From positions 1-61,683 of the forward strand of contig PGYT01000011.1 in the NCBI GenBank assembly GCA_002839805.1: 61,683 nt of DNA, read 5' to 3'. Shown piece after piece: positions 1 through 61,683 of the stretch. Origin of the DNA: Ignavibacteriae bacterium HGW-Ignavibacteriae-2 (lineage in GTDB: Bacteria; Bacteroidota; Ignavibacteria; Ignavibacteriales; Melioribacteraceae). Position 1 is the stretch's first letter. Each line of letters begins with the position of its first letter. The translations under genes were made by a program, and so were the position numbers. The notes below the pieces were generated by a model. The model saw only the letters and a list, made by a program, of their open reading frames with translations, was not told where the DNA came from and ran no database searches.

Positions 1-14
1 GGTTTAAAGGGAGG

Positions 15-48
15 GGAGAGGTAGTACAAGTTTCGCACTTACCTCTCC
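15..48. repeat. Inverted repeat (9 bp arms) at the left edge
   Basis: The arms GGAGAGGTA (15-23) and TACCTCTCC (40-48) are perfectly complementary around a 16-base loop. Neither strand has a T-run after the stem, so it is not a classical intrinsic terminator. It lies downstream of the minus-strand sensory cluster and could end or protect that transcript. Nothing else is recognisable in bases 1-81, and no gene enters from the left. Confidence 0.4.
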
Positions 49-81
49 TGTGGGGAACACATTTGGCACATATAGATTTTT

Positions 82-109
82 GCTGCCCGCGTTTTAGGCA
101 GCTATTTTT
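82..109 (+). terminator. Possible weak terminator for transcripts entering from the left
   Basis: GCTGCC (82-87) and GGCAGC (97-102) form a 6 bp stem with a 9-base loop, followed on the plus strand by TATTTTTA. The stem overlaps the stop codon of the minus-strand kinase gene. Facing right, it would stop a plus-strand transcript arriving from outside the window. The stem is short, so this is tentative. Confidence 0.3.
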
Positions 110-1182
110 ATGGGGAACGCAATTTTTACACTAGTAAATTTTTTCGGTTCACTTTCTATAAACATTCTAGCGTCATAGAATTCAACTAATTTTTTTACAG
201 TTACTAATCCTAAACCATTTCCATTTTGTTCAAACTTTGAACGATTATGTTGGTAGAACGGGGATATTCTTGATATTTCTTCTTTTGTCATTCCCCTGCC
301 ATAATTTTTAATTTCAATGGTATAATTATTTGGTTCGAGTTTAGTGCTAATTTCAATTTTTTGATTATTTTTTGAAAACTTTATGGCGTTCTCAATAAGT
401 TCTTCGCATATTATTCTAAAATGATTTAGGTATATGCTAATTTCTGCGTCATCGTCTTTACAGAGAAAATTAATTTCGTGATTGTAATTTTTTGTTTTTT
501 CTATAATCGCATTTTTTATTACCCAAGATGGGGAGACAGTTGATTTCGAAGTATATTCCAGAAAGTTTTTTTTGTCCCGCACCAATATTTCAGACTCTGA
601 ATATTGAATAAATTTTTCCAATGTTTTATGAAGTCTATGACCCGATTTTTTAATACTTTCAAGCATCTCAATTATTTGAGTCTTATTCATCAATTCTAAA
701 TCATCTATAAGCATATCCGTATATCCAAAAATTGAAACCAGTGGTGTACGCAATTCATGAGGGATGTAACAGGAAATGTTATGATATATCTCTTGTAGAA
801 AATTTTCCTGTCTTCTTTTCTTTTCCATCCTTGATTTTATTGTTTCCAATAATTCTTTTGCCCTGAATGGTTTCGTAACATAATCATCAGCTCCTCTTCC
901 CATACCTTTGCGTACATCAACACGATCGACTTTTGCAGTAAGAAATATGAATGGAATATTTATGGTTTTTGGATCCTTCCTTAACTCATTTAATAAATAA
1001 TATCCGTCATACTCCGGCATCATTATATCTGAAATTATAAGATCAGGATTCTGCTCTTGCGCTATCTCTAATCCGCTTAGCCCATTTTCAGCTGAAAAAA
1101 CATTGTAATTACTAAGGTTCAAAATGTTTACAATGTTATTCAGAACTTCAGATGAATCCTCAACAACAAGTATTTTATCCAT
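94..1182 (-). CDS. REC-first sensor histidine kinase (response regulator fused to HisKA-HATPase)
   Basis: The protein has 362 residues. An N-terminal receiver domain (about 1-120) has acidic residues E8/D9 and the phospho-acceptor D52 in an ISDIMMP context. A HisKA dimerisation helix follows with the H-box PHELRTPL, then an HATPase domain with an intact N-box (ENAIKFS) and G2 box (NGNGLGL). The G1 box reads NYGRG instead of the usual DxGxG, so the adenine-contacting Asp appears to be Asn. There is no transmembrane segment, so it is cytoplasmic and probably receives phosphate or contacts from partner proteins. It is the last gene of the sensory cluster, 135 bp after the LytTR regulator. REC-before-kinase proteins usually act inside phosphorelays; the signal here is unknown. 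Confidence 0.85.
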   Translation of the reverse strand: MDKILVVEDSSEVLNNIVNILNLSNYNVFSAENGLSGLEIAQEQNPDLIISDIMMPEYDGYYLLNELRKDPKTINIPFIFLTAKVDRVDVRKGMGRGADDYVTKPFRAKELLETIKSRMEKKRRQENFLQEIYHNISCYIPHELRTPLVSIFGYTDMLIDDLELMNKTQIIEMLESIKKSGHRLHKTLEKFIQYSESEILVRDKKNFLEYTSKSTVSPSWVIKNAIIEKTKNYNHEINFLCKDDDAEISIYLNHFRIICEELIENAIKFSKNNQKIEISTKLEPNNYTIEIKNYGRGMTKEEISRISPFYQHNRSKFEQNGNGLGLVTVKKLVEFYDARMFIESEPKKFTSVKIAFPIKIAA

Positions 1183-1317
1183 TTATTCTCCTTGCAACGG
1201 GAATTTATATAGCTATATACTTTATTGTTAATAGAAATGTATTAAGCGCGTAAATAATGATACAAGCGAGTATTTTATTGAGGTATTAGAATATTAAAGT
1301 ATTGTGTATTATGATTT

Positions 1318-2067
1318 TTAGATACCCATTATTTTTTTTATTCTAACTGCATATCTCTGACTAATACTAATAAAAGAATTTGAAGATTTAAGATTTAATT
1401 GATAATTACGATGATCAGATTTAAAAATAGTCTTAATAAAGTTTAAATTTACTATATGGGAGCGATGAATTCGCAAAAAATCGCTGCTTGGCAATTCCTG
1501 TTCCCAGTCTTTTAATAATTTTCTTATCAAAATTTTTCGTTCGTCGTCTGTAATGATAATAGAATATTCTCGTTTAGCAGTTATATAAACAATTGACGAA
1601 ATATTAATGAAAACCGGATTTTTCCCGGACTGAACGAGAATTTTATCTTTATAAGATAGTTTCCTTTTATAAACGGATTTATTTGTTCCACGCACTTGAT
1701 CGAACCTGTTAATCCTAATGGCAATAGCTTCCAACAATTCCTTTGATTTAAAGGGTTTTGTGATGTAATCATCGGCTCCAAGATTCATTCCTTTACGAAC
1801 ATCCGCACTACTTGATTTTGCCGAGAGAAATATGAAAGGTATTTTCATAATTTTTTCGTGTTCGTCCAAAATTTGTTTAATGTAATATCCATCGTTGCCG
1901 GGAAGCATTATGTCCGAGATAATTACATCTGGATTTACGTTCAAAGCCATTTCAATACCTTTTTCGGCATTTCCAGCCTCAAAAACTTCATACTCTTTTA
2001 ACTGTAGAAGAAGTCTGATGTTTTCTCTTATATTTTTATCATCTTCAATAACAAGAATTTTTTTCAT
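1318..2067 (-). CDS. LytTR-family response regulator
   Basis: The protein has 249 residues. The receiver domain (about 1-120) has E8/D9/D10 and the phospho-acceptor D52 (ISDIMLP). A LytTR DNA-binding domain fills about residues 150-249 and includes the typical segment FLRIHRSHIVN. Its start overlaps the stop of the upstream 1489-residue kinase by 4 bases, so the two are probably translationally coupled and form a cognate pair. It resembles the regulator at 6700-7467 in layout and in the receiver motifs. LytTR proteins bind direct repeats upstream of target promoters; the targets cannot be told from this window. Confidence 0.92.
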   Translation of the reverse strand: MKKILVIEDDKNIRENIRLLLQLKEYEVFEAGNAEKGIEMALNVNPDVIISDIMLPGNDGYYIKQILDEHEKIMKIPFIFLSAKSSSADVRKGMNLGADDYITKPFKSKELLEAIAIRINRFDQVRGTNKSVYKRKLSYKDKILVQSGKNPVFINISSIVYITAKREYSIIITDDERKILIRKLLKDWEQELPSSDFLRIHRSHIVNLNFIKTIFKSDHRNYQLNLKSSNSFISISQRYAVRIKKIMGI

Positions 2068-5000
2068 AATAAGTCAATTTTAACAGGCAATGTAACGCTA
2101 AAAGTTGATCCTTTTTTAACTACACTTTTTAATTTAATTATACCGCCCAAAGATTCTACAGATTGTTTCGCGATAGCCAATCCTAAACCTGTGCCCGGAG
2201 TATTTTCAATATTACTCGCACGGTGGAAAGGCGCAAATACATCCGATATCTCAGATTTTGGAATACCTATGCCTTTATCTATAACCTCTACTTTAAAATT
2301 GCCATCATAAATTTTTATTTTCAAAAATATATTTTCATCATTTGGGCTATATTTAATCGCGTTAGTTACAAGGTTCGATATAATTTGTCTGTACAATTTC
2401 GGATCAGTATACATAGTAAATTCGTCGGCACTGCTTTCAAAATTAATTTTTGTGTTTTCGGGAAAACTAATAATTATATCATCAATAATCTGTTTTGTAA
2501 ATTCAATCATTTCTATAAGTGAATATTTAACACCCATGTGATATGGTTCAGCTTTATTGATAGTTATTACATCATTCAGCATTTCGGTCATATAATCGAC
2601 AGAATTAATTATCTTTTTAAAGTGATCATTTTTTTCATCCGTTGATAGTTTTGGTCCCATCATTTCCATTAATTCAACCGAAGAAAGCATTGTGGAAAGC
2701 GGCGTCCTGAATTCGTGAGAAACCATCGAAACGAATCTGGATTTCAATTCATTTAGTTCAATCGCTTTTTCGAGAGCGTTTTTAATCTCAGATTCAGCTT
2801 TTTTTCTTATTGTAATATCGTGTGCGCTAATAAGAATTAAATCACTATCTATTAACTGAATGGGAAAAGATCTTAATTCAACAAAATGTTTTTGATCTTC
2901 ATTAAGAACTAATTCAATTTCATCCGGTCCGCAGGCTTGTCCACCATTGCACCTTTTAATAAATTGGTTGAGTAATTCAGCATATTGTTTAGCTATTAAA
3001 TTAGTTTCGGAAATATGTTTCCCAATAGTTTTTATTTTAGGTGTGCCAATCAGTTTTTCGGCTTCCCTGTTCAAATCTACTACAATTCCAGCAGAATCAA
3101 TTAAATAAAAGGCTTCGGGAGCAAATTGAAAAAGATTTCTCCATCTGTCTTTTGAGAGGTTTATTTCTCTTTCCACTTCCCACCTTTTAATGGCGCTGCC
3201 AATATTGCCGGCTAGTGTATTTAGTACAGCAATTTCTCCTTTTGTCCAGTCTTTAATATTGACGCAATCTTCAAGCGCAAATATTCCCCAAAAATCATCT
3301 TCAACAAAAATAGGAAAAGCCGCGAAAGACTTCATATCTTGCGTAGTTAAAAGGGAGTTATTTTTGTTTGAAAAATCTCTAATATTTCCATAAACGGCTT
3401 TTCCATTAATCATTTCATCATACCAACTTTTTGTTACACCACTTTCAATTTCAATATTCTGAAAACTCATATCGTATAACGAAGATTTAATTCTGCTGCT
3501 TGTCCATTCAAATTTTTGACTGAAAAGACTTTTTCCCGATTGTAGTTCTTTATGAAGTTGTAAGATAAATAGTCTGTCGAAACCAGAAATAGCCCCTACT
3601 CGTGCCAAAGAACTATCCAGGGACAGTTCGTATTTATCGCCTGAAATTAATATCATAGTCCCTTCAGAAACTGCCTGCAGAAGGTTGTCCCTTTTAAGAA
3701 TAGTCTCTTCTGCGTATTTAATGTTAGAAATATCTCTAGCGGATATTAAAACTGAATGGACCGAGTTATTCGTATCAACTTCCGGTAAAATATTACAGTC
3801 CAGCCACATCTTTCCAATTTTTAATTCGATACGGTTTTTTATTCTTTTTTCGAAGACAGTTTGGATTGTGTGCAATATAGTGGGGCTAAATTCATCGGAG
3901 AATTTTAAATAATTGCTTGCATCTTCGGGATTTTTATAATAATTAAAAATATTTAATTTTTTAAATGCCGGATTCGCGTATAGTATCTTCTGATTTATAT
4001 CCAACCTAATAATAATATCATCATTATTTTCAGCCAATGTTCTAAATTGTTCTTCGGATTCTTTTAAAGCCACAGTTCTTTGATTTACAAGAAACTCAAG
4101 ATGATTCTGGTATTTTTTTAATTCATCCTCGGCTTTTATCCTTTCAGTAATGTCGTGATTTATACTTAGTATGGCTTTTTGATCGTGATATAGTACAACT
4201 GATGCGTTTACTTCAAAAATAATTTCCCTTTTGTCTTTTGTATATTGAGAAGTTATAAAACTATGCTGAGTGCCTTTATGAAGGGTTTTTTTCAAATGTT
4301 TAGAACCTTTATCGGGATCAATAGAAATATTGAGCAGCGACATACCAATAAACTCACTGCGCGGAAAACCGTAAATTTCACATGCTCTTTTATTTACATC
4401 TAATATTATTTCATTTTCGGGTTTAAATACTATAATGGCATCATGAGCGTTTTCAAATATTCCTCTGTATTCCTTTTCGGATTGAATTAGTTTTACTTCA
4501 GCTTTTTTCCTTTCAGTTATGTCTAGAACCACCCCCCTAATTAAAATTGGTACAGCTTTTTCATTATAAACCACAATTGCTTTGATTTCCACTGAAATTG
4601 GTTGACCATTATGTAATTCCAGATCGAACTCCGCATAAATACCATTATTAGCAATTGCATCTTTAAATAACTTTTTAACATATTCCGATTTATTATTATG
4701 TATTTTTTCAAATGACCTCAAATCCTGAGGGGCATTTTGTTTATCAATTTTATAAATATTTAATAGTTCATCAGAAATAAAAATTTTATTAGTCTTGAGA
4801 TTAAGTTCCAGAGAACCAACATGCGCTATTGATTGAGCTTGATTGAGCAATTTTTCGCTGGCTTCTAATTTATCTTTATCAATCTTGCTTTTTATTGAAA
4901 AAGCGATTTGGGAGTTAATTAAATGGACCTTATGAATTTCTTCTTCGGGGAGCATTTTTTCTTGTTCGAAGCATATAACAACTGCACCCAACACTTCCCC

Positions 5001-6533
5001 TTCGTTTATTAATGGAAAATAAACCATCGAGTGTTTGTTTTGCGAAGCGTCTTTATTAGAGTCACTAATATTAAGATTTACTTCTACAGTAATATGATTT
5101 TTATCAGCATGTTCATTCTTCCATGGGAAATAAGATTCTACTATTTTTACGTTATCCCTGTTAAAAGAACTGCATGCTTCACATTTAATTTCCCCTTCTT
5201 TATCCTTTATCAGTATAGCTGTACTTCCACTTTTTACAATATCCTTAATAACTCCTACTGCAGATTCATATATTTCCGGTAAAGATTTAGTCTGATTCAC
5301 ATCTCTAGTAAAATCATGTATTATTTTTAACTCTTCCAATTCATTTTTAAGATTTTCCTCATATTCTTTTCTTGTACTTATATCCCTAATAATACCGACA
5401 GAACCAATAACTCTTCCAGTATTATCGAACCATGGTCGTGAAATATCCGAAATCCACTTGAGTTCTCCTGATTTTGTCTTAATTAATAGATCAGACTGAA
5501 ATTCTTCTATTTTTCCCGAATACCAATCTTCAATAATTTCAAAAGGGGCATTGATATTTGCAGGTTTAAGAATGTGATATCTTTCAATTATGTCAGGCAG
5601 ATTAATATTTTTGAATTCCCAGGAACTGTAACCGATAATTTTTTCTATTACATCGCTTATATAATGGTATGAATTAGAATCTACATTATAATTATACAAA
5701 GCTACTTCTGCAGTACTTGAAATTGTGTAAATCTTTTCTTCTGACTCCAGAATTTTTTGTTCGGCACGTTTTTTTTCGGTTATATCTTTTAGAGTAAGCA
5801 CATAGCCGAAAGATTTGTGGGATAAGTCTCCTTGCGGTGAAACAATATACTCGACATATTTTTTCTCTCCGAATAAAGTTACTATTTCGCACAAACCAAT
5901 TCTGTTAACAATATCATCCAACAAAAAAAGTGAATCATAAAGGTTATTTTTTGATTCTGAGCCGACTATAGAAGTAATTACTAAAATCTGAGTAATATTT
6001 TTTCCAATAACTTCTTCCAACTTCCAACCGGTTAATTTTTCTCCTTTAGAGTTCATAAATAATATATTGCGGTCGGCATCTAATGAAAAAATTGTATCGC
6101 TGATACTGCTTAATGTTGCAGATAACAATGCTTCACGGTCTGATAGAGCTTTTTCGAGCCTGCTTTTTGCCAACGCAATTTGAATTGCTGTAACAAGCTC
6201 GTATTCTTCGTAAGGTTTATTCAAATAAGAGTAAGGCCCTGCGGCCATTGCTCTTTGTAATGTGTCATTATCTGTGTAAGCGGTTAAAAATATAAATGGT
6301 AATTGGTATTTTTCACGTATAATTTTACCTGTTTCAATACCATCCATTTTTCCGCCCAACATAATATCTAGCAATATTAAGTCCGGCTTAAGTTCATCAA
6401 TCACTTCAAGAGCTTTTTCACCCGAAGGAACGTTTGCACAAACCTCAAATCCTAAATAAGTAAGTCTCTCTCTTATTTCCAATGCAACAATTTGTTCATC
6501 TTCAACAATAAGTATTTTTTCATTTAACATCAT
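2064..6533 (-). CDS. Very large multi-PAS/GAF sensor histidine kinase with N-terminal receiver
   Basis: The protein has 1489 residues. It begins with a receiver domain (about 1-125, D56 in LLDIMLGGKMDG). A long chain of sensor modules follows: PAS regions around 140-260 and 265-395, GAF around 410-560, PAS around 570-690, 700-810 and 830-950, a second GAF around 960-1130 and a last PAS around 1135-1250. Many PAS units end in the usual DITERKKAE-type linker. The kinase core is at the C-terminus, with H-box SHEFRTPL, G1 DKGIG and G2 GTGLGL, all intact. No membrane segment is visible, so it senses in the cytoplasm. It overlaps the downstream LytTR regulator by 4 bases. An AGGA ribosome site precedes the start. 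The PAS boundaries are my estimates. Confidence 0.9.
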   Translation of the reverse strand: MMLNEKILIVEDEQIVALEIRERLTYLGFEVCANVPSGEKALEVIDELKPDLILLDIMLGGKMDGIETGKIIREKYQLPFIFLTAYTDNDTLQRAMAAGPYSYLNKPYEEYELVTAIQIALAKSRLEKALSDREALLSATLSSISDTIFSLDADRNILFMNSKGEKLTGWKLEEVIGKNITQILVITSIVGSESKNNLYDSLFLLDDIVNRIGLCEIVTLFGEKKYVEYIVSPQGDLSHKSFGYVLTLKDITEKKRAEQKILESEEKIYTISSTAEVALYNYNVDSNSYHYISDVIEKIIGYSSWEFKNINLPDIIERYHILKPANINAPFEIIEDWYSGKIEEFQSDLLIKTKSGELKWISDISRPWFDNTGRVIGSVGIIRDISTRKEYEENLKNELEELKIIHDFTRDVNQTKSLPEIYESAVGVIKDIVKSGSTAILIKDKEGEIKCEACSSFNRDNVKIVESYFPWKNEHADKNHITVEVNLNISDSNKDASQNKHSMVYFPLINEGEVLGAVVICFEQEKMLPEEEIHKVHLINSQIAFSIKSKIDKDKLEASEKLLNQAQSIAHVGSLELNLKTNKIFISDELLNIYKIDKQNAPQDLRSFEKIHNNKSEYVKKLFKDAIANNGIYAEFDLELHNGQPISVEIKAIVVYNEKAVPILIRGVVLDITERKKAEVKLIQSEKEYRGIFENAHDAIIVFKPENEIILDVNKRACEIYGFPRSEFIGMSLLNISIDPDKGSKHLKKTLHKGTQHSFITSQYTKDKREIIFEVNASVVLYHDQKAILSINHDITERIKAEDELKKYQNHLEFLVNQRTVALKESEEQFRTLAENNDDIIIRLDINQKILYANPAFKKLNIFNYYKNPEDASNYLKFSDEFSPTILHTIQTVFEKRIKNRIELKIGKMWLDCNILPEVDTNNSVHSVLISARDISNIKYAEETILKRDNLLQAVSEGTMILISGDKYELSLDSSLARVGAISGFDRLFILQLHKELQSGKSLFSQKFEWTSSRIKSSLYDMSFQNIEIESGVTKSWYDEMINGKAVYGNIRDFSNKNNSLLTTQDMKSFAAFPIFVEDDFWGIFALEDCVNIKDWTKGEIAVLNTLAGNIGSAIKRWEVEREINLSKDRWRNLFQFAPEAFYLIDSAGIVVDLNREAEKLIGTPKIKTIGKHISETNLIAKQYAELLNQFIKRCNGGQACGPDEIELVLNEDQKHFVELRSFPIQLIDSDLILISAHDITIRKKAESEIKNALEKAIELNELKSRFVSMVSHEFRTPLSTMLSSVELMEMMGPKLSTDEKNDHFKKIINSVDYMTEMLNDVITINKAEPYHMGVKYSLIEMIEFTKQIIDDIIISFPENTKINFESSADEFTMYTDPKLYRQIISNLVTNAIKYSPNDENIFLKIKIYDGNFKVEVIDKGIGIPKSEISDVFAPFHRASNIENTPGTGLGLAIAKQSVESLGGIIKLKSVVKKGSTFSVTLPVKIDLL

Positions 6534-6699
6534 TAAATCCTATAGTCTGGAAATGAAAAATTGAATTCTCGACAATTGTTATTCTCGTATAATCCTGTTA
6601 AAAGTTATGGCACAATTTATGAATAATTGTAAAAATAAATTCTATTTTTGAAGAAAATGCATTTAAACAAATATATTACACCTTACCTAAGGGGTTATT

Positions 6700-7467
6700 T
6701 TACGGGCGGAAAGTTTCACGAAGTTTTGTGGCATATTTACGGCTAATTACAAATGGTTCTTTAATATCCTGTAAAATTATACGATAAGAATTATTAAACC
6801 ATTTTTCAATTTTCTGTATCCAATTAATATTAATAATTGTCGATTTATGAATTCTTAGAAAAGTATCCTCCGGTAAAATAGCTTCCCATTCTTTCATATT
6901 TTTCCGAACTAAAATTTTTTCTCCCTTTGAGGTTTGAATGAGAGAATGTGCTGTATCCGAGGTGATACATAAAATGTCATTTACAATAACAAATTGAACA
7001 TCGCTTCCGGAGGGTAAAAACAACCTTTGATTAAGGTCAAGAATTTTATTTTTTGATTCATCTTCTTCTTCGTAAGGTTCAGTTGTAACAGAGCGCACTT
7101 TGCTTTTCATCAGTCTGATTTTAACAGCGTCCAATAAATCTGATACATGGAAAGGTTTTGTAATATAGTCATCCGCACCGAGATTCATGCCCCTGCGAAT
7201 ATCACTCATTTCAACTTTTGCAGTAAGAAAAATAAATGGTATGGCCCGGAGTAATTTATTTTCAGATATTTTTTCCAATACTTGGTAACCATCCAAATCC
7301 GGAAGCATAATATCACATATTATAAGATCGGGATCTTCATCAATTATTATTAACAAACCATCTTTTCCATTAGATGCACCAAAAACCTCATACCCTTCAA
7401 CTAAAAGAATTTTTAACAGATTTTCTCTGACTGAGTTATCATCTTCAATTACAACAATTTTACTCAT
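6700..7467 (-). CDS. LytTR-family response regulator (first gene of the sensory cluster)
   Basis: The protein has 255 residues. The receiver domain has E8/D9/D10 and the phospho-acceptor D52 (ICDIMLP). The C-terminal LytTR domain (about 155-255) contains the FLRIHKSTIIN segment. It is transcribed towards the big sensor kinase, with a 166 bp gap that holds no gene, and shares layout and motifs with the second LytTR regulator at 1318-2067. It may be an alternative output of the same kinase or a competing phosphate sink. No target site was identified. Confidence 0.9.
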   Translation of the reverse strand: MSKIVVIEDDNSVRENLLKILLVEGYEVFGASNGKDGLLIIIDEDPDLIICDIMLPDLDGYQVLEKISENKLLRAIPFIFLTAKVEMSDIRRGMNLGADDYITKPFHVSDLLDAVKIRLMKSKVRSVTTEPYEEEDESKNKILDLNQRLFLPSGSDVQFVIVNDILCITSDTAHSLIQTSKGEKILVRKNMKEWEAILPEDTFLRIHKSTIININWIQKIEKWFNNSYRIILQDIKEPFVISRKYATKLRETFRP

Positions 7468-7544
7468 TTTTCACTTTTTTTTAATTGAGAGTTTATAACA
7501 GAATAGTTATTAATACTTAATTATCGGTTAAATTACAAATATTG

Positions 7545-9347
7545 TCAAACGGCATTCTCTTCAAAAAATTCCGAAATTTCTTCTTCCGAATATAATTCGT
7601 CATTTTCAAGAATTGAATCGGATTCTATATAAAGGAGTTCTGCTATTGTTATCAATTTTTCGCATATTCTCGCTACCAAGGCGCTATCATTCATTAAAGA
7701 AGTTGCCATTTTACTGTTGATTTTTTTATCCCGAATCAGTTCGTCCAGTTTTCCGTTTATAAGCACATCGTGATATTTTGCTTTTTTTTGCAGCCGTTTT
7801 AATTTATTGTGCTGCTCATTGAGATCCTCTACTTTTTCAGTCCTATAAATTTCGCGCATAACTTTCGCAATTTTTAAACGTAACAAATTATATTCATTTT
7901 TAATGTTGTCATTATCGGAAACTGAATAAAACGAAATATTAGTTTGTAAATTACGCAAGTGTTTTATTATTTCAATTATATACCTGTTTGCGACACGAAC
8001 TTTATTAATTACAACCGAATTTTCTTCGGAAAGATTTGAACTTTGAATTAAAGTGGCATACTTAACAATTTTACTATAGATCAATTTTACTTTTTTCAGA
8101 TAAAGTTCATCGATATTAATCTGCATATTTTCAGTTGATCGGGGAACCAACTCTTTTAATTTTTTATCCGATAAAATATCCTGTCGATGCAAATTTAACC
8201 CGTGAGCAATAATTTCAAATGCATTATCAAACAGATGACGGGATTCTTTTATCAATGCGGGAATAGCAGTTTCTGGATATTTTAAAGATGTTTTGGACAG
8301 GTATATGGGTTGAGCAATATCTTCACTTACGGGTTGCTTAATAATTTTTGTTAATACTTTTACAAGAAAAGGAACAAATGGAATAAAGAGAATCACACCG
8401 AATACGTTGAACAAAGTATGGAATAAAGACAACTTAAATATCAAATCTTTGGCGCCTAAACCCAAATAAAAACTTACTTTGTCAACTATCCAAATGAATT
8501 GAGTTATAAATATTAGAATAAGAATAGACGTAATCACCTTAAAGAAAACGTGAGCTGTAGCAAGTCTTTTGCCTTGCGCATTAGAATTTAAAGATCCTAA
8601 AACCGGAGTTAATGTTGAACCGATGTTGGCTCCAATAGTCATTCCAATCGCGTTTTCGTAGCTAATCTGATTTGTAGATAATGCCGCTAGAATTATCGCA
8701 AGTGATGCATGGCTAGACTGCATAACAACTGTTACAATTATTCCGATAAATGTATATACTATTATTCCCCAAATTCCAGGCACACCATATTGCAGCAGAT
8801 CTATTGAACTCTGATAATTAGCAAAGCCCTCCTTAGTAAAATGAATTCCTAAAAATAAAAATCCAATCCCCGCAAAAACATTTCCTAATGCCTTAAGTTT
8901 TCTATTTGACTGGAGAACGAGGATAATTCCAAATACTAAAAGCGGCAGAGCAAAAGAGGATATTTTTAACTTTAATCCAAAAAAAGATATTAACCAAGCG
9001 CCGGTTGTAGTGCCAATATTTGCTCCAAGTGTAATGCCGATACCCGAGCTTAATCCGATTAGTCCTGTAGATAAAAACGATATAGTGATTACGGCTACTA
9101 GAGCGCTCGATTGTAAAATGGTGGATGAAACCAACCCGAATGAAATACTTTTTAATACACTATCTGTTGAATTTCTAAGCCACTTTTCAACAGGTCCGCC
9201 GCTTAATAATTTGAAACCATCTTCAAGAAAAAACATTCCAAATAATAAAATTGCTGTGCCTGCGGCAATTTCTTTCAGATTTTCACTAAAATAAAAAAGA
9301 ATAATTAGGATTATAAAAACGAAAATAAGTATAAGTTTTTTCAACAA
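7545..9347 (-). CDS. Na/Pi-cotransporter family protein with PhoU-like C-terminal domain
   Basis: The protein has 600 residues. The N-terminal half is a membrane domain with two inverted repeats of the Na/Pi-cotransporter family. Each repeat carries a QSS motif (STILQSSALVA near residue 80 and VVMQSSHASLA near residue 210). The C-terminal part (about 350-570) is helical and soluble and resembles the PhoU-like domain of NptA/YjbB-type proteins. Such proteins move phosphate across the inner membrane, as sodium-coupled importers or as exporters. It sits between the sensory cluster and corA-mscS without an obvious shared promoter. I infer phosphate as substrate from the family only. Confidence 0.88.
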   Translation of the reverse strand: MLKKLILIFVFIILIILFYFSENLKEIAAGTAILLFGMFFLEDGFKLLSGGPVEKWLRNSTDSVLKSISFGLVSSTILQSSALVAVITISFLSTGLIGLSSGIGITLGANIGTTTGAWLISFFGLKLKISSFALPLLVFGIILVLQSNRKLKALGNVFAGIGFLFLGIHFTKEGFANYQSSIDLLQYGVPGIWGIIVYTFIGIIVTVVMQSSHASLAIILAALSTNQISYENAIGMTIGANIGSTLTPVLGSLNSNAQGKRLATAHVFFKVITSILILIFITQFIWIVDKVSFYLGLGAKDLIFKLSLFHTLFNVFGVILFIPFVPFLVKVLTKIIKQPVSEDIAQPIYLSKTSLKYPETAIPALIKESRHLFDNAFEIIAHGLNLHRQDILSDKKLKELVPRSTENMQINIDELYLKKVKLIYSKIVKYATLIQSSNLSEENSVVINKVRVANRYIIEIIKHLRNLQTNISFYSVSDNDNIKNEYNLLRLKIAKVMREIYRTEKVEDLNEQHNKLKRLQKKAKYHDVLINGKLDELIRDKKINSKMATSLMNDSALVARICEKLITIAELLYIESDSILENDELYSEEEISEFFEENAV

Positions 9348-9424
9348 ATGTCCTTAAAATTCAAGGAATTATTATAAGATAATTTTTAATAAAAATAATA
9401 ATTTTTTTAATAATATTTTTTCGA

Positions 9425-10486
9425 TCAAAACCACCTTTTCATCTTCATATATAAAAACATTGAAATACCCAAGAGAACCATTGAGATAACAACCACATAG
9501 TAACCATATTTAAATTGAAGTTCCGGCATATACTCGAAATTCATCCCATATATTCCTGCAATAAATGTCAGTGGAATAAAAATTGTCGCAATAATTGTTA
9601 GAAATTTCATCACCTGGTTGATATTATTATTGATATTGGATGTATTAAGATCAACCAGCGATTTAACCATATCATTATACATCTGAAAATATTCTGTCAG
9701 TTGGTTAAGGTGATCGAGCAAATCTCTGAAATAAATTAAATTATCTTCTTCAATTAATTCGGGCTCATCCTTAATTATTTGAGCAATAGCTTCACGCAGA
9801 GGAAACAGGAATTTTCTTAATTCCGTAATTTCTTTTTTAATCTTATGGATTTGTTCAATTAAATTCTCTTTCGATTTGCCCAACAACAAATCTTCAAGTT
9901 CATATAGCCTATCACTAAGATCATCGAACACAAGGTAATAGGTGTCTATATAAGAATCCAATAATACATAAAATAAATAATCTGCTCCTTTTTTCCTCGC
10001 TTTGCCTTTCCCCAGTTTTATTCTTTCAATTTTTGAATCGTTAATGTTATTGGAAAATTCGTGAATATCTAAAACAAATTTATCTTTTAGTATAATACAA
10101 ATATTGTTTCTGTTATAGGATTCTCCGTTTTCTTTAAGACTAAAAGCTTTTAAAACTACGGCAATATATTCTTCGTTTTCTTCAAATTTGGGCAAATGAT
10201 TTGTATTTACTATATCTTCTATAAGCATCTGGTGGATAGCAAATTGTTCCCCGAATTTTTTTATAAACTCAATATCGTTAAAACCTGAAAGCTCAATCCA
10301 GTTTACGTCTGAATTAAATTTTGGTTTTATCTCACTTAATTCGATTGGTTTTACTTCATCAAAAGTATCGGGGTTGTAAAATCTGTATATCAGCTTGGTT
10401 TGTTCTTCAGAATAATTACCTGTATAAACGGCTTCGCCTGGAGGTTTGCCAACTTTTTTGTTTATGGCTCTTCTAATTTTTTTCAT
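9425..10486 (-). CDS. corA: CorA-family divalent cation (Mg2+/Co2+) channel
   Basis: The protein has 353 residues, a normal CorA length. A cytoplasmic alpha/beta funnel is followed by a long helical stalk and two C-terminal transmembrane helices. The signature GMN motif lies at about 314-316 (YGMNFEYMPE) and the protein ends in a basic tail (MKMKRWF). It carries magnesium, and in some members cobalt or nickel. It starts one base after the mscS stop codon, so the two genes are read as a pair. Cobalt import could matter to the corrinoid operon elsewhere in the window, but no direct link is visible. Confidence 0.95.
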   Translation of the reverse strand: MKKIRRAINKKVGKPPGEAVYTGNYSEEQTKLIYRFYNPDTFDEVKPIELSEIKPKFNSDVNWIELSGFNDIEFIKKFGEQFAIHQMLIEDIVNTNHLPKFEENEEYIAVVLKAFSLKENGESYNRNNICIILKDKFVLDIHEFSNNINDSKIERIKLGKGKARKKGADYLFYVLLDSYIDTYYLVFDDLSDRLYELEDLLLGKSKENLIEQIHKIKKEITELRKFLFPLREAIAQIIKDEPELIEEDNLIYFRDLLDHLNQLTEYFQMYNDMVKSLVDLNTSNINNNINQVMKFLTIIATIFIPLTFIAGIYGMNFEYMPELQFKYGYYVVVISMVLLGISMFLYMKMKRWF

Positions 10487-10487
10487 A

Positions 10488-11345
10488 TTAATTTTCAGTT
10501 TTTTTCACCTCTTTTTTATATACGATAGTTCTATAAGGGAAAGGTATCTCAATTTCTTCATCATCAAATCGTGTCTTTATGGATTTGTAAAGGTCACACT
10601 TCAATTGAAAACCTTCCCCCGAATCCTTTGACCAAATATATGCCCTTAAATTAATTGCAGAATCGCCATAACCTAAAACTCTAACCAATACTGGACTGGA
10701 GTTTGCAGCAATTTCTTCTTTGGTCCTATTGTCATAGAAGTTAGGGTGTTTAAGCGCTTCCTCTACAATTATTTCCATCGCCTTATCGATGTTGGAGTCA
10801 TAACTAATTCCCATTTCTAGAAAATTGCAAATCTTCGGATCTGAAATTGTGGAGTTCAAGATGATAGCTGAATTTATTACTGAGTTTGGAATGATGAGTC
10901 TTCTGTTTTCGAAATTTCTAATTATAGTATGCCTCAATGTAATATCTTCTATAATGCCTCCGTTCTCATTAATTTTTATATTATCTCCTACACGAAATGG
11001 TTTAAATAAAACAATAAAAACTCCGCTTATTATATTTGAAAATGCTTCCTGAGAAGCAAAGCCGAGTATTGCAGCCAAAATTCCAGCACTTGCCAGCATT
11101 GTTACGCCAAAATCTTTTAATGCCGGTATTGAGTTAAATATTATTAACACAGCTATTGAGTAAACAAAAAAAGTGATAGCGTTTTTGAAAAAGTTGTAAT
11201 TAGTTTCATCAACATTCATCACTTTAGATGAAGTGTGAATGAACTTATCTAATACAGCTCTAAGTAATTTTGAAGTTACAGCTGCAAGTATGGTGGTAAC
11301 TACAATTATAATAGTGTATTTAAGAATTTCATTTTGCCAGTTCAA
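10488..11345 (-). CDS. MscS-family small-conductance mechanosensitive channel
   Basis: The protein has 285 residues. Three N-terminal membrane helices are followed by the MscS pore helix region (GILAAILGFASQEAFSNIISGVFIV). A beta domain (VGDNIKINENGGIIEDITLRHT) and an alpha/beta C-terminal cage come next. It opens under membrane tension to release solutes on hypo-osmotic shock. The charged tail YKKEVKKTEN follows the last beta strand. It precedes corA by one base. Bases 11346-11575 upstream form a divergent intergenic region shared with yidD. Confidence 0.93.
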   Translation of the reverse strand: MNWQNEILKYTIIIVVTTILAAVTSKLLRAVLDKFIHTSSKVMNVDETNYNFFKNAITFFVYSIAVLIIFNSIPALKDFGVTMLASAGILAAILGFASQEAFSNIISGVFIVLFKPFRVGDNIKINENGGIIEDITLRHTIIRNFENRRLIIPNSVINSAIILNSTISDPKICNFLEMGISYDSNIDKAMEIIVEEALKHPNFYDNRTKEEIAANSSPVLVRVLGYGDSAINLRAYIWSKDSGEGFQLKCDLYKSIKTRFDDEEIEIPFPYRTIVYKKEVKKTEN

Positions 11346-11575
11346 AGTTATTCCATTATCATTTATTTAATAGATGCAAAAATATATAAAATATTTCTAT
11401 TCTGCGTATTAGTGAATAATTGACTATTTGTCAGCAAAAGATGCCGCTATAAAAATATTCTTTGTTTCAACATATACTTTAAAATTAATATAAAGTTCAA
11501 AATAAAATTGACCAATAGGATATAATTTATTAAAAGAATAAATTTAGGTTTATTGGATTAAAACACTTTTATTAA
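11346..11575. promoter_or_regulatory. Divergent intergenic region mscS / yidD
   Basis: These 230 AT-rich bases separate the minus-strand mscS-corA pair from plus-strand yidD and must hold promoters for both. A TATAAT hexamer at 11521-11526 is placed about 50 bases before yidD, but no good -35 box sits at the right distance. I see no operator-like palindrome. Confidence 0.35.
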
Positions 11576-11821
11576 ATGTGGAATAATATTTTTAGAAAAT
11601 TTTTAATCGCTTTAGCTTATCCCCTAGTTATATTAGTGAGGATTTACCAATTATTAATTTCTCCTATTTTACCTGCTTCCTGCAGATATCAACCAACATG
11701 CTCTCAGTATACAATAGAGTCATTAAAAAAGTACGGTATTATAAAGGGCGGATGGTTGGGATTAAAAAGAATTTTAAGTTGTCACCCGTGGGGAGGCAGC
11801 GGTTACGATCCTGTACCTTAA
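11576..11821 (+). CDS. yidD: YidD-type membrane protein insertion efficiency factor
   Basis: The protein has 81 residues, the usual size. It has an amphipathic N-terminus (about 1-30) and the diagnostic cysteine-containing core [15 protein letters not shown], followed by [24 protein letters not shown]. It acts at the inner face of the inner membrane and helps YidC/Oxa1 insert membrane proteins. In most bacteria yidD lies in the rnpA-yidC cluster; here it stands alone between mscS and topA. There is no clear Shine-Dalgarno sequence before the ATG. Confidence 0.95.
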
Positions 11822-11824
11822 TTA

Positions 11825-11857
11825 TAAAAAAACCCGATTATACAAAGTATAACCGGG
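11825..11857 (-). terminator. Intrinsic terminator of topA
   Basis: CCCG-A-TTATAC (11833-11843) and GTATAA-C-CGGG (11847-11857) pair in a 10 bp stem with one mismatch and a 3-base loop. Read on the minus strand, the stem is followed by seven T residues (plus-strand A-run 11826-11832). It sits 40 bases after the topA stop codon and also directly after yidD, so it may serve both strands less strictly. Confidence 0.85.
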
Positions 11858-11896
11858 CTGTATAATTATTATAGAATAATTTTTATAAACTAATTA

Positions 11897-14221
11897 TTAT
11901 TTCTTTTTTCTCACCTTTTTAGTACCGGCTTCTTCAACTAATTTTAAACAATCTTCATACGTTAAATCTTCGGCGTTCTTATCTTTTGGAATACGTACAT
12001 TTAATTTTCCAGCTTTAAGATAAGGACCCCATCGGCCGTTTAATATTTCAAATTCAGAGTTTTCCTCAAAGGATTTAATATGCTTCTCAGCATCTTTTTT
12101 GCGTTTTTCTTCAATTACAGTTATACCTTCTTCAATAGTAATTGTATGTGGATCGTAATCTTTATTAAGAGAATAGAATTTACTGTTATGACGTAAATAA
12201 GGGCCAAATCTACCTATGGCGGCAACAACTTCAGTTTCCTCAAAAACTCCAATAGTCCTGGGTAATTTGAAAAGCTCCAATGCTTCTTCTAGAGTAATGC
12301 TTTCAAGTTTTTGATTTTTCCGCAGCCCAGCATATTCGGGTTTTGCTTCCTCATCTGTTGTATCGGTTAATTGAGCCACCGGCCCGAATCTTGCCATTCG
12401 TACTGAAATTTGTTTACCTGTTTTTGGATCAGTCCCTAATATTCGTTCACCAGAAACACGTTCGCTATTTTCGATAGTGTGTTCAACTTTTTCATGAAAA
12501 GGATTATAAAACTCAGCCAGCATTTTATGCCAATCCAAATTACCCGCTGCCACCTCATCAAGTTCTTTTTCAACATTCGCGGTAAATTGATAATCCATTA
12601 TCTGAGGAAATTTTTCCAAAAGAAAATCATTAACGAGCATAGCTATATCAGCGGGATACAATTTGCCTTTATCAGCTCCTGTAATTTCCGTTTTAACTTC
12701 TGCTTTTATTTTTAATTTATTACTCAAAGTTAATACTTTGTACTCCCTTTCCCTTCCTTCTCTTTCATCTTTTAAAACATAACCGCGTTTCTGAATAGTG
12801 CTAATTGTGGGCGCGTAAGTTGAAGGACGTCCTATCCCTAATTCCTCGAGTTTTTTAACCAAGCTGGCCTCTGTAAATCGAGCCGGTGGACGTGTATATC
12901 TTTGTGTAGCCGTAATTGTTTTGTAAACGAGTTCCTGTCCTTCATTTAATGGAGGAAGTAAACCGGAATCTTCACTGTTTCCATTATCTTCATCTGTCGA
13001 TTCCAAATAAACTTTTAGGAAACCGTCGAATTTTACCACTTCACCTTTTGTTACAAACTTCTCTCCAGAATTAGACATAATTATTTTAACTGTTGTTCTT
13101 TCCAATTCAGCGTCAGTCATCTGAGAAGCAATCGCACGCTTCCAAATAAGTTCGTATAACACTTTTTCATCACGGCTACCTTCAACACTAGCGTTTTCAA
13201 AATAAGATGGTCTAATAGCCTCGTGAGCTTCCTGTGCGGATGCGGACTTAGTTTTATAATTTCTTTGAAACGAATATTTTTTACCGAAGCTGCTCTCAAT
13301 TATACTTTTCGAGTTCTCAAGCGCATATTCGGAAAGGTTTACTGAGTCCGTTCTCATATAAGATATTTTTCCGGCTTCATACAATTTTTGAGCGATGAGC
13401 ATTGTACGTCCCACCGAGAAACCAAGCTTCCGGCTAGCTTCCTGCTGCAAAGTAGAGGTTGTAAAAGGAGGAGCAGGAGATTTTTTTACCTCTTTTTTCT
13501 CAAGTGATTCAATGTTGAATTTAGTTTTTTTACATTTTTCTAAAAATGCGTTCGCCTCTTCCTCAGTTTTAAATTTTGTTGATAGCTCGGCTTTTATAGT
13601 AGTATCATTCCCTTTTTCATCTGTTACTATAAAGTCTGCTACAACCCTGTATTGTGATTCACTGTTAAAAGCGTCTATTTCTCTTTCACGTTCAACTATA
13701 AGTCTAACGGCAACAGACTGCACTCTTCCGGCGGAAAGCTGAGTTTTAATTTTTCGCCACAAAACAGGTGACAGTTCAAATCCAACTAATCTGTCCAATA
13801 AACGTCTGGCTTGCTGGGCTTCAACCAAATTATTATCTATAGTTCTGGGATTAGCGACAGCATTTGTAATAGCTTTCTTAGTAATCTCGTTAAAAATAAT
13901 TCGTTTAGTTTTGCTCTTATCGAGTTTGAGTTCATCAAATAAATGCCATGAAATGGCCTCCCCTTCGCGGTCTTCGTCAGTTGCCAACCAAACAATATCT
14001 GTCTCTTTCATTATTTTTTTTAAATCTCTGACAACATTCTTTTTATCATCCGGAACTATATATGTAGGTTTAAAATTATTATTAACATCAATGCCTGCAT
14101 TTTTTTTCTCCAGATCACGTATATGCCCATAACTGGAAACAACCTTAAAATCATTTCCAAGGAAACCTTCAATGGTTTTTGCTTTCGCTGGTGACTCAAC
14201 TATTACTAGATTCTTAATCAT
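11897..14221 (-). CDS. topA: DNA topoisomerase I (type IA)
   Basis: The protein has 774 residues. The Toprim domain has the catalytic Glu near residue 9 (VESPAKAK) and the acidic motif DEDREGE at 82-88. The active-site tyrosine is Y288 in SYMRTDSVNL. The enzyme relaxes negatively supercoiled DNA. The C-terminus (about 590-774) is made of topoisomerase C-terminal repeats (RFGPVAQL, RFGPYLRH, RWGPYLKAG) and shows no four-cysteine zinc ribbons, unlike the E. coli enzyme. It ends in a basic tail (KKVRKKK). It diverges from pyrE across 189 bp. Confidence 0.97.
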   Translation of the reverse strand: MIKNLVIVESPAKAKTIEGFLGNDFKVVSSYGHIRDLEKKNAGIDVNNNFKPTYIVPDDKKNVVRDLKKIMKETDIVWLATDEDREGEAISWHLFDELKLDKSKTKRIIFNEITKKAITNAVANPRTIDNNLVEAQQARRLLDRLVGFELSPVLWRKIKTQLSAGRVQSVAVRLIVEREREIDAFNSESQYRVVADFIVTDEKGNDTTIKAELSTKFKTEEEANAFLEKCKKTKFNIESLEKKEVKKSPAPPFTTSTLQQEASRKLGFSVGRTMLIAQKLYEAGKISYMRTDSVNLSEYALENSKSIIESSFGKKYSFQRNYKTKSASAQEAHEAIRPSYFENASVEGSRDEKVLYELIWKRAIASQMTDAELERTTVKIIMSNSGEKFVTKGEVVKFDGFLKVYLESTDEDNGNSEDSGLLPPLNEGQELVYKTITATQRYTRPPARFTEASLVKKLEELGIGRPSTYAPTISTIQKRGYVLKDEREGREREYKVLTLSNKLKIKAEVKTEITGADKGKLYPADIAMLVNDFLLEKFPQIMDYQFTANVEKELDEVAAGNLDWHKMLAEFYNPFHEKVEHTIENSERVSGERILGTDPKTGKQISVRMARFGPVAQLTDTTDEEAKPEYAGLRKNQKLESITLEEALELFKLPRTIGVFEETEVVAAIGRFGPYLRHNSKFYSLNKDYDPHTITIEEGITVIEEKRKKDAEKHIKSFEENSEFEILNGRWGPYLKAGKLNVRIPKDKNAEDLTYEDCLKLVEEAGTKKVRKKK

Positions 14222-14410
14222 TATACTCTTCGTTTTTTATAAAACAGATTGCAAATAAAGTTAAATTTGTGTTAAAACCAAAATAAGAACGCCCGCTAAT
14301 TTAGGGAATTCTTATTACAATAATAAATTCTTCACTAAACATAAACCAAAAATTTATCTTTCAATAAATAATTGTATAATTTTATTTTTTAAAATTATGG
14401 GAGAATATAA

Positions 14411-14941
14411 ATGACAAAAAATGAATTAGGGAAACATATTTACGATACAGCTCATATTACCGGTGAATTTTTATTACGTTCCGGTAAGATATCAAATGAG
14501 TATTTCGACAAATATTTATTTGAATCGGATCCGATATTGTTAGATACAATCGCAGAACATTTACGACCTTTAGTGCCTATCGAAACAGAATTGTACGCGG
14601 GTTTAGAGATGGGAGGAATTCCAATTGCAACTATGATATCGCAAAAAACTAATAAACCTTCCATATTCGTAAGAAAAAAAGCGAAAGAATACGGGACTAA
14701 AAAGTTGGCCGAAGGATGCGATTTTAATAAAAAAAATATAACTGTTATTGAAGATGTTGTTACAACAGGCGGACAAATTATAACAAGTACCGAAGAATTA
14801 AGGAAACTTGGCGCAAAGGTAGAATATGTAATGTGCGTAATAGTAAGAGATCCAAATGCATTTGATAATCTTGCTAAAGCCGGCTTGAAACTTATCCCTC
14901 TATTTACAATGGAAGAATTAAAGAAACTAGCTGTAGTATAA
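14411..14941 (+). CDS. pyrE: Orotate phosphoribosyltransferase
   Basis: The protein has 176 residues. It has the PRPP-binding signature VIEDVVTTGGQ (about residues 115-125) and the upstream basic segment FVRKKAKEYGTKK used by type I PRTases. It makes orotidine 5'-phosphate from orotate and PRPP in pyrimidine synthesis. A GGGAG ribosome site is 7 bases before the ATG. It is a single-gene unit ended by the hairpin at 14965-14985. It is somewhat short for E. coli PyrE (about 213 residues) but within the range of the shorter bacterial form. Confidence 0.93.
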   Translation: MTKNELGKHIYDTAHITGEFLLRSGKISNEYFDKYLFESDPILLDTIAEHLRPLVPIETELYAGLEMGGIPIATMISQKTNKPSIFVRKKAKEYGTKKLAEGCDFNKKNITVIEDVVTTGGQIITSTEELRKLGAKVEYVMCVIVRDPNAFDNLAKAGLKLIPLFTMEELKKLAVV

Positions 14942-14964
14942 ATATTTCATTTAGTTACTTAGTG

Positions 14965-14990
14965 GCCCTTGTTTTATACAAGGGCTTATT
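14965..14990 (+). terminator. Terminator-like hairpin after pyrE
   Basis: GCCCTTG (14965-14971) and CAAGGGC (14979-14985) form a perfect 7 bp stem with a 7-base loop, followed by TTATT. It lies 23 bases after the pyrE stop and just before the convergent radical SAM gene. The T-tract is short, so efficiency is uncertain. Confidence 0.6.
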
Positions 14991-15003
14991 AAAATGTTAC
15001 ACC

Positions 15004-16227
15004 TTAATTTTTAGGAACAGATCTAAGGAATGTACCAAACTGTTTTGGTTCTTCTAATCGGCAAGACCAAACGAGTTTATCATTATGCACAGTAATATCG
15101 GGACAGCCGTCGCACATAACCTGAGAACCATCTTCCATAAAATCTACCGGCTGAATAAATAATATTGTTTGAAGATGAGCTTTTTTAAATATTCTGATAG
15201 GATTGCCAGCAAAATATTTTATGTATTTACCCGTAGCGGTTTTTAACTTTTTATCGAAAGGCCATAGAAGCAACATAGATGATCTTCCCATTCGAGTGGT
15301 TTTAGGCGAAGCATACGATAAATAAGAATCATTAAATAAATGATAGGAACTCATTATCAGTTCCATAAATTTAGAACCTACATAACCAAATATTTTTTCT
15401 TTATTTCCAACCCTTTCGGTGAACATCCATTTGTAGGAATCGGATTTATCCGTGCCATTTAAATAAGCTGATGGGGTAAATTCCGGAAATTTGTCTTTCA
15501 CTTTTTTGAGTATATCCGTGGACTTTATATCAACATTTCTTTCATCATTGGAATGATACATTACATTTTGCCAATCCACTTGTTTATCGTAGGCGTACCA
15601 ATTAAAAGGCATTTGTGGTACTATATGGCGGAAAGCAATAAAAACCATGGTTTGGACTATATCAATATTTTTGTGAGCCCAATTAATCAGTTCGGGAACA
15701 TAATCCAGTGTATCCTCATAAACGGTTGAATTAAAAGAACAAGATATATTTCCAACATCAGCTAATAAGCGAGCATACTCATAACGAAGATCATTTAATT
15801 CAATTTCATTTTTGTTTTTCCATTCCCCTGCCCTACCCTGTTTAGAATCGACGTGAAATGTAAAACCAAATACACCAGCCATTTTTAATTCTAACAAAAG
15901 TTCTTTTGTCAATGCAAAACCATTAGTGTTAATAATCGGCTTTAAACCTCTTGATTTAATTTCTGCAACAAGATTTATTATTTCAGGATATAATAACGGA
16001 TCACCTCCGGCAATTGAGATACAATCCGTTTTACGAAATTGCTGAAATATATCCAGTTCATGTTTTACTTCTTCAAGAGATTTGTGACTGTTTTTCTCAT
16101 TTTTTCTGTAACACCCATCGCATGCTAAATTACAAAGTGATGTAGGCTCAAGCCAAGATATTGCGTTATCAGGCAATGTCCATGGCATTCTATATAGTTC
16201 TGAGTGATTTACTATCGAATTATTCAT
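15004..16227 (-). CDS. Radical SAM protein of unknown substrate
   Basis: About 407 residues. The cluster-binding motif CNLACDGC (CxxxCxxC) near the N-terminus binds the 4Fe-4S cluster that cleaves S-adenosylmethionine, and the SIAGGDPLLYPE segment fits the SAM-binding GGxP strand. The C-terminus carries more cysteines (MCDGCPDI, then WSCRLEE), which could hold an auxiliary cluster as in SPASM-like proteins. I chose the third possible start (16227) because a GGAG site stands 6 bases before it; an upstream TTG at 16239 is also in frame. No peptide precursor or partner gene is adjacent, so the substrate cannot be named. Confidence 0.85.
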   Translation of the reverse strand: MNNSIVNHSELYRMPWTLPDNAISWLEPTSLCNLACDGCYRKNEKNSHKSLEEVKHELDIFQQFRKTDCISIAGGDPLLYPEIINLVAEIKSRGLKPIINTNGFALTKELLLELKMAGVFGFTFHVDSKQGRAGEWKNKNEIELNDLRYEYARLLADVGNISCSFNSTVYEDTLDYVPELINWAHKNIDIVQTMVFIAFRHIVPQMPFNWYAYDKQVDWQNVMYHSNDERNVDIKSTDILKKVKDKFPEFTPSAYLNGTDKSDSYKWMFTERVGNKEKIFGYVGSKFMELIMSSYHLFNDSYLSYASPKTTRMGRSSMLLLWPFDKKLKTATGKYIKYFAGNPIRIFKKAHLQTILFIQPVDFMEDGSQVMCDGCPDITVHNDKLVWSCRLEEPKQFGTFLRSVPKN

Positions 16228-16433
16228 ATTCATCTCCAATTTTTCAATTACGGGTATACGAAATGATTATAGACACTAAATTCTAAATGAATAAAAAATT
16301 GAGAATGGTTCGTCAATAATATTTTGAGAATTAGTATTATAATTTTTACCTGAAAGATCAACGCAGATAAAAATATTTAAATGAGAATTATATTGGAAAC
16401 TCAACATTCAATACTTTTTTCCCGGAATAGAAT

Positions 16434-16462
16434 GTCGCCCGTTAAAAAATTTAACGGGCGAC
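16434..16462. terminator. Strong 13 bp hairpin after hppA, without T-tract
   Basis: GTCGCCCGTTAAA (16434-16446) pairs perfectly with 16450-16462 around an AAA loop. It lies 19 bases after the hppA stop codon and probably ends or stabilises that transcript. Neither strand shows the U-run of a standard intrinsic terminator. The remaining 16228-16433 region is AT-rich and holds no gene. Confidence 0.5.
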
Positions 16463-16481
16463 AAATTAAAATCAGAATGAT

Positions 16482-18677
16482 TTAAAACAATGAAAATGCC
16501 ACGGTTAATCCAGACATTACAATAGCAACCATGCTCATCAGTTTAATTAAAATGTTTAAACTTGGTCCGGAAGTATCCTTAAAAGGATCACCAACCGTAT
16601 CACCTATAACCGTAGCCTTATGTGCAGCCGATCCTTTTCCGCCAAGATTACCTTCTTCAACATATTTTTTTGCATTATCCCACGCACCACCGGAATTAGC
16701 CATAAATACGGCTAAAACAAAGCCCGTTCCCAAACTTCCAACCAATAGTCCCAACACTCCGGGCACACCAAATACTACGCCCATAATTATCGGAGTTAAA
16801 ACAGCTAATGCCGAAGGTAAAATCATTTCGATCTGTGCGCCTTTTGTTGAAATCGCAACGCAAGTCGCATAATCAGGTTCAGTTTTACCTTCAAGAATTC
16901 CAGGTATTTCTTTAAATTGTCTGCGAACTTCGTCCACCATTTTTTGTGCAGCTCGTCCAACAGCATTCATAGTTAATCCACAAAAAATAAAAGCCATCAT
17001 GGAACCAATAAAAATTCCAACCAGCACAATAGGATTCATAAGTGTCACATCATAATAAATCATAAAATCTTTTAACGAAGCTTTATGTATTTCTACTAAT
17101 ACTCCGTTGCCTAAATCAAGAACTGTTTCACCAATTCTTATAAGTCCTATTTTTAATTCTTCAACGTAAGAAGCCAATAACGCCAAAGCAGTAAGCGCTG
17201 CGGAGCCAATGGCAAAACCCTTTCCAGTTGCTGCAGTAGTATTTCCCAAAGAATCCAGAGCATCAGTTCTGGATCTGACCTCAGGTCCTAATCCGCTCAT
17301 TTCTGCATTTCCACCGGCATTATCGGCAATAGGCCCGTATGCGTCAGTCGCTAAAGTTAAACCGAGTGTTGAAAGCATTCCTACAGCCGCAATTCCTATT
17401 CCGTACAATCCCATACCTGTATTTGCTATATCAAATCCAGCGGCAAAAAGATAAGAGAGCATAATTCCAGTAACTACAGCAATAACTGGGATAGCTGTAG
17501 ACATCATACCGACACCTAAACCAGATATTATTACAGTTGCCGCTCCAGTTTTGGCACTATTGGCAATCGACTGTGTTGGTTTATAAGAAGCCGAGGTATA
17601 ATATTCAGTCGCTTTGCCGATAACTATTCCAGTAATTAAACCTACAACTATGGAGCCCCATAAGCCAACGGCGTTATCGATACTGAGAATCTGCATAATA
17701 AAAAACGAAACGATAATTATCAGTATTGAACTCAAATTAATTGCTCTCGAAAGCGAATTTAATAATTCTTTTTGAGTCGCTTTTTCGGATGATTTTACAA
17801 CAAAGACCCCTATAATTGATAAGATTATACCAACAGCAGCAATTAACATTGGCGCGATAACGGCTTTAAATTGAAGTACAGGATTTTCTAAAAATGCAGA
17901 AGCGCCTAAAGCGGCAGTAGCTAAAATAGAACCACAATATGATTCGTATAAATCGGCGCCCATTCCCGCCACATCACCCACATTATCACCCACATTATCG
18001 GCTATAGTAGCCGGATTTCTAGGATCATCTTCTGGAATTCCCGCCTCAACTTTTCCAACCAAGTCACCACCAACGTCGGCAGCTTTTGTAAAAATACCAC
18101 CGCCTACTCTCGCAAACAAAGCCTGTGCGGAAGCTCCCATGCCGAAAGTTAGCATTGTAGTAGTTATAATCACAAGGTTATGTCCGTCGGTTAAACTAAT
18201 TGGATAAAAGTAATTTAGAACTACGAACCAAATTGAAATATCCAATAGCCCAAGACCTACTACCACTAATCCCATTACAGCACCGCTTCGGAAAGCTATT
18301 TTTAATCCTGCATTAAGAGACTTACGTGCGGCATTTGCGGTTCGGGCCGAAGCATAAGTCGCAGTTTTCATTCCGAAGAAACCTGCTAATCCAGAGAAAA
18401 AACCTCCCGTTATAAAAGCAAATGGAACCCATGGATTCTGTAATCCAAATCCATACGCAAGTATTGAAAAAAAGAAAGTGATTATAACAAAGAACACAAA
18501 AACAATTTTGTATTGTTGTTTCAAATACGCCATTGCACCTTCTCTTACATACCTTGCAATTTTTTGCATAATTTCTTCGCCTTCACTTTCTTTCATCAAT
18601 TGCTTGAAGAAATAGTAGGCGAAACCTAAAGCACAAATTGAACCTAACGGTACAATCCAGAATAATCCACTAATCAT
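16482..18677 (-). CDS. hppA: Membrane-bound ion-pumping pyrophosphatase, K+-dependent type
   Basis: The protein has 731 residues with about 16 membrane segments. The substrate site is plain: a [20 protein letters not shown] segment followed by [20 protein letters not shown]. The motif [10 protein letters not shown] carries the Ala that marks K+-dependent enzymes (K+-independent ones have Lys there, NTTKA). It hydrolyses pyrophosphate and pumps H+ and/or Na+ out of the cytoplasm; the ion cannot be decided by eye. Such pumps save energy in low-yield anaerobic or fermentative life. The neighbouring unknown gene ends 42 bases upstream on the same strand and may be co-transcribed. Confidence 0.95.
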
Positions 18678-18719
18678 TCCGACACCTTTATTGTTTGTGA
18701 AACTTTTCTACGTGAATTC

Positions 18720-19496
18720 TTAGCGTAGTATAATATTAAGAGCCGACCGCCACCAAACATAATACTTGTTATTTAATTCATCATCCGATGGAAACGGATA
18801 AAACAATAAGTTTTCCTTGTCACCAACGAAGAAACCATTTTTACATGTTCTAAAGAACAATTCTCCGGCTAACGTTCTTATAACCGTTTTTGTTGTTTTA
18901 CTAGGATTATCTTTCAACCCGATCAAACAATCTTTTAAGTGATCTATATTCGGATAGGGTAAATCATTAGTGGAGCCGGAAACAGGGTCATCGGCCAATC
19001 CATTGAGTTTCAGTTCAACAAAAACCAATTTTGGAACTGATACAGGTTTAGTAGTATCTGTAACGTGAGATAAAAATTCTTTCGGACTGTACCCACTTGC
19101 AATTCTTGGCGTTACTGGAGACAATTCCTGATATAAATGTAAGCCGGGTTTTTCGTCCTCCACATACTCACCTCTGCTAAGTTCCAATACCCTGCCATCG
19201 TCAGTTGCAAGATACAGACTCTTAAACGCTTCAAAAGGCACATGTTCTAAAACCCTGTAAATTGATAGATAAACCGAGCTTTTTGGCTTACCATTGGGAT
19301 GAGGAACACATTTCTCATCAATTTCCTTCAATGGAAAATGCGAGCCCATTTTTTCGATATCCAATTCAAAAAACATCGCCTGACCGCGGGTTCTTTTTTT
19401 GGTTCCAACTGCAAAATAATTGCCGAAATCTTCTGGTGGTAACATTGATGCGATTAATGCTTCTGGTGTGATAGAAAGATAAAGAAAATTTTTCAT
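18720..19496 (-). CDS. Conserved-looking hypothetical protein
   Basis: About 258 residues, soluble, without signal peptide or membrane helix. I do not recognise the family. Notable parts are an N-terminal MKNFLYLSITPEALIASMLPPEDFG segment that looks globular, an ELDIEKMG stretch, and a C-terminus rich in aromatic residues (YYVWWRSALNIILR). I chose the ATG at 19496 because the GGAG ribosome site sits inside the first possible ATG at 19508, nine bases upstream of this one. It lies directly upstream of hppA on the same strand, which suggests co-transcription but not a function. Confidence 0.75.
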   Translation of the reverse strand: MKNFLYLSITPEALIASMLPPEDFGNYFAVGTKKRTRGQAMFFELDIEKMGSHFPLKEIDEKCVPHPNGKPKSSVYLSIYRVLEHVPFEAFKSLYLATDDGRVLELSRGEYVEDEKPGLHLYQELSPVTPRIASGYSPKEFLSHVTDTTKPVSVPKLVFVELKLNGLADDPVSGSTNDLPYPNIDHLKDCLIGLKDNPSKTTKTVIRTLAGELFFRTCKNGFFVGDKENLLFYPFPSDDELNNKYYVWWRSALNIILR

Positions 19497-19895
19497 GGTG
19501 TGCTCCATAAATAATACTTCATGATCTTAAATATAAATATAAAAATTGAAAATATATATTAGGCAATATTAAGAAATTATTTATTTTTGCGTCGTATAAC
19601 TCAATTTATAATATTGCATTTATAACACAGCATAAAAAAGTAACTCTTGTTTTACTTTAGATATTTTCTCAAATTTTTAAAAATAACTTTTCTAATCCAG
19701 TTATAATTGACAACTCAAATAGAAATAAATAATATTTTTACAATTCATTTCGGTTTTAAATATTAGTTATAATACAAATAATATGTTCTTACTTTCGAAT
19801 AATTTAAATTATTTTTTAACTTCCTCATTCACACAAGTTAAAACACTATTTGAAATTTAATATAATATTCTTTTCATACCCGAGGGAGCGTTTTT
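19497..19895. promoter_or_regulatory. Divergent intergenic region, very AT-rich
   Basis: About 400 bases between the minus-strand unknown gene and the plus-strand editing-domain gene. No coding region is convincing on either strand. It contains a perfect 16 bp AT-only palindrome (19798-19813), which is too low in complexity to call an operator. A good GAGGGAG ribosome site precedes the plus-strand gene. Promoters for both sides are expected here, but I could not pick them with confidence. Confidence 0.4.
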
Positions 19896-20339
19896 ATGGC
19901 TAAAAATTATTTCGCGCCAATGCATACAGCTGAACATATTCTCAATCAGACTATGGTCAGAAAATTCGGCTGCGACCGGTCTTTTAGCAATCATATCGAA
20001 AAGAAAAAATCAAAGTGCGATTACCACTTTTCTAGAAATTTAGTTGAGAGTGAAATTACAAGCATAACTTCCATTGTAAACGAAGAAATATCTAAAAACC
20101 ATGATGTAACAGAAGAGTATATAAATATTGATGTTGCCGAGAAAATTTTTAACTTATCTCGTCTGCCCGAATCTACTGGAAATAGTGTAAGAATTATAAA
20201 AATTGGCGACTACGATTCCTGCCCCTGTATTGGTGAACATGTCAATAATACATCTATTATCGGAGAATTTAAAATAATTTCAACAAGTTTCGATGATGGA
20301 ATATTGAGAATACGTTTTAGATTATCAGACATATTGTAG
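19896..20339 (+). CDS. Free-standing AlaX/ThrRS-type tRNA-editing-like domain protein
   Basis: The protein has 147 residues. It has both halves of the zinc-site signature of the alanyl/threonyl-tRNA synthetase second additional domain: HTAEH (H10, H14) near the N-terminus and a CPCIGEH (CxxxH) motif near residue 115. Trans-editing proteins of this family remove wrongly attached amino acids (for example Ser from tRNA-Ala or tRNA-Thr). It lacks the extra N-terminal domain of longer AlaX proteins. A GAGGGAG ribosome site precedes the ATG. It stands alone, 183 bp before the hybrid sensor gene. The tRNA it proofreads cannot be told from sequence alone. Confidence 0.75.
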   Translation: MAKNYFAPMHTAEHILNQTMVRKFGCDRSFSNHIEKKKSKCDYHFSRNLVESEITSITSIVNEEISKNHDVTEEYINIDVAEKIFNLSRLPESTGNSVRIIKIGDYDSCPCIGEHVNNTSIIGEFKIISTSFDDGILRIRFRLSDIL

Positions 20340-20522
20340 TATTTTTTAATTATAGGATGTAACAATTTCAATAAATATCATTCTAAAATAATTGATTATT
20401 TTTCCTATTTTAAGCTAAATTTGTGTAAATAATGTGTTTAGATTGTAGTCTGTTATTTTAATTCTTATTGCAATTAAGTATTTTGTACAATTCAATTAAT
20501 ATAATAATTTTATTGAAGGCCT

Positions 20523-22889
20523 ATGATAACCGCTAACAAATTTGATATTCTCGACAATTACAATACACTTATAAAATCCGCATTAAATGGAAAAGATAAT
20601 TTTCCGGATGAAGTTTGTAATTTTTTAGTTTCCGACTTCGAACTACAAGCAGCCGTCCTCTTTAAAATTGTTAACAACGAAAGTTTCCTTGTGTTAGGCC
20701 GATCGAGTACGGCTCGTAAAAACTATTTGCGGGGATCGGAATTCTCCTGCTCTGCTTGCTCATTATTTAAAAATATTAATGAATTCTCTATCAACTCCGA
20801 TACTAATTGTGAACTTCAGATTTCTGAATTTGTTATTTATGAAAGTTGTGTAGCTTTTAATATGGGAAACGATGAGAGAGTATTGATAAAAGTTGCTAAA
20901 AAAACTCCTTTCGCACAATCGGATGGAGAATCTTTAATAAAAATATCAGAGTATATAAAATACATTTTGATCAATTGGAGTAATGCTCGAGGGGGCAACA
21001 CCAATCTTTCTGAGAAACCATTTGCGGAAGTGGCAACAGATATAGCTAATGAATTAAGATCACACACTAATTCAATCATTGGATCTGCTTCTATTCTCGC
21101 TGAAGATAATCTTACCTCTTCTCAGTCGGAATATGTTGCATCAATAAAAAAGAACGCACAAAACCTTCTTATAAATCTTAAAGATTATATAGACATTGCC
21201 AAATTAGAAACATATTATAAAGAGGAAACTAAAAAGTATGTTATTCTAAAAGATTTAATCGAAGAAGCAATTAATGCCGTTCATTTAAAATTTCCTATCG
21301 TGAAAACAAATTTTGATTTAGTAATAGATAATGCCCTGCCCGAATCATGCAGCGTTGATGATTACAAATTAAGGTTTATATTAACTAATTTGCTTGCTGT
21401 GTCTTCCAGTCTTACCGGAACGGGCACTATAAGAATTAAAGTTAATATTTTATCTTCAGACAAAATTCAATTCATAGTTTCCGACAATGGTAAAGGATTA
21501 CCGGAATCTGCAAAGAAATTGATATTTGAACCATTTGGCATTACAAAAATTAATGGACTCGATAACTGCGGTTTAACTGGATTGAGCCTTAACCTCGTTA
21601 AACGATACATAAAAATTCTTAATGGAGATATAAGGGTTATAAGTCATGTTGGTCAGGGAACAACTTTTAATTTCTCGATTGATGTGGATTTACATAAAGA
21701 AGTAATACCTCCTGCCCCGGTGCAATTACCGAAACCTACAAAGGAAAATAGTGTACTTGTTATTGAGGATGATTACGCTACCTCCAAATTATTGAGTAAC
21801 TATTTGAATAAATGGGGTTATAATCCAACTATCGTAAATAATGAAGAACAAGTATTTGCTGAGCTTACAAAAAGTAAATATTTGGCAGTAATTCTTGATG
21901 TTGAACTTCCTCATATTAACGGTCTGGAATTATTAAAGAAAATTCATGAAAAGAAAGAATTCAAAAATCTTCCCGTTATAGTTTGTTCGGTTGAAGTGGA
22001 AAGTCAAAAAGCATTTATGATGGGAGCGGTTGAATATTTTATTAAACCTATAAATTATAATTACCTTGTAGAAGTGCTCACTAGTTATAAACTGAGAAAA
22101 AATTCGAACATTTTATGCGTGGATGATGATTTACCAACTCTTAATCTTGTAAAACAGGCAATTGAAACAGCCGGATTTATTCCAATAGCTGAAAATATCT
22201 CAGCCAATGTTATGAATTTAATTAGCGATAAACAGTTAGATCTTGCAATAATAGATTTGGATATGCCGCATCCCAATGGATTTGAATTGATCAAAACCAT
22301 TAAGTCGGACTCCAAATTCGCTAATCTACCAATCATTATTTATACTGGTAAAGAAAATTTTGATGATGATCTTAAAAAAATTGACGGCTTGTTTGAAGAA
22401 TTATTGAGTAAAAAAAGCACTAATATAGAAGACTTGGCCGATACCATTAGCATGATGATAAACAGATACGAAGAACCCACACCGGTTGAAGATGTAATCT
22501 GGAAGAAAGATAATGCTATTAAAATTTTATTCGCCGAGGATTACAAACATTCACAAATTATAGTCACCCGCCTTCTGAAGAAAAATGGGTTTGAGAATGT
22601 TGTTGTTGTAGAAAACGGTGAGGACGCTTTAAATACTGCGAAAAAAGAAACTTTCGATTTGATACTTATGGATATGCAAATGCCTATTATGAATGGATTT
22701 GAAGCAACAGAAAAAATACGAGAGTTGCCCGAATATAAAGACACTTCAATAATTGCCCTTACTGCATTTGCAATGAAAGGCGACAAGGAAAAATGTTTGG
22801 AAGCTGGTGCTACTGACTATATACCTAAACCGATTGACAGCAAAGAATTTATTGAAAAAGTAAAATATTACACCAACGCGGCAAAATAA
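20523..22889 (+). CDS. Hybrid sensor protein with degenerate kinase core and three receiver domains
   Basis: The protein has 788 residues. The N-terminus (about 1-155) looks like a GAF-type sensor with clustered cysteines (FSCSACSLF). The HisKA helix (about 165-230) reads ANELRSHTNSIIG, where kinases have SHELRTPLNAIIG, so the phospho-accepting His is N176. The HATPase domain (about 275-390) has lost the N-box Asn (NLLAVSSSLT, V293) and has a changed G2 box (GLTGLSL), while the G1 box DNGKG (321-325) remains. Three receiver domains follow with phospho-acceptor Asp at D459, D578 and D717. It is probably not an active autokinase and may be a phosphate acceptor or scaffold. There is no DNA-binding domain. 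It precedes gltX but is separated from it by a strong terminator. Confidence 0.85.
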   Translation: MITANKFDILDNYNTLIKSALNGKDNFPDEVCNFLVSDFELQAAVLFKIVNNESFLVLGRSSTARKNYLRGSEFSCSACSLFKNINEFSINSDTNCELQISEFVIYESCVAFNMGNDERVLIKVAKKTPFAQSDGESLIKISEYIKYILINWSNARGGNTNLSEKPFAEVATDIANELRSHTNSIIGSASILAEDNLTSSQSEYVASIKKNAQNLLINLKDYIDIAKLETYYKEETKKYVILKDLIEEAINAVHLKFPIVKTNFDLVIDNALPESCSVDDYKLRFILTNLLAVSSSLTGTGTIRIKVNILSSDKIQFIVSDNGKGLPESAKKLIFEPFGITKINGLDNCGLTGLSLNLVKRYIKILNGDIRVISHVGQGTTFNFSIDVDLHKEVIPPAPVQLPKPTKENSVLVIEDDYATSKLLSNYLNKWGYNPTIVNNEEQVFAELTKSKYLAVILDVELPHINGLELLKKIHEKKEFKNLPVIVCSVEVESQKAFMMGAVEYFIKPINYNYLVEVLTSYKLRKNSNILCVDDDLPTLNLVKQAIETAGFIPIAENISANVMNLISDKQLDLAIIDLDMPHPNGFELIKTIKSDSKFANLPIIIYTGKENFDDDLKKIDGLFEELLSKKSTNIEDLADTISMMINRYEEPTPVEDVIWKKDNAIKILFAEDYKHSQIIVTRLLKKNGFENVVVVENGEDALNTAKKETFDLILMDMQMPIMNGFEATEKIRELPEYKDTSIIALTAFAMKGDKEKCLEAGATDYIPKPIDSKEFIEKVKYYTNAAK

Positions 22890-22913
22890 AATTTTCCAAA
22901 ATAATTGTTTATT

Positions 22914-22952
22914 ACAAATCCGGTTCAATTAGTTCCGGATTTGTTTTTTTTT
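22914..22952 (+). terminator. Intrinsic terminator after the hybrid sensor gene
   Basis: ACAAATCCGG (22914-22923) pairs with CCGGATTTGT (22935-22944), a perfect 10 bp stem with an 11-base loop, followed by nine T residues up to 22952. This is a textbook plus-strand terminator, 25 bases after the stop codon. It separates the sensor gene from gltX, which must then have a promoter in the few bases between them or depend on read-through. Confidence 0.93.
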
Positions 22953-22977
22953 GTAATATAAATGGAATTAGAATACA

Positions 22978-24441
22978 ATGATTAATGAAACACCTCGCGT
23001 TCGTTTTGCGCCTAGCCCAACTGGTTATCTTCATGTTGGAGGCCTTCGAACAGCATTATACAATTATCTTTTTGCGAAACATAATAATGGAACTTTTATA
23101 CTTCGAATAGAAGATACGGATAGAAATAGATTTGTTGAGGGCGCTTTAGAAAATTTGCTTGATACTATGGAATGGGTGGGACTTGTTCCCGACGAAGGAC
23201 CAAGACAAGGCGGAATTTCTGGACCTTATATTCAATCGGAACGTTTAGATATTTATAAAAAATATGCTGATGAACTTATTGAATCTGGGAAGGCCTACTA
23301 TTGTTTCTGCTCGTCTGAAAGACTGGAAGAATTAAGAGACACTCAGTTAAAAGCTAAAGTTGCGCAGGTAAAATATGATAAGCACTGTCTCAATCTTTCT
23401 AAACAGGAAATTTCCGATAGATTAAAGAATGGAGAAAGTCACGTTATAAGGCTTAATGTTGAACCTGGATCTAAAGTGAAGATTAAAGATATAGTGCGCG
23501 GCAATGTTGAGTTTGATAGAAGTACAATTGATTATCAGGTTCTGATTAAAAGCGATGGATACCCTACATATCACATGGCTAATGTTGTAGATGATCATTT
23601 GATGAAAATAACTCATGTAATCAGAGGTGAGGAATGGCTCCCCTCAACCCCAAAACATGTTCTGTTGTATGAATTCTTAAATTGGGAAATACCTGAATTT
23701 GCCCACCTCCCTCTTTTACTTAACGCGGATAAAAGCAAATTGAGTAAACGTCAGGGTGACGTGGCAGTTGAAGATTATAGGGAAAAAGGATATTTAAAGA
23801 GCTCTTTGCTTAACTTTGTAGCGATGCTGGGCTGGAGTGCAGGAGATGATAAAGAATTTTACACTCTTAAGGAATTAATTGAAAATTTTTCACTGGAACG
23901 TGTTCAGAAATCCGGGGCCGTATTTAATATAGACAAACTTAACTGGTTGAATGCAGAGCATATTAAAAATCAAACAAATGAAGAGCTCTTGCCTTTCCTT
24001 AAAAAGGAATTGGAAAAATCCGAGTTTAGAGATAAAACTTTTAGTGATGAGTATTTACTTAAAGTCGCCGGTGCAATGAAATCCAGATTAAACTTTTATG
24101 GAGACTTTATTGAGCGCAGTTCCTATTTTTTTGAGGAACCGAAGACTTATTCGCAGGATATTGTGGATAAAAGATGGAAACCTGAAACTCCTGAACACCT
24201 GAATAAATTAATTTCTGAGTTTGAGAAATTGGAAAACCCAGTGCACGATCAGTATGAAATTTCTCTAAAGAAAGTTGCCGAAGAATTAAACATTGGCGGC
24301 GGTAAATTAATCCACCCTGTAAGATTGGCGGTTTCGGGTATTGGTGTAGGTCCCGGTTTATACGAAATTTTGGAAATTCTCGGGAAAGAAGAAGTTATTA
24401 AAAGAATTAAAACAGCGATTGATAAAATAAAATTGGACTAA
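22978..24441 (+). CDS. gltX: Glutamyl-tRNA synthetase
   Basis: The protein has 487 residues, a full class I GluRS. The ATP-site motif is HVGG in [11 protein letters not shown] (residues 13-22) and the KMSKS-like loop is KLSKRQGD near residue 255. It charges tRNA-Glu with glutamate. A C-terminal helical anticodon-binding domain is complete. glnS starts 13 bases after its stop, so the two form an operon. Having both enzymes implies direct charging of tRNA-Gln rather than the GatCAB transamidation route for that tRNA. Confidence 0.97.
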
Positions 24442-24454
24442 AACAGGTCGTAAT

Positions 24455-26170
24455 ATGAGTACAGAAACAAGTAATATGGGAAATTCGGAAGACAACAAAC
24501 CGTCGAATTTTATTAAAGAGATTATCAATAAAGATATTGATAATAATAAAAACAATGGGCGTGTAATTACACGTTTCCCTCCTGAACCAAATGGATATTT
24601 ACATATAGGTCATGCAAAATCTATTTGTCTTAATTTTGGATTAGCTTCTGAATACAACGGAAAATGTAATCTGAGATTTGATGATACAAATCCCACGAAG
24701 GAAGAGCAGGAATATGTCGACTCGATAATTGAGGACATCCGTTGGTTGGGCTTCCATTGGGGCGAGAAAGAATTATATGCATCCGATTATTTTGATGAAC
24801 TTTTTGAATATGCAGTTAAACTAATAAAAAAAGGAAAGGCATATATAGATTCTTCAGATGGTGACCAGATTAAAGAGATGCGTGGAATGCCTACAAAACC
24901 TGGCATAGAAAGTCCATATCGAAACAGAGCCGTTGAAGAAAATTTAGATCTTTTTATGAGAATGAAAAACGGTGAGTTTAAAGACGGCGAACATGTGTTG
25001 CGCGCAAAAATTGATATGTCATCACCCAACATGAATATGCGTGATCCTATAATGTATAGAATTAAACACGCAACACATCATCGTACAGGCGATAAGTGGT
25101 GTATTTACCCAATGTATGATTGGGCTCATGGGCAATCGGATTCAATTGAAGGAATCACCCACTCCATCTGTACTTTGGAATTTGAAAATCACCGTCCGCT
25201 TTACGATTGGTTTGTTAAAGAATTGGAAATCCACCACCCTCAGCAGATAGAATTTGCAAGACTCAATATGAGCTATACGATAATGAGTAAAAGAAAATTA
25301 TTGCAATTAGTGGAAGACAAACATGTTGATGGGTGGGATGATCCACGAATGCCCACCATTTCAGGTTTACGTCGGCGCGGTTATACACCAGAAGCAATCA
25401 GAAATTTTGCTGAGATGGTAGGTGTTGCTAAGCGCGATAATGTAATAGATTATTCGCTTCTTGAATACAGCGTTCGTGATCATCTTAATAAGCAGGCGCA
25501 GAGAGTAATGTCGGTATTACGTCCAATTAAGGTAATATTAACAAATTACCCGGAAGGACAAATAGAAGAAATGGAAGCTGTTAATAATCCCGAAGATGAG
25601 ACAATGGGTACCCGTATGCTGCCGTTCTCTCGCGAACTTTTTATAGATATGGATGATTTTAAGGAAGATCCTCCAAAGAAATATTATCGACTTTCTCCGG
25701 GAAGTGAAGTTCGTCTGCGTTACGCCTATATAATAAAGTGCGATGAAGTTATTAAAGATCCGGCTACGGGAGAAATTATCGCACTTCATTGCTCTTACGA
25801 TCCTGAAACTAAAAGCGGAGTTGGAACGAGTACGAAAAAGGTAAAAGCGACAATCCATTGGGTTTCTGCTCAACATGCTATTGAAGCAGAGGTCAGATTA
25901 TACGACCGTCTGTTCAACAGTTCTGATCCTGCAGGCGATAAAGAGGTCGATTTTCTATCTCATATAAACAAAGATTCTTTAGAAATATTGAAGAATTGTA
26001 AAATAGAACCTTTTTTAAAGAACGCAAAAATAGGAGAACGATTCCAGTTTGAGCGCTTAGGATATTTTGCGGTCGATAATAAAAATACAACAACCGACAA
26101 TCTTGTGTTTAATAGGACAGCCACACTTAAAGATGCGTGGACAAAGATTGAAAACGCAAAAAATAAATAG
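24455..26170 (+). CDS. glnS: Glutaminyl-tRNA synthetase
   Basis: The protein has 571 residues. The class I motifs are HIGH (50-53, in [15 protein letters not shown]) and a KMSKS-like loop IMSKRK. The C-terminal anticodon-binding beta-barrels are complete (ending [13 protein letters not shown]). It charges tRNA-Gln. The first 30 residues are polar and low in complexity; a later start is possible but none has a better ribosome site. It is downstream partner of gltX (13-base gap) and is followed by tRNA-Leu. Confidence 0.97.
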
Positions 26171-26250
26171 ATCATTCAATTATAAAGTTGCTAACTCGTA
26201 ACTAGTTTGCTATTTTTGGATTCGATTTTTTTGTGTTCTAAAATAAATGT

Positions 26251-26334
26251 GCCGGAGTGGCGGAATTGGTAGACGCGCATGACTCAAAATCATGTATCTG
26301 CAAGGATGTGCCGGTTCGAGTCCGGCCTTCGGTA
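26251..26334 (+). tRNA. tRNA-Leu (anticodon CAA)
   Basis: An 84-base class II tRNA. The acceptor strand GCCGGAG pairs with CTTCGGT (two G-U pairs), the anticodon stem CATGA/TCATG encloses loop CTCAAAA with anticodon CAA, and the T arm is GCCGG TTCGAGT CCGGC. A long variable arm is present. The 3' end continues CAA, so CCA is not encoded and must be added after transcription. It lies 80 bases after glnS. Confidence 0.97.
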
Positions 26335-26345
26335 CAAAGTTATTA

Positions 26346-26374
26346 AGCCCGCTTTTATGCGGGCTTTTTTATTT
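26346..26374 (+). terminator. Intrinsic terminator after tRNA-Leu
   Basis: AGCCCGC (26346-26352) and GCGGGCT (26359-26365) form a perfect 7 bp stem with a TTTTAT loop, followed by TTTTTATTTT. It ends the tRNA-Leu transcript and possibly the gltX-glnS transcript. Confidence 0.92.
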
Positions 26375-26690
26375 TAAATATATCTTCATCATGTATCCGG
26401 TATATATAGTAAAGTATAAACCGTTAATTTTTTGAACTGGTCTCACAAATAACTTTACCCGCAGAATAAAAGATTAAATAGCCGAGTGCAACCTATCGTC
26501 AAAACGATAATTATTTCATATTATTTAACCAAATTTTCTCAAAATTAAATATCATCATTATGATATATACATCTAACTGAATAATTATATATTCTTATTT
26601 AATCTCCCATTACAAATTTTGTAGAATATCTTTTAGTTTATCCTAATTTTTCATATTTTCCAATTTACATCCAACCAACGAGGGAATATT
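26375..26690 (+). promoter_or_regulatory. Upstream region of the FG-GAP protein gene
   Basis: About 316 AT-rich bases with no convincing gene. A small stem TATCGT/ACGATA with a CAAA loop lies near 26492-26507. A GAGGG ribosome site precedes the ATG at 26691. The promoter of the secreted FG-GAP gene should be here, but no -35/-10 pair stands out. Confidence 0.35.
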
Positions 26691-28307
26691 ATGAAATCAA
26701 AACTGTTACTATTAACTATTGTTATATCTTTTTTAGCAAATTTTTTAGTTTTTGCACAGGCGGATAAATTTAAAAGAAGTTTTGAAATTCCTGTACCAAA
26801 CTCCGAGAATACTGGATTTGGAGAGTTTATTGCCGGAGTTGATTTTGACGGTGATGGCAAGAAAGAGATTTACGCAGTAAACAATATGCTTGATCAAGGC
26901 GGGGATGAACTTATACCACGAATGTATAAATTTGAGTTTGATGGACAAAAATGGGATTCTGTTTGGTCCACAATAATTACAAATATCCCGCAGCAAAACA
27001 GCTGGGCTGCATTAACAACTGGGGATTTGGACAATGACGGAAAGCCAGAAATAATTTGGGGACCTACAAATAACTTTAATACTGAAAATGCAAACCCACC
27101 AAGAATTCTTGTTTTTGAGTATCCTGGCGACGGCAGCGATGCGATGGGCGTTGATGTATTCGGAAATTACGCTCCAAACGCCGAATGGACAATAAGCGAT
27201 CAGAACAACCAAGATCTAAGACCCTTCAAATGGTTTATTAGTGATGTTGACTCAGACGGTCAAAACGAGCTTTGTTTCGGCGACCGTTCTTCTTCTTCAG
27301 CTTATCATTTCGGTGTTGTTTCAGTAACTGACATCCCCGACAATGGTGATGGCTCAGAAACCTGGACAATGGAACATTCCGGATTAGGACTAGAAATAGA
27401 TGCAAGTAATATTTATGACTTTGCCGTTCTTGACAATACACTAATTATAATTCATTCAAATGGAATAGTTGATTTGGTTTCTTATAATAATGGCGCGTGG
27501 GAAGCACCAGTCGCCTACCCTGATATGATCCCAGGAGGAAGCTGGAAAACTGCAAATGTCGTAGACGTTGACGGTGACGGAACAGATGAAATAGTTGTTG
27601 GCGGCTGGTCCGCAGCAAACAATAATTTATATATACTTAAAATAGATACATTCGCTGGTTTAACTTCGACCGCTGTAGCCGATATGAGTCCATATATAAG
27701 TGACGGCGGCAGATTGAATGGAGGATCCGTAGGCGATATTGATCAGGATGGAAAAATGGATATTGTTTTCGGAACGCGAGGAGCTACCCCGAACGGTGCT
27801 ATTGTTAGAGTTGAATTTACAGGCAACAATTTAAAGAGTCCTGAAAGTTATTCGATTTCAGTAATTGATTCATTATTATCAGAATCAATTTCACAGCGGT
27901 TTGATGTTGTTAAAATAGCTAATGTTGATGATGATCCGGAACTTGAAGTTCTATATACTGATGGCAACCAAACCGGAAAAATTCCAATTGCAGTTCTCGA
28001 TTTGCAGGTTGCAGTCTCGGTGGAAAATTTTTCCTCGCCGGGTGAATATTTCCTTGATCAGAATTACCCTAATCCATTCAATCCATCTACAAGTATTCGA
28101 TTCGGGTTAAATGAACAATCGACAGTAGATCTTAGAATATATGATATTCTAGGCAGAGAAATTGCAGTTTTAATAAATAATCAGATGAAATCGGCGGGAA
28201 CCTACAATGTTGATTTTAGTGCCGGTAATTTAAGCAGTGGCACTTATGTTTACAGACTAAAAACTGATAATTTTGTTGAAGCAAGAAAGATGATTTTAAT
28301 CAAATAG
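26691..28307 (+). CDS. Secreted FG-GAP/VCBS repeat protein with type IX secretion tail
   Basis: The protein has 538 residues. A signal peptide (about 1-22, ending LVFAQ) is followed by repeated calcium-binding-like motifs of the FG-GAP/VCBS type (DFDGDGKKEI, DLDNDGKPEI, DVDSDGQNEL, DVDGDGTDEI, DIDQDGKMDI), which build a beta-propeller. The last 80 residues are the T9SS sorting domain (QNYPNPFNPSTSIRFGL ... GTYVYRLKTDNF). The protein should cross the outer membrane and stay on the surface or be released. The ligand is unknown. It is the upstream neighbour of the exported carbonic anhydrase (98 bp between the stop and the preferred start), but no functional tie is evident. Confidence 0.9.
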   Translation: MKSKLLLLTIVISFLANFLVFAQADKFKRSFEIPVPNSENTGFGEFIAGVDFDGDGKKEIYAVNNMLDQGGDELIPRMYKFEFDGQKWDSVWSTIITNIPQQNSWAALTTGDLDNDGKPEIIWGPTNNFNTENANPPRILVFEYPGDGSDAMGVDVFGNYAPNAEWTISDQNNQDLRPFKWFISDVDSDGQNELCFGDRSSSSAYHFGVVSVTDIPDNGDGSETWTMEHSGLGLEIDASNIYDFAVLDNTLIIIHSNGIVDLVSYNNGAWEAPVAYPDMIPGGSWKTANVVDVDGDGTDEIVVGGWSAANNNLYILKIDTFAGLTSTAVADMSPYISDGGRLNGGSVGDIDQDGKMDIVFGTRGATPNGAIVRVEFTGNNLKSPESYSISVIDSLLSESISQRFDVVKIANVDDDPELEVLYTDGNQTGKIPIAVLDLQVAVSVENFSSPGEYFLDQNYPNPFNPSTSIRFGLNEQSTVDLRIYDILGREIAVLINNQMKSAGTYNVDFSAGNLSSGTYVYRLKTDNFVEARKMILIK

Positions 28308-28405
28308 TTGACTCTAAAGTTGATTGAGCTATTCTAAAATATTCTGATAACTGTTCAATTTTATCATTAAGAATAATCATCAACTTAAAATAAATGGAGA
28401 ATTTT

Positions 28406-29197
28406 ATGATAAAATTGAAAAATTTTATGACATATATGCTCTGCTCTTTTTTAGTATTTCAATTTTCGGCAATGGCGTCCGTAAAAAAAGACGATGATAG
28501 TAACAAAAAGCCCGAAGCCGATCAGGTGATTAAAATGCTTAAAGAAGGTAATAAACGTTTTTATTCAGGGAAAGCCACATATCCCAATACATCTTCAGAA
28601 CGTTTAGAACTGGCAGGCAAAGAGAATCAGGGCAATTACGCTTACGCAACTGTATTAAGCTGTTCCGATTCGCGTGTTCCTGTAGAACTAATCTTTGATT
28701 CCGGTATAATGGACCTTTTTGTGGTTCGTGTTGCCGGAAATGTTTGTGACACTGATGAAATAGGCTCCATTGAGTATGGACTAGCTCATGTAAATACTCC
28801 CCTGCTTGTTGTTATGGGACATACACAATGCGGTGCAGTAACTGCCGTTACACATTCTATACACGGTGCTGAACATAAACTTGAACGTAATATTCCCCCA
28901 TTAGTTGATAATATTATTCCGGCTGTAAAACGGGCGATGGATCTAAATAAAGATATACATGGTGATGAAATCATCTCATATGCCACGGAAGAAAACGTAT
29001 GGCAAAGTATAATGGATCTGTTTATGAACAGTGCAGCCGTTCGCAATATTGTTAAAGAAGGCAAAGCAAAAGTTGCAGGAGCTATTTATGATGTAAGCAC
29101 AGGCCAGGTTAAATGGCTCCCTCTTCATAAAGTGGATGAAATCTTAAAATATGTTGAGAATTCACCCAATAGAGAAATGGAACCGTATTCTAAATAA
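28406..29197 (+). CDS. Beta-class carbonic anhydrase, exported
   Basis: About 263 residues. The zinc ligands are in CSDSRVP (Cys and the Asp/Arg dyad) and GHTQCGAV (His and Cys), as in beta-carbonic anhydrases. A hydrophobic N-terminal segment ending near SAMASVKK acts as a signal peptide, so the enzyme works in the periplasm, interconverting CO2 and bicarbonate. I chose the ATG at 28406: the GGAG ribosome site lies within the upstream in-frame ATG (28394) and is 6 bases before this one. A clear terminator follows. Confidence 0.93.
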   Translation: MIKLKNFMTYMLCSFLVFQFSAMASVKKDDDSNKKPEADQVIKMLKEGNKRFYSGKATYPNTSSERLELAGKENQGNYAYATVLSCSDSRVPVELIFDSGIMDLFVVRVAGNVCDTDEIGSIEYGLAHVNTPLLVVMGHTQCGAVTAVTHSIHGAEHKLERNIPPLVDNIIPAVKRAMDLNKDIHGDEIISYATEENVWQSIMDLFMNSAAVRNIVKEGKAKVAGAIYDVSTGQVKWLPLHKVDEILKYVENSPNREMEPYSK

Positions 29198-29214
29198 ATG
29201 GATTAAGAATAATT

Positions 29215-29256
29215 GCCGCGTAAGTCTATAAAATTTATTCTTATGCGGCATTTTTA
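29215..29256 (+). terminator. Intrinsic terminator after carbonic anhydrase
   Basis: GCCGCGTAAG (29215-29224) pairs with CTTATGCGGC (29240-29249), ten pairs including one G-T, followed by ATTTTTATATTT on the plus strand. It ends the carbonic anhydrase transcript. Confidence 0.85.
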
Positions 29257-29335
29257 TATTTAAATAATTGACTCCGGAATTAAAAAAAGTTATATCCCTA
29301 GAATTTTCTAATAAAGATGAGATAAATATTTTGGA

Positions 29336-30055
29336 TTAAAAACAGTTTCCCAGATAATGAGGAAACATCTGATTCCAATCTTGCCAGTCATGCACACCGT
29401 TGGGTTTAACATCAAGCCAATGATTGATATTTTTTTGAGCGAGAATCCATGATAGTGACCTGTTCTCATCAAGACAAATATCATTTTCGCCGGTGCCCAA
29501 AACAATTTTCATTTTACTAATGTTATTCAGATACCATTTATCGTCTAAACCCGGCAGATAATCTGGAGGGTTGTTAAAATAACAATCTTCGTCGTAGTGG
29601 CCCAAAATAAAGGGTTTAATATCAAATGATCCCCCCAAACAAAAAAGAGAATGAATTTTATCGGGATATTTGAAAGCTAGATTTGCAGCATGATATCCCC
29701 CAAAACTGCAGCCTGCAACAGCAACCTTATGAGAATTAGTTTCGAAACAGGCGAATTGAATTACATCGTTTATAATTAATTTTTCGTAAGCTATATGCGT
29801 TTTAATTCTATCGGCCGGATGGATGTCAAAATTATACCAGCTTTCCCAGTCGAAACCATCCGGACAATAAATTTTTATTTTTCCTTCATTTAATAACCAT
29901 TCAACGGAATTGATTAAACCATTATCTTTATTCTCGTAATATCTTCCGTTTGATGTGGGAAATAAGATTAGAGGAATACCGGAGTGACCGAAAACAAGCA
30001 TTTCGAAATCACGACTTAAGTACTGCGAATGCCATTTATGATAAAATTCCTGCAT
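29336..30055 (-). CDS. Esterase-like alpha/beta hydrolase
   Basis: The protein has 239 residues without a signal peptide. The nucleophile elbow is AGCSFGGYHA (GxSxG type), and the likely catalytic Asp and His are in GTGENDICLDE and GVHDW. It resembles the putative-esterase (esterase D/antigen 85) family, which acts on acyl esters such as S-formylglutathione or carbohydrate esters. It is a single-gene unit facing the carbonic anhydrase gene and diverging from tRNA-Ser. The substrate is unknown. Confidence 0.8.
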   Translation of the reverse strand: MQEFYHKWHSQYLSRDFEMLVFGHSGIPLILFPTSNGRYYENKDNGLINSVEWLLNEGKIKIYCPDGFDWESWYNFDIHPADRIKTHIAYEKLIINDVIQFACFETNSHKVAVAGCSFGGYHAANLAFKYPDKIHSLFCLGGSFDIKPFILGHYDEDCYFNNPPDYLPGLDDKWYLNNISKMKIVLGTGENDICLDENRSLSWILAQKNINHWLDVKPNGVHDWQDWNQMFPHYLGNCF

Positions 30056-30222
30056 AGAACTAACGACCCAAATAAATCCATCAAAGAATAAAATATAGCA
30101 AAGTTTTTGTTATTACTAAAAACTAACTGATCAATAATCGAATAAAAATAATAATTAATTAAAATTTTTTCCAAAGTTTTTCTTTATCGAATAAGTCCTT
30201 ATATTTACAATCTGTTTTTTAC

Positions 30223-30312
<90 letters not shown>

Positions 30313-30317
30313 ATAAA

Positions 30318-30356
30318 AAGCGTAAGTTATTAATTTATAACTTACGCTTTTTTTTT
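30318..30356. terminator. Bidirectional terminator between tRNA-Ser and the add operon
   Basis: A 13 bp perfect stem, AAGCGTAAGTTAT (30318-30330) with 30337-30349, has a 6-base loop. On the plus strand it is followed by nine T residues, ending tRNA-Ser. On the minus strand it is followed by TTTTTATT, and it lies about 110 bases beyond the adenosine deaminase stop codon, so it can also end the long minus-strand operon. Confidence 0.9.
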
Positions 30357-30461
30357 GGTTTTAAGAGTATTTTTCACTTTTGTACTTTATTCATATTATT
30401 CTGAATTTTTATTTATTCAGAACGTTTTTTAGACAAAAAAAATAGATAATTGATAATATAT

Positions 30462-31481
30462 TTAATTAAGCTTATCCCAATAATCATCGATAAAACTTTT
30501 ATATTTTTCTTTATTCTCCCGGTCCAGAAATGAAGCATTAACTGAATTGATTGTAAGTTCTTTTATTAAAGACAGAGAAAAACCAAACTTTTCGTGTATA
30601 ATCTGAAACTCACCTGTTATGTCGGAACCGAACATTGGGGGATCATCGGAATTAACTGTGAGAAAAAGTCCCTCATCAAAAAGTTTTTTAAATGGATGAT
30701 CTTCAAAAGACGAATAAATTTTAGTGCAGATGTTACTTGTAATACAAACTTCTAAAGGAATCTGTTTAGTTCGGAGCATATCAATTAAAACAGGATCCTC
30801 AATAGATCTAACTCCATGCCCTATTCTCTCAACTTTTAATTCATCAACAGCCTCACGCACCGATTTTGGTCCAGCCGCTTCGCCGGCATGCGCTGTCAAA
30901 CGAAAACCTAAAGACTTTGCTTTTCTATATACTTCCTTAAAGTCTTTGGCAGGGAAATCTATTTCGTTGCCTCCTAATCCAAGTCCAATAATTCCATTAT
31001 TTAGATAAGGTAAAACTTCTTCCATTCTTTTTATTGACCTCTCAGCTCCATAATTTCTGACTATGTCGGCAATTAAACCTGTCTTAATATTAAAATCACT
31101 TTCCGCTCTTCTTATTCCCGAAATTGTTGCTTCAGTAATTTCTTCAGTTCGCAGACCATTCTTTTCAAAGTCCCATGGAGAATAAAATACTTCCGCATAA
31201 ACAACATTTTGTTCTGCTAATTTTTTAAGCGATTGATATGTTGATTCTTCAAAATCTAGGGGTTCTCTAAAAAACTGATTTTTCCAATACCACGTTTTAA
31301 TAAAATGGGGAAAATCTCTGAATATGAAAAGATTTTTAAGATCTTGAATATTTTTTATATTTGGGTCACCACCATACTTTTCAACTAAGCTTAGTAAATA
31401 TTCAAAAGTGAAAGCTCCTTCGAGGTGAAGATGCAGTTCAACTTTAGGCATTTCTGCAATTATGGTTCTACTATTTTTCAT
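30462..31481 (-). CDS. add: Adenosine deaminase family protein
   Basis: The protein has 339 residues. All metal and catalytic motifs of the family are visible: HLHLEG near residue 16, HAGEAAGP, the HGV segment and NSDDPPMF near the C-terminus. It deaminates adenosine or a related 6-aminopurine nucleoside. The HLHLEG form also occurs in aminodeoxyfutalosine deaminases, so that substrate is a real alternative. Its start overlaps the nucleoside transporter stop by 4 bases. In this setting it would remove adenosine released by the adenosylhomocysteinase two genes upstream. Confidence 0.85.
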   Translation of the reverse strand: MKNSRTIIAEMPKVELHLHLEGAFTFEYLLSLVEKYGGDPNIKNIQDLKNLFIFRDFPHFIKTWYWKNQFFREPLDFEESTYQSLKKLAEQNVVYAEVFYSPWDFEKNGLRTEEITEATISGIRRAESDFNIKTGLIADIVRNYGAERSIKRMEEVLPYLNNGIIGLGLGGNEIDFPAKDFKEVYRKAKSLGFRLTAHAGEAAGPKSVREAVDELKVERIGHGVRSIEDPVLIDMLRTKQIPLEVCITSNICTKIYSSFEDHPFKKLFDEGLFLTVNSDDPPMFGSDITGEFQIIHEKFGFSLSLIKELTINSVNASFLDRENKEKYKSFIDDYWDKLN

Positions 31482-32785
31482 TGACCCATCATAATTGAGG
31501 ATGATGTATAGAAAACTCCTGACAAACTAGCCGTTAATAATGTAGCCATTGTGGCTCCAAGAAGCGCTTTGAATCCTAAACGTGAAATATCTTTGAGACG
31601 TTCCGGAGCGATTGCTGAAAAGCCTCCAACAAAAATAGCCATTGAAGCTACGGAAGCAAAACCGGTTAATGCATATGTTGTTATTACTACACTTCGTGGT
31701 GAAATACTTCCCGACTGCGTAAGTGCCGCCAAATCTTGAAAGGAAACTACTTCTGTAAGAATTAATCTTTCACCAATTATTTTAGATATTTCTACCGCTT
31801 CACTGAACGGTATGCCTATAACTAATGTTACTGGATAAAATAAGTACCCGAGTAAACCCTTCAAAGTCCAATCAATATTTGTTGAAAGTAAGTAATTTAA
31901 TTGTGATCCGAATAAAACAATAATTTTGTCAACAAGTGTCATCAGACCTAAAACTGCAAGTAGAAGAGCAGCAATACCTACAATTATTTTAACACCCGAA
32001 TTGGCGTTATTAATCACAGCTTCAAAAAGACTATCCTCTTTTTCATAGTGGGGTTTAACATGCTTACCCATTGTTTCAGGCGTTTCTGTCTCCGGATATA
32101 ATAGTTTTGAAATGATTATTGCCGCCGGTGCATTCATAATGGAGGCCGAAACAAGATGACCAGCTATTGAAGGGAAATCGGTTTTCAACATCATAATATA
32201 AACGGCAAGCATACTCGATGCTATAGTTGCCATACCTGCCGTAAGTACAGTGCATATCTCCGAGCGTGTCATTGACTTTAGAAACGGTTTTATAACCAAA
32301 CCTGACTCAACTCCAACAAAAATATTTGACGAAGCGCTTAAGGACTCCGCTCCGCTAATCCCCATAAGTTTTGTAAAAAGAAAAGAGAATCCCCTGATAA
32401 TTTTCTGCATAATTCCAAGATAATAAAGTACACCTACCAGCGAAGCGAAGAATATTATAGTTGGAAAAGCCTGAAGTGCTAAAATAAATCCGATGGAAGT
32501 CTCACCTGTTTCAGACACGCTTCCCGGTGAAAGACCAAGTCTTCCGAATAAAAATCTTATTCCAAACGTAGCACTATCTAATACACCATTTACGACATCA
32601 TTAACAAACATAAAAAACTGCGTCCCGATGGGTAAAATAAAAATGAAGGATGCAAAGAGAATTTCAAGAACTACACCCCAGATTATTACACGCCAGTTTA
32701 CAACTTTTCTATTATTCGATAATATCCAGGCCATCAGTAATATTACAATAAAACCAATAACACTTATTACTCTTGAGAATTCCAT
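31478..32785 (-). CDS. Concentrative nucleoside transporter (NupC/CNT family)
   Basis: The protein has 435 residues with about ten membrane segments and the gate/nucleoside-recognition layout of CNT proteins. The conserved SASSNIFVG segment is followed by VESGLVIKP, where characterised CNTs have QTEAPLVVKP. The substrate-binding loop is therefore changed and one residue shorter, though one Glu is kept. It imports nucleosides with H+ or Na+. It lies between ahcY (22-base gap) and add (4-base overlap), which suggests adenosine or inosine as substrate, but the altered loop leaves room for another nucleoside. Confidence 0.88.
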   Translation of the reverse strand: MEFSRVISVIGFIVILLMAWILSNNRKVVNWRVIIWGVVLEILFASFIFILPIGTQFFMFVNDVVNGVLDSATFGIRFLFGRLGLSPGSVSETGETSIGFILALQAFPTIIFFASLVGVLYYLGIMQKIIRGFSFLFTKLMGISGAESLSASSNIFVGVESGLVIKPFLKSMTRSEICTVLTAGMATIASSMLAVYIMMLKTDFPSIAGHLVSASIMNAPAAIIISKLLYPETETPETMGKHVKPHYEKEDSLFEAVINNANSGVKIIVGIAALLLAVLGLMTLVDKIIVLFGSQLNYLLSTNIDWTLKGLLGYLFYPVTLVIGIPFSEAVEISKIIGERLILTEVVSFQDLAALTQSGSISPRSVVITTYALTGFASVASMAIFVGGFSAIAPERLKDISRLGFKALLGATMATLLTASLSGVFYTSSSIMMGQ

Positions 32786-32807
32786 CGGCTAGACCTTATA
32801 TAATTTG

Positions 32808-34019
32808 TTAGATAATTTCTTCGTCTATTTCTATGCCTTCAGCTTTCAACTTTTCTTCAACAACAATTTTATCTATTTCAGCAGGTACTTTATACAATTT
32901 TTTTTCTGCATTATTTACAAGGAAATAATGAAGACAAGCTAATTGCACAGAAAATGACATATCCATAATATCTACTGGATGGCCAAGTCCACCGGCAATA
33001 TTAATTATACCGCCTCTGGCAAGAATATAAATTATATTGCCATTATTCAAAGTATATTCTTCAACTTCGCTTCGAACAATTTTATAACCCTCAGCATCTT
33101 TTTTTAGTCGTGGAATATCAATTTCATAATCGAAATGACCGGCATTCGAAAGGAACACTCCGTTGTGCATTTTATTTATATGTTCCATTCTAATAACATT
33201 ACTTTCGCCGGTGGCTGTAACAAAAAAGTCTCCTAAAGGAGAAGCCTCAACGATAGGCATAACTTTATAACCATCCATACGAGCTTCAAGAGCTTTCCAT
33301 GGGTCGATTTCGGTGACGATTACTTCCGCACCCAGACCTTGCGCTCTGACTGCGACTCCTCTACCAACCCAACCATAACCGATCACAACAACTGTTTTTC
33401 CGGCAACATTCATGTTAGTCAGTTGAGTTATGGCTGTCCAAGTAGATTGACCGGTACCGTAACGGTTATCAAACAAATGTTTCGACTTAGCATCGTTAAC
33501 CGCTATTGCCGGGTATAGTAATTTGCCCTCAGCTGACAAAGCTTTAAGTCTGTTAACACCGGTTGTAGTTTCCTCACAGATACCTCTAATATTTTCCCCA
33601 TATTCTTTAAATTGGTGAAGGTATTCACAAATATCACCACCATCATCGACTGTAACGTGCATTCGGTTTTTTAATATAGAATGTAAATAAGAATGGTATT
33701 CCTCCTTAGAAGCAGCGTGCTTTGCGTATACGTGCACACCTTGTTTTGCGAGAGCCGCGGCGACTTCATCTTTTGTTGAAAGTGGATTACTGCTGGTTAT
33801 CCATACTTCCGCACCAAGTCTTTTTAGCGCGAGAGCAAGAAACGCAGTCTTAGCTTCAAGATGAATACATAAAGCCACTTTCTTACCTTTGAATACTCCT
33901 TCCTTCTCATATTTATTTGTTAATCCGATTAACACTGGCATTTTATTCGCCACCCAATCAATTAGCTGCTCACCTTTTTGAGCTAGATTGATATCTTTAA
34001 TCAGAAAATTGTCATTCAT
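32808..34019 (-). CDS. ahcY: Adenosylhomocysteinase (short form, divergent)
   Basis: The protein has 403 residues. It hydrolyses S-adenosylhomocysteine to adenosine and homocysteine with a bound NAD. The residues needed are present: His in CIHLEAKTA, VDDGGD, EETTTG, Lys and Asp in NDAKSKHLFDN, NAGHFDYEID and GHP. The NAD-binding loop is GYGWVGRG. Oddities: the usual WDGI motif after GTGQS reads WTAI, the usual GRLVNL segment reads GGIINI, and the protein stops at GIEIDEEII without the LTxEQxxYL end I expect. It follows a TonB receptor (33-base gap) and precedes nupC and add. The link to corrinoids is the methionine/methyl cycle. Confidence 0.88.
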   Translation of the reverse strand: MNDNFLIKDINLAQKGEQLIDWVANKMPVLIGLTNKYEKEGVFKGKKVALCIHLEAKTAFLALALKRLGAEVWITSSNPLSTKDEVAAALAKQGVHVYAKHAASKEEYHSYLHSILKNRMHVTVDDGGDICEYLHQFKEYGENIRGICEETTTGVNRLKALSAEGKLLYPAIAVNDAKSKHLFDNRYGTGQSTWTAITQLTNMNVAGKTVVVIGYGWVGRGVAVRAQGLGAEVIVTEIDPWKALEARMDGYKVMPIVEASPLGDFFVTATGESNVIRMEHINKMHNGVFLSNAGHFDYEIDIPRLKKDAEGYKIVRSEVEEYTLNNGNIIYILARGGIINIAGGLGHPVDIMDMSFSVQLACLHYFLVNNAEKKLYKVPAEIDKIVVEEKLKAEGIEIDEEII

Positions 34020-34052
34020 TTCGCCTACTCCTTAAATATCCATATTAGAATT

Positions 34053-36272
34053 TCAATTAATGATCGAGCTGTTAATGCCAACGGTAAACCTAATTTCCCT
34101 TCCGGGAACAGGAGATCCTTTTGTAATTACAATTTCCTCATCGGCTAAATTGTTCACTTCAAACCTCATTAGCCAGCTTACTCCGAATAATTCTGGTCTA
34201 ACACTTATGTTTGTATTAAACAACGAATAGCTATCCAGTTCAATTGTGTTTTTTGCATCGTGAAATCTTTTTCCGACATAATTATAAATCAGGTTTAATG
34301 CAGCGATTCCATAATTTATATTTATTAGAAAATCGAATTTATCTTTTGGTCTATAAATTAGATATTTGCCGTTAGTCGAGGAATTATTGCCGTCATCTTT
34401 AGCGCTTAATACAGTATAAGAAAACTGAAGTGCTAGTAGATTATTTAGCCCACGCCAATTTATTTTTGATTCAAGCCCCCCAGTTTTTGCGGAAGCAACG
34501 TTAGAAGGCAGCCATTTAAACCCCTGAGTTGAATCACCCGGAGCCCACAAAATAAGGTCTTTTAGGTTACTTGCAAAATATGTTGATTCTATACTCCAAC
34601 TCCCTAAACCTTGGAACTGTACTATGAAACCGAAATCATATGTCGATCCACTTTCTGGTTTTAACTCAGGATTACCTTTGGTCCAACTATCTTCGGGCCA
34701 ATAAAGATCATTATAATTTGGAGCTCTAAACACCCGGCCAAAATTTCCGCGTATTGATCCGCGCCAATCACCCTCATAACCAATTGTAAAACCAACTTTG
34801 GGTGTTATCTGAGAGCCCACATTTTCCTCAGGAAAGTTGTCGAACCTTACTGCTGGAATAATTGTAGTTTTCCAGTAGTGATCAAAGTAATGAGTAAAAT
34901 CATTTTGAAGGAATATACTGTGTATATTTCTGTTGTGGTTCCCTATAAAAGGTGAAACTAAACCATTTAATTTGTACTCGGTTTCCAGTTTATCGTGTCT
35001 AAATTCATATCCGTATGATAAAAGTCCATAATAGCTAAGATCGGTAAAACCAAGAGTTGTAAATCCGATTGAATTATTCAAGTAGTTAAAGTCTTCTTCA
35101 CCCATCCATGATTCGGGATTTAGATAATCATGATCATTAAATATTGTGTAGGCGCCCAAATTTAAAACCGTTGCGCCGAATTTAATACCTTCGTAACTAA
35201 GGCTGTAATGAAAATTTCCCACCTTGTTTCTCGCCGTTGCATTAGGGTAATCCACAGAACCAGGTGAGCCGTTATCGGAATATCTATATCTCACAAAACC
35301 AAATAATCTTGAAGAATTGGAGAATGAATAACCAGCTTTAACAAATACATTATCGGCTTTTGTGTCACCGTTAACCATTTTTACCTTATCGCCATTTTCA
35401 TTAGTGTATTTATAGTCTCCGTCAGATTGAGTACGGTTGTATGAAATAAAATAATCCAAATTATTGATTCCCTGCCCAATTGAGGCATCATAAATACTAG
35501 TTCCGAAGGAACCGATCGTTCCATTGGCTGAATAATCTATTTTATTTTCATGTGCCATTGATTTAGTTATAATGTTGATAACACCACCAACGGCATCAGT
35601 TCCGTATAAAGCCGAGTGACCACCTTTTACAACCTCAATTTTTTCAACTGCATCGAGTGGAATTGAACTTAAATCGACTGATCCGCTTTGGGCGTCATTC
35701 AATCTTTGACCATCAATCAAAACAAGAACTTGTGAGTCTGTTGATCCTCTCAAGGAAATGGTCTGAAGACAACCTAACGCTCCATAACTTTTTACTACTG
35801 CACCACCTATTGATTCAAGCGCTTGTCCAACATTTTTAGCGTTTAGCTGTTGTAGTTTTTTCGTACTCAAAACCTCTGTCGAAACCGGGATTGAAGTGAC
35901 AAGTTGTTCAGAACGCGTGGCAGTTACTACAACTTCCGAGAATCCAAAATGATTCTCCTTCAAATTAAAATTAATATTTATCTCTTCACCCTCGGAAATT
36001 GTGAATGGATGTTCGATAGTTGAATAATTTAACATACTTACAATCAAAATATGTTTGCCGGCAGGGATTTGTGAAATCATATAATTCCCATCTTCGTCCG
36101 AGGCGCAACCTGTGTGAGTTCCCTTCAAATAAATATTCGCGCCTATTATAATTTCATTCGTAGCTCCATCTTTAAGAACCCCTTTCACTATTCCGCCATG
36201 TTGTCCAAATAATGGCTGAAATGATAAAAGAAATAGAAAAATACTGACGATATTTTTTTGTAGGATTTTCAC
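34053..36272 (-). CDS. TonB-dependent receptor with carboxypeptidase-D-like N-terminal domain, BtuB-like
   Basis: The protein has 739 residues. A signal peptide (about 1-23, ending FGQHGG) is followed by a carboxypeptidase-D regulatory-like domain (about 25-110), a plug domain (about 115-240, with LVLIDGQRLNDAQSGSVDL and YGTDAVGGVINIITK) and a 22-strand barrel to the end. The plug resembles the cobalamin receptor BtuB. It is in the outer membrane and powered by TonB. It is the second of two related receptors in a row; 142 bp with a long hairpin separate them. Cobalamin or another corrinoid is inferred from plug similarity and neighbours. Confidence 0.85.
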   Translation of the reverse strand: MKILQKNIVSIFLFLLSFQPLFGQHGGIVKGVLKDGATNEIIIGANIYLKGTHTGCASDEDGNYMISQIPAGKHILIVSMLNYSTIEHPFTISEGEEININFNLKENHFGFSEVVVTATRSEQLVTSIPVSTEVLSTKKLQQLNAKNVGQALESIGGAVVKSYGALGCLQTISLRGSTDSQVLVLIDGQRLNDAQSGSVDLSSIPLDAVEKIEVVKGGHSALYGTDAVGGVINIITKSMAHENKIDYSANGTIGSFGTSIYDASIGQGINNLDYFISYNRTQSDGDYKYTNENGDKVKMVNGDTKADNVFVKAGYSFSNSSRLFGFVRYRYSDNGSPGSVDYPNATARNKVGNFHYSLSYEGIKFGATVLNLGAYTIFNDHDYLNPESWMGEEDFNYLNNSIGFTTLGFTDLSYYGLLSYGYEFRHDKLETEYKLNGLVSPFIGNHNRNIHSIFLQNDFTHYFDHYWKTTIIPAVRFDNFPEENVGSQITPKVGFTIGYEGDWRGSIRGNFGRVFRAPNYNDLYWPEDSWTKGNPELKPESGSTYDFGFIVQFQGLGSWSIESTYFASNLKDLILWAPGDSTQGFKWLPSNVASAKTGGLESKINWRGLNNLLALQFSYTVLSAKDDGNNSSTNGKYLIYRPKDKFDFLININYGIAALNLIYNYVGKRFHDAKNTIELDSYSLFNTNISVRPELFGVSWLMRFEVNNLADEEIVITKGSPVPGREIRFTVGINSSIIN

Positions 36273-36335
36273 ATTAAATACCTTTTGGTTGTTTTAAACT
36301 TGATCTGGATAGTCTATGCCCTAATAAAATTTATG

Positions 36336-36397
36336 GAGAAGCGCTGTGGAATTAATTTAGCAGTAAGAGCAACCAGTTTTCGGCAACAGCGCTTCTC
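36336..36397 (-). repeat. Long hairpin between the two TonB receptor genes
   Basis: GAGAAGCGCTGT (36336-36347) and ACAGCGCTTCTC (36386-36397) are perfect 12 bp complements around a 38-base loop. In the minus-strand transcript it lies after the first receptor stop and before the second receptor start. There is no T-run, and I found no match to a cobalamin riboswitch (no B12 box). It may tune the relative amounts of the two receptors by processing or partial termination. Confidence 0.6.
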
Positions 36398-36414
36398 GTA
36401 ATTCTGATTAATAT

Positions 36415-38292
36415 TTAATGTAAACTTAACCCAATTGTCGCTCTAATTTCTCTTCCTGGCATCGGGTAACCATCACTTAGGCGATAACTTTTATCAAATA
36501 CATTATTCAAGTCTAATCTGAACATCCAGTTCAATTGAAACAATTTCGGTTTTACACTAACATTAGCGTTTACAAGGCTCAAGTCAGGCAATGATTCTGA
36601 GTTATCGACATTAACATATCTTTTACTCATAAATTGATAGTTTGCGTTGATTTCATACATTCCTATAACATAACCTGCATTTACATCCAATTTATTGAAT
36701 GGGCGGTATATCAATAATTTTCCGTCGTTTTCTTCACCACTAGCATCCTTGGCATCCATGTATGTATGGTTAATATCTAATTTCATAGACTCGTCAAAGA
36801 ATTTAAAACCAATGTATGATTCTAAACCGGAAGTTTTAGATTTTTCAACATTTGTTGGTGTCCATTTAAAATCAGCTCTTGGAGCCCAAATAATCTGGTC
36901 GTCAATTGAACTATTGAAATAATTAATATTAATCTGAGCATTATTTAAGAATGGAAGCTGGAATCCAAAACCTACTTCATAACTTGTCCCTTTTTCAGGT
37001 TTTAGATCAGGATTACCTACTGTATAGGCATCTTCCGGCCAGTAAAGGTCATTAAAAGTTGGAGCGCGGTATGATTTACTAACATGCATATTAAGATTAA
37101 ACGCATATGCTCCGCCATTAGCAAACATCAAACTAACTTTTGGCGAGAGTACTTTTTCAAAATCATCAGGTGCGTCGTATCGCAAAGCGGGAACTACTGA
37201 TATAGAATTAAATAAGAAATTTATATCTTTTATTCCTAATGTGGCAGCAAGATGACCACTGTGAGTTTCGCGACTCTTTTCTCCTAAAGAACTGCTATTT
37301 GCTTCATCATGTCTGAAAACATAACCATAATCCAAAGAAATTAAATCACTAAGCGGATTATTTTGTGCCAGCTCAACTCCATATGCTTTATTTTTATGAT
37401 CGCTGGAAGTCGGACCGCCCCATGCATCGGGATCATCATATCTTGTTCTGAAATTATGGAAATATGTATTAGCCGAAAAGTCTGCTTTGCCAAAAACTTC
37501 TTTTTGGGCATAATTTAAATTAAAGAACATGTTGTCAATTCTTAAATATGCGTTTGGAGTTATAATAGGCCAGTTAGCTAAACCCTGCACACTTCCGGGT
37601 GTACCACTTTCAGATTGTGTATACTGTGTCGAAAATGTTAAATTACCTTTTTCTGATGTGTTATAGCCCAGTTTAAACATCACATCATTAGATTTTGTAT
37701 AATTGTTTTCACGGGTGTTTTTTGTTCCGTCTATTTCTTCATATTTAAAATCCCCGTCACTATCTGTTCTCTTGTAAGATAGATAATAATTTAAATCATT
37801 AATCACATTGCTTGTATATAGATTCAAGAACTTTTGATTGAATGATCCGTATGTTGCTCTTAGCCCAGCATCCATTTTTGAATCTTCTGTAGCTTTTTTT
37901 GTAATGAAGTTAACAACGCCACCAACAGCATCTGCACCATAACGAGCCGAGTTGCCTCCTCTTAAAACCTCCACTTTTTCAATTGCGTCAATTGGTATAG
38001 TGGTTACGTCAAAATCTCCACTTTGAGCATTATTCATTCTCTGGCCGTCAATTAAAATTAAAACCTTGTTGGCCGATGCTTCCCTAATATTAATAGCCCC
38101 CTCACGAATAAAAATACCGGGAACTGTTTTTAATGCGTCTGCCATATCTTCAGCATTGGTCTTGCTGGATAAGTTTTCAGCAGATATTACATCTGCGCTT
38201 TTTTCTTTCTTTTTCTCTTCTTGTGAGAAGATATTGCCGGTGTAAGCTACAAAAAGAATAAAAATTACAAAGTAGACATTCTTTTTCAACAT
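36415..38292 (-). CDS. TonB-dependent receptor, BtuB-like
   Basis: The protein has 625 residues, close to BtuB (about 600). A signal peptide (about 1-24, ending NIFSQ) leads directly into the plug (LILIDGQRMNNAQSGDFDV, VEVLRGGNSARYGADAVGG), without the extra N-terminal domain of its neighbour. The outer-membrane barrel fills the rest. An excellent GGAGAGG ribosome site precedes the ATG. It is read after the PHP protein (57-base gap). The plug wording matches corrinoid receptors best, and the operon holds a BtuF-like protein, so corrinoid uptake is the likely task. Confidence 0.85.
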   Translation of the reverse strand: MLKKNVYFVIFILFVAYTGNIFSQEEKKKEKSADVISAENLSSKTNAEDMADALKTVPGIFIREGAINIREASANKVLILIDGQRMNNAQSGDFDVTTIPIDAIEKVEVLRGGNSARYGADAVGGVVNFITKKATEDSKMDAGLRATYGSFNQKFLNLYTSNVINDLNYYLSYKRTDSDGDFKYEEIDGTKNTRENNYTKSNDVMFKLGYNTSEKGNLTFSTQYTQSESGTPGSVQGLANWPIITPNAYLRIDNMFFNLNYAQKEVFGKADFSANTYFHNFRTRYDDPDAWGGPTSSDHKNKAYGVELAQNNPLSDLISLDYGYVFRHDEANSSSLGEKSRETHSGHLAATLGIKDINFLFNSISVVPALRYDAPDDFEKVLSPKVSLMFANGGAYAFNLNMHVSKSYRAPTFNDLYWPEDAYTVGNPDLKPEKGTSYEVGFGFQLPFLNNAQININYFNSSIDDQIIWAPRADFKWTPTNVEKSKTSGLESYIGFKFFDESMKLDINHTYMDAKDASGEENDGKLLIYRPFNKLDVNAGYVIGMYEINANYQFMSKRYVNVDNSESLPDLSLVNANVSVKPKLFQLNWMFRLDLNNVFDKSYRLSDGYPMPGREIRATIGLSLH

Positions 38293-38349
38293 TTTACCTC
38301 TCCTTATTGTGGTTTAACATCCTCAACTGCATGTAGTTATTTTTGTTGC

Positions 38350-40002
38350 TTATAATGATTCTTCCAATAAATTGAATATATACTTACTGTTTTTCCAGTT
38401 TGAAGGTCCATCCGGAATAGTAATATTCGGGTGTGACTTAAATTTATTCCATAACTTCACATCATTCGGTTCAACCCACTCCCGCACAGGCCAATCACCG
38501 AAAGGGGGCACATCCACAAAGATAGGATTAGTGATTGCAAACATTGGCCATTCTCCAAAAACCTCAACCACAATCCAGCCGTCTTTATCAATCTCAATAG
38601 CTACAGAATCATGAAATGTCATAGTACTTGCTGTTGCAATTGATTTTACTACTTCTCCATTATAAATAATCCTTATTGCACCCTCGTTTTTAAGAAGCGG
38701 ATAATTTGATAATACTTCAATAGAAACTTTTACTTCATTATCTATTGATTCCAATATTTCACCCGGTTTTTTATGATTGACTTCAGCAAGAAGCAGCGGG
38801 CCAAAACCTGATGTAAGAAACAAATTGCTCTGCATTAATGCGCTTTTGATTTCATTTTCGTTAAGGTTATTTATGTATGCATATGATCGAGGATTGCCAA
38901 CGGTGGTATTCCAAAAATATTCTCCTTTAGGGTAAGAGTTAACCCCTGTATTATCATGATTATCGGAGCCTGCAAGACCCGGTATTTTAATTCCGCAGTT
39001 CAAAAAAGAAAACCAACTTTGTACTGCCCACGTATTTCGGTTTGTAAGATTCGGGTCGAATGTGGAAGTAGTAAGAGAGTGAGGAGGTTCACAATTCCAA
39101 ATCTCAATGGCATCAAAGTTTTTAACTTCTCCCCAAGATTTGAATCGTCCCGACCAGTCCCAATTCTGATATGGATGATTAATAACAAGCATTCCCTTTT
39201 GCTCATGAGTCTTGTTTATAATATTTTGTACGTCGTTATGATCATTAAAAATGGCTCTTGCCCAAATATTTGGATTATTAGGATCTGCGCCGTTTAATGT
39301 ATCGATAAATATTTGGTTCATATGTCCATAACCATTTTCAATAGAGCTAAAAGAAGCTTCGGAAGTGATCTCATTACCGATTATAGTAATAAAATCTTTA
39401 CTTTTACAAGAAGACCATTCTTTCGCTCCTGCAATCGTATTATGATCTGTTAGAATGCCCCATGACAAGCCTACGCCTTTTAATGCATTAGCAATTTCTG
39501 TAGGTGTTTGTCGTCCATCACTAAAGACACTGTGCAGATGAGTGTCCCCACCATACCACCCTAACTTCTGAAGATTATACAAATGTTTAAGTGTCGCATT
39601 ATTTTCAAGTCCGCCAAATTCATTTTCTAAAACAATAATTTTCTTAATTATCAATTCCCATTCTGGACCCTTTGAGATGATTAAAAGCAAAGTATCTGCG
39701 GGAACTTTTATAGAATAGAAACCATCGATAGTGGAGTAAGTCATACCTATCAAATTATCTGTTCTTCCCTTAACTTCATCGGATGTGAAACTTGATACAA
39801 CCTCCGTAAAGCTGTAATACCACACCTGTACTTGAGCAATTAATGGATCGCCTGCTTCATCTACAATTTTCCCGTGTAAAAGCTGTGCTGATCCAGGTGG
39901 AACATTTATCTTAGCTTTTTGCGCGTATAAAAAATATGATGTACAAAAAAAGACTAATGCAATAAAAAAACTGTTAAAAGATTTGTGTCCATATATTTTC
40001 AT
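38350..40002 (-). CDS. Exported PHP-domain metallohydrolase (CehA/McbA-like)
   Basis: The protein has 550 residues. A signal peptide (about 1-28, ending LYAQK) is followed by a carboxypeptidase-regulatory-like beta domain (about 40-110) and a PHP metal-hydrolase domain. Its metal motifs are GDTHLHSVFSDG (H155, H157), TDHNT (D186, H187), GNEIT, NHP and GSDNHD. A C-terminal beta region follows. PHP proteins are mostly phosphoesterases; CehA/McbA relatives also cleave carbamates and amides. It acts in the periplasm or outside. It sits 4 bases after the ADP-ribosylglycohydrolase gene and before the receptors, so its substrate is probably the imported ligand or a fragment of it. The exact reaction is unknown. 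Confidence 0.8.
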   Translation of the reverse strand: MKIYGHKSFNSFFIALVFFCTSYFLYAQKAKINVPPGSAQLLHGKIVDEAGDPLIAQVQVWYYSFTEVVSSFTSDEVKGRTDNLIGMTYSTIDGFYSIKVPADTLLLIISKGPEWELIIKKIIVLENEFGGLENNATLKHLYNLQKLGWYGGDTHLHSVFSDGRQTPTEIANALKGVGLSWGILTDHNTIAGAKEWSSCKSKDFITIIGNEITSEASFSSIENGYGHMNQIFIDTLNGADPNNPNIWARAIFNDHNDVQNIINKTHEQKGMLVINHPYQNWDWSGRFKSWGEVKNFDAIEIWNCEPPHSLTTSTFDPNLTNRNTWAVQSWFSFLNCGIKIPGLAGSDNHDNTGVNSYPKGEYFWNTTVGNPRSYAYINNLNENEIKSALMQSNLFLTSGFGPLLLAEVNHKKPGEILESIDNEVKVSIEVLSNYPLLKNEGAIRIIYNGEVVKSIATASTMTFHDSVAIEIDKDGWIVVEVFGEWPMFAITNPIFVDVPPFGDWPVREWVEPNDVKLWNKFKSHPNITIPDGPSNWKNSKYIFNLLEESL

Positions 40003-40006
40003 GGAT

Positions 40007-41041
40007 TTACTCCATTTTTTTTGCTGTTATCTTCCCTGTAAATTCATGTGCGTATTTTTTTAGGTTTAGTTTGTTAACTTCTTCCAGTTTATCAATTATC
40101 TCCTGAGGGAAAGCATCTGACCCGGCGTAGGCACCTGCAATGCTTCCGGCAATGGCGCCAATTGTATCGCAATCGCCTCCCATATTAGCCGCACCCATAA
40201 TTGTTTTCATCGGATCCCCTTTGTAGTAAACAAATAAAGCAAGTGCAGTTGGAGTTGCTTCCGACATCACGACACCCGCACCAATATAATTGTACAGGTC
40301 ACTTAAGAATTCTTCTTCACTTTTTCCAGATCTCGCAATTTCCAATGCCCATTTTGCACGGTGTGATATTGAGGCGCTATACCATTGTGTTCCGAGAGCC
40401 ATACCTTTATTCACGCCGTAATAATATGCATCAATTACTCCATCTATATCTTCTCCAGCCATACCAGCTGCTACCGCGCAGGCAACCGAAGCAGCTCCTG
40501 AGATTGCGATGTTAGTATTATGAGTTGGAATACAAACTTCATGAACATCTTTAATTACCGCATCGTAATCACCCGGATTCACAATTCCCACGGGAGAAAT
40601 TCGCATTGCGGCTCCGTTTGTGTCACCCATTGTACCGGCCTGGTCAATAGGAACTCCATCTTCAATTCTTTTTAATGATCTAATCGAACTAGGTCCTAGT
40701 AGTGTGTTAGTGAAACCATCCATAGCTTTAGCCCATGCAAGAAGACGTTTGGCTACACTTTCTTTAGAAAACTTACCTTCTTCCAGATAAATATCGGCAA
40801 GCACCAATGTTTGTTGAGTATCGTCTGTTATTTCACCCGCTTTCATGCCAAAGTGAATTATGTGACCATCCGGAGCAGGAAGAAAAGATGTAATCTTTTT
40901 CTTAAATGTATTTTTAATTGCTTCCGGGCTCATCATTGAAGATGGCATACCAAGCGCGTCTCCGGTTGCCACTCCTAATAAAGTTCCATATGCTTTTTTA
41001 AATATTTGTTCTTCTGTTAAATTTGTTTTTTGATTATTCAT
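40007..41041 (-). CDS. ADP-ribosylglycohydrolase (DraG/ARH) family protein
   Basis: The protein has 344 residues. The family metal-site motifs are intact: GDALGMP (27-33), TDDTQ (72-76), GDTNGAAMR, a THNT segment and GGDCDTIGAIAG (288-299). Known members cut alpha-linked ADP-ribose from proteins or ADP-ribosyl metabolites with two Mg2+. It has no signal peptide. Its ATG overlaps the EcfT stop by one base, deep inside an operon for uptake of a ribosylated compound, so it probably acts on a small alpha-riboside or its phosphate rather than on a protein. The alpha-N-glycosidic bond of alpha-ribazole would suit the known stereochemistry of the family; this is inference. Confidence 0.85.
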   Translation of the reverse strand: MNNQKTNLTEEQIFKKAYGTLLGVATGDALGMPSSMMSPEAIKNTFKKKITSFLPAPDGHIIHFGMKAGEITDDTQQTLVLADIYLEEGKFSKESVAKRLLAWAKAMDGFTNTLLGPSSIRSLKRIEDGVPIDQAGTMGDTNGAAMRISPVGIVNPGDYDAVIKDVHEVCIPTHNTNIAISGAASVACAVAAGMAGEDIDGVIDAYYYGVNKGMALGTQWYSASISHRAKWALEIARSGKSEEEFLSDLYNYIGAGVVMSEATPTALALFVYYKGDPMKTIMGAANMGGDCDTIGAIAGSIAGAYAGSDAFPQEIIDKLEEVNKLNLKKYAHEFTGKITAKKME

Positions 41042-41850
41042 TATAGAACTCCAACATTTTTATTTCTCGCCCAAATGGCTGAAACTAGTATTATCATTAT
41101 TATTATTGATATAACGTAATCTTTCGTAGTCATCTTTATTTCTTCTAAATCTGTAGATGTTTTCATTGCGCCAAATCCGCGATTCAACATAGCCACCGCC
41201 AAATTATCCGACATACGCAGAGAGTTGACGATCATAGGAATAAGTATTGGGATAAATGATTTAATTCTTTTAATCATCCCACCCGTTCCTATTTCTGCAC
41301 CGCGTGTTATTTGTGCTTCCTGTATCATCTCCGCTTTTTTCTGCATTGTAGGTATGAAACGAATTCCAGTTGTAATTACAAATGCTAATTGATATGGCAT
41401 TTTCATTTTTTTGAAGAGTTGAAGGATATCTTCAATTTGTGTAGTAAACGTAATAACAGAGGAAGCTAAAACCATAGTTAGAATTCTCATTACAAGGGTT
41501 AGTCCCAATTGAAATCCTCCAACAGTAAATGGAGCACCCATATCCGGAAGGAGATAAAACAAAATATTTCTATTGAATTCTGATTCGAAAGCAGAGGGAG
41601 AATATGTAAAGCCGGTAATTACCAGCATAATAATAAAAATCGGGATTAATGGTTTTATAACGAGGTTCAATCTTTTTATAGGAGCCTTAGCCCAAATGAG
41701 CATCAGTAAACTTATCAGAACCAGAAAAAAATTAATTACAGGCGATAAAAAAATAAACGCAATTATAGTAATAGCCAAAAAACCAAAAAGTTTGGTCCTA
41801 ACATCTAACTTGTGTAATTGTGTGTTTATTGGGTAATATTCAATTAACAA
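41041..41850 (-). CDS. ECF transporter T component (EcfT/CbiQ family)
   Basis: The protein has 269 residues with about six hydrophobic segments. The cytoplasmic coupling helices carry the family's A-R-G-type signature (AQITRGAEIG and AVAMLNRGFGAMK). It links the ATPase pair to the membrane substrate component. Its start is 9 bases from the ATPase stop and its stop touches the next gene, so it is fully operonic. Together with the fused ATPase and the 175-residue S component, it makes a complete ECF importer. Confidence 0.9.
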   Translation of the reverse strand: MLIEYYPINTQLHKLDVRTKLFGFLAITIIAFIFLSPVINFFLVLISLLMLIWAKAPIKRLNLVIKPLIPIFIIMLVITGFTYSPSAFESEFNRNILFYLLPDMGAPFTVGGFQLGLTLVMRILTMVLASSVITFTTQIEDILQLFKKMKMPYQLAFVITTGIRFIPTMQKKAEMIQEAQITRGAEIGTGGMIKRIKSFIPILIPMIVNSLRMSDNLAVAMLNRGFGAMKTSTDLEEIKMTTKDYVISIIIMIILVSAIWARNKNVGVL

Positions 41851-41859
41851 AATTTCGCC

Positions 41860-43590
41860 TTAATTCAATTTTGATTTAATATTTTCAACTAGTTCGTTAA
41901 CTGTTAAAAGGTTATCCATAATTCCAAATGGTTTAAGATTTTGTGCAACTAGCACAGATTGTGGTGGTGTAATGAAATATTTATTTAAGATATCTGTTTG
42001 TTTAAAAATGTTCGCAGGCGCATCATCAAGTACAACTTGTCCGTCGGCAAAAACTATCACACGATCGGCATAATCAGCTGCCAATCGCATGTTGTGCGTT
42101 ATAGTAATTATCGTATGACCTTTAGCATGTAATTCTTTTAAGAGACTCATCATTTTTAGTGCGCCTTCCCAATCCTGCCCTGTTGTTGGTTCGTCAATAA
42201 CTAAAATTTGAGGGGTCATTGCAAGAATAGATGATACGGCTAGTTTCTGCCTCTCACCTTTACCAAGTGAAAATGGATGACGTTCTTCATAATTTTCCAT
42301 TCCAACAAACCTGAGAACATTTTTTACTCGCTTTTCTCTTTCTTCTTCATCGAACCCATATGCCTTTAAACCATATTCTATTTCTTCTTTTACGGATGCT
42401 GCAAAAATCTGATGATCGGGATTTTGAAAAACATAACCGACAGTTTTGCTCAACTCTGCAGTATTTATATTGAAGGCATCTCTGCCATTAATAAATATTT
42501 TTCCATTAGTAGGTCTAAGCAGACCGTTTAGATGTTTTGAGAAAGTTGTTTTACCGGCACCGTTTTTTCCTATTAGGGCCACGAATTCGCCCATATGGAT
42601 TTTTATGTTTATATTTTTTAGAACACTCGACTTTTTATCGTAAGAATAACAAAGATTATTTGTCTCTATTATTATTGGAGAATTCGAATTATAATTAGTT
42701 GCTTTATTATCAATTGGGGTACTAGAAAGTTTTAGTTTCTTTGTAAGGTCTGCAACACATTCAGATACCGTTAGATATAAGGTTTCCTTATCACCATTTG
42801 AAAGTAGTTTCCCTATCTCAGTTATTTCGGGCGGACAAATTCCCAAATTTTTAGTTAGTGTAATATCGGTGAATAATTTTTCCGGTTTCCCTTCCCAAAC
42901 AATTTTACCATTTTCCATAACCATTAAACGATCAACATAATGAAGCATCTCTTCACTATCATGGCCCGAAATAATAATTGTAACGTCTCTTTTTTGTCTC
43001 AGTTTATTTAATAGCTCATAAATTTCAAGTTTTCCTTTCGGATCGAGTTCGGAAGTAGGTTCATCCAAAACTAATATTTCGGGCTCCATTGCCAGAACAC
43101 CTGCAATTGCAACTCTTTGCTTTTCACCTCCAGAAAGTCCTGTGGTCATTCTACTTTCATACCCCTTTAAGCCGACCGCTTCCAGAGAGAATGTCACTGC
43201 ATTTCTAATTTTATCTCTATCAAATGCTAAGTTAGAAGGTCCAAATGCGACATCCTTATCCACTGTTAGGCTAAAAATTTGCGTTTCCGCATCCTGCAGC
43301 ACCATACCTATAAACCGAGAAAGTGTTTGAACCCTATATCGCTGAGTATTCATAGTGTTGGAAATAACGTTTCCTTTGAATTCACCCTCATAAAAATGAG
43401 GAATCAAACCATTGAGCAGCATTAGCAGTGAAGTTTTTCCAGAACCGGTTCTTCCCATCACACCAATAATCTCACCTTTTTTGATGTTTATCTTAATATT
43501 AGTAAGAGTGTCCGCAGTGCTGTCGGCATATCGAAATTTTTCGACATCTCCAAATACCGATCCTCTTTCTAGTTCTGGCCTATTATTCAT
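41860..43590 (-). CDS. ECF transporter double ATPase (A and A' fused)
   Basis: The protein has 576 residues with two complete ABC ATPase domains in one chain. The first has Walker A GRTGSGKT (46-53), signature LSGGEKQR and Walker B ILVLDEPTSELD. The second has Walker A GKNGAGKTT, Walker B ILVIDEPTTGQD and a non-standard signature region SLGKGERQK in place of LSGGQ. It powers the ECF importer at the inner face of the membrane. Its start overlaps the kinase gene stop by 8 bases, pointing to translational coupling. Confidence 0.93.
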   Translation of the reverse strand: MNNRPELERGSVFGDVEKFRYADSTADTLTNIKINIKKGEIIGVMGRTGSGKTSLLMLLNGLIPHFYEGEFKGNVISNTMNTQRYRVQTLSRFIGMVLQDAETQIFSLTVDKDVAFGPSNLAFDRDKIRNAVTFSLEAVGLKGYESRMTTGLSGGEKQRVAIAGVLAMEPEILVLDEPTSELDPKGKLEIYELLNKLRQKRDVTIIISGHDSEEMLHYVDRLMVMENGKIVWEGKPEKLFTDITLTKNLGICPPEITEIGKLLSNGDKETLYLTVSECVADLTKKLKLSSTPIDNKATNYNSNSPIIIETNNLCYSYDKKSSVLKNINIKIHMGEFVALIGKNGAGKTTFSKHLNGLLRPTNGKIFINGRDAFNINTAELSKTVGYVFQNPDHQIFAASVKEEIEYGLKAYGFDEEEREKRVKNVLRFVGMENYEERHPFSLGKGERQKLAVSSILAMTPQILVIDEPTTGQDWEGALKMMSLLKELHAKGHTIITITHNMRLAADYADRVIVFADGQVVLDDAPANIFKQTDILNKYFITPPQSVLVAQNLKPFGIMDNLLTVNELVENIKSKLN

Positions 43591-44404
43591 CAGCTATTAA
43601 ATGTCCAATAATTGTAAATGGTCTGTCTATTTTATTCTCTAATTCTTTCACTTTGATGGGAGGAAGTGAAATAAGAAAACAAGTTGTGGGTCCACCCGAT
43701 TTAAGAGTGTCAATTTCTAGATTCTTTTTTATTACTGATTTTAATCCAGCCGAGAGTCCCAGTTGATCAAATTCATATTTAATACCTTTAGATCCAACCG
43801 GAAGAATATCATTTATATAATCCAATTTACGGACTAGGCGGATCGTTTCAAGATTTGCGATTTCCTTATCGTTAAAATCGACTTTATCAGCGGGTGCTGA
43901 TTTCGGGAAACCTATACAAATTACCAAATCGCCGGATTCTGATTTACCGGGTCTGAAATCTTCTTTTTTAACTAGTCCAATAACAACTACACCCAAACCT
44001 GTTTGAATAGTAACAACATTATCTTCGGTACTTCCCGTAACAACGAAATCTTTTTTCATACCGGCTTGAGCAGCTTCATCTCTAATACCTTCAATAATTT
44101 CTTTTCCTGTAGGATCCATCTCAACGGCTAGTACATCTACAATTAAAACAGGAATAGCGCCACAAGCTAACATTTCCATAAGAGGCACTCTTGCCGCAAA
44201 ACGTCCTAGTGAGTAACCCGAGCATTGAACAGTATCTTTTTCTTTTGGTCCAATTCCGCCATCTGAGTCACATGATACAATCATCCAAAAATCTTCCGTT
44301 AACTCCGTAACTAGTAAATCTCTCGCTGAACGAACATTTAAAAAATCAGAGTCGGGATTTTCCTTCATTTGTTTATATTTTTTTAATAGTTCGTCGTTAA
44401 GCAT
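43583..44404 (-). CDS. cblS: AIR-synthase-fold kinase, probably alpha-ribazole kinase
   Basis: The protein has 273 residues of the PurM/AIR-synthase superfamily. Conserved-looking parts are CDSDGGIGPKEKD (45-57), LGRFAARVPLMEMLACGA, EMDPTGKEIIEGI and VTGSTEDNVVT. These match my memory of the CblS family, which phosphorylates alpha-ribazole in Listeria and Geobacillus so that it can join the corrinoid ring. The next gene is a CblT-like S component, and the operon has BtuF- and BtuB-like members, which supports this. Other enzymes of the fold (ThiL, SelD, HypE) are alternatives; ThiL is the closest competitor. It starts 4 bases after the S-component stop. Confidence 0.68.
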   Translation of the reverse strand: MLNDELLKKYKQMKENPDSDFLNVRSARDLLVTELTEDFWMIVSCDSDGGIGPKEKDTVQCSGYSLGRFAARVPLMEMLACGAIPVLIVDVLAVEMDPTGKEIIEGIRDEAAQAGMKKDFVVTGSTEDNVVTIQTGLGVVVIGLVKKEDFRPGKSESGDLVICIGFPKSAPADKVDFNDKEIANLETIRLVRKLDYINDILPVGSKGIKYEFDQLGLSAGLKSVIKKNLEIDTLKSGGPTTCFLISLPPIKVKELENKIDRPFTIIGHLIADE

Positions 44405-44408
44405 AATT

Positions 44409-44936
44409 TTAAATTATTTTACTTTTGTTAATAATTAGGTAAGCTGTAACCGCAACAAAAATGTTAATTGCCGAGCCAATTGTAAGTGGTAAAATTAAGG
44501 CTGCCATAAGTCCAAAGCCGCCGACTGGCACGACAAGTAATGAAGAAACTGGTCCGTTAAGGAAAACTCCAACGATAATCCCTGCCCACAGATGAATTTT
44601 CTTAGCTATTACAGCAAATAGTGAAACCCATGCAGCCATTTGAAAAGCGATAAAAATATGGAGGGGAAAACTTAAGGGAAATCCAGTTGTCAAGGCTGTC
44701 AATATATGTCCGAGAATTGCCACAATAGATCCCTCCCGCCAACCAAATGCAATCGCGGAAAAATATGCAATTGATGCATCGAGGGCTACAGTGCCAGTGG
44801 GACTAGGCACTTTTATCATTGAGCCAACCGCACTGATAGCTATAAAAATAGACATGCGTGCAATTCTTTTGGGGGTCCAAAATTTTTTTTTATCATCAAT
44901 ATTTATCTCTTCTGCAGGTATTATAATTAATGACAT
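44409..44936 (-). CDS. cblT: ECF transporter S component, probably CblT (alpha-ribazole/DMB)
   Basis: The protein has 175 residues with about five membrane helices. The segment PSPTGTVALDASIAYFSAIA is followed by GHILTALTTGFPLSFPLHI, as I recall for CblT-type S components, which bring in alpha-ribazole or dimethylbenzimidazole. A cytoplasmic N-terminus of about 25 polar residues precedes the first helix; a start at the later Met (MSIFIAIS) is less likely because an AGAGAG ribosome site precedes the first. The kinase gene follows 4 bases later and the ECF energy module after that, so a full importer is encoded here. Confidence 0.7.
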   Translation of the reverse strand: MSLIIIPAEEINIDDKKKFWTPKRIARMSIFIAISAVGSMIKVPSPTGTVALDASIAYFSAIAFGWREGSIVAILGHILTALTTGFPLSFPLHIFIAFQMAAWVSLFAVIAKKIHLWAGIIVGVFLNGPVSSLLVVPVGGFGLMAALILPLTIGSAINIFVAVTAYLIINKSKII

Positions 44937-44951
44937 TTGGCTCTCTTTTTA

Positions 44952-45710
44952 TCAATGTTTCTTATTGATACCGATACTCACATATTTTTCCGGTCCGATA
45001 TAAAATTCGCATTTATCTCCTGGTAAGAATGAGCGAGCAAATTCTATTATTTCATTATTTTTAGACAATGTTTTTCGAGTGACCAGAAAAAGAGCCGAAC
45101 CCTTTTTTACCTTTAACAGATCAGCTTCGTATTGGTCGGCACTTACGCAGGAAATTGTTTCGCTGAAGTGACTGAAATTATTGCCGAATTTATCTTTCAA
45201 TATATTTATTAATGATTCCTTTTCTAGATCATGTTTTAATAAACTTTTACAAAAATGTTTAGGAATATATGAGGTTTGTAATGATATGGGTTGATCTACA
45301 AGCAATCGTAGTCTTTGAATTCTGAAAAGATCTATGTTGTGTTTAAGATTCAAATACTTAAGAGCTTCTTTTGATTCTTTAATTTCTTCTGTAAAAATTA
45401 CTTTTGTATTTAAATTACCGTTAAGTTCTCTAAATCTAGCCGAGAAACTAAAAAGTTCAGATAGGCCGTCAAAAACTTTTTTTTCAGCAACAAATGTTCC
45501 CTTGCCTTGTTCACGGTAAAGAATGCCTTCCGTCACAAGACTGGCTATTGCTTGCTTCGCTGTGTTTCTACTGATACTTAGCTTTTCACAGAGTTCATTT
45601 TCAGATGGTATCCTTTCACCCGATTTATATTTACCTATATCAATTTCTTCTTTAAGAATTTCTTTTAGTTGATAGTAAAGAGGTAAAACGCTTTTTTTAT
45701 CGATTTCCAT
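44952..45710 (-). CDS. GntR-family (HutC/UTRA type) transcription regulator
   Basis: The protein has 252 residues. The N-terminal winged helix-turn-helix is typical (YKSGERIPSENELCEKLSIS, RNTAKQAIASLVTEGILYREQGKGTFV, about 27-75). The UTRA effector domain fills about 90-245. Such proteins repress a nearby operon until a small molecule binds the UTRA domain. It is the second gene of the operon, 30 bases after the BtuF-like gene, and a strong palindrome lies at the operon promoter (46820-46847). Autorepression released by a corrinoid fragment or riboside is the simplest reading. Confidence 0.9.
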   Translation of the reverse strand: MEIDKKSVLPLYYQLKEILKEEIDIGKYKSGERIPSENELCEKLSISRNTAKQAIASLVTEGILYREQGKGTFVAEKKVFDGLSELFSFSARFRELNGNLNTKVIFTEEIKESKEALKYLNLKHNIDLFRIQRLRLLVDQPISLQTSYIPKHFCKSLLKHDLEKESLINILKDKFGNNFSHFSETISCVSADQYEADLLKVKKGSALFLVTRKTLSKNNEIIEFARSFLPGDKCEFYIGPEKYVSIGINKKH

Positions 45711-45740
45711 TATGGATTTCCTTTACAATTATAAGATCAC

Positions 45741-46763
45741 TTAATTACCAACCACCTCATATTGTTGTAAAAAACAAATATTCATTGAATTAACAAAGGG
45801 GACAAAAAAGGATAATAAAGTTTCCATATTGTCTGGGACTTTATCCAGTTTTAATAGTTCATAGTCGCCATCGGCATGTATGGCTTTACCGAAAAGATCC
45901 GCAGCTACGGAAATTTGGGGTCCTGCCTGTTTAGTTTTAGCCGAGTCGATATATCTTACTTTACCGTTTATAACCGCTTTTATATTTTTTGCACCTGGCC
46001 TATTTGCTACTTCATTTGGTGTAGTTGTTCCATATCCGGCCTTTTTTCCCTCGAAATATGGTCCATTTGCATTTGCCCATAGAGGTAAAAGGATTACATC
46101 GGGATTCGCTTTTACAACCTCTTCCCATGTAACACTCGGCGCAACACCGGGTCTGTCTGAAAATATAGGATCTCCGCCCGCTATTTTAATAAGTTCTGTC
46201 ATGAAATCATCTTGACCCGGGACACACTTATAAAAGTAATTTATCTCGTAATAGACCGAGACGCGTGGTAAATCTTTATATTTAGACTCCACTTGTATCA
46301 ATTCATCTTTTATGTTGGCTACAAGTTCGGTTGCATTTGATTTTTTGTTTATAGCTTCTCCGAGTTTGATTATGTCACCATATACTTCATCCAGAGAATT
46401 AAGATTCATGTGTATAACTTTTATACCATGTTCAATAAAATAGTCCCGCAATTTTTCTTGTATTCCACTACTTGTTAAAACCAAATCCGGTTTCAATTCC
46501 ATAATTCTTGATTTATTAATGTCTACAAACCCGCCAATCACTTCAAGTTTACCATTTTCAACAAGTCTAGGTATTGAGTCAGGGAAAATACAATAGCGTG
46601 TCACACCAACAAGATTGTCTGTAGCGCCAAGTACCGCCACAGTATTAGTCCAATTTGGTGTGCAGGATACTATTCGAAGGTGCTCTTGTGCGAATTGTGA
46701 GGGGGACGAAAATAAGACTAGGAAAATGATAAAAATAAATTTTTTCTTAATATTGATATTCAT
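45741..46763 (-). CDS. BtuF-like periplasmic corrinoid-binding protein
   Basis: The protein has 340 residues. A signal peptide (about 1-26, ending SQFAQE) is followed by the helical-backbone binding-protein fold of the BtuF/FhuD class: RIVSCTPNWTNTVAVLGATD, LVGVTRYC, a VIGGFVDIN segment and LKPDLVL. A GGAG ribosome site precedes the ATG. It should bind cobalamin or another corrinoid in the periplasm. It is the first gene of the operon, yet no BtuC/BtuD permease genes are nearby; the inner-membrane importer in this operon is an ECF type, which normally needs no binding protein. Confidence 0.85.
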   Translation of the reverse strand: MNINIKKKFIFIIFLVLFSSPSQFAQEHLRIVSCTPNWTNTVAVLGATDNLVGVTRYCIFPDSIPRLVENGKLEVIGGFVDINKSRIMELKPDLVLTSSGIQEKLRDYFIEHGIKVIHMNLNSLDEVYGDIIKLGEAINKKSNATELVANIKDELIQVESKYKDLPRVSVYYEINYFYKCVPGQDDFMTELIKIAGGDPIFSDRPGVAPSVTWEEVVKANPDVILLPLWANANGPYFEGKKAGYGTTTPNEVANRPGAKNIKAVINGKVRYIDSAKTKQAGPQISVAADLFGKAIHADGDYELLKLDKVPDNMETLLSFFVPFVNSMNICFLQQYEVVGN

Positions 46764-46819
46764 TTTCTACTCCAATTTAAACATCAGTATTTCATAAATG
46801 ATAGAGTTGAGCATTACAC

Positions 46820-46847
46820 TTGTTTGGTTGTACCAACAACCCAACAA
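46820..46847 (-). promoter_or_regulatory. Palindromic operator, candidate GntR binding site
   Basis: The plus-strand arms TTGTTTGGTTGT (46820-46831) and ACAACCCAACAA (46836-46847) match as an inverted repeat at 11 of 12 positions with a 4-base spacer. Inside it a second palindrome TTGGT-TGT-ACCAA (46824-46836) resembles GntR/HutC cores with GT and AC half-sites. It starts at the last base of the -10 box and covers the expected transcription start of the BtuF-first operon, the classical place for a repressor. I found no second copy in front of other genes in the window. Confidence 0.7.
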
Positions 46848-46876
46848 ATATAACAGTTAATTTATCTTATTGTCAA
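46847..46876 (-). promoter_or_regulatory. Sigma70-like promoter of the corrinoid-salvage operon
   Basis: Read on the minus strand, TTGACA (46871-46876) is followed after 18 bases by TATATT (46847-46852). Transcription would begin near 46840, inside the palindrome, about 75 bases before the ATG of the BtuF-like gene. The boxes are close to the general bacterial consensus. Confidence 0.7.
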
Positions 46877-46945
46877 GGAGAATTAATCTTGATTACCTTT
46901 TAATACTTTTATTCTCTCTAGTTTGTACTAATAAGAAATTTTGGA

Positions 46946-47026
46946 CTAGACTTTTAATTTGGCTAATTTGGAATGCGTCTCAATGATATTTTTGATAGGC
47001 TGAACGATATTCTTTCCCTCAAGCAT
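46946..47026 (-). CDS. Possible 26-residue small ORF or gene remnant
   Basis: An ATG at 47026 has an excellent ribosome site (AAGGAG at 47032-47037, 5-base spacer). The reading frame gives 26 residues beginning MLEGKNIVQPIKNIIE and ends at TAG (46946-46948). I do not recognise it. The first nine bases ATGCTTGAG (47018-47026) are complementary to CTCAAGCAT at 47096-47104 upstream on the same strand, so the start could be masked in the RNA. It may be a true small protein, a leader peptide or the start of a lost gene. The rest of 46764-47254 (491 bp) holds the operon promoter and no other gene that I can see. Confidence 0.35.
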   Translation of the reverse strand: MLEGKNIVQPIKNIIETHSKLAKLKV

Positions 47027-47254
47027 TTTTACTCCTTAATCCTGATTAGATCATATTTTTGGTGCAGTTTCAAAGGTCGCCTGAACAATTAAAATATGCT
47101 TGAGAAAAAGAACAATATTTTAAATATAGTTCCTAATTTCCATATATCAGTTCTTTTGAGATTTAACTGCTAAATCTAATAAGTACCCGATTTATCCAAT
47201 ACAATCTCATCTTAAAAAGATAATACTTTTTTAGAATTTTAATATTTTCTGAAA

Positions 47255-48331
47255 CTATTTTAGCAGTGTGAGTTTTTTAGTTTCCATGAAATCTTGCGTT
47301 TGAAGTCGATAGAAATATACCCCTGTTGGCAGGTCTCCAGCATAAAACTCCACCTCCATTTCACCCGCTGATATTTCTTTATCCACCAATTTTCTAACTA
47401 ATTTACCTGTGATGTCATAAATATTTAGTTTAACAGATGAATCTTTTGAGATCGAAAAATTTATTTTCGTGTATGGATTAAATGGATTTGGATAGTTCTG
47501 CTTTAAACCGAATCCCTTTTTTACCCCATTTTCTGTTTCATTATCTTTAACATCCGTAACAAGTGGTTTAATTGCTTCGTAAAACCCATTCCCTATTTTT
47601 TCAAATCCTTGCCTGTTGGGATGATAAGCGTCGCTCAGCAAATCATCGGGTCCCATCATTGCATTAATATCGATAAACGAAATATTTTTCCCTTTCTGTT
47701 TGTATGCTTCAACTATCCCGGGTGTAAAAGAGTTCATTGTTTGTATTTTACCATTTGCAATAGGCAAAGGAGTAGGAGGAATAGTAGAAACTATTAGATG
47801 CGCGTTACCGGCTGATCTGAGGATTCTGGCAATAAGAGTATCCAATCTTGTTGGAGCTTCAGCAAGCAGATAACTGCTTATAATATCATTCGTACCGATC
47901 ATCAAAAGAATAAAATCCGCGGGATTATCGGAGACCATCTGCTCAACTGTAACTTTTGGATTTCCTCTAGTATTTTTTGTCATGTCTGTAATTTCATGAA
48001 TTTTTAATCCACCCCAGCCGTCATGTTCAATGTCGCCTTCAAGTTTATTAAATAATTCCTGATTGTCCTGCCATGTCGCACCAACATCCGCTGCATGTGT
48101 ACAAAGTCCAACAAAATCGACCTCAATATGAGATTCTGTTCTCAGCTTTGTTTTTAAATAGTGTCTGTAAGCGTCTCCTTCTTTTCCTCTTGTTATTGAA
48201 TCACCGATTGGATGGATTTTTATTGTATCCGAAACTGTTACACTAGATGTGGTTTCAGATTTATTTTCATCAGCCAAAGTAACGCTAATCGATAAAAAAA
48301 ATATTACAAGAAATAATTTTATATACTTCAT
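47255..48331 (-). CDS. Secreted SGNH/GDSL hydrolase with type IX secretion tail
   Basis: The protein has 358 residues. A signal peptide (about 1-20, ending VTLADE) is followed by an SGNH hydrolase domain with block I GDSITRG (nucleophile Ser), block III GTNDI and the Asp-His pair in DAYHPN. The last 85 residues are a T9SS sorting domain (LKQNYPNPFNPYTKINFSI ... GVYFYRLQTQDF). It should be on the cell surface or released and remove acyl groups, most likely acetyl, from carbohydrate, as carbohydrate esterases of this fold do. It lies 61 bases after the heparinase-like gene and fits the polysaccharide locus. Confidence 0.88.
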   Translation of the reverse strand: MKYIKLFLVIFFLSISVTLADENKSETTSSVTVSDTIKIHPIGDSITRGKEGDAYRHYLKTKLRTESHIEVDFVGLCTHAADVGATWQDNQELFNKLEGDIEHDGWGGLKIHEITDMTKNTRGNPKVTVEQMVSDNPADFILLMIGTNDIISSYLLAEAPTRLDTLIARILRSAGNAHLIVSTIPPTPLPIANGKIQTMNSFTPGIVEAYKQKGKNISFIDINAMMGPDDLLSDAYHPNRQGFEKIGNGFYEAIKPLVTDVKDNETENGVKKGFGLKQNYPNPFNPYTKINFSISKDSSVKLNIYDITGKLVRKLVDKEISAGEMEVEFYAGDLPTGVYFYRLQTQDFMETKKLTLLK

Positions 48332-48392
48332 TTTGTTTCTCCCTTGAATTCTTTACATGTAATTTTGCTTCATTTTTTAAATTAGTATTATT

Positions 48393-50861
48393 TCAATCCA
48401 GTTTAAGAGTTTCAATAATCGCGTCATTTTTATCACGCAATTGAACGATGATATTGCCTTTTGTTTCTAGTCCCTCTACTGATAAATTTGATGAATCATC
48501 TATCGGTAAAAGTGCAATAACTTTTCCCCCGTCATACTCGGCATTTAGAATGTATCCACCATTAACTTTTTTTAGTTCTGAATTGTATTTTTTTATCTGA
48601 TCTTTTTTATGGGGCCGATACAAAGTAATGAACTCTGTTGAGTTTTTATCATTTTCCGTTTCAGCGGTTAAATGCCAATCACGATTTGTAATTTGCGACC
48701 ATGGGTTTGGATCATATTGGTCAGTCTGACTAAATTTTAACGTCTCCGGAAGAAGCATTTCTATATCGCAAACCACATCTCCGGACTTAACTTTAATTTG
48801 ATTATTTTTTTCAATTTCAAATTTATTTAAGGCATGTAAACGATACTCAAAAGTAGAGGGCTCTTTCGCTTTAAGTTTATCATAAATAATAATTAGACCA
48901 GGTTTAATAAAAAGAATGGAACGGGTATATAGATCCAAAATATTTTTTTCTACGCCTTCATTATTAACTCTATACGCGTCACCGGCTTCTCCGATAACAA
49001 TATCAATAGAAGGCGTTGTTTTGAAGTGAGTAATTTTTCCTTTAGAGAAAGGCGAATGTTTAACTTGTCCCAGTCCGTTTACAGTAATATTATTTTGTGA
49101 TTTTGTATCCCAAACCCAATCGGCATGATGAGGAGCGCCATACATATAATAATGACCTGTACGAATCAAAAGCCTTTCACCATATGCCCATAAAACGAAG
49201 GTATTATTGGATTCTATTCCATGAGATTGTGTACCCATTTGAGATGATTTAAAAAGTATTTGTACGTCATTATCAGCACTATTAATATTAGAATTTAGAG
49301 CAGCAACTCCGATTCCTTCGAAAAGCCGGGATGTCGGTAAATCATCGGGCGGAATTGCCTTGGGCGGTTTTGGCAAAGGATGTGTAAATCCTAAATAACC
49401 TGGTTCCTCAACTGGTCCTCCTAATTGATTTACGTACCATTGCCAGTAACCATTTCCCGATTCTGCTGCCAGACGACTCATAAGCGGAACTGCATTAACA
49501 GATTGTTCTCTTAGAAAAGAACCTTCCCCGAAAAGAGGAACAATATTTGTTTCTTCTACTCTCACAGAACCATCGCCGAACTCGGCCGCGTCTCTTCCAG
49601 GCGGCATATGGTACATAGCATAATATCCGGCAGATTTATCAAAATAAGGTTTTTTAAATACATCGATATCAAAAGCCGATTTAATAGCAAAAGCCCAAAA
49701 CTTAAATCGCCCGAGATAGCTATGCCAGTAGCTGAATCCCTCGTGCCAGCCGCCATCAACATCAGACCAAATTGGATACTCATTAAATGTGACATTCATA
49801 GCAAACCATAACCAGTCATCCGCTCCTTCAACTTCGCCTGAAAATGCAATAGCCATTTCACCCAAAAAATGCCAGGCTCTTGCGTTATGGCTTACATAAG
49901 AGTCCCACAATTGACGCGGAAATAAATGTTCGTACATTTCTTTTCCACGCACTCTGGCCACATCACGACATACTTCCCTTTCTTCTTCCGATAATAGATC
50001 ATAAGTAAATGTGTAAGCTCTTGAAAAATAATATATATACGGCATTCCGGCTTCATCATTATACCGGTAACCAGTAGCTCCCTTAGGATCCCAGGCGGCA
50101 CACTCAAGAAGAATTTTTTTCGCGAGCCGGCCATATTCATCGTTTCCACTTAACAGATGTGTAAAACCTAGTGTGGCGGCGGCATCCAAAGTGTTAAGAA
50201 CTTTTATCCTGTTTCCCCACCATTGTATAACCCAATCGTATCCATATTTTTTCACCGTGTCTGGGTATTTTTTCGGTTCTTCGGTAGATGGAGGATTCTT
50301 TAGTAATTGATCACATTTTTCTATTAGTTTTTCATATCTCTCCTTAAAATCACCTTTCGCCAAATCTCTAAGAGTTTGCAATTGTTCAGGACGCATAAAC
50401 AAACGAGGATGAGATTTAGGAATTCTAGATATCAGTTCAGAACGCGAAGGCATAGGCATTTCGACAGCTTTTTCCGATATTTTGAATGAACGTTCAACAC
50501 TCCATTCTGTTGAGGTACCAGTTGAATCATAACCTCTGTAACGCCATTTATATTCACCTATAGGGAAAATTTCCGCGGGACAATGCACATTCATGTCAAT
50601 TTCTTTAAAATTATAAGTGAATGAATTCGAAATCCCCTTACATTCTAATTCCCAGTTATTAATTCCTTTCTGCGGTCGCCAGGAAAATGATGGAGGATTT
50701 ACATCAATTATAACATTCTCCGCCGGATGGTATCCCCACTCCTTTTCAGTCGCAGGAGATTCATCGAGGTTAACTTTCGAAATTCTATTGGATGTACATG
50801 AAACTGCACTTAAGGCTATAAATACAAATAAAAGTAAAATATAAGTAATTCTATTAATCAT
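48393..50861 (-). CDS. Heparinase II/III family lipoprotein (polysaccharide lyase-like)
   Basis: The protein has 822 residues. A lipoprotein signal ends in LSAVSC (lipid-bearing C22). An N-terminal beta domain (about 40-130, PPSFSWRPQKG) precedes a long alpha/alpha toroid (about 150-500) with the DUF4962/heparinase II features. The C-terminal beta-sandwich (about 520-800) has the family's NNITVNGLGQ motif. Relatives cleave uronic-acid-containing glycans such as heparin, heparosan or alginate by beta-elimination. Neighbouring hexosaminidases and NagA/NagB favour an amino-sugar glycan such as a glycosaminoglycan. It is anchored in a membrane; the substrate is inferred. Confidence 0.82.
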   Translation of the reverse strand: MINRITYILLLFVFIALSAVSCTSNRISKVNLDESPATEKEWGYHPAENVIIDVNPPSFSWRPQKGINNWELECKGISNSFTYNFKEIDMNVHCPAEIFPIGEYKWRYRGYDSTGTSTEWSVERSFKISEKAVEMPMPSRSELISRIPKSHPRLFMRPEQLQTLRDLAKGDFKERYEKLIEKCDQLLKNPPSTEEPKKYPDTVKKYGYDWVIQWWGNRIKVLNTLDAAATLGFTHLLSGNDEYGRLAKKILLECAAWDPKGATGYRYNDEAGMPYIYYFSRAYTFTYDLLSEEEREVCRDVARVRGKEMYEHLFPRQLWDSYVSHNARAWHFLGEMAIAFSGEVEGADDWLWFAMNVTFNEYPIWSDVDGGWHEGFSYWHSYLGRFKFWAFAIKSAFDIDVFKKPYFDKSAGYYAMYHMPPGRDAAEFGDGSVRVEETNIVPLFGEGSFLREQSVNAVPLMSRLAAESGNGYWQWYVNQLGGPVEEPGYLGFTHPLPKPPKAIPPDDLPTSRLFEGIGVAALNSNINSADNDVQILFKSSQMGTQSHGIESNNTFVLWAYGERLLIRTGHYYMYGAPHHADWVWDTKSQNNITVNGLGQVKHSPFSKGKITHFKTTPSIDIVIGEAGDAYRVNNEGVEKNILDLYTRSILFIKPGLIIIYDKLKAKEPSTFEYRLHALNKFEIEKNNQIKVKSGDVVCDIEMLLPETLKFSQTDQYDPNPWSQITNRDWHLTAETENDKNSTEFITLYRPHKKDQIKKYNSELKKVNGGYILNAEYDGGKVIALLPIDDSSNLSVEGLETKGNIIVQLRDKNDAIIETLKLD

Positions 50862-50930
50862 TATTTCTCCAATTAATAAACATTTTTTTAGGTAATATGA
50901 AGTTTTTTATTCCATCGGAATGTGACTTTT

Positions 50931-52853
50931 TCATTGATGAATTTCCTCAATTGAACTGTTTGTGATCTCCTTTTTATTCAGATCTAAATAGATAATAAAT
51001 GCCGCTATTATTCCGATTAACAGGATAATAAATCCAAGAAAATATTCGTGAAAAATTATTTGACCTATACCAAAAAGGAAAGAATACACAACTACCACAC
51101 CTAAAATCCAATTTAGAAAAAGTCTGCCGAAACTTTCCTCATTATTCATATTTTGAATTTTATCGGAAATCCTTTTCCATCCCTTTCCACCTGGGTAAGT
51201 CCTTTTATAAAATTCTATTAATTTTGATTCCTCAACTGGTTTTGTTAAAAAAGTAACGACAAGCCAAACAACAGTAGTTCCAAAAACAATTGGATATAGA
51301 GTAATTGGGGATTCCATTCCAAAACCATATTTGGCAATCGGATAGATAATAAGGGGAGCAATCATAGCTGATATTTCAGACCAAGCATTAATTCTCCACC
51401 AGTACCATCTTAAAATCAAAACGGCTCCCATTCCCGCGCTGGCGTTTATTATAAATTCCCACGCCCCGGAAATAGTAGTTAAGAAATATTTTGTAACCAC
51501 CAGAGAGAAAACTATCATGAAAACAATACCGATTCTTGATACTAATACGTAATGCCTTTCATCAGCGCTCTTAACAATAAATCGCCTGTAAAAATCATTT
51601 ATTAAATATGAAGTTCCCCAATTTAATTGTGAAGCTAAGGTCGACATATACGCGGCAAGAAATACCGCAAGAAGTAAACCGAGCAAACCATTTGGCAAAT
51701 AACGCACCATTATTTTTGGATACATAATACCCGGGTCCACAGTATTTTCATATTTCTCATAAAGTTCTTTGAACTCAGCAGTTTGATAAATAGGATCATT
51801 CGATTTTAATAATTCAGAGTTGTTATAAGAATCAACAACTTTTTCAAACATTATTGGATTTTCGGATTTTATTATTTCAGTGTTTTCTGCACGCGGCAAA
51901 AGAATAAGTGCCGCTAGAGCTACCAATATCCAAGGCCATGGACGAAGTGCATAATGAGCAATAGTAAACCAAAGAGTTGCGAACAAGCTATGTTTTTCAT
52001 TTTTTGCCGACATCATTCGTTGTGCTATGTAACCCCCGCCTCCCGGATCAGCTCCGGGATACCAGCTTGACCACCATTGTAAACCGAGATGAGCGAAAAA
52101 GGCACCGATGGAAATAGCCATTACCCCTCCGGTAACACCTTCAACCGATACTTCTCCAATCCTCGGAAAAAAATTTAGAACCTTAGGATTTAATTTATCT
52201 TTTAATGCCGTTATGCCTCCAATCTCGGGTAATTGTATAACTATCACTGCAAGAATTATGCACCCCAACATTGCAAAAACAAACTGGAAACTATCGGTTC
52301 TGGCCGTTCCCAGCAGACCAGAAGCTGATGTATAAACCGCTATAATGACTGCAGTAATTAAAACTAAATGGAAAGGATCTACTTCGGGAATAATTACTTT
52401 AAATATTTTCTCCATAGCTTTATGAACCCATCCTAAAACTATAGCGTTCATAAACAATCCAAGATATAATGCCCTGAAACCTCTTAATAATGAAGCCGGT
52501 TTACCTGAGTATCGCAGTTCAACAAATTCTACATCAGTCATAATATTAGCACGACGCCACAGTTTAGCAAAAAAGAAAACAGTAAGCATTCCTCCTATGG
52601 CAAGGTTCCACCAGAGCCAGTTGCCCGCAATTCCATTTTTTGCAACTAGTTCTGTGACGGCTAAAGGGGTATCGGCCGCGAAAGTTGTCGCGACCATCGC
52701 CGTACCCGCAATATACCAAGGCATATTTCTTCCGGATAAAAAGAATTGATCGGTACCTTTGCCGGCTTTCTTCGAAAAATATGCAGCAATAACAAATATT
52801 ATCAAGAAAAAAACCAGAACAATACTTATGTCTATAAATTGAAGATGAGCCAT
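50931..52853 (-). CDS. Sodium:solute symporter (SSS family), long form
   Basis: The protein has 640 residues with about 13-15 membrane segments. The N-terminal signature FFLSGRNMPWYIAGTAMVATTFAADTP is typical of SSS transporters. An unusual polar insertion of about 80 residues (around 320-400) separates two membrane helices. It couples sodium entry to uptake of a sugar or related solute. It lies between the heparinase-like gene (69-base gap) and a GH20 gene (52-base gap), so its cargo is probably an oligosaccharide or a sugar released by them. Confidence 0.88.
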   Translation of the reverse strand: MAHLQFIDISIVLVFFLIIFVIAAYFSKKAGKGTDQFFLSGRNMPWYIAGTAMVATTFAADTPLAVTELVAKNGIAGNWLWWNLAIGGMLTVFFFAKLWRRANIMTDVEFVELRYSGKPASLLRGFRALYLGLFMNAIVLGWVHKAMEKIFKVIIPEVDPFHLVLITAVIIAVYTSASGLLGTARTDSFQFVFAMLGCIILAVIVIQLPEIGGITALKDKLNPKVLNFFPRIGEVSVEGVTGGVMAISIGAFFAHLGLQWWSSWYPGADPGGGGYIAQRMMSAKNEKHSLFATLWFTIAHYALRPWPWILVALAALILLPRAENTEIIKSENPIMFEKVVDSYNNSELLKSNDPIYQTAEFKELYEKYENTVDPGIMYPKIMVRYLPNGLLGLLLAVFLAAYMSTLASQLNWGTSYLINDFYRRFIVKSADERHYVLVSRIGIVFMIVFSLVVTKYFLTTISGAWEFIINASAGMGAVLILRWYWWRINAWSEISAMIAPLIIYPIAKYGFGMESPITLYPIVFGTTVVWLVVTFLTKPVEESKLIEFYKRTYPGGKGWKRISDKIQNMNNEESFGRLFLNWILGVVVVYSFLFGIGQIIFHEYFLGFIILLIGIIAAFIIYLDLNKKEITNSSIEEIHQ

Positions 52854-52905
52854 ATAAATCCTTTATATCTGAACTTGATAATTATTCTGATAAATATGGA
52901 ATTTG

Positions 52906-54951
52906 TTACCGCACATAATTAATCAATTTTTCAATCGATTTTAGTACGGCTAATTCCGATTCTCCTCTAGGAACTGATGCAGCCTTCAAAGAGGCCAATC
53001 GAGTATTAACCCAGGATTCGTCAGTTTTGGTTCTATTTTTAATTAAATTAATTGCCTCTAAACCAATTGCTGCACTTTTTGATAAATCTTCTGATAGAGT
53101 TTCAATTTCTCTTAGCGTCGGTGATTGGGCTATAATTTTCAACATATTGGCATGATTACCTTTCCACAATTCCAGCCATTTGGATATTGAATTTAATTTA
53201 ACCGGATCGTTCATGTTTTCGTCAACAAAAACATCAACCATCCTATTAAACTTTCTGGCAATATCGGGATCAGGTCTCGCGGCATCAACAACTCTTGTAA
53301 GCGGATAATGAGTTATAAATACATGGGGCCTATCGCGCGAATACGTATACAATGGTTTTGTAACATCCATAAAGTTCTTTAATATTTCTGTATCCACTCC
53401 ATTTGATAAACGGCGTAACATCATTTCGTAATTTTTTTTGTGAGCTAATCCATAATCTTCCAACTGATTGCTAACTATTTCAAGTCTTCTATACATATCA
53501 TCCACGTTATTTACTATCCCAGGCGACCACAATCGTTCGGCAATGGCAGCTGTTCTAGGCCATATTCTAGAATCGATAGTTTCTGGTCCTACAAATTCAG
53601 CCCACATTGTAGCTTCACCACCAAGTATCAAATTTTTAACGGAATCTGTTAATATTGAATCAGGAGGAATGGGATCATTCAAATAGTGATATTCAGTTGA
53701 CTGAACAAGATCGATGTAAAAACCGTGAGAAAGCAGACTACGATAACCCCTGCGCGCTGCTTCATATAAAGAAGTTCTGCCTTTCCAAGATTGGATTATA
53801 TAATCTTTTGTTAAGCTTGGCATTTCATCGGTATACCATCCAATCATAGTTTTATTATACTTTGAGAGAATTTTCTCAAGCCTTTGGTTGAAATAATTTT
53901 GCAGCGCATGATTATCTTTAAGTTTATTTACACGCATAAACTCTTGAATTTTTGAGTTCGCCATCCACTGTTTTCCATTATTTTCATCGCCACCGATATG
54001 CCAATAATTATATGGAAATAGCGTACTCATTTCTTCGAAAAATTTGTCGAGGAACTTATACGTTTCTTCATTTGTAGGGTCGAAAGTAGGATCAAAGATT
54101 CCCCATCTCCTTTGAATCGTATATGGTCCTGGCGCACTTGCTAATTCAGGGTATCCGATAAACCATGCTGTAGCATGTCCAGGCAGATCAAATTCAGGGA
54201 CTACCTTTATACCTTTGTCAGAAGCGTATTTTATAACATCTAAAATCTGCTCTTGTGTATAATACAATCCTTCAGAGCCTAATTCATGCAGTTTAGGAAA
54301 TGATTTACATTCGATCCTGAATCCATGATCATCTGTAAGATGCCAATGGAAAACATTCAATTTCAGTGCGGCCATAGCGTCAAGGTTATTTTTGATTATA
54401 TCTACTGGTATAAAATGTCTGGATGCATCTATCATTAAGCCACGCCAAATAAAACGGGGTTTATCTTCAATTTTAACACATGGGAAATAATATCCCTTTT
54501 CATCCGCATGAAGAAGCTGAATTAATGTCGCAAGTCCTCTTATCGCACCAATATCATTTTCGGCGTTTAACTGCAAGTATTTTTCTGTTATTATTAAGCT
54601 ATATGATTCATCCGTATCCAGCTTAATTTCTCCAATTTTATTAACATTAATAATCAAGGAACTGATATTTGATGAATCATAAATACTTGGATTATGAGTA
54701 TTAAAAAACAATACTGTTCTTCCGGCCAGAATCTCCATTGTTCTTTGAGCAGACTTAAATAATCTTTCGGATTCAATATTAATAGAAATATTAAAGGATT
54801 CATTTAATCTGAATTCTCCATCCGATATTTCACAATTGAATGGAATCGGCATTAATTTCATATTACTGCAGCCGGATTGCGCAGATAGGTCTAAGCTTGG
54901 GAAAACAAAAAGAAGAGTAATTATAAATTGGACGAACCGTTTTTTTATCAT
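52906..54951 (-). CDS. Beta-N-acetylhexosaminidase (GH20), exported
   Basis: About 681 residues. A signal peptide (ending LDLSAQSGC) is followed by the GH20b N-terminal domain (about 25-140), the catalytic barrel (about 145-480) and a long helical C-terminal extension. The catalytic Asp-Glu pair is in HIGGDENNGKQW; RGLMIDASRHF and FHWHLTDDHGFR complete the active-site motifs. It removes terminal GlcNAc or GalNAc. I chose the ATG at 54951 because an AGAG site precedes it and the signal peptide begins there; an in-frame ATG at 54972 is possible. A Cys right after the signal could make it a lipoprotein. Confidence 0.93.
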   Translation of the reverse strand: MIKKRFVQFIITLLFVFPSLDLSAQSGCSNMKLMPIPFNCEISDGEFRLNESFNISINIESERLFKSAQRTMEILAGRTVLFFNTHNPSIYDSSNISSLIINVNKIGEIKLDTDESYSLIITEKYLQLNAENDIGAIRGLATLIQLLHADEKGYYFPCVKIEDKPRFIWRGLMIDASRHFIPVDIIKNNLDAMAALKLNVFHWHLTDDHGFRIECKSFPKLHELGSEGLYYTQEQILDVIKYASDKGIKVVPEFDLPGHATAWFIGYPELASAPGPYTIQRRWGIFDPTFDPTNEETYKFLDKFFEEMSTLFPYNYWHIGGDENNGKQWMANSKIQEFMRVNKLKDNHALQNYFNQRLEKILSKYNKTMIGWYTDEMPSLTKDYIIQSWKGRTSLYEAARRGYRSLLSHGFYIDLVQSTEYHYLNDPIPPDSILTDSVKNLILGGEATMWAEFVGPETIDSRIWPRTAAIAERLWSPGIVNNVDDMYRRLEIVSNQLEDYGLAHKKNYEMMLRRLSNGVDTEILKNFMDVTKPLYTYSRDRPHVFITHYPLTRVVDAARPDPDIARKFNRMVDVFVDENMNDPVKLNSISKWLELWKGNHANMLKIIAQSPTLREIETLSEDLSKSAAIGLEAINLIKNRTKTDESWVNTRLASLKAASVPRGESELAVLKSIEKLINYVR

Positions 54952-55009
54952 TGTTCTCTCTAAATTGTTCATATTATTTTATAATGATACCATCATGATT
55001 ATTAAACAC

Positions 55010-55807
55010 TCAGCATAATTTATTTTTATCGATATTCATTGATGAATCCTGATCCAGGTACAACTTAGCATTTTTATGTTTTCTTAAAATGGACGCGGGG
55101 CATTCCTCTGAAATTTTACCGAACAATGTTGAGTATACCGCCTTTGCTTTGGAAGGGGCCGGTACGATAGCATAAATTTGATCCGCTGATAAAAGAGCCG
55201 GAATTGTTAATGTGATTGCTTCTTTTGGAACCTCCTCAAAACTATTAAAACACCCATCATTAACTTGCTGCTGCCTTGATACATCATCAAGCTCGACCAC
55301 CTTAACTAATTTCGGATCGTTAAATTTTGCAAATGGCGGATCATTAAAAGCGATGTGTCCGTTTTCGCCAATTCCCATGCATACAATGTCAATTTTTTCT
55401 TCGGACAAAAGTTTTGAATAATCCTCACAGATGTTTTCAAAATTATTGTTGGCGGCGGTTATAAAATTGATTTTTTTAAAATCCACTTTGTTGAAAATTC
55501 TTTCGTTCAAATAGTTTGCAAATGATTGCTTAGAATTTGGCTTTAGTCCAACATATTCATCCATATGAAAAGCGGTTACTTTTGACCAGTCTACATCTTT
55601 AATTTTTGAAAGCTCATTTAAAAATTCATTTTGTGAAGGAGCTGCGGCAAAAATCATTCTGACTGATTGTTTTCTTTTAATAATTTCTATGATAGCTGCC
55701 GCTACATCATAAGCAGCCGCGGATCCCATTAAATTTCTGTTTTCGTATATCTCAACTTTCAAATCATCAATTTTAATTTTTTGTTTACTTGCAATCTTAG
55801 TTATCAC
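55010..55807 (-). CDS. nagB: Glucosamine-6-phosphate deaminase
   Basis: The protein has 265 residues. The motifs FHMDEYVGL and GIGENGHIAFNDPP are characteristic. It converts glucosamine-6-phosphate to fructose-6-phosphate and ammonia, the last step of GlcNAc use. It lies 35 bases after the acetyltransferase-like gene and 58 bases before the GH20 gene. It is a soluble cytoplasmic enzyme of normal length. Confidence 0.95.
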   Translation of the reverse strand: MITKIASKQKIKIDDLKVEIYENRNLMGSAAAYDVAAAIIEIIKRKQSVRMIFAAAPSQNEFLNELSKIKDVDWSKVTAFHMDEYVGLKPNSKQSFANYLNERIFNKVDFKKINFITAANNNFENICEDYSKLLSEEKIDIVCMGIGENGHIAFNDPPFAKFNDPKLVKVVELDDVSRQQQVNDGCFNSFEEVPKEAITLTIPALLSADQIYAIVPAPSKAKAVYSTLFGKISEECPASILRKHKNAKLYLDQDSSMNIDKNKLC

Positions 55808-55842
55808 TTAGAGACCTTTTCTATTATAAATTTATCAGTTTT

Positions 55843-56970
55843 TCACACTTTTATAAAAATTCGTTTATTATATAAAAACCACATTATGGAACACCATATC
55901 AGGCAATATGTTAATGCCTGAATGGCAGAGCCGGTATAATTACCAAACAGCATTGAAAAGAAATTTTCATATACCCATGCCTTTAAATGGTAAGTGATAC
56001 CATTAGGTGATTCAATTTTGATAAGCATAATTAGCTTTGCGAAAACTATTGAAAGTACATAGGCTGTAATCGCATTCATTCCAAATACAAATAAAGGTTT
56101 AGCCCATTTTTTATATCCTTTAACATCTATTAAATAGTAAAAAATGCTCAAACAGATTAGAGCGTAACCCGCAGTTAAAACCGCGTACGAACTTGTCCAT
56201 AAATGTTTATTGATTGGCAGCCAAATACTCCAGAGCATTCCCAGCATAACGCATAAAATGCCGGTTAGGAATAAGTTAACAGCTTTTTTATTAACGGTAA
56301 CATTTGATTTTAGGAAGTGGCCGGTTAAGACACCGAAGAGAGTTGTGGAAATGGAAGGCAATGTGCTTAAAAATCCTTCAGGCTCTCCCAATTTCTCATA
56401 AGACCCCATATGTCCGCTTAATATCAACTTATCAAAATATGTCGCAGCATTTGTAAATTTTGCGTAAGGATCGCTGCCCATCCCCGGAATTGGAAGCCAT
56501 TCCATCGCAGCCCAATAAACGAAAATTAAAACAAGGGCTATTATCAGCTGAGTATAAAGCTTTGTGTTTATCACTATTACGGAAACAATCATGTAACAAA
56601 TGGCTATTCTCTGAAGGACTCCCATTATCCTTATATTGGGTAAATTAAAATTCGGGAAAGTGTTTATAAATAAACCGAGCCCGAAAAGAATAATTGTCCT
56701 CCTGATAATCTTGGCGTATAATGACTTATTATCAATATTTTTTTCAATATTCTTGGAAAATGAAAACACAATTGCCGCGCCGACAATAAAGAGGAAGAAT
56801 GGATAGATTAAATCGGTTATCGTCCAGCCATGCCAATTAGCATGACGCAGAGGAGGATAAATAAATTTCCAACTGCCCGGATTTATGACAATAATCATTC
56901 CCGCAATTGTTGCCCCTCTAAAAGCATCTATTGATTCAAGTCTTTTGTGAGGAGAATTATTTTCATTCAT
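55843..56970 (-). CDS. DUF5009 / HGSNAT-like membrane N-acetyltransferase family
   Basis: About 375 residues with roughly ten membrane segments. The N-terminal motif RLESIDAFRGATIAGMI and the loop ANWHGWTITDLIYPFFLF match the family of heparan-alpha-glucosaminide N-acetyltransferase, which passes acetyl groups across a membrane to glucosamine residues. I moved the start to 56970 (MNENNSPHKR) because the longer form would overlap nagA and adds 20 residues unlike the family. Its place between nagA and nagB points to amino-sugar handling, but no bacterial member has a reaction I can name with confidence. Confidence 0.83.
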   Translation of the reverse strand: MNENNSPHKRLESIDAFRGATIAGMIIVINPGSWKFIYPPLRHANWHGWTITDLIYPFFLFIVGAAIVFSFSKNIEKNIDNKSLYAKIIRRTIILFGLGLFINTFPNFNLPNIRIMGVLQRIAICYMIVSVIVINTKLYTQLIIALVLIFVYWAAMEWLPIPGMGSDPYAKFTNAATYFDKLILSGHMGSYEKLGEPEGFLSTLPSISTTLFGVLTGHFLKSNVTVNKKAVNLFLTGILCVMLGMLWSIWLPINKHLWTSSYAVLTAGYALICLSIFYYLIDVKGYKKWAKPLFVFGMNAITAYVLSIVFAKLIMLIKIESPNGITYHLKAWVYENFFSMLFGNYTGSAIQALTYCLIWCSIMWFLYNKRIFIKV

Positions 56971-56995
56971 AAATAAATGTCCAATACAATGGTCA

Positions 56996-58318
56996 TCATA
57001 ATATTCTCCCCTTAGAGAGAACTTTATCAATTTTTAATTTATAACCCTGACTTCTTTCTAATAAATCAGCAATAATTATGTCTGCAGATTTATTTATTTC
57101 AATACTGCCAGTTGAGTGATTGTTGTTATTCGAATGAGAGTAAATGCCCAAAGCCTTTGCAGGATTTGCACTGCACATTTTAGATGCATTTACAATTGCT
57201 TTATTAATTGGCATAGGCAAATGAGTTTTATTCCAAATTCCTTCGATGGGTTTAGTAAACCAATTTAGCAAATTAGAAAATCCTTCGTCCATAGTTAAAA
57301 GACTGCCGAATAAAGAGTTTTCGTTTTCTTTACCTGCTATATGGATGTATTTCCTATTATTACTAATTTTTCCTTTTATACCATTAATCTCAAACTCGTC
57401 TATTTTCTTCATTTTTGTAACAAACATACTATCGGATATGAGCAGGCATTTATCAATTCCTTTTTTCTTAATTATGTCTAAGACATAAGCTTTGTCAACA
57501 TGATAACCGTCAGCAATTACTTCTACGTACATTTTCTCCGATTGAAGAAATGACTCTAACGCCCCACCTTTGTTGAAAGGTTTAAAGGAGGATGAAGACG
57601 GTCCATTGAGAACATGGATAGCCAATGTCAGTCCGTTTTCAATGGCGGCATTATATTGTTCCCCGGTTGCGCTTGTATGTCCAGCGGCGCATACTATATT
57701 CTTTGAAGTGAGGTACTTGATCAGTTTCAGTGCCTCCGTTCCCCATTCCGGTACAACATTAACGATTTTAATGTTACCATCAGCGGCTTCTTGGAATTCT
57801 TTAAATAGTTCGATTGACGGTTTAAAGAAATACTTTGGATTATGAGCTCCGCAATACCTCTTATCTTTCATGAAAGTGCCTTCCATATAAATACTGTAAA
57901 ACAAGTCCTTATAATTACTCGCGCTTTCATTTTTGTATTTTGCTATTAATTGGAATATACGCTTCATTCTTTTAACCGTAGATTCCAATGTAGTGAACCC
58001 AACCAGTGTGGTCCCATGTTTTCCGAATTCTTGCAAAGCGTTATCTAAACCAAGTAAATAATTATTTTCCTCTATTGTAAATGCATTTGTTTCTGAATTA
58101 TACAATCCGTTTGTCAGATCAAATCCCGCAATACCATTGGTGTGGATATCAATAAATCCAGGTAAAACATATTTTCCCTTTGCCGAAATTTTCATAACCT
58201 CGTAATTATTTTTTATTTTATTTCCAATGCCTGTTATTATGCCGTTTTCCACCGTAATATTTACGTTTTTTATTCCGTTTGGTAATACAACTTTACCGTC
58301 AGTAATTTGAAATTTCAT
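56996..58318 (-). CDS. nagA: N-acetylglucosamine-6-phosphate deacetylase
   Basis: The protein has 440 residues. Metal and catalytic motifs are visible: GFIDIHTNGIAGFDL, MEGTFMKDKRYCGAHNP, AAGHTSATGEQ, AIHVLNGPSS and LISDSMF. It removes acetate from GlcNAc-6-phosphate, feeding NagB. Some positions differ from the common form (EGTF for EGPF, HVLNGP for HLFNAM), so a related N-acetylated sugar phosphate is possible. It starts 10 bases after the upstream symporter gene. Confidence 0.9.
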   Translation of the reverse strand: MKFQITDGKVVLPNGIKNVNITVENGIITGIGNKIKNNYEVMKISAKGKYVLPGFIDIHTNGIAGFDLTNGLYNSETNAFTIEENNYLLGLDNALQEFGKHGTTLVGFTTLESTVKRMKRIFQLIAKYKNESASNYKDLFYSIYMEGTFMKDKRYCGAHNPKYFFKPSIELFKEFQEAADGNIKIVNVVPEWGTEALKLIKYLTSKNIVCAAGHTSATGEQYNAAIENGLTLAIHVLNGPSSSSFKPFNKGGALESFLQSEKMYVEVIADGYHVDKAYVLDIIKKKGIDKCLLISDSMFVTKMKKIDEFEINGIKGKISNNRKYIHIAGKENENSLFGSLLTMDEGFSNLLNWFTKPIEGIWNKTHLPMPINKAIVNASKMCSANPAKALGIYSHSNNNNHSTGSIEINKSADIIIADLLERSQGYKLKIDKVLSKGRIL

Positions 58319-58328
58319 AATAATTCTG

Positions 58329-59795
58329 TCATTTAATTCTTAAAAATAATTTTCTCACTCTTTCTTCTTCATCTGGTGTTTGCAGATTTAGTTTTCCTTC
58401 AAAATAAAATACTGAGAACGAAACTAACAGTTCTACACCTGTATAAAATGCAAATTCCGTTGGGATACCTGTAATCAATGGAACGATATATTTTACGAGT
58501 AAAAATGCTAAAAATCCTGCGCCCCATGAATAGATTGCTCCTCGCCATGTAGGTTTACTGAATATCATACCAAACAGCAATGGAATCGATATCGGACCAA
58601 GAATTGCGGCATACCATTCCACCATAGTATTAAAAGCACCTTCCATTTGTATGGTTATAAGCGCCGATACAATTGTCAGTAAACCAAATACGATAGTAGA
58701 TATCATTCCTATGCCGATTAATTTCTTTTCAGTCGCGTTCATGTTTACCGAACGTTGATATATATCTTTTGTAAAAACCGCAGCTAATGAGTTTAGGTCA
58801 GAACTTATCATTGACATTGTGGCGGCAAATATTGAACTAACAAACAATCCAATCATGCCTGGAGATATTTGACTAAAAAACCTTTCTGCCATAAGTACGT
58901 AGGCGTGTTCGGGATTTTCTATTTCGCCAATAACTAATCGGGCCGACCAGATTGGAACATAAATGGCAATCGGATATACTAAATACAGACAAGCTGAAAG
59001 TATCGCGGCCTTTTTAGCATCCGCAGGTTTACCAATTGAATAAAATCTTTGCGCCAGTCCCCATGTACCACCGTTATAACTTAGTATAATTACGCACAGG
59101 TAAACAAGTATAAACCATGGTGAAATAGCGTCACTAAAAAGAGAAGAGTGTCCCGGAGGTAAACTTGCCCACATGTTCGTCCATCCACCCACCTCTTTCA
59201 GAACAACGTATACTAAAATAAATGATGTTATAAATTGGACGAGAAACTGAACAAAATCCGTAAGCATTGTAGCCCAAAGCCCGCCAAACATTATATATAC
59301 CATTGTTACTAAACCGCAGGCAATTATTGTAATTTCTAATGGAAAACCCGTGACCACATGAACGATAATTGCCAATGAATAAAGTTTAACCCCTTCATCA
59401 ATAAATTTTATACTAATACCGCTCCAGGCAAAAAGTTTACGAGTCTTTAAATCAAATCTTTCTTCTAAGTATTCCACAGGTGTAACCACATGAAGTCTAA
59501 CCCATTTTGGAGCCCACATATGAGAACCGATAATCATTGCAATAAAAATGGGCACAGCAAAAAAAGTCCAAATTGAAAAACCACTTAGATAAGCAACAGT
59601 AGCATGACCAACAAAAGCAAATGCACTATATCCGGACATATGATGAGAAACTGCGGCCATCCACCATGGAACATTTCTGCCTCCTGCAAAATAGTCTTCA
59701 ATATTTTTTACTTTTGATTTTGCATAATATCCTATTAAAGAAACAAGAATTGTATAAGCTAATATTACAATGTAATCAGCAGATTGTAGAAGCAT
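58329..59795 (-). CDS. Sodium:solute symporter (SSS family), sugar type
   Basis: The protein has 488 residues with about 13 membrane segments. The N-terminal signature DYFAGGRNVPWWMAAVSHHMSGYSAFAFVG and the GTWGLAQRFYSIGKPADAKKA loop match sugar transporters of the SSS family. It is 10 bases from nagA and therefore the best candidate importer for GlcNAc or a GlcNAc-containing sugar. It differs in length and in its loop insertion from the second symporter of the locus. Confidence 0.9.
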   Translation of the reverse strand: MLLQSADYIVILAYTILVSLIGYYAKSKVKNIEDYFAGGRNVPWWMAAVSHHMSGYSAFAFVGHATVAYLSGFSIWTFFAVPIFIAMIIGSHMWAPKWVRLHVVTPVEYLEERFDLKTRKLFAWSGISIKFIDEGVKLYSLAIIVHVVTGFPLEITIIACGLVTMVYIMFGGLWATMLTDFVQFLVQFITSFILVYVVLKEVGGWTNMWASLPPGHSSLFSDAISPWFILVYLCVIILSYNGGTWGLAQRFYSIGKPADAKKAAILSACLYLVYPIAIYVPIWSARLVIGEIENPEHAYVLMAERFFSQISPGMIGLFVSSIFAATMSMISSDLNSLAAVFTKDIYQRSVNMNATEKKLIGIGMISTIVFGLLTIVSALITIQMEGAFNTMVEWYAAILGPISIPLLFGMIFSKPTWRGAIYSWGAGFLAFLLVKYIVPLITGIPTEFAFYTGVELLVSFSVFYFEGKLNLQTPDEEERVRKLFLRIK

Positions 59796-59903
59796 ATTTC
59801 TCCTTTAATTTTTAGATAATAGATATCCCACTAAACCATCGTTAATTATATTTACTACCCATGTATATTATATATTATGCTCGCCGCACTAATTTGTTTA
59901 GTA

Positions 59904-61559
59904 TTAATTTGACTTAAAATAATTTTCAATCGCGTCATAAATAAGACTTGAATTTATTTCGGCTGATTTATGTGTCATCCATTCTTCTGCCCAGAGTGTA
60001 TATTCTCTTTTTAATGATCTAATGATTGCAATAATTTCCGAATCCTGGATTCTATTTTTACCTTCAGTTTTATGTATAATCGAATTAGCTATAATTGACT
60101 GCCAATATTGAAAATACCCTGCCCTTGAAATATTATTAAGTAACTTAGTTCCAAGAATAGTTTTAGGAATCAAAGTGTGTATTGTAGTTATGCCCGAAAC
60201 AATTGTATCAGTAGAATTCATAACTCTTTTAGTTACAAAATCCCACTGTTTGCCCGAATTATTCTTTTTCCATTTATCAATCATTTCTTTAATATAATTT
60301 TTAGGAGCCGGTTTTGAATCCTTCATTCCAGTCCACATAATTCCAGTAGATTTCTCATTTGCAAATGGGAAAGAATAACCAATTTGATTTATTGCCTCAA
60401 AAAATTCGAGGGAGGATATGCCTAACATTTTTTCTGAAGCTTTTAATAATAAATCGTTTTTCTTTAATGACGGATATTTAATAGTAAGCGGGGCTAAAAT
60501 TAGCCACAGCTCCTGTGTTTCATAATTATGTACTCTAACTGCCCAACTTGTAACACAATTACCAAGTAGATTATTATCTGCGACTTTCCTCGCAGCTCCA
60601 ATTATATTATCTGCATGCAAATCGTTTCTACCAATAAAAACTCCATCACCATGTGAGCGGGAAGAACTGCAAAGTATAACATCGTAACCGAGTCTTCTCA
60701 GCATATCACTGGTATAGAAGGCTTTCAAATTTCCTTTATCATCGATAATTTCTGGAAAATCTGAGAGAATAGATTCCGATATATTATTTATTCCAATTTT
60801 TTTGCCTTCACTCCAAACCAGTACATTTTCTGGAGTGCTATCGCCATCCCAATAATTCCAATCCCATATAACAAAGTTTTTATCAATTACATTTATTTCC
60901 TTCGGATGCTTTAATATCATGTCGCACCAAATACCAGGACGAATTCCTTTTTCAATTAAAGATTGTGACAAATCATTAATATGCTCAGCATAAAGTTGAT
61001 TTTCCCCTATTGATTCCGCCCTAGCTTTGCATTTGGCGCAGCTTGCAAAGGAGTATGCTTCATCGCCGCCAAGATGGAAATACCTTATGTCCCCGAATAA
61101 TTCCAAATATTCGTCTAACCATTTTTTTAGAAAATTCCGCAATTCAATATTTGTCGTACAATAACAATCATACCTTGTAGAATCTTCCCGAAAAGATTTG
61201 TATTTAATATTATCTAATACATATTCTGCATGGCCAATAGTTTGAAATAACGGGATAGGTTCAAGACCCAATTCTTTAGAGTACTCCAATAATTTTCGAA
61301 AATCTTCTTTGGTAAAAGCATCCGGACTCACACACTCAGGACAAGTTTCCCATATTACTTCGTCTTCTACTTCCCATAATACTGCATTATAGCCCATGTC
61401 GGCAGCTTTTTCCAACCATTCACGTATATAATCCTGGCGTAAAGAAACAGAATTTAGATCAAGATGAAATATGACCAATGGTTTGTTATCGGAATTATTA
61501 CCGGCATATACGGTAGAAATTAAAAAGAGTATGTAAAAAAGTATCGTTAATCTTTTCAT
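59904..61559 (-). CDS. GH20-like glycoside hydrolase, exported
   Basis: About 551 residues. A signal peptide (about 1-19, ending STVYAG) leads directly into a GH20-type barrel without the usual N-terminal domain. The catalytic Asp-Glu pair is in FHLGGDEAYSFASC. Several Cys pairs (CPECVS, CYC, CAKC) could form disulfides or bind metal. It should be a beta-hexosaminidase. I chose the ATG at 61559 because the signal peptide starts there; an in-frame TTG at 61595 would overlap the preceding gene. It lies 25 bases after the oxidoreductase stop codon. Confidence 0.85.
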   Translation of the reverse strand: MKRLTILFYILFLISTVYAGNNSDNKPLVIFHLDLNSVSLRQDYIREWLEKAADMGYNAVLWEVEDEVIWETCPECVSPDAFTKEDFRKLLEYSKELGLEPIPLFQTIGHAEYVLDNIKYKSFREDSTRYDCYCTTNIELRNFLKKWLDEYLELFGDIRYFHLGGDEAYSFASCAKCKARAESIGENQLYAEHINDLSQSLIEKGIRPGIWCDMILKHPKEINVIDKNFVIWDWNYWDGDSTPENVLVWSEGKKIGINNISESILSDFPEIIDDKGNLKAFYTSDMLRRLGYDVILCSSSRSHGDGVFIGRNDLHADNIIGAARKVADNNLLGNCVTSWAVRVHNYETQELWLILAPLTIKYPSLKKNDLLLKASEKMLGISSLEFFEAINQIGYSFPFANEKSTGIMWTGMKDSKPAPKNYIKEMIDKWKKNNSGKQWDFVTKRVMNSTDTIVSGITTIHTLIPKTILGTKLLNNISRAGYFQYWQSIIANSIIHKTEGKNRIQDSEIIAIIRSLKREYTLWAEEWMTHKSAEINSSLIYDAIENYFKSN

Positions 61560-61584
61560 AGTAATATAATTTTTAGTATAAATT

Positions 61585-61683
61585 TTAGAGTTCAATAACT
61601 GTCTCTTCTTCGAGACTTAAATGAATCGCTTCAATAATTTTGGTCACTTCGTGTCCTTCAGCACCAGAGGGATATGTACCTTC
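61585..61683 (-). CDS. C-terminus of a Gfo/Idh/MocA-family oxidoreductase (partial)
   Basis: Thirty-two codons run from the right edge of the window to TAA at 61585-61587. The translated end reads GAEGHEVTKIIEAIHLSLEE and then ETVIEL, like the last helix and strand of NAD(P)-dependent sugar oxidoreductases of the Gfo/Idh/MocA family. It is read in the same direction as, and just before, the GH20-like gene, so it is probably the upstream member of the same operon. The substrate cannot be inferred from this piece. Confidence 0.6.
   Translation of the reverse strand, partial: EGTYPSGAEGHEVTKIIEAIHLSLEEETVIEL

Follow-up and report, generated by a model that had tools for sequence, protein, structure and literature searches.

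An ARH-family protein encoded with an ECF importer and an AIRS-fold kinase-like protein: a candidate alpha-riboside hydrolase

Proteins of the ARH family are mostly annotated as ADP-ribosyl-protein hydrolases. The best-known natural alpha-riboside is alpha-ribazole, and its uptake and phosphorylation in Firmicutes by CblT and CblS were reportedly described by Gray and Escalante-Semerena in 2010. The pair is presented as the alpha-ribazole uptake and kinase system of Firmicutes in PMC6461909 and PMC5643483. Alkaline hydrolysis of B12 is one way to obtain alpha-ribazole (PMC9296465). Alpha-ribazole (or something of equal mass) and alpha-ribazole phosphate have been reported outside cells (PMC5643483 and PMC9296465 among the sources), and free alpha-ribazole is given as an exometabolite of N. 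maritimus and of roseobacters (PMC5643483 among the sources). Within the ARH family, selectivity for alpha-1'' linkages is attributed to ARH1 and ARH3 (PMC7050489), and ARH3 has been crystallised with alpha-NAD+ (PMC8319183). The yegTUV genes of E. coli combine a YegU-type ARH, a PfkB kinase and a purine/nucleoside permease, with the GntR regulator YegW/GgaR (PMC10819704). In a literature that lay mostly outside subscription journals, so that a lack of matches is weak evidence of absence, we found no ARH described for alpha-ribazole or other alpha-ribosides or for kinase/transporter operons, and no enzyme described for the breakdown of the ribazole glycosidic bond.

Here we analysed a window of 61,683 nucleotides, the whole stretch of DNA under study, from Ignavibacteriae bacterium HGW-Ignavibacteriae-2. 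It carries an ARH gene within a run of transporter, kinase-like and nucleoside-related genes. Our best reading is that this ARH belongs to a catabolic, or disposal, operon and is neither a protein de-ADP-ribosylase nor a part of cobamide assembly. The gene lies in a conserved operon with an importer and a kinase that resemble those for a building block of B12, in bacteria mostly unable to build B12, which suggests that the ARH breaks down an alpha-linked nucleoside and does not serve protein repair.

The operon and its variants

The ARH gene is the seventh of 13 genes on the same strand, which extend from 46763 to 30462 and are spaced by -8 to 142 bases (Table 1). Its frame opens with ATG, with GGAG seven bases upstream, and its start shares one base with the stop of the EcfT gene. 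The first-pass annotation had described the two genes as touching, and the domain matches of the neighbours, an ECF S component, an AIRS-domain protein, a double EcfA and an EcfT, agree with its guess of an importer and a kinase. The amino-terminus of the CehA/McbA-type protein is hydrophobic by eye and looks secreted. A search of the window at gathering thresholds gave two tRNAs only and no cobalamin riboswitch. A defence role was considered and rejected, with no PADLOC match among four operon proteins.

Table 1. Genes and putative control sites of the operon
Feature	Positions	Strand	Evidence or note
BtuF/TroA-like binding protein, first gene	45741..46763	-	PF01497; NF038402 over cut-off
GntR/UTRA regulator, putative repressor	44952..45710	-	PF00392, PF07702
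ECF transporter S component, CblT-like	44409..44936	-	PF12822 over cut-off
AIRS-fold kinase-like protein	43583..44404	-	PF00586
Fused ECF ATPases EcfA-EcfA'	41860..43590	-	TIGR04520/TIGR04521 over cut-off, two stretches
EcfT transmembrane component	41041..41850	-	PF02361
ARH protein, proposed alpha-riboside(-5'-phosphate) hydrolase	40007..41041	-	PF03747; 344 aa
CehA/McbA-type PHP metallohydrolase	38350..40002	-	NF038032, 181.6 bits vs cut-off 80
TonB-dependent receptor	36415..38292	-	B12 and haem receptor models, both under cut-offs
TonB-dependent receptor, N-terminal carboxypeptidase-regulatory-like domain	34053..36272	-	TonB-B12 best NCBIfam model, under cut-off
S-adenosylhomocysteine hydrolase (SAHase)	32808..34019	-	NF004005, 553.7 bits vs cut-off 275
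CNT-type Na+/nucleoside transporter	31478..32785	-	PF07662, PF01773, PF07670
Adenosine deaminase (ADA), last gene	30462..31481	-	TIGR01430, 309 bits vs cut-off 216.6
Promoter-like site TTGACA/TATATT	46847..46876	-	11/12 matches, best of the region
Operator-like site GTTGT-TGGT-ACAAC	46827..46840	-	14-mer, perfect inverted arms (GTTGT-N4-ACAAC)
Terminator-like hairpin behind ADA	30315..30352	listed on +	behind the last gene

Promoter-like and terminator-like sites are about as frequent in the region as chance would predict, and the two in Table 1 therefore rest on their quality and place. The operator-like site starts six bases past the promoter-like site. It is the one exact site in the window, against 0.3 expected with up to two mismatches, and the one exact copy in its own genome. 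The same 14-mer, in either direction, immediately precedes the probable beginning of the operon's first gene in G172, G078, G926 and G915 and at L013, and a site with one mismatch is found in G848. An initial guess at the operator, TTGGTACCAA, was wrong, and GTTGT-N4-ACAAC is the right register. A wider regulon was also rejected; with one mismatch allowed, six genomes contained 24 sites, compared with 13 for the reversed pattern. Six of the 24 are exact, five of them ahead of the operon and one (L128, in G926) by a peptidase-like gene, and neither the neighbourhood of this site nor that of a one-mismatch site in the window's own genome (L129) held anything hinting at a link to the operon. Seven of the one-mismatch sites are in G172. 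From their arrangement, the 13 genes read as a single operon, probably under its own GntR regulator.

Loci of other genomes differ in the genes around the ARH and AIRS pair. The full operon of the Bacteroidota type has an ECF importer. L020 has the order GntR-ARH-Bmp binding protein-Nup-type ATPase-two permeases-AIRS and L080 is similar (PF02608 in both); here a predicted nucleoside-type ABC importer (Bmp/Nup) replaces the ECF. L012 has the order GntR-AIRS-ARH-TonB-TonB, with no ECF within the 9.1 kb seen. A calcineurin-like phosphoesterase (PF00149), its amino-terminus also hydrophobic by eye, occupies the CehA/PHP slot in L114 and L115, and the last part of a related protein stands at the beginning of L012 (E 7e-12, with 37.9% identity across 87 residues). 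That unrelated phosphoesterases replace one another at this position suggests the opening of a phosphate ester outside the cytoplasm.

The SAHase, CNT transporter and ADA genes belong to the gene run in the window and in L009, L010, L011, L015 and L115. These three genes speak for adenosine-like compounds no less than for ribazole. It is possible that the operon serves the salvage of adenosine-type nucleosides or adenosyl groups, with SAHase, CNT and ADA as its core and the ARH cutting a by-product such as the alpha-anomer of adenosine or of NAD/NMN, and the nucleoside type of the Bmp/Nup importers in the Acidimicrobiia-type loci would agree with this. However, the stretches seen of L012 and of the Acidimicrobiia-type loci contain AIRS and ARH with no match to the adenosine genes, and the S component and AIRS protein are akin to CblT and CblS. 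We consider adenosine salvage unlikely as the function of the operon.

The ARH-AIRS pair and the ARH active site

We fetched 40 loci with ARH relatives from named genomes, a count that includes all loci later left out of alignments or trees. An AIRS gene was present in the same locus for all nine ARHs at 41-66% identity to the window ARH and for none of the 31 at 27-39%, several of which are short or cut by contig ends. Across the 294 genomes of the host's class, the AIRS profile matched seven genomes at eight loci and an ARH adjoined every one. At one of them, L011, the ARH gene breaks off behind its GGDCDT motif and continues as a shortened CehA frame. AIRS is missing from G051, a relative of the same genus, and the operon is therefore patchy in its occurrence. 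The Acidimicrobiia-type class of G301 (247 genomes) has AIRS in four genomes at five loci, four of them with an ARH alongside (L014, L048, L020 and L080). The fifth, L116, has AIRS without ARH, and its genome, G534, is without any PF03747 match. In Neobittarella massiliensis (G330) a divergent AIRS lies back to back with an ARH at L081. Among Bacilli, the class of G313, AIRS was found in 23 of 200 genomes, and none of the 18 neighbourhoods fetched for these 23 matches had an ARH beside it; three of the 23 genomes encode a PF03747 protein over the cut-off anywhere.

In total, 13 genomes have AIRS and ARH side by side, at 15 loci, L012 and L013 included; judged by length and positions, the contigs of L009, L010, L015 and L011 are those of G078, G172, G915 and G848, respectively. 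This counts against the ARH being in the operon by chance, and the association with CblS and CblT in other genomes to which the first-pass annotation looked is thus present in the form of AIRS and ARH neighbours. The linkage changes four times on the ARH tree, with at least two of the changes forced by well-supported branches. A single origin, either of AIRS-linked ARH or of linked AIRS, was rejected, as either tree shows four changes. A single clade for the ARH-linked AIRS was also rejected (p-AU 1.8e-6), with long branches in play (L081, L088). The L044 ARH, which has an in-frame stop in its matched stretch, was left out of the alignments and trees, as were L018, L019, L023, L025, L029, L030, L034, L036 and L037; L041 and L043 were left out of alignment A4 and included in the tree.

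The family assignment in the first-pass annotation is well founded. PF03747 spans the whole length of the protein (E 2.9e-68, 231 bits against a gathering score of 26.2), and the host genome has one further match to this domain. AlphaFold2 predicts an all-helical ARH fold with a pLDDT of 95.6. The predicted structure is nearest to MJ1187 (1T5J; Z 39.7, 2.1 A over 301 residues, 27% identity), followed by ARH3 (Z ~37), DraG (Z ~35) and ARH1 (Z 30).

Within the active site the dinuclear metal ligands T72-D73-D74 and D290/D292/T293 are preserved in the alignment to DraG and MJ1187. T72-D73-D74-T75 (TDDT), H174, D292 and T293 are invariant in all 29 rows of alignment A4 and D290 nearly so. The flap glutamate, Glu41 in ARH3 and Glu28 in DraG, is replaced in the alignment by Ser35. 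This glutamate coordinates metal II in ARH3 (PMC7050489, PMC8319183), and the original statement that all metal motifs are intact, although correct for the six ligands above, was therefore too strong. The position is Ser in all ten ARHs of the window's Bacteroidota-type clade and Glu in 17 of the 19 others compared, the exceptions being L031 (Ser) and L043 (Gln); three Acidimicrobiia-type rows, L080, three L081 rows and L045-L047 were kept apart from this comparison. The locus L031 has no AIRS. Among the Acidimicrobiia-type ARHs the Glu is retained in L014, L020 and L048, with Gln in L080, so Ser is not required for pairing with AIRS. Two further DraG residues are lost. Asp97, which ARH1 and ARH3 also lack (PMC8319183, PMC7050489), aligns with Leu114, and the adenine-binding Glu121 (ExxA) aligns with Met138, or with Thr137 after a one-residue shift, which is also not Glu.

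Given the same fold, with Z of 35-40 to MJ1187, ARH3 and DraG and 30 to ARH1, and the retained metal ligands, the protein could be an ordinary hydrolase of the DraG, ARH1 or ARH3 kind, which acts on ADP-ribosylated protein or ADP-ribose derivatives and sits in the operon by chance. However, the flap Glu, the catalytic Asp of DraG and the adenine motif are all missing, and DraG- or ARH3-like work on ADP-ribosylated protein therefore appears unlikely. The protein scores 87.7 bits on the DraG equivalog TIGR02662, far under the cut-off of 337, and 76.3 bits on NF041672, the equivalog of the ADP-ribosylarginine hydrolase Tri1, far under 490. No ADP-ribosyltransferase model matched among the 13 genes of the operon, and the pair is kept across the genomes counted above. 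We regard an ordinary ADP-ribosyl-acceptor hydrolase as quite improbable. The first-pass suggestion of an alpha-riboside instead of ADP-ribosylated protein stands to the extent that it fits better with the CblT/CblS-like, or AIRS, linkage and with the loss of the DraG adenine residues.

Loss of the flap Glu may alternatively mean that the ARH has weak or no activity, and the protein would then act as a ligand sensor or as a structural partner of the ECF complex. In ARH3 the E41A variant is inactive and the Glu is described as essential (PMC8319183), while in DraG a change of Glu28 is given as a minor effect and Asp97 as crucial (PMC7050489). The absence of the Glu throughout the Bacteroidota-type clade, the lack of an Asp at the Asp97 position and the truncated ARH of L011 would agree with an inactive protein. 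Against this, three close relatives show no change in the metal ligands or in the NG and TH motifs, the core residues are unchanged in every aligned row, and the Acidimicrobiia-type clade keeps the flap Glu with the same kinase partner. It is argued in PMC8319183 that an N-glycosidic bond, as in alpha-NAD+, needs no Glu41-assisted first attack, and loss of the Glu therefore need not abolish activity on an alpha-N-riboside. We consider an inactive or weak ARH in such a sensor or structural role very unlikely.

Asp140 is located in the loop before NGAAMR, where DraG binds adenine. It is present in 14 of the 15 AIRS-linked ARHs, being absent from L081, and in none of the 24 others in the tree set. 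On a tree built without the columns of this loop the residue changes three times and AIRS linkage four times. Asp140 is thus a candidate specificity residue, with three independent pairs, too few for significance, and we rejected it as proof of the substrate for the same reason. It may match Asp123 of DraG in the HMMER alignment, and is therefore not foreign to ARHs generally.

The AIRS lineage and cobamide assembly

In ten Bacilli loci (L090-L099) the AIRS gene is part of a cobamide cluster that also has CbiB, CobU and CobS, with a Pfam check made on L095, and an S component adjoins it in nine. The S component of the window is 31-40% identical to those beside canonical CblS in nine of the ten Bacilli cob clusters examined, and 38% identical to that of one further ECFS-AIRS pair (L089). 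The window AIRS shares 26-34% identity with the AIRS proteins of these clusters. The AIRS tree has two deep clades, split with a support of 100/100, one with the ten Bacilli cob-cluster proteins and the other with 24 including that of the window. Fifteen of the 24 are ARH-linked, three lie beside cobamide genes (L084-L086) and six have neither. By sequence, then, the window AIRS lies in a sister clade of canonical CblS and not to the canonical clade, which from its context would be the one that holds the characterised CblS. Specificity for an alpha-riboside is therefore not assured. The predicted structure of the AIRS protein is closest to SelD, HypE, ThiL and PurM (Z 17-22; AIRS-superfamily fold), neighbours that fit an ATP-using enzyme and no more. 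The earlier description of a probable alpha-ribazole importer and kinase thus holds as far as homology to the CblT/CblS pair goes, with the AIRS one clade away from the presumed known enzymes, and we take it as a reasonable lead.

CobS, CobU and CobT are all absent from the host genome (99.9% complete), so the known route cannot build alpha-ribazole phosphate into a cobamide there. Of the 13 genomes with AIRS and ARH, for which completeness is not stated where they were derived from loci, 11 lack CobS, while G301 and G330 have it. The genomes without it are nine of the ten in the first set together with G926 and G807 (85% complete); G915 and G848 are G300 and G296 again in this count. CobT was missing from all ten AIRS and ARH genomes searched, and among ten CobU was convincing in G301 only. 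Weak CobU matches in frames of 452-472 aa in G297, G298, G300 and G078 were not counted as CobU; that of G297 was 0.4 bits over the cut-off and the other three were under it, and our guess is that they are RadA-like.

Where AIRS occurs without an adjoining ARH, CobS was found in all seven genomes tested (six Bacilli and G534), and CobU and CobS together in all six tested of the 23 AIRS-bearing Bacilli. One of the seven, G345, has an ARH elsewhere in its genome. This contrast in CobS between genomes with paired and unpaired AIRS is confounded by lineage. CobS was also absent from all 11 host-family relatives tested that have no AIRS, and within the family its absence thus does not go along with the operon.

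We rejected the salvage of alpha-ribazole for cobamide assembly in this host, and the roles first proposed for the ARH in salvage or proofreading, freeing dimethylbenzimidazole for cobamide building or discarding wrong lower ligands, are largely refuted here and remote in our estimation, despite the CblT/CblS-like pair, the nearby B12-type receptors (under model cut-offs) and the presence of both the pair and CobS in G301 and G330, since the host and most pair-bearing genomes are without the assembly genes and none of the 18 Bacilli neighbourhoods, ten of them with canonical CblS in cob clusters, has an ARH beside AIRS.

A possible route for an alpha-riboside, and known systems

We put at about even the proposal that the substrate of the ARH is a small alpha-riboside or the phosphate of one and that its role is catabolic. 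In this proposal a TonB receptor would bring a corrinoid- or nucleotide-like compound into the periplasm, where the secreted phosphoesterase would set free an alpha-riboside, either alpha-ribazole or alpha-adenosine, from the nucleotide loop of a cobamide. Alternatively, free alpha-ribazole might be taken up directly from the surroundings. The ECF transporter, or the nucleoside ABC importer in other loci, would import the alpha-riboside and the AIRS kinase would convert it to the 5'-phosphate. The two-metal ARH could then cut the alpha-N-glycosidic bond to give the free base and ribose 5-phosphate, and the GntR protein would keep the operon repressed until a ligand is present.

Alpha-ribazole is the leading candidate, but that it in particular is the substrate is more doubtful. 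Its extracellular concentration is given as 8 pM in one culture, which would make it a poor carbon source and counts against our best explanation. The second candidate is alpha-adenosine derived from pseudocobamides, with which the adenosine genes would be in keeping. It is also conceivable, if unlikely, that the operon dismantles cobamides, with the B12-type receptors and binding protein, the phosphoesterase, the ECF transporter, the CblS-like kinase and the ARH breaking the nucleotide loop down to the base. The nucleoside transporter and adenosine deaminase would then process the adenosyl group of the upper ligand or adenine as a lower ligand. To our knowledge this would be the first genetically defined breakdown of the nucleotide loop of vitamin B12 to the base, and the first demonstration of nucleosidase activity in an ARH.

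With a set of ARHs that accompanies a CblS-like kinase in organisms mostly without cobamide assembly, the family would gain a metabolic role and, if the proposal of a small alpha-riboside as substrate is true, the ARH-AIRS module would explain where free alpha-ribazole may go.

Compared with CblT and CblS, the window also has an ECF S component and an AIRS kinase side by side, both homologous to that pair. It differs in that its AIRS falls in the sister clade, an ARH is added and the cobamide assembly genes are missing. With the ARH/DraG family (MJ1187 1T5J, ARH3 and RruDraG) the protein shares the fold over its full length and the dinuclear metal ligands. In contrast to those proteins, it has Ser for the flap Glu, no Asp97 and no ExxA adenine motif, and its operon contains an importer and a kinase and no ADP-ribosyltransferase.

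The YegU-type systems use another kinase family, their ARHs lie on separate branches and Asp140 is absent from them. They share with the window the operon logic of an importer, an ARH, a kinase and a GntR/UTRA regulator, and at L016 a PF02133 permease, a PfkB kinase and a GntR match also lie beside an ARH. By analogy, the logic of yegTUV and of L016-type loci hints at a wider metabolic role for ARHs.

ARH genes beside AIRS and PfkB kinase genes

In Neobittarella massiliensis an AIRS (CblS-like, AIRS-fold) protein lies back to back with two ARHs (ARH/DraG family, PF03747), the second of which is missing the metal-ligand motif TDD. The AIRS protein is long (440 aa), seemingly made of one AIRS unit and part of another, and further along the cluster comes one more ARH, the third, as well as a PfkB kinase. 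Locus L013 has, together with a PfkB kinase, a second ARH that belongs to another branch and is 40% identical to that of the window. This pair diverges from the AIRS-ARH operon, an arrangement that looks like the meeting of two riboside modules. The host also encodes a second, shorter PF03747 protein; no AIRS-like frame was found near it in the 3.3 kb seen.

Other settings and interrupted copies

Judging by names read from the sequences, PTS components may adjoin the ARH at L022 and L031, and at L043 the ARH appears to be accompanied by an ABC importer of the spermidine type and by a frame resembling PfkB, which suggests that many catabolic settings hold ARHs. In the window itself, the next run on the same strand has the appearance of an amino-sugar cluster, its translations, read by eye, pointing to a hexosaminidase, glucosamine-6-phosphate deaminase, NagA and sodium symporters.

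Two loci carry interrupted ARH frames. At L011 (G848/G296) the ARH frame ends early, after the GGDCDT motif, and continues in frame into a CehA-type protein that is itself internally shortened; EcfAA' is likewise broken, into two frames. These broken frames reflect either decay or an assembly error. At L044 an in-frame stop lies inside the matched ARH stretch.

AIRS proteins of Bacilli

Three Bacilli genomes (L082, L083 and L087) have an AIRS gene in similar gene maps, with no cobamide gene or ARH near it; the frame overlaps the end of a putative methyltransferase-like gene, as read by eye from L082. The AIRS proteins of the window's clade at L084, L085 and L086 adjoin btuF-like and cobamide genes. 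No match to the S component was found at these three loci, and CobT is also present at L085 and L086. It is possible that these proteins represent a second type of CblS.

Coordinates of the features, by locus
Feature	Locus	Positions
Cluster of AIRS, ARHs and PfkB kinase (G330)	L081	8878-16593
Second ARH and PfkB kinase	L013	8-2023
PF03747 protein of host, 258 aa	L002 (G000:C46)	1417-2193
Putative amino-sugar cluster	window	47255-61595
Cut ARH frame running into CehA-type protein	L011	9902-11683
ARH with in-frame stop	L044	10001-11017
AIRS, Bacilli	L084	8621-9418
AIRS, Bacilli	L085	8507-9304
AIRS, Bacilli	L086	8202-8999
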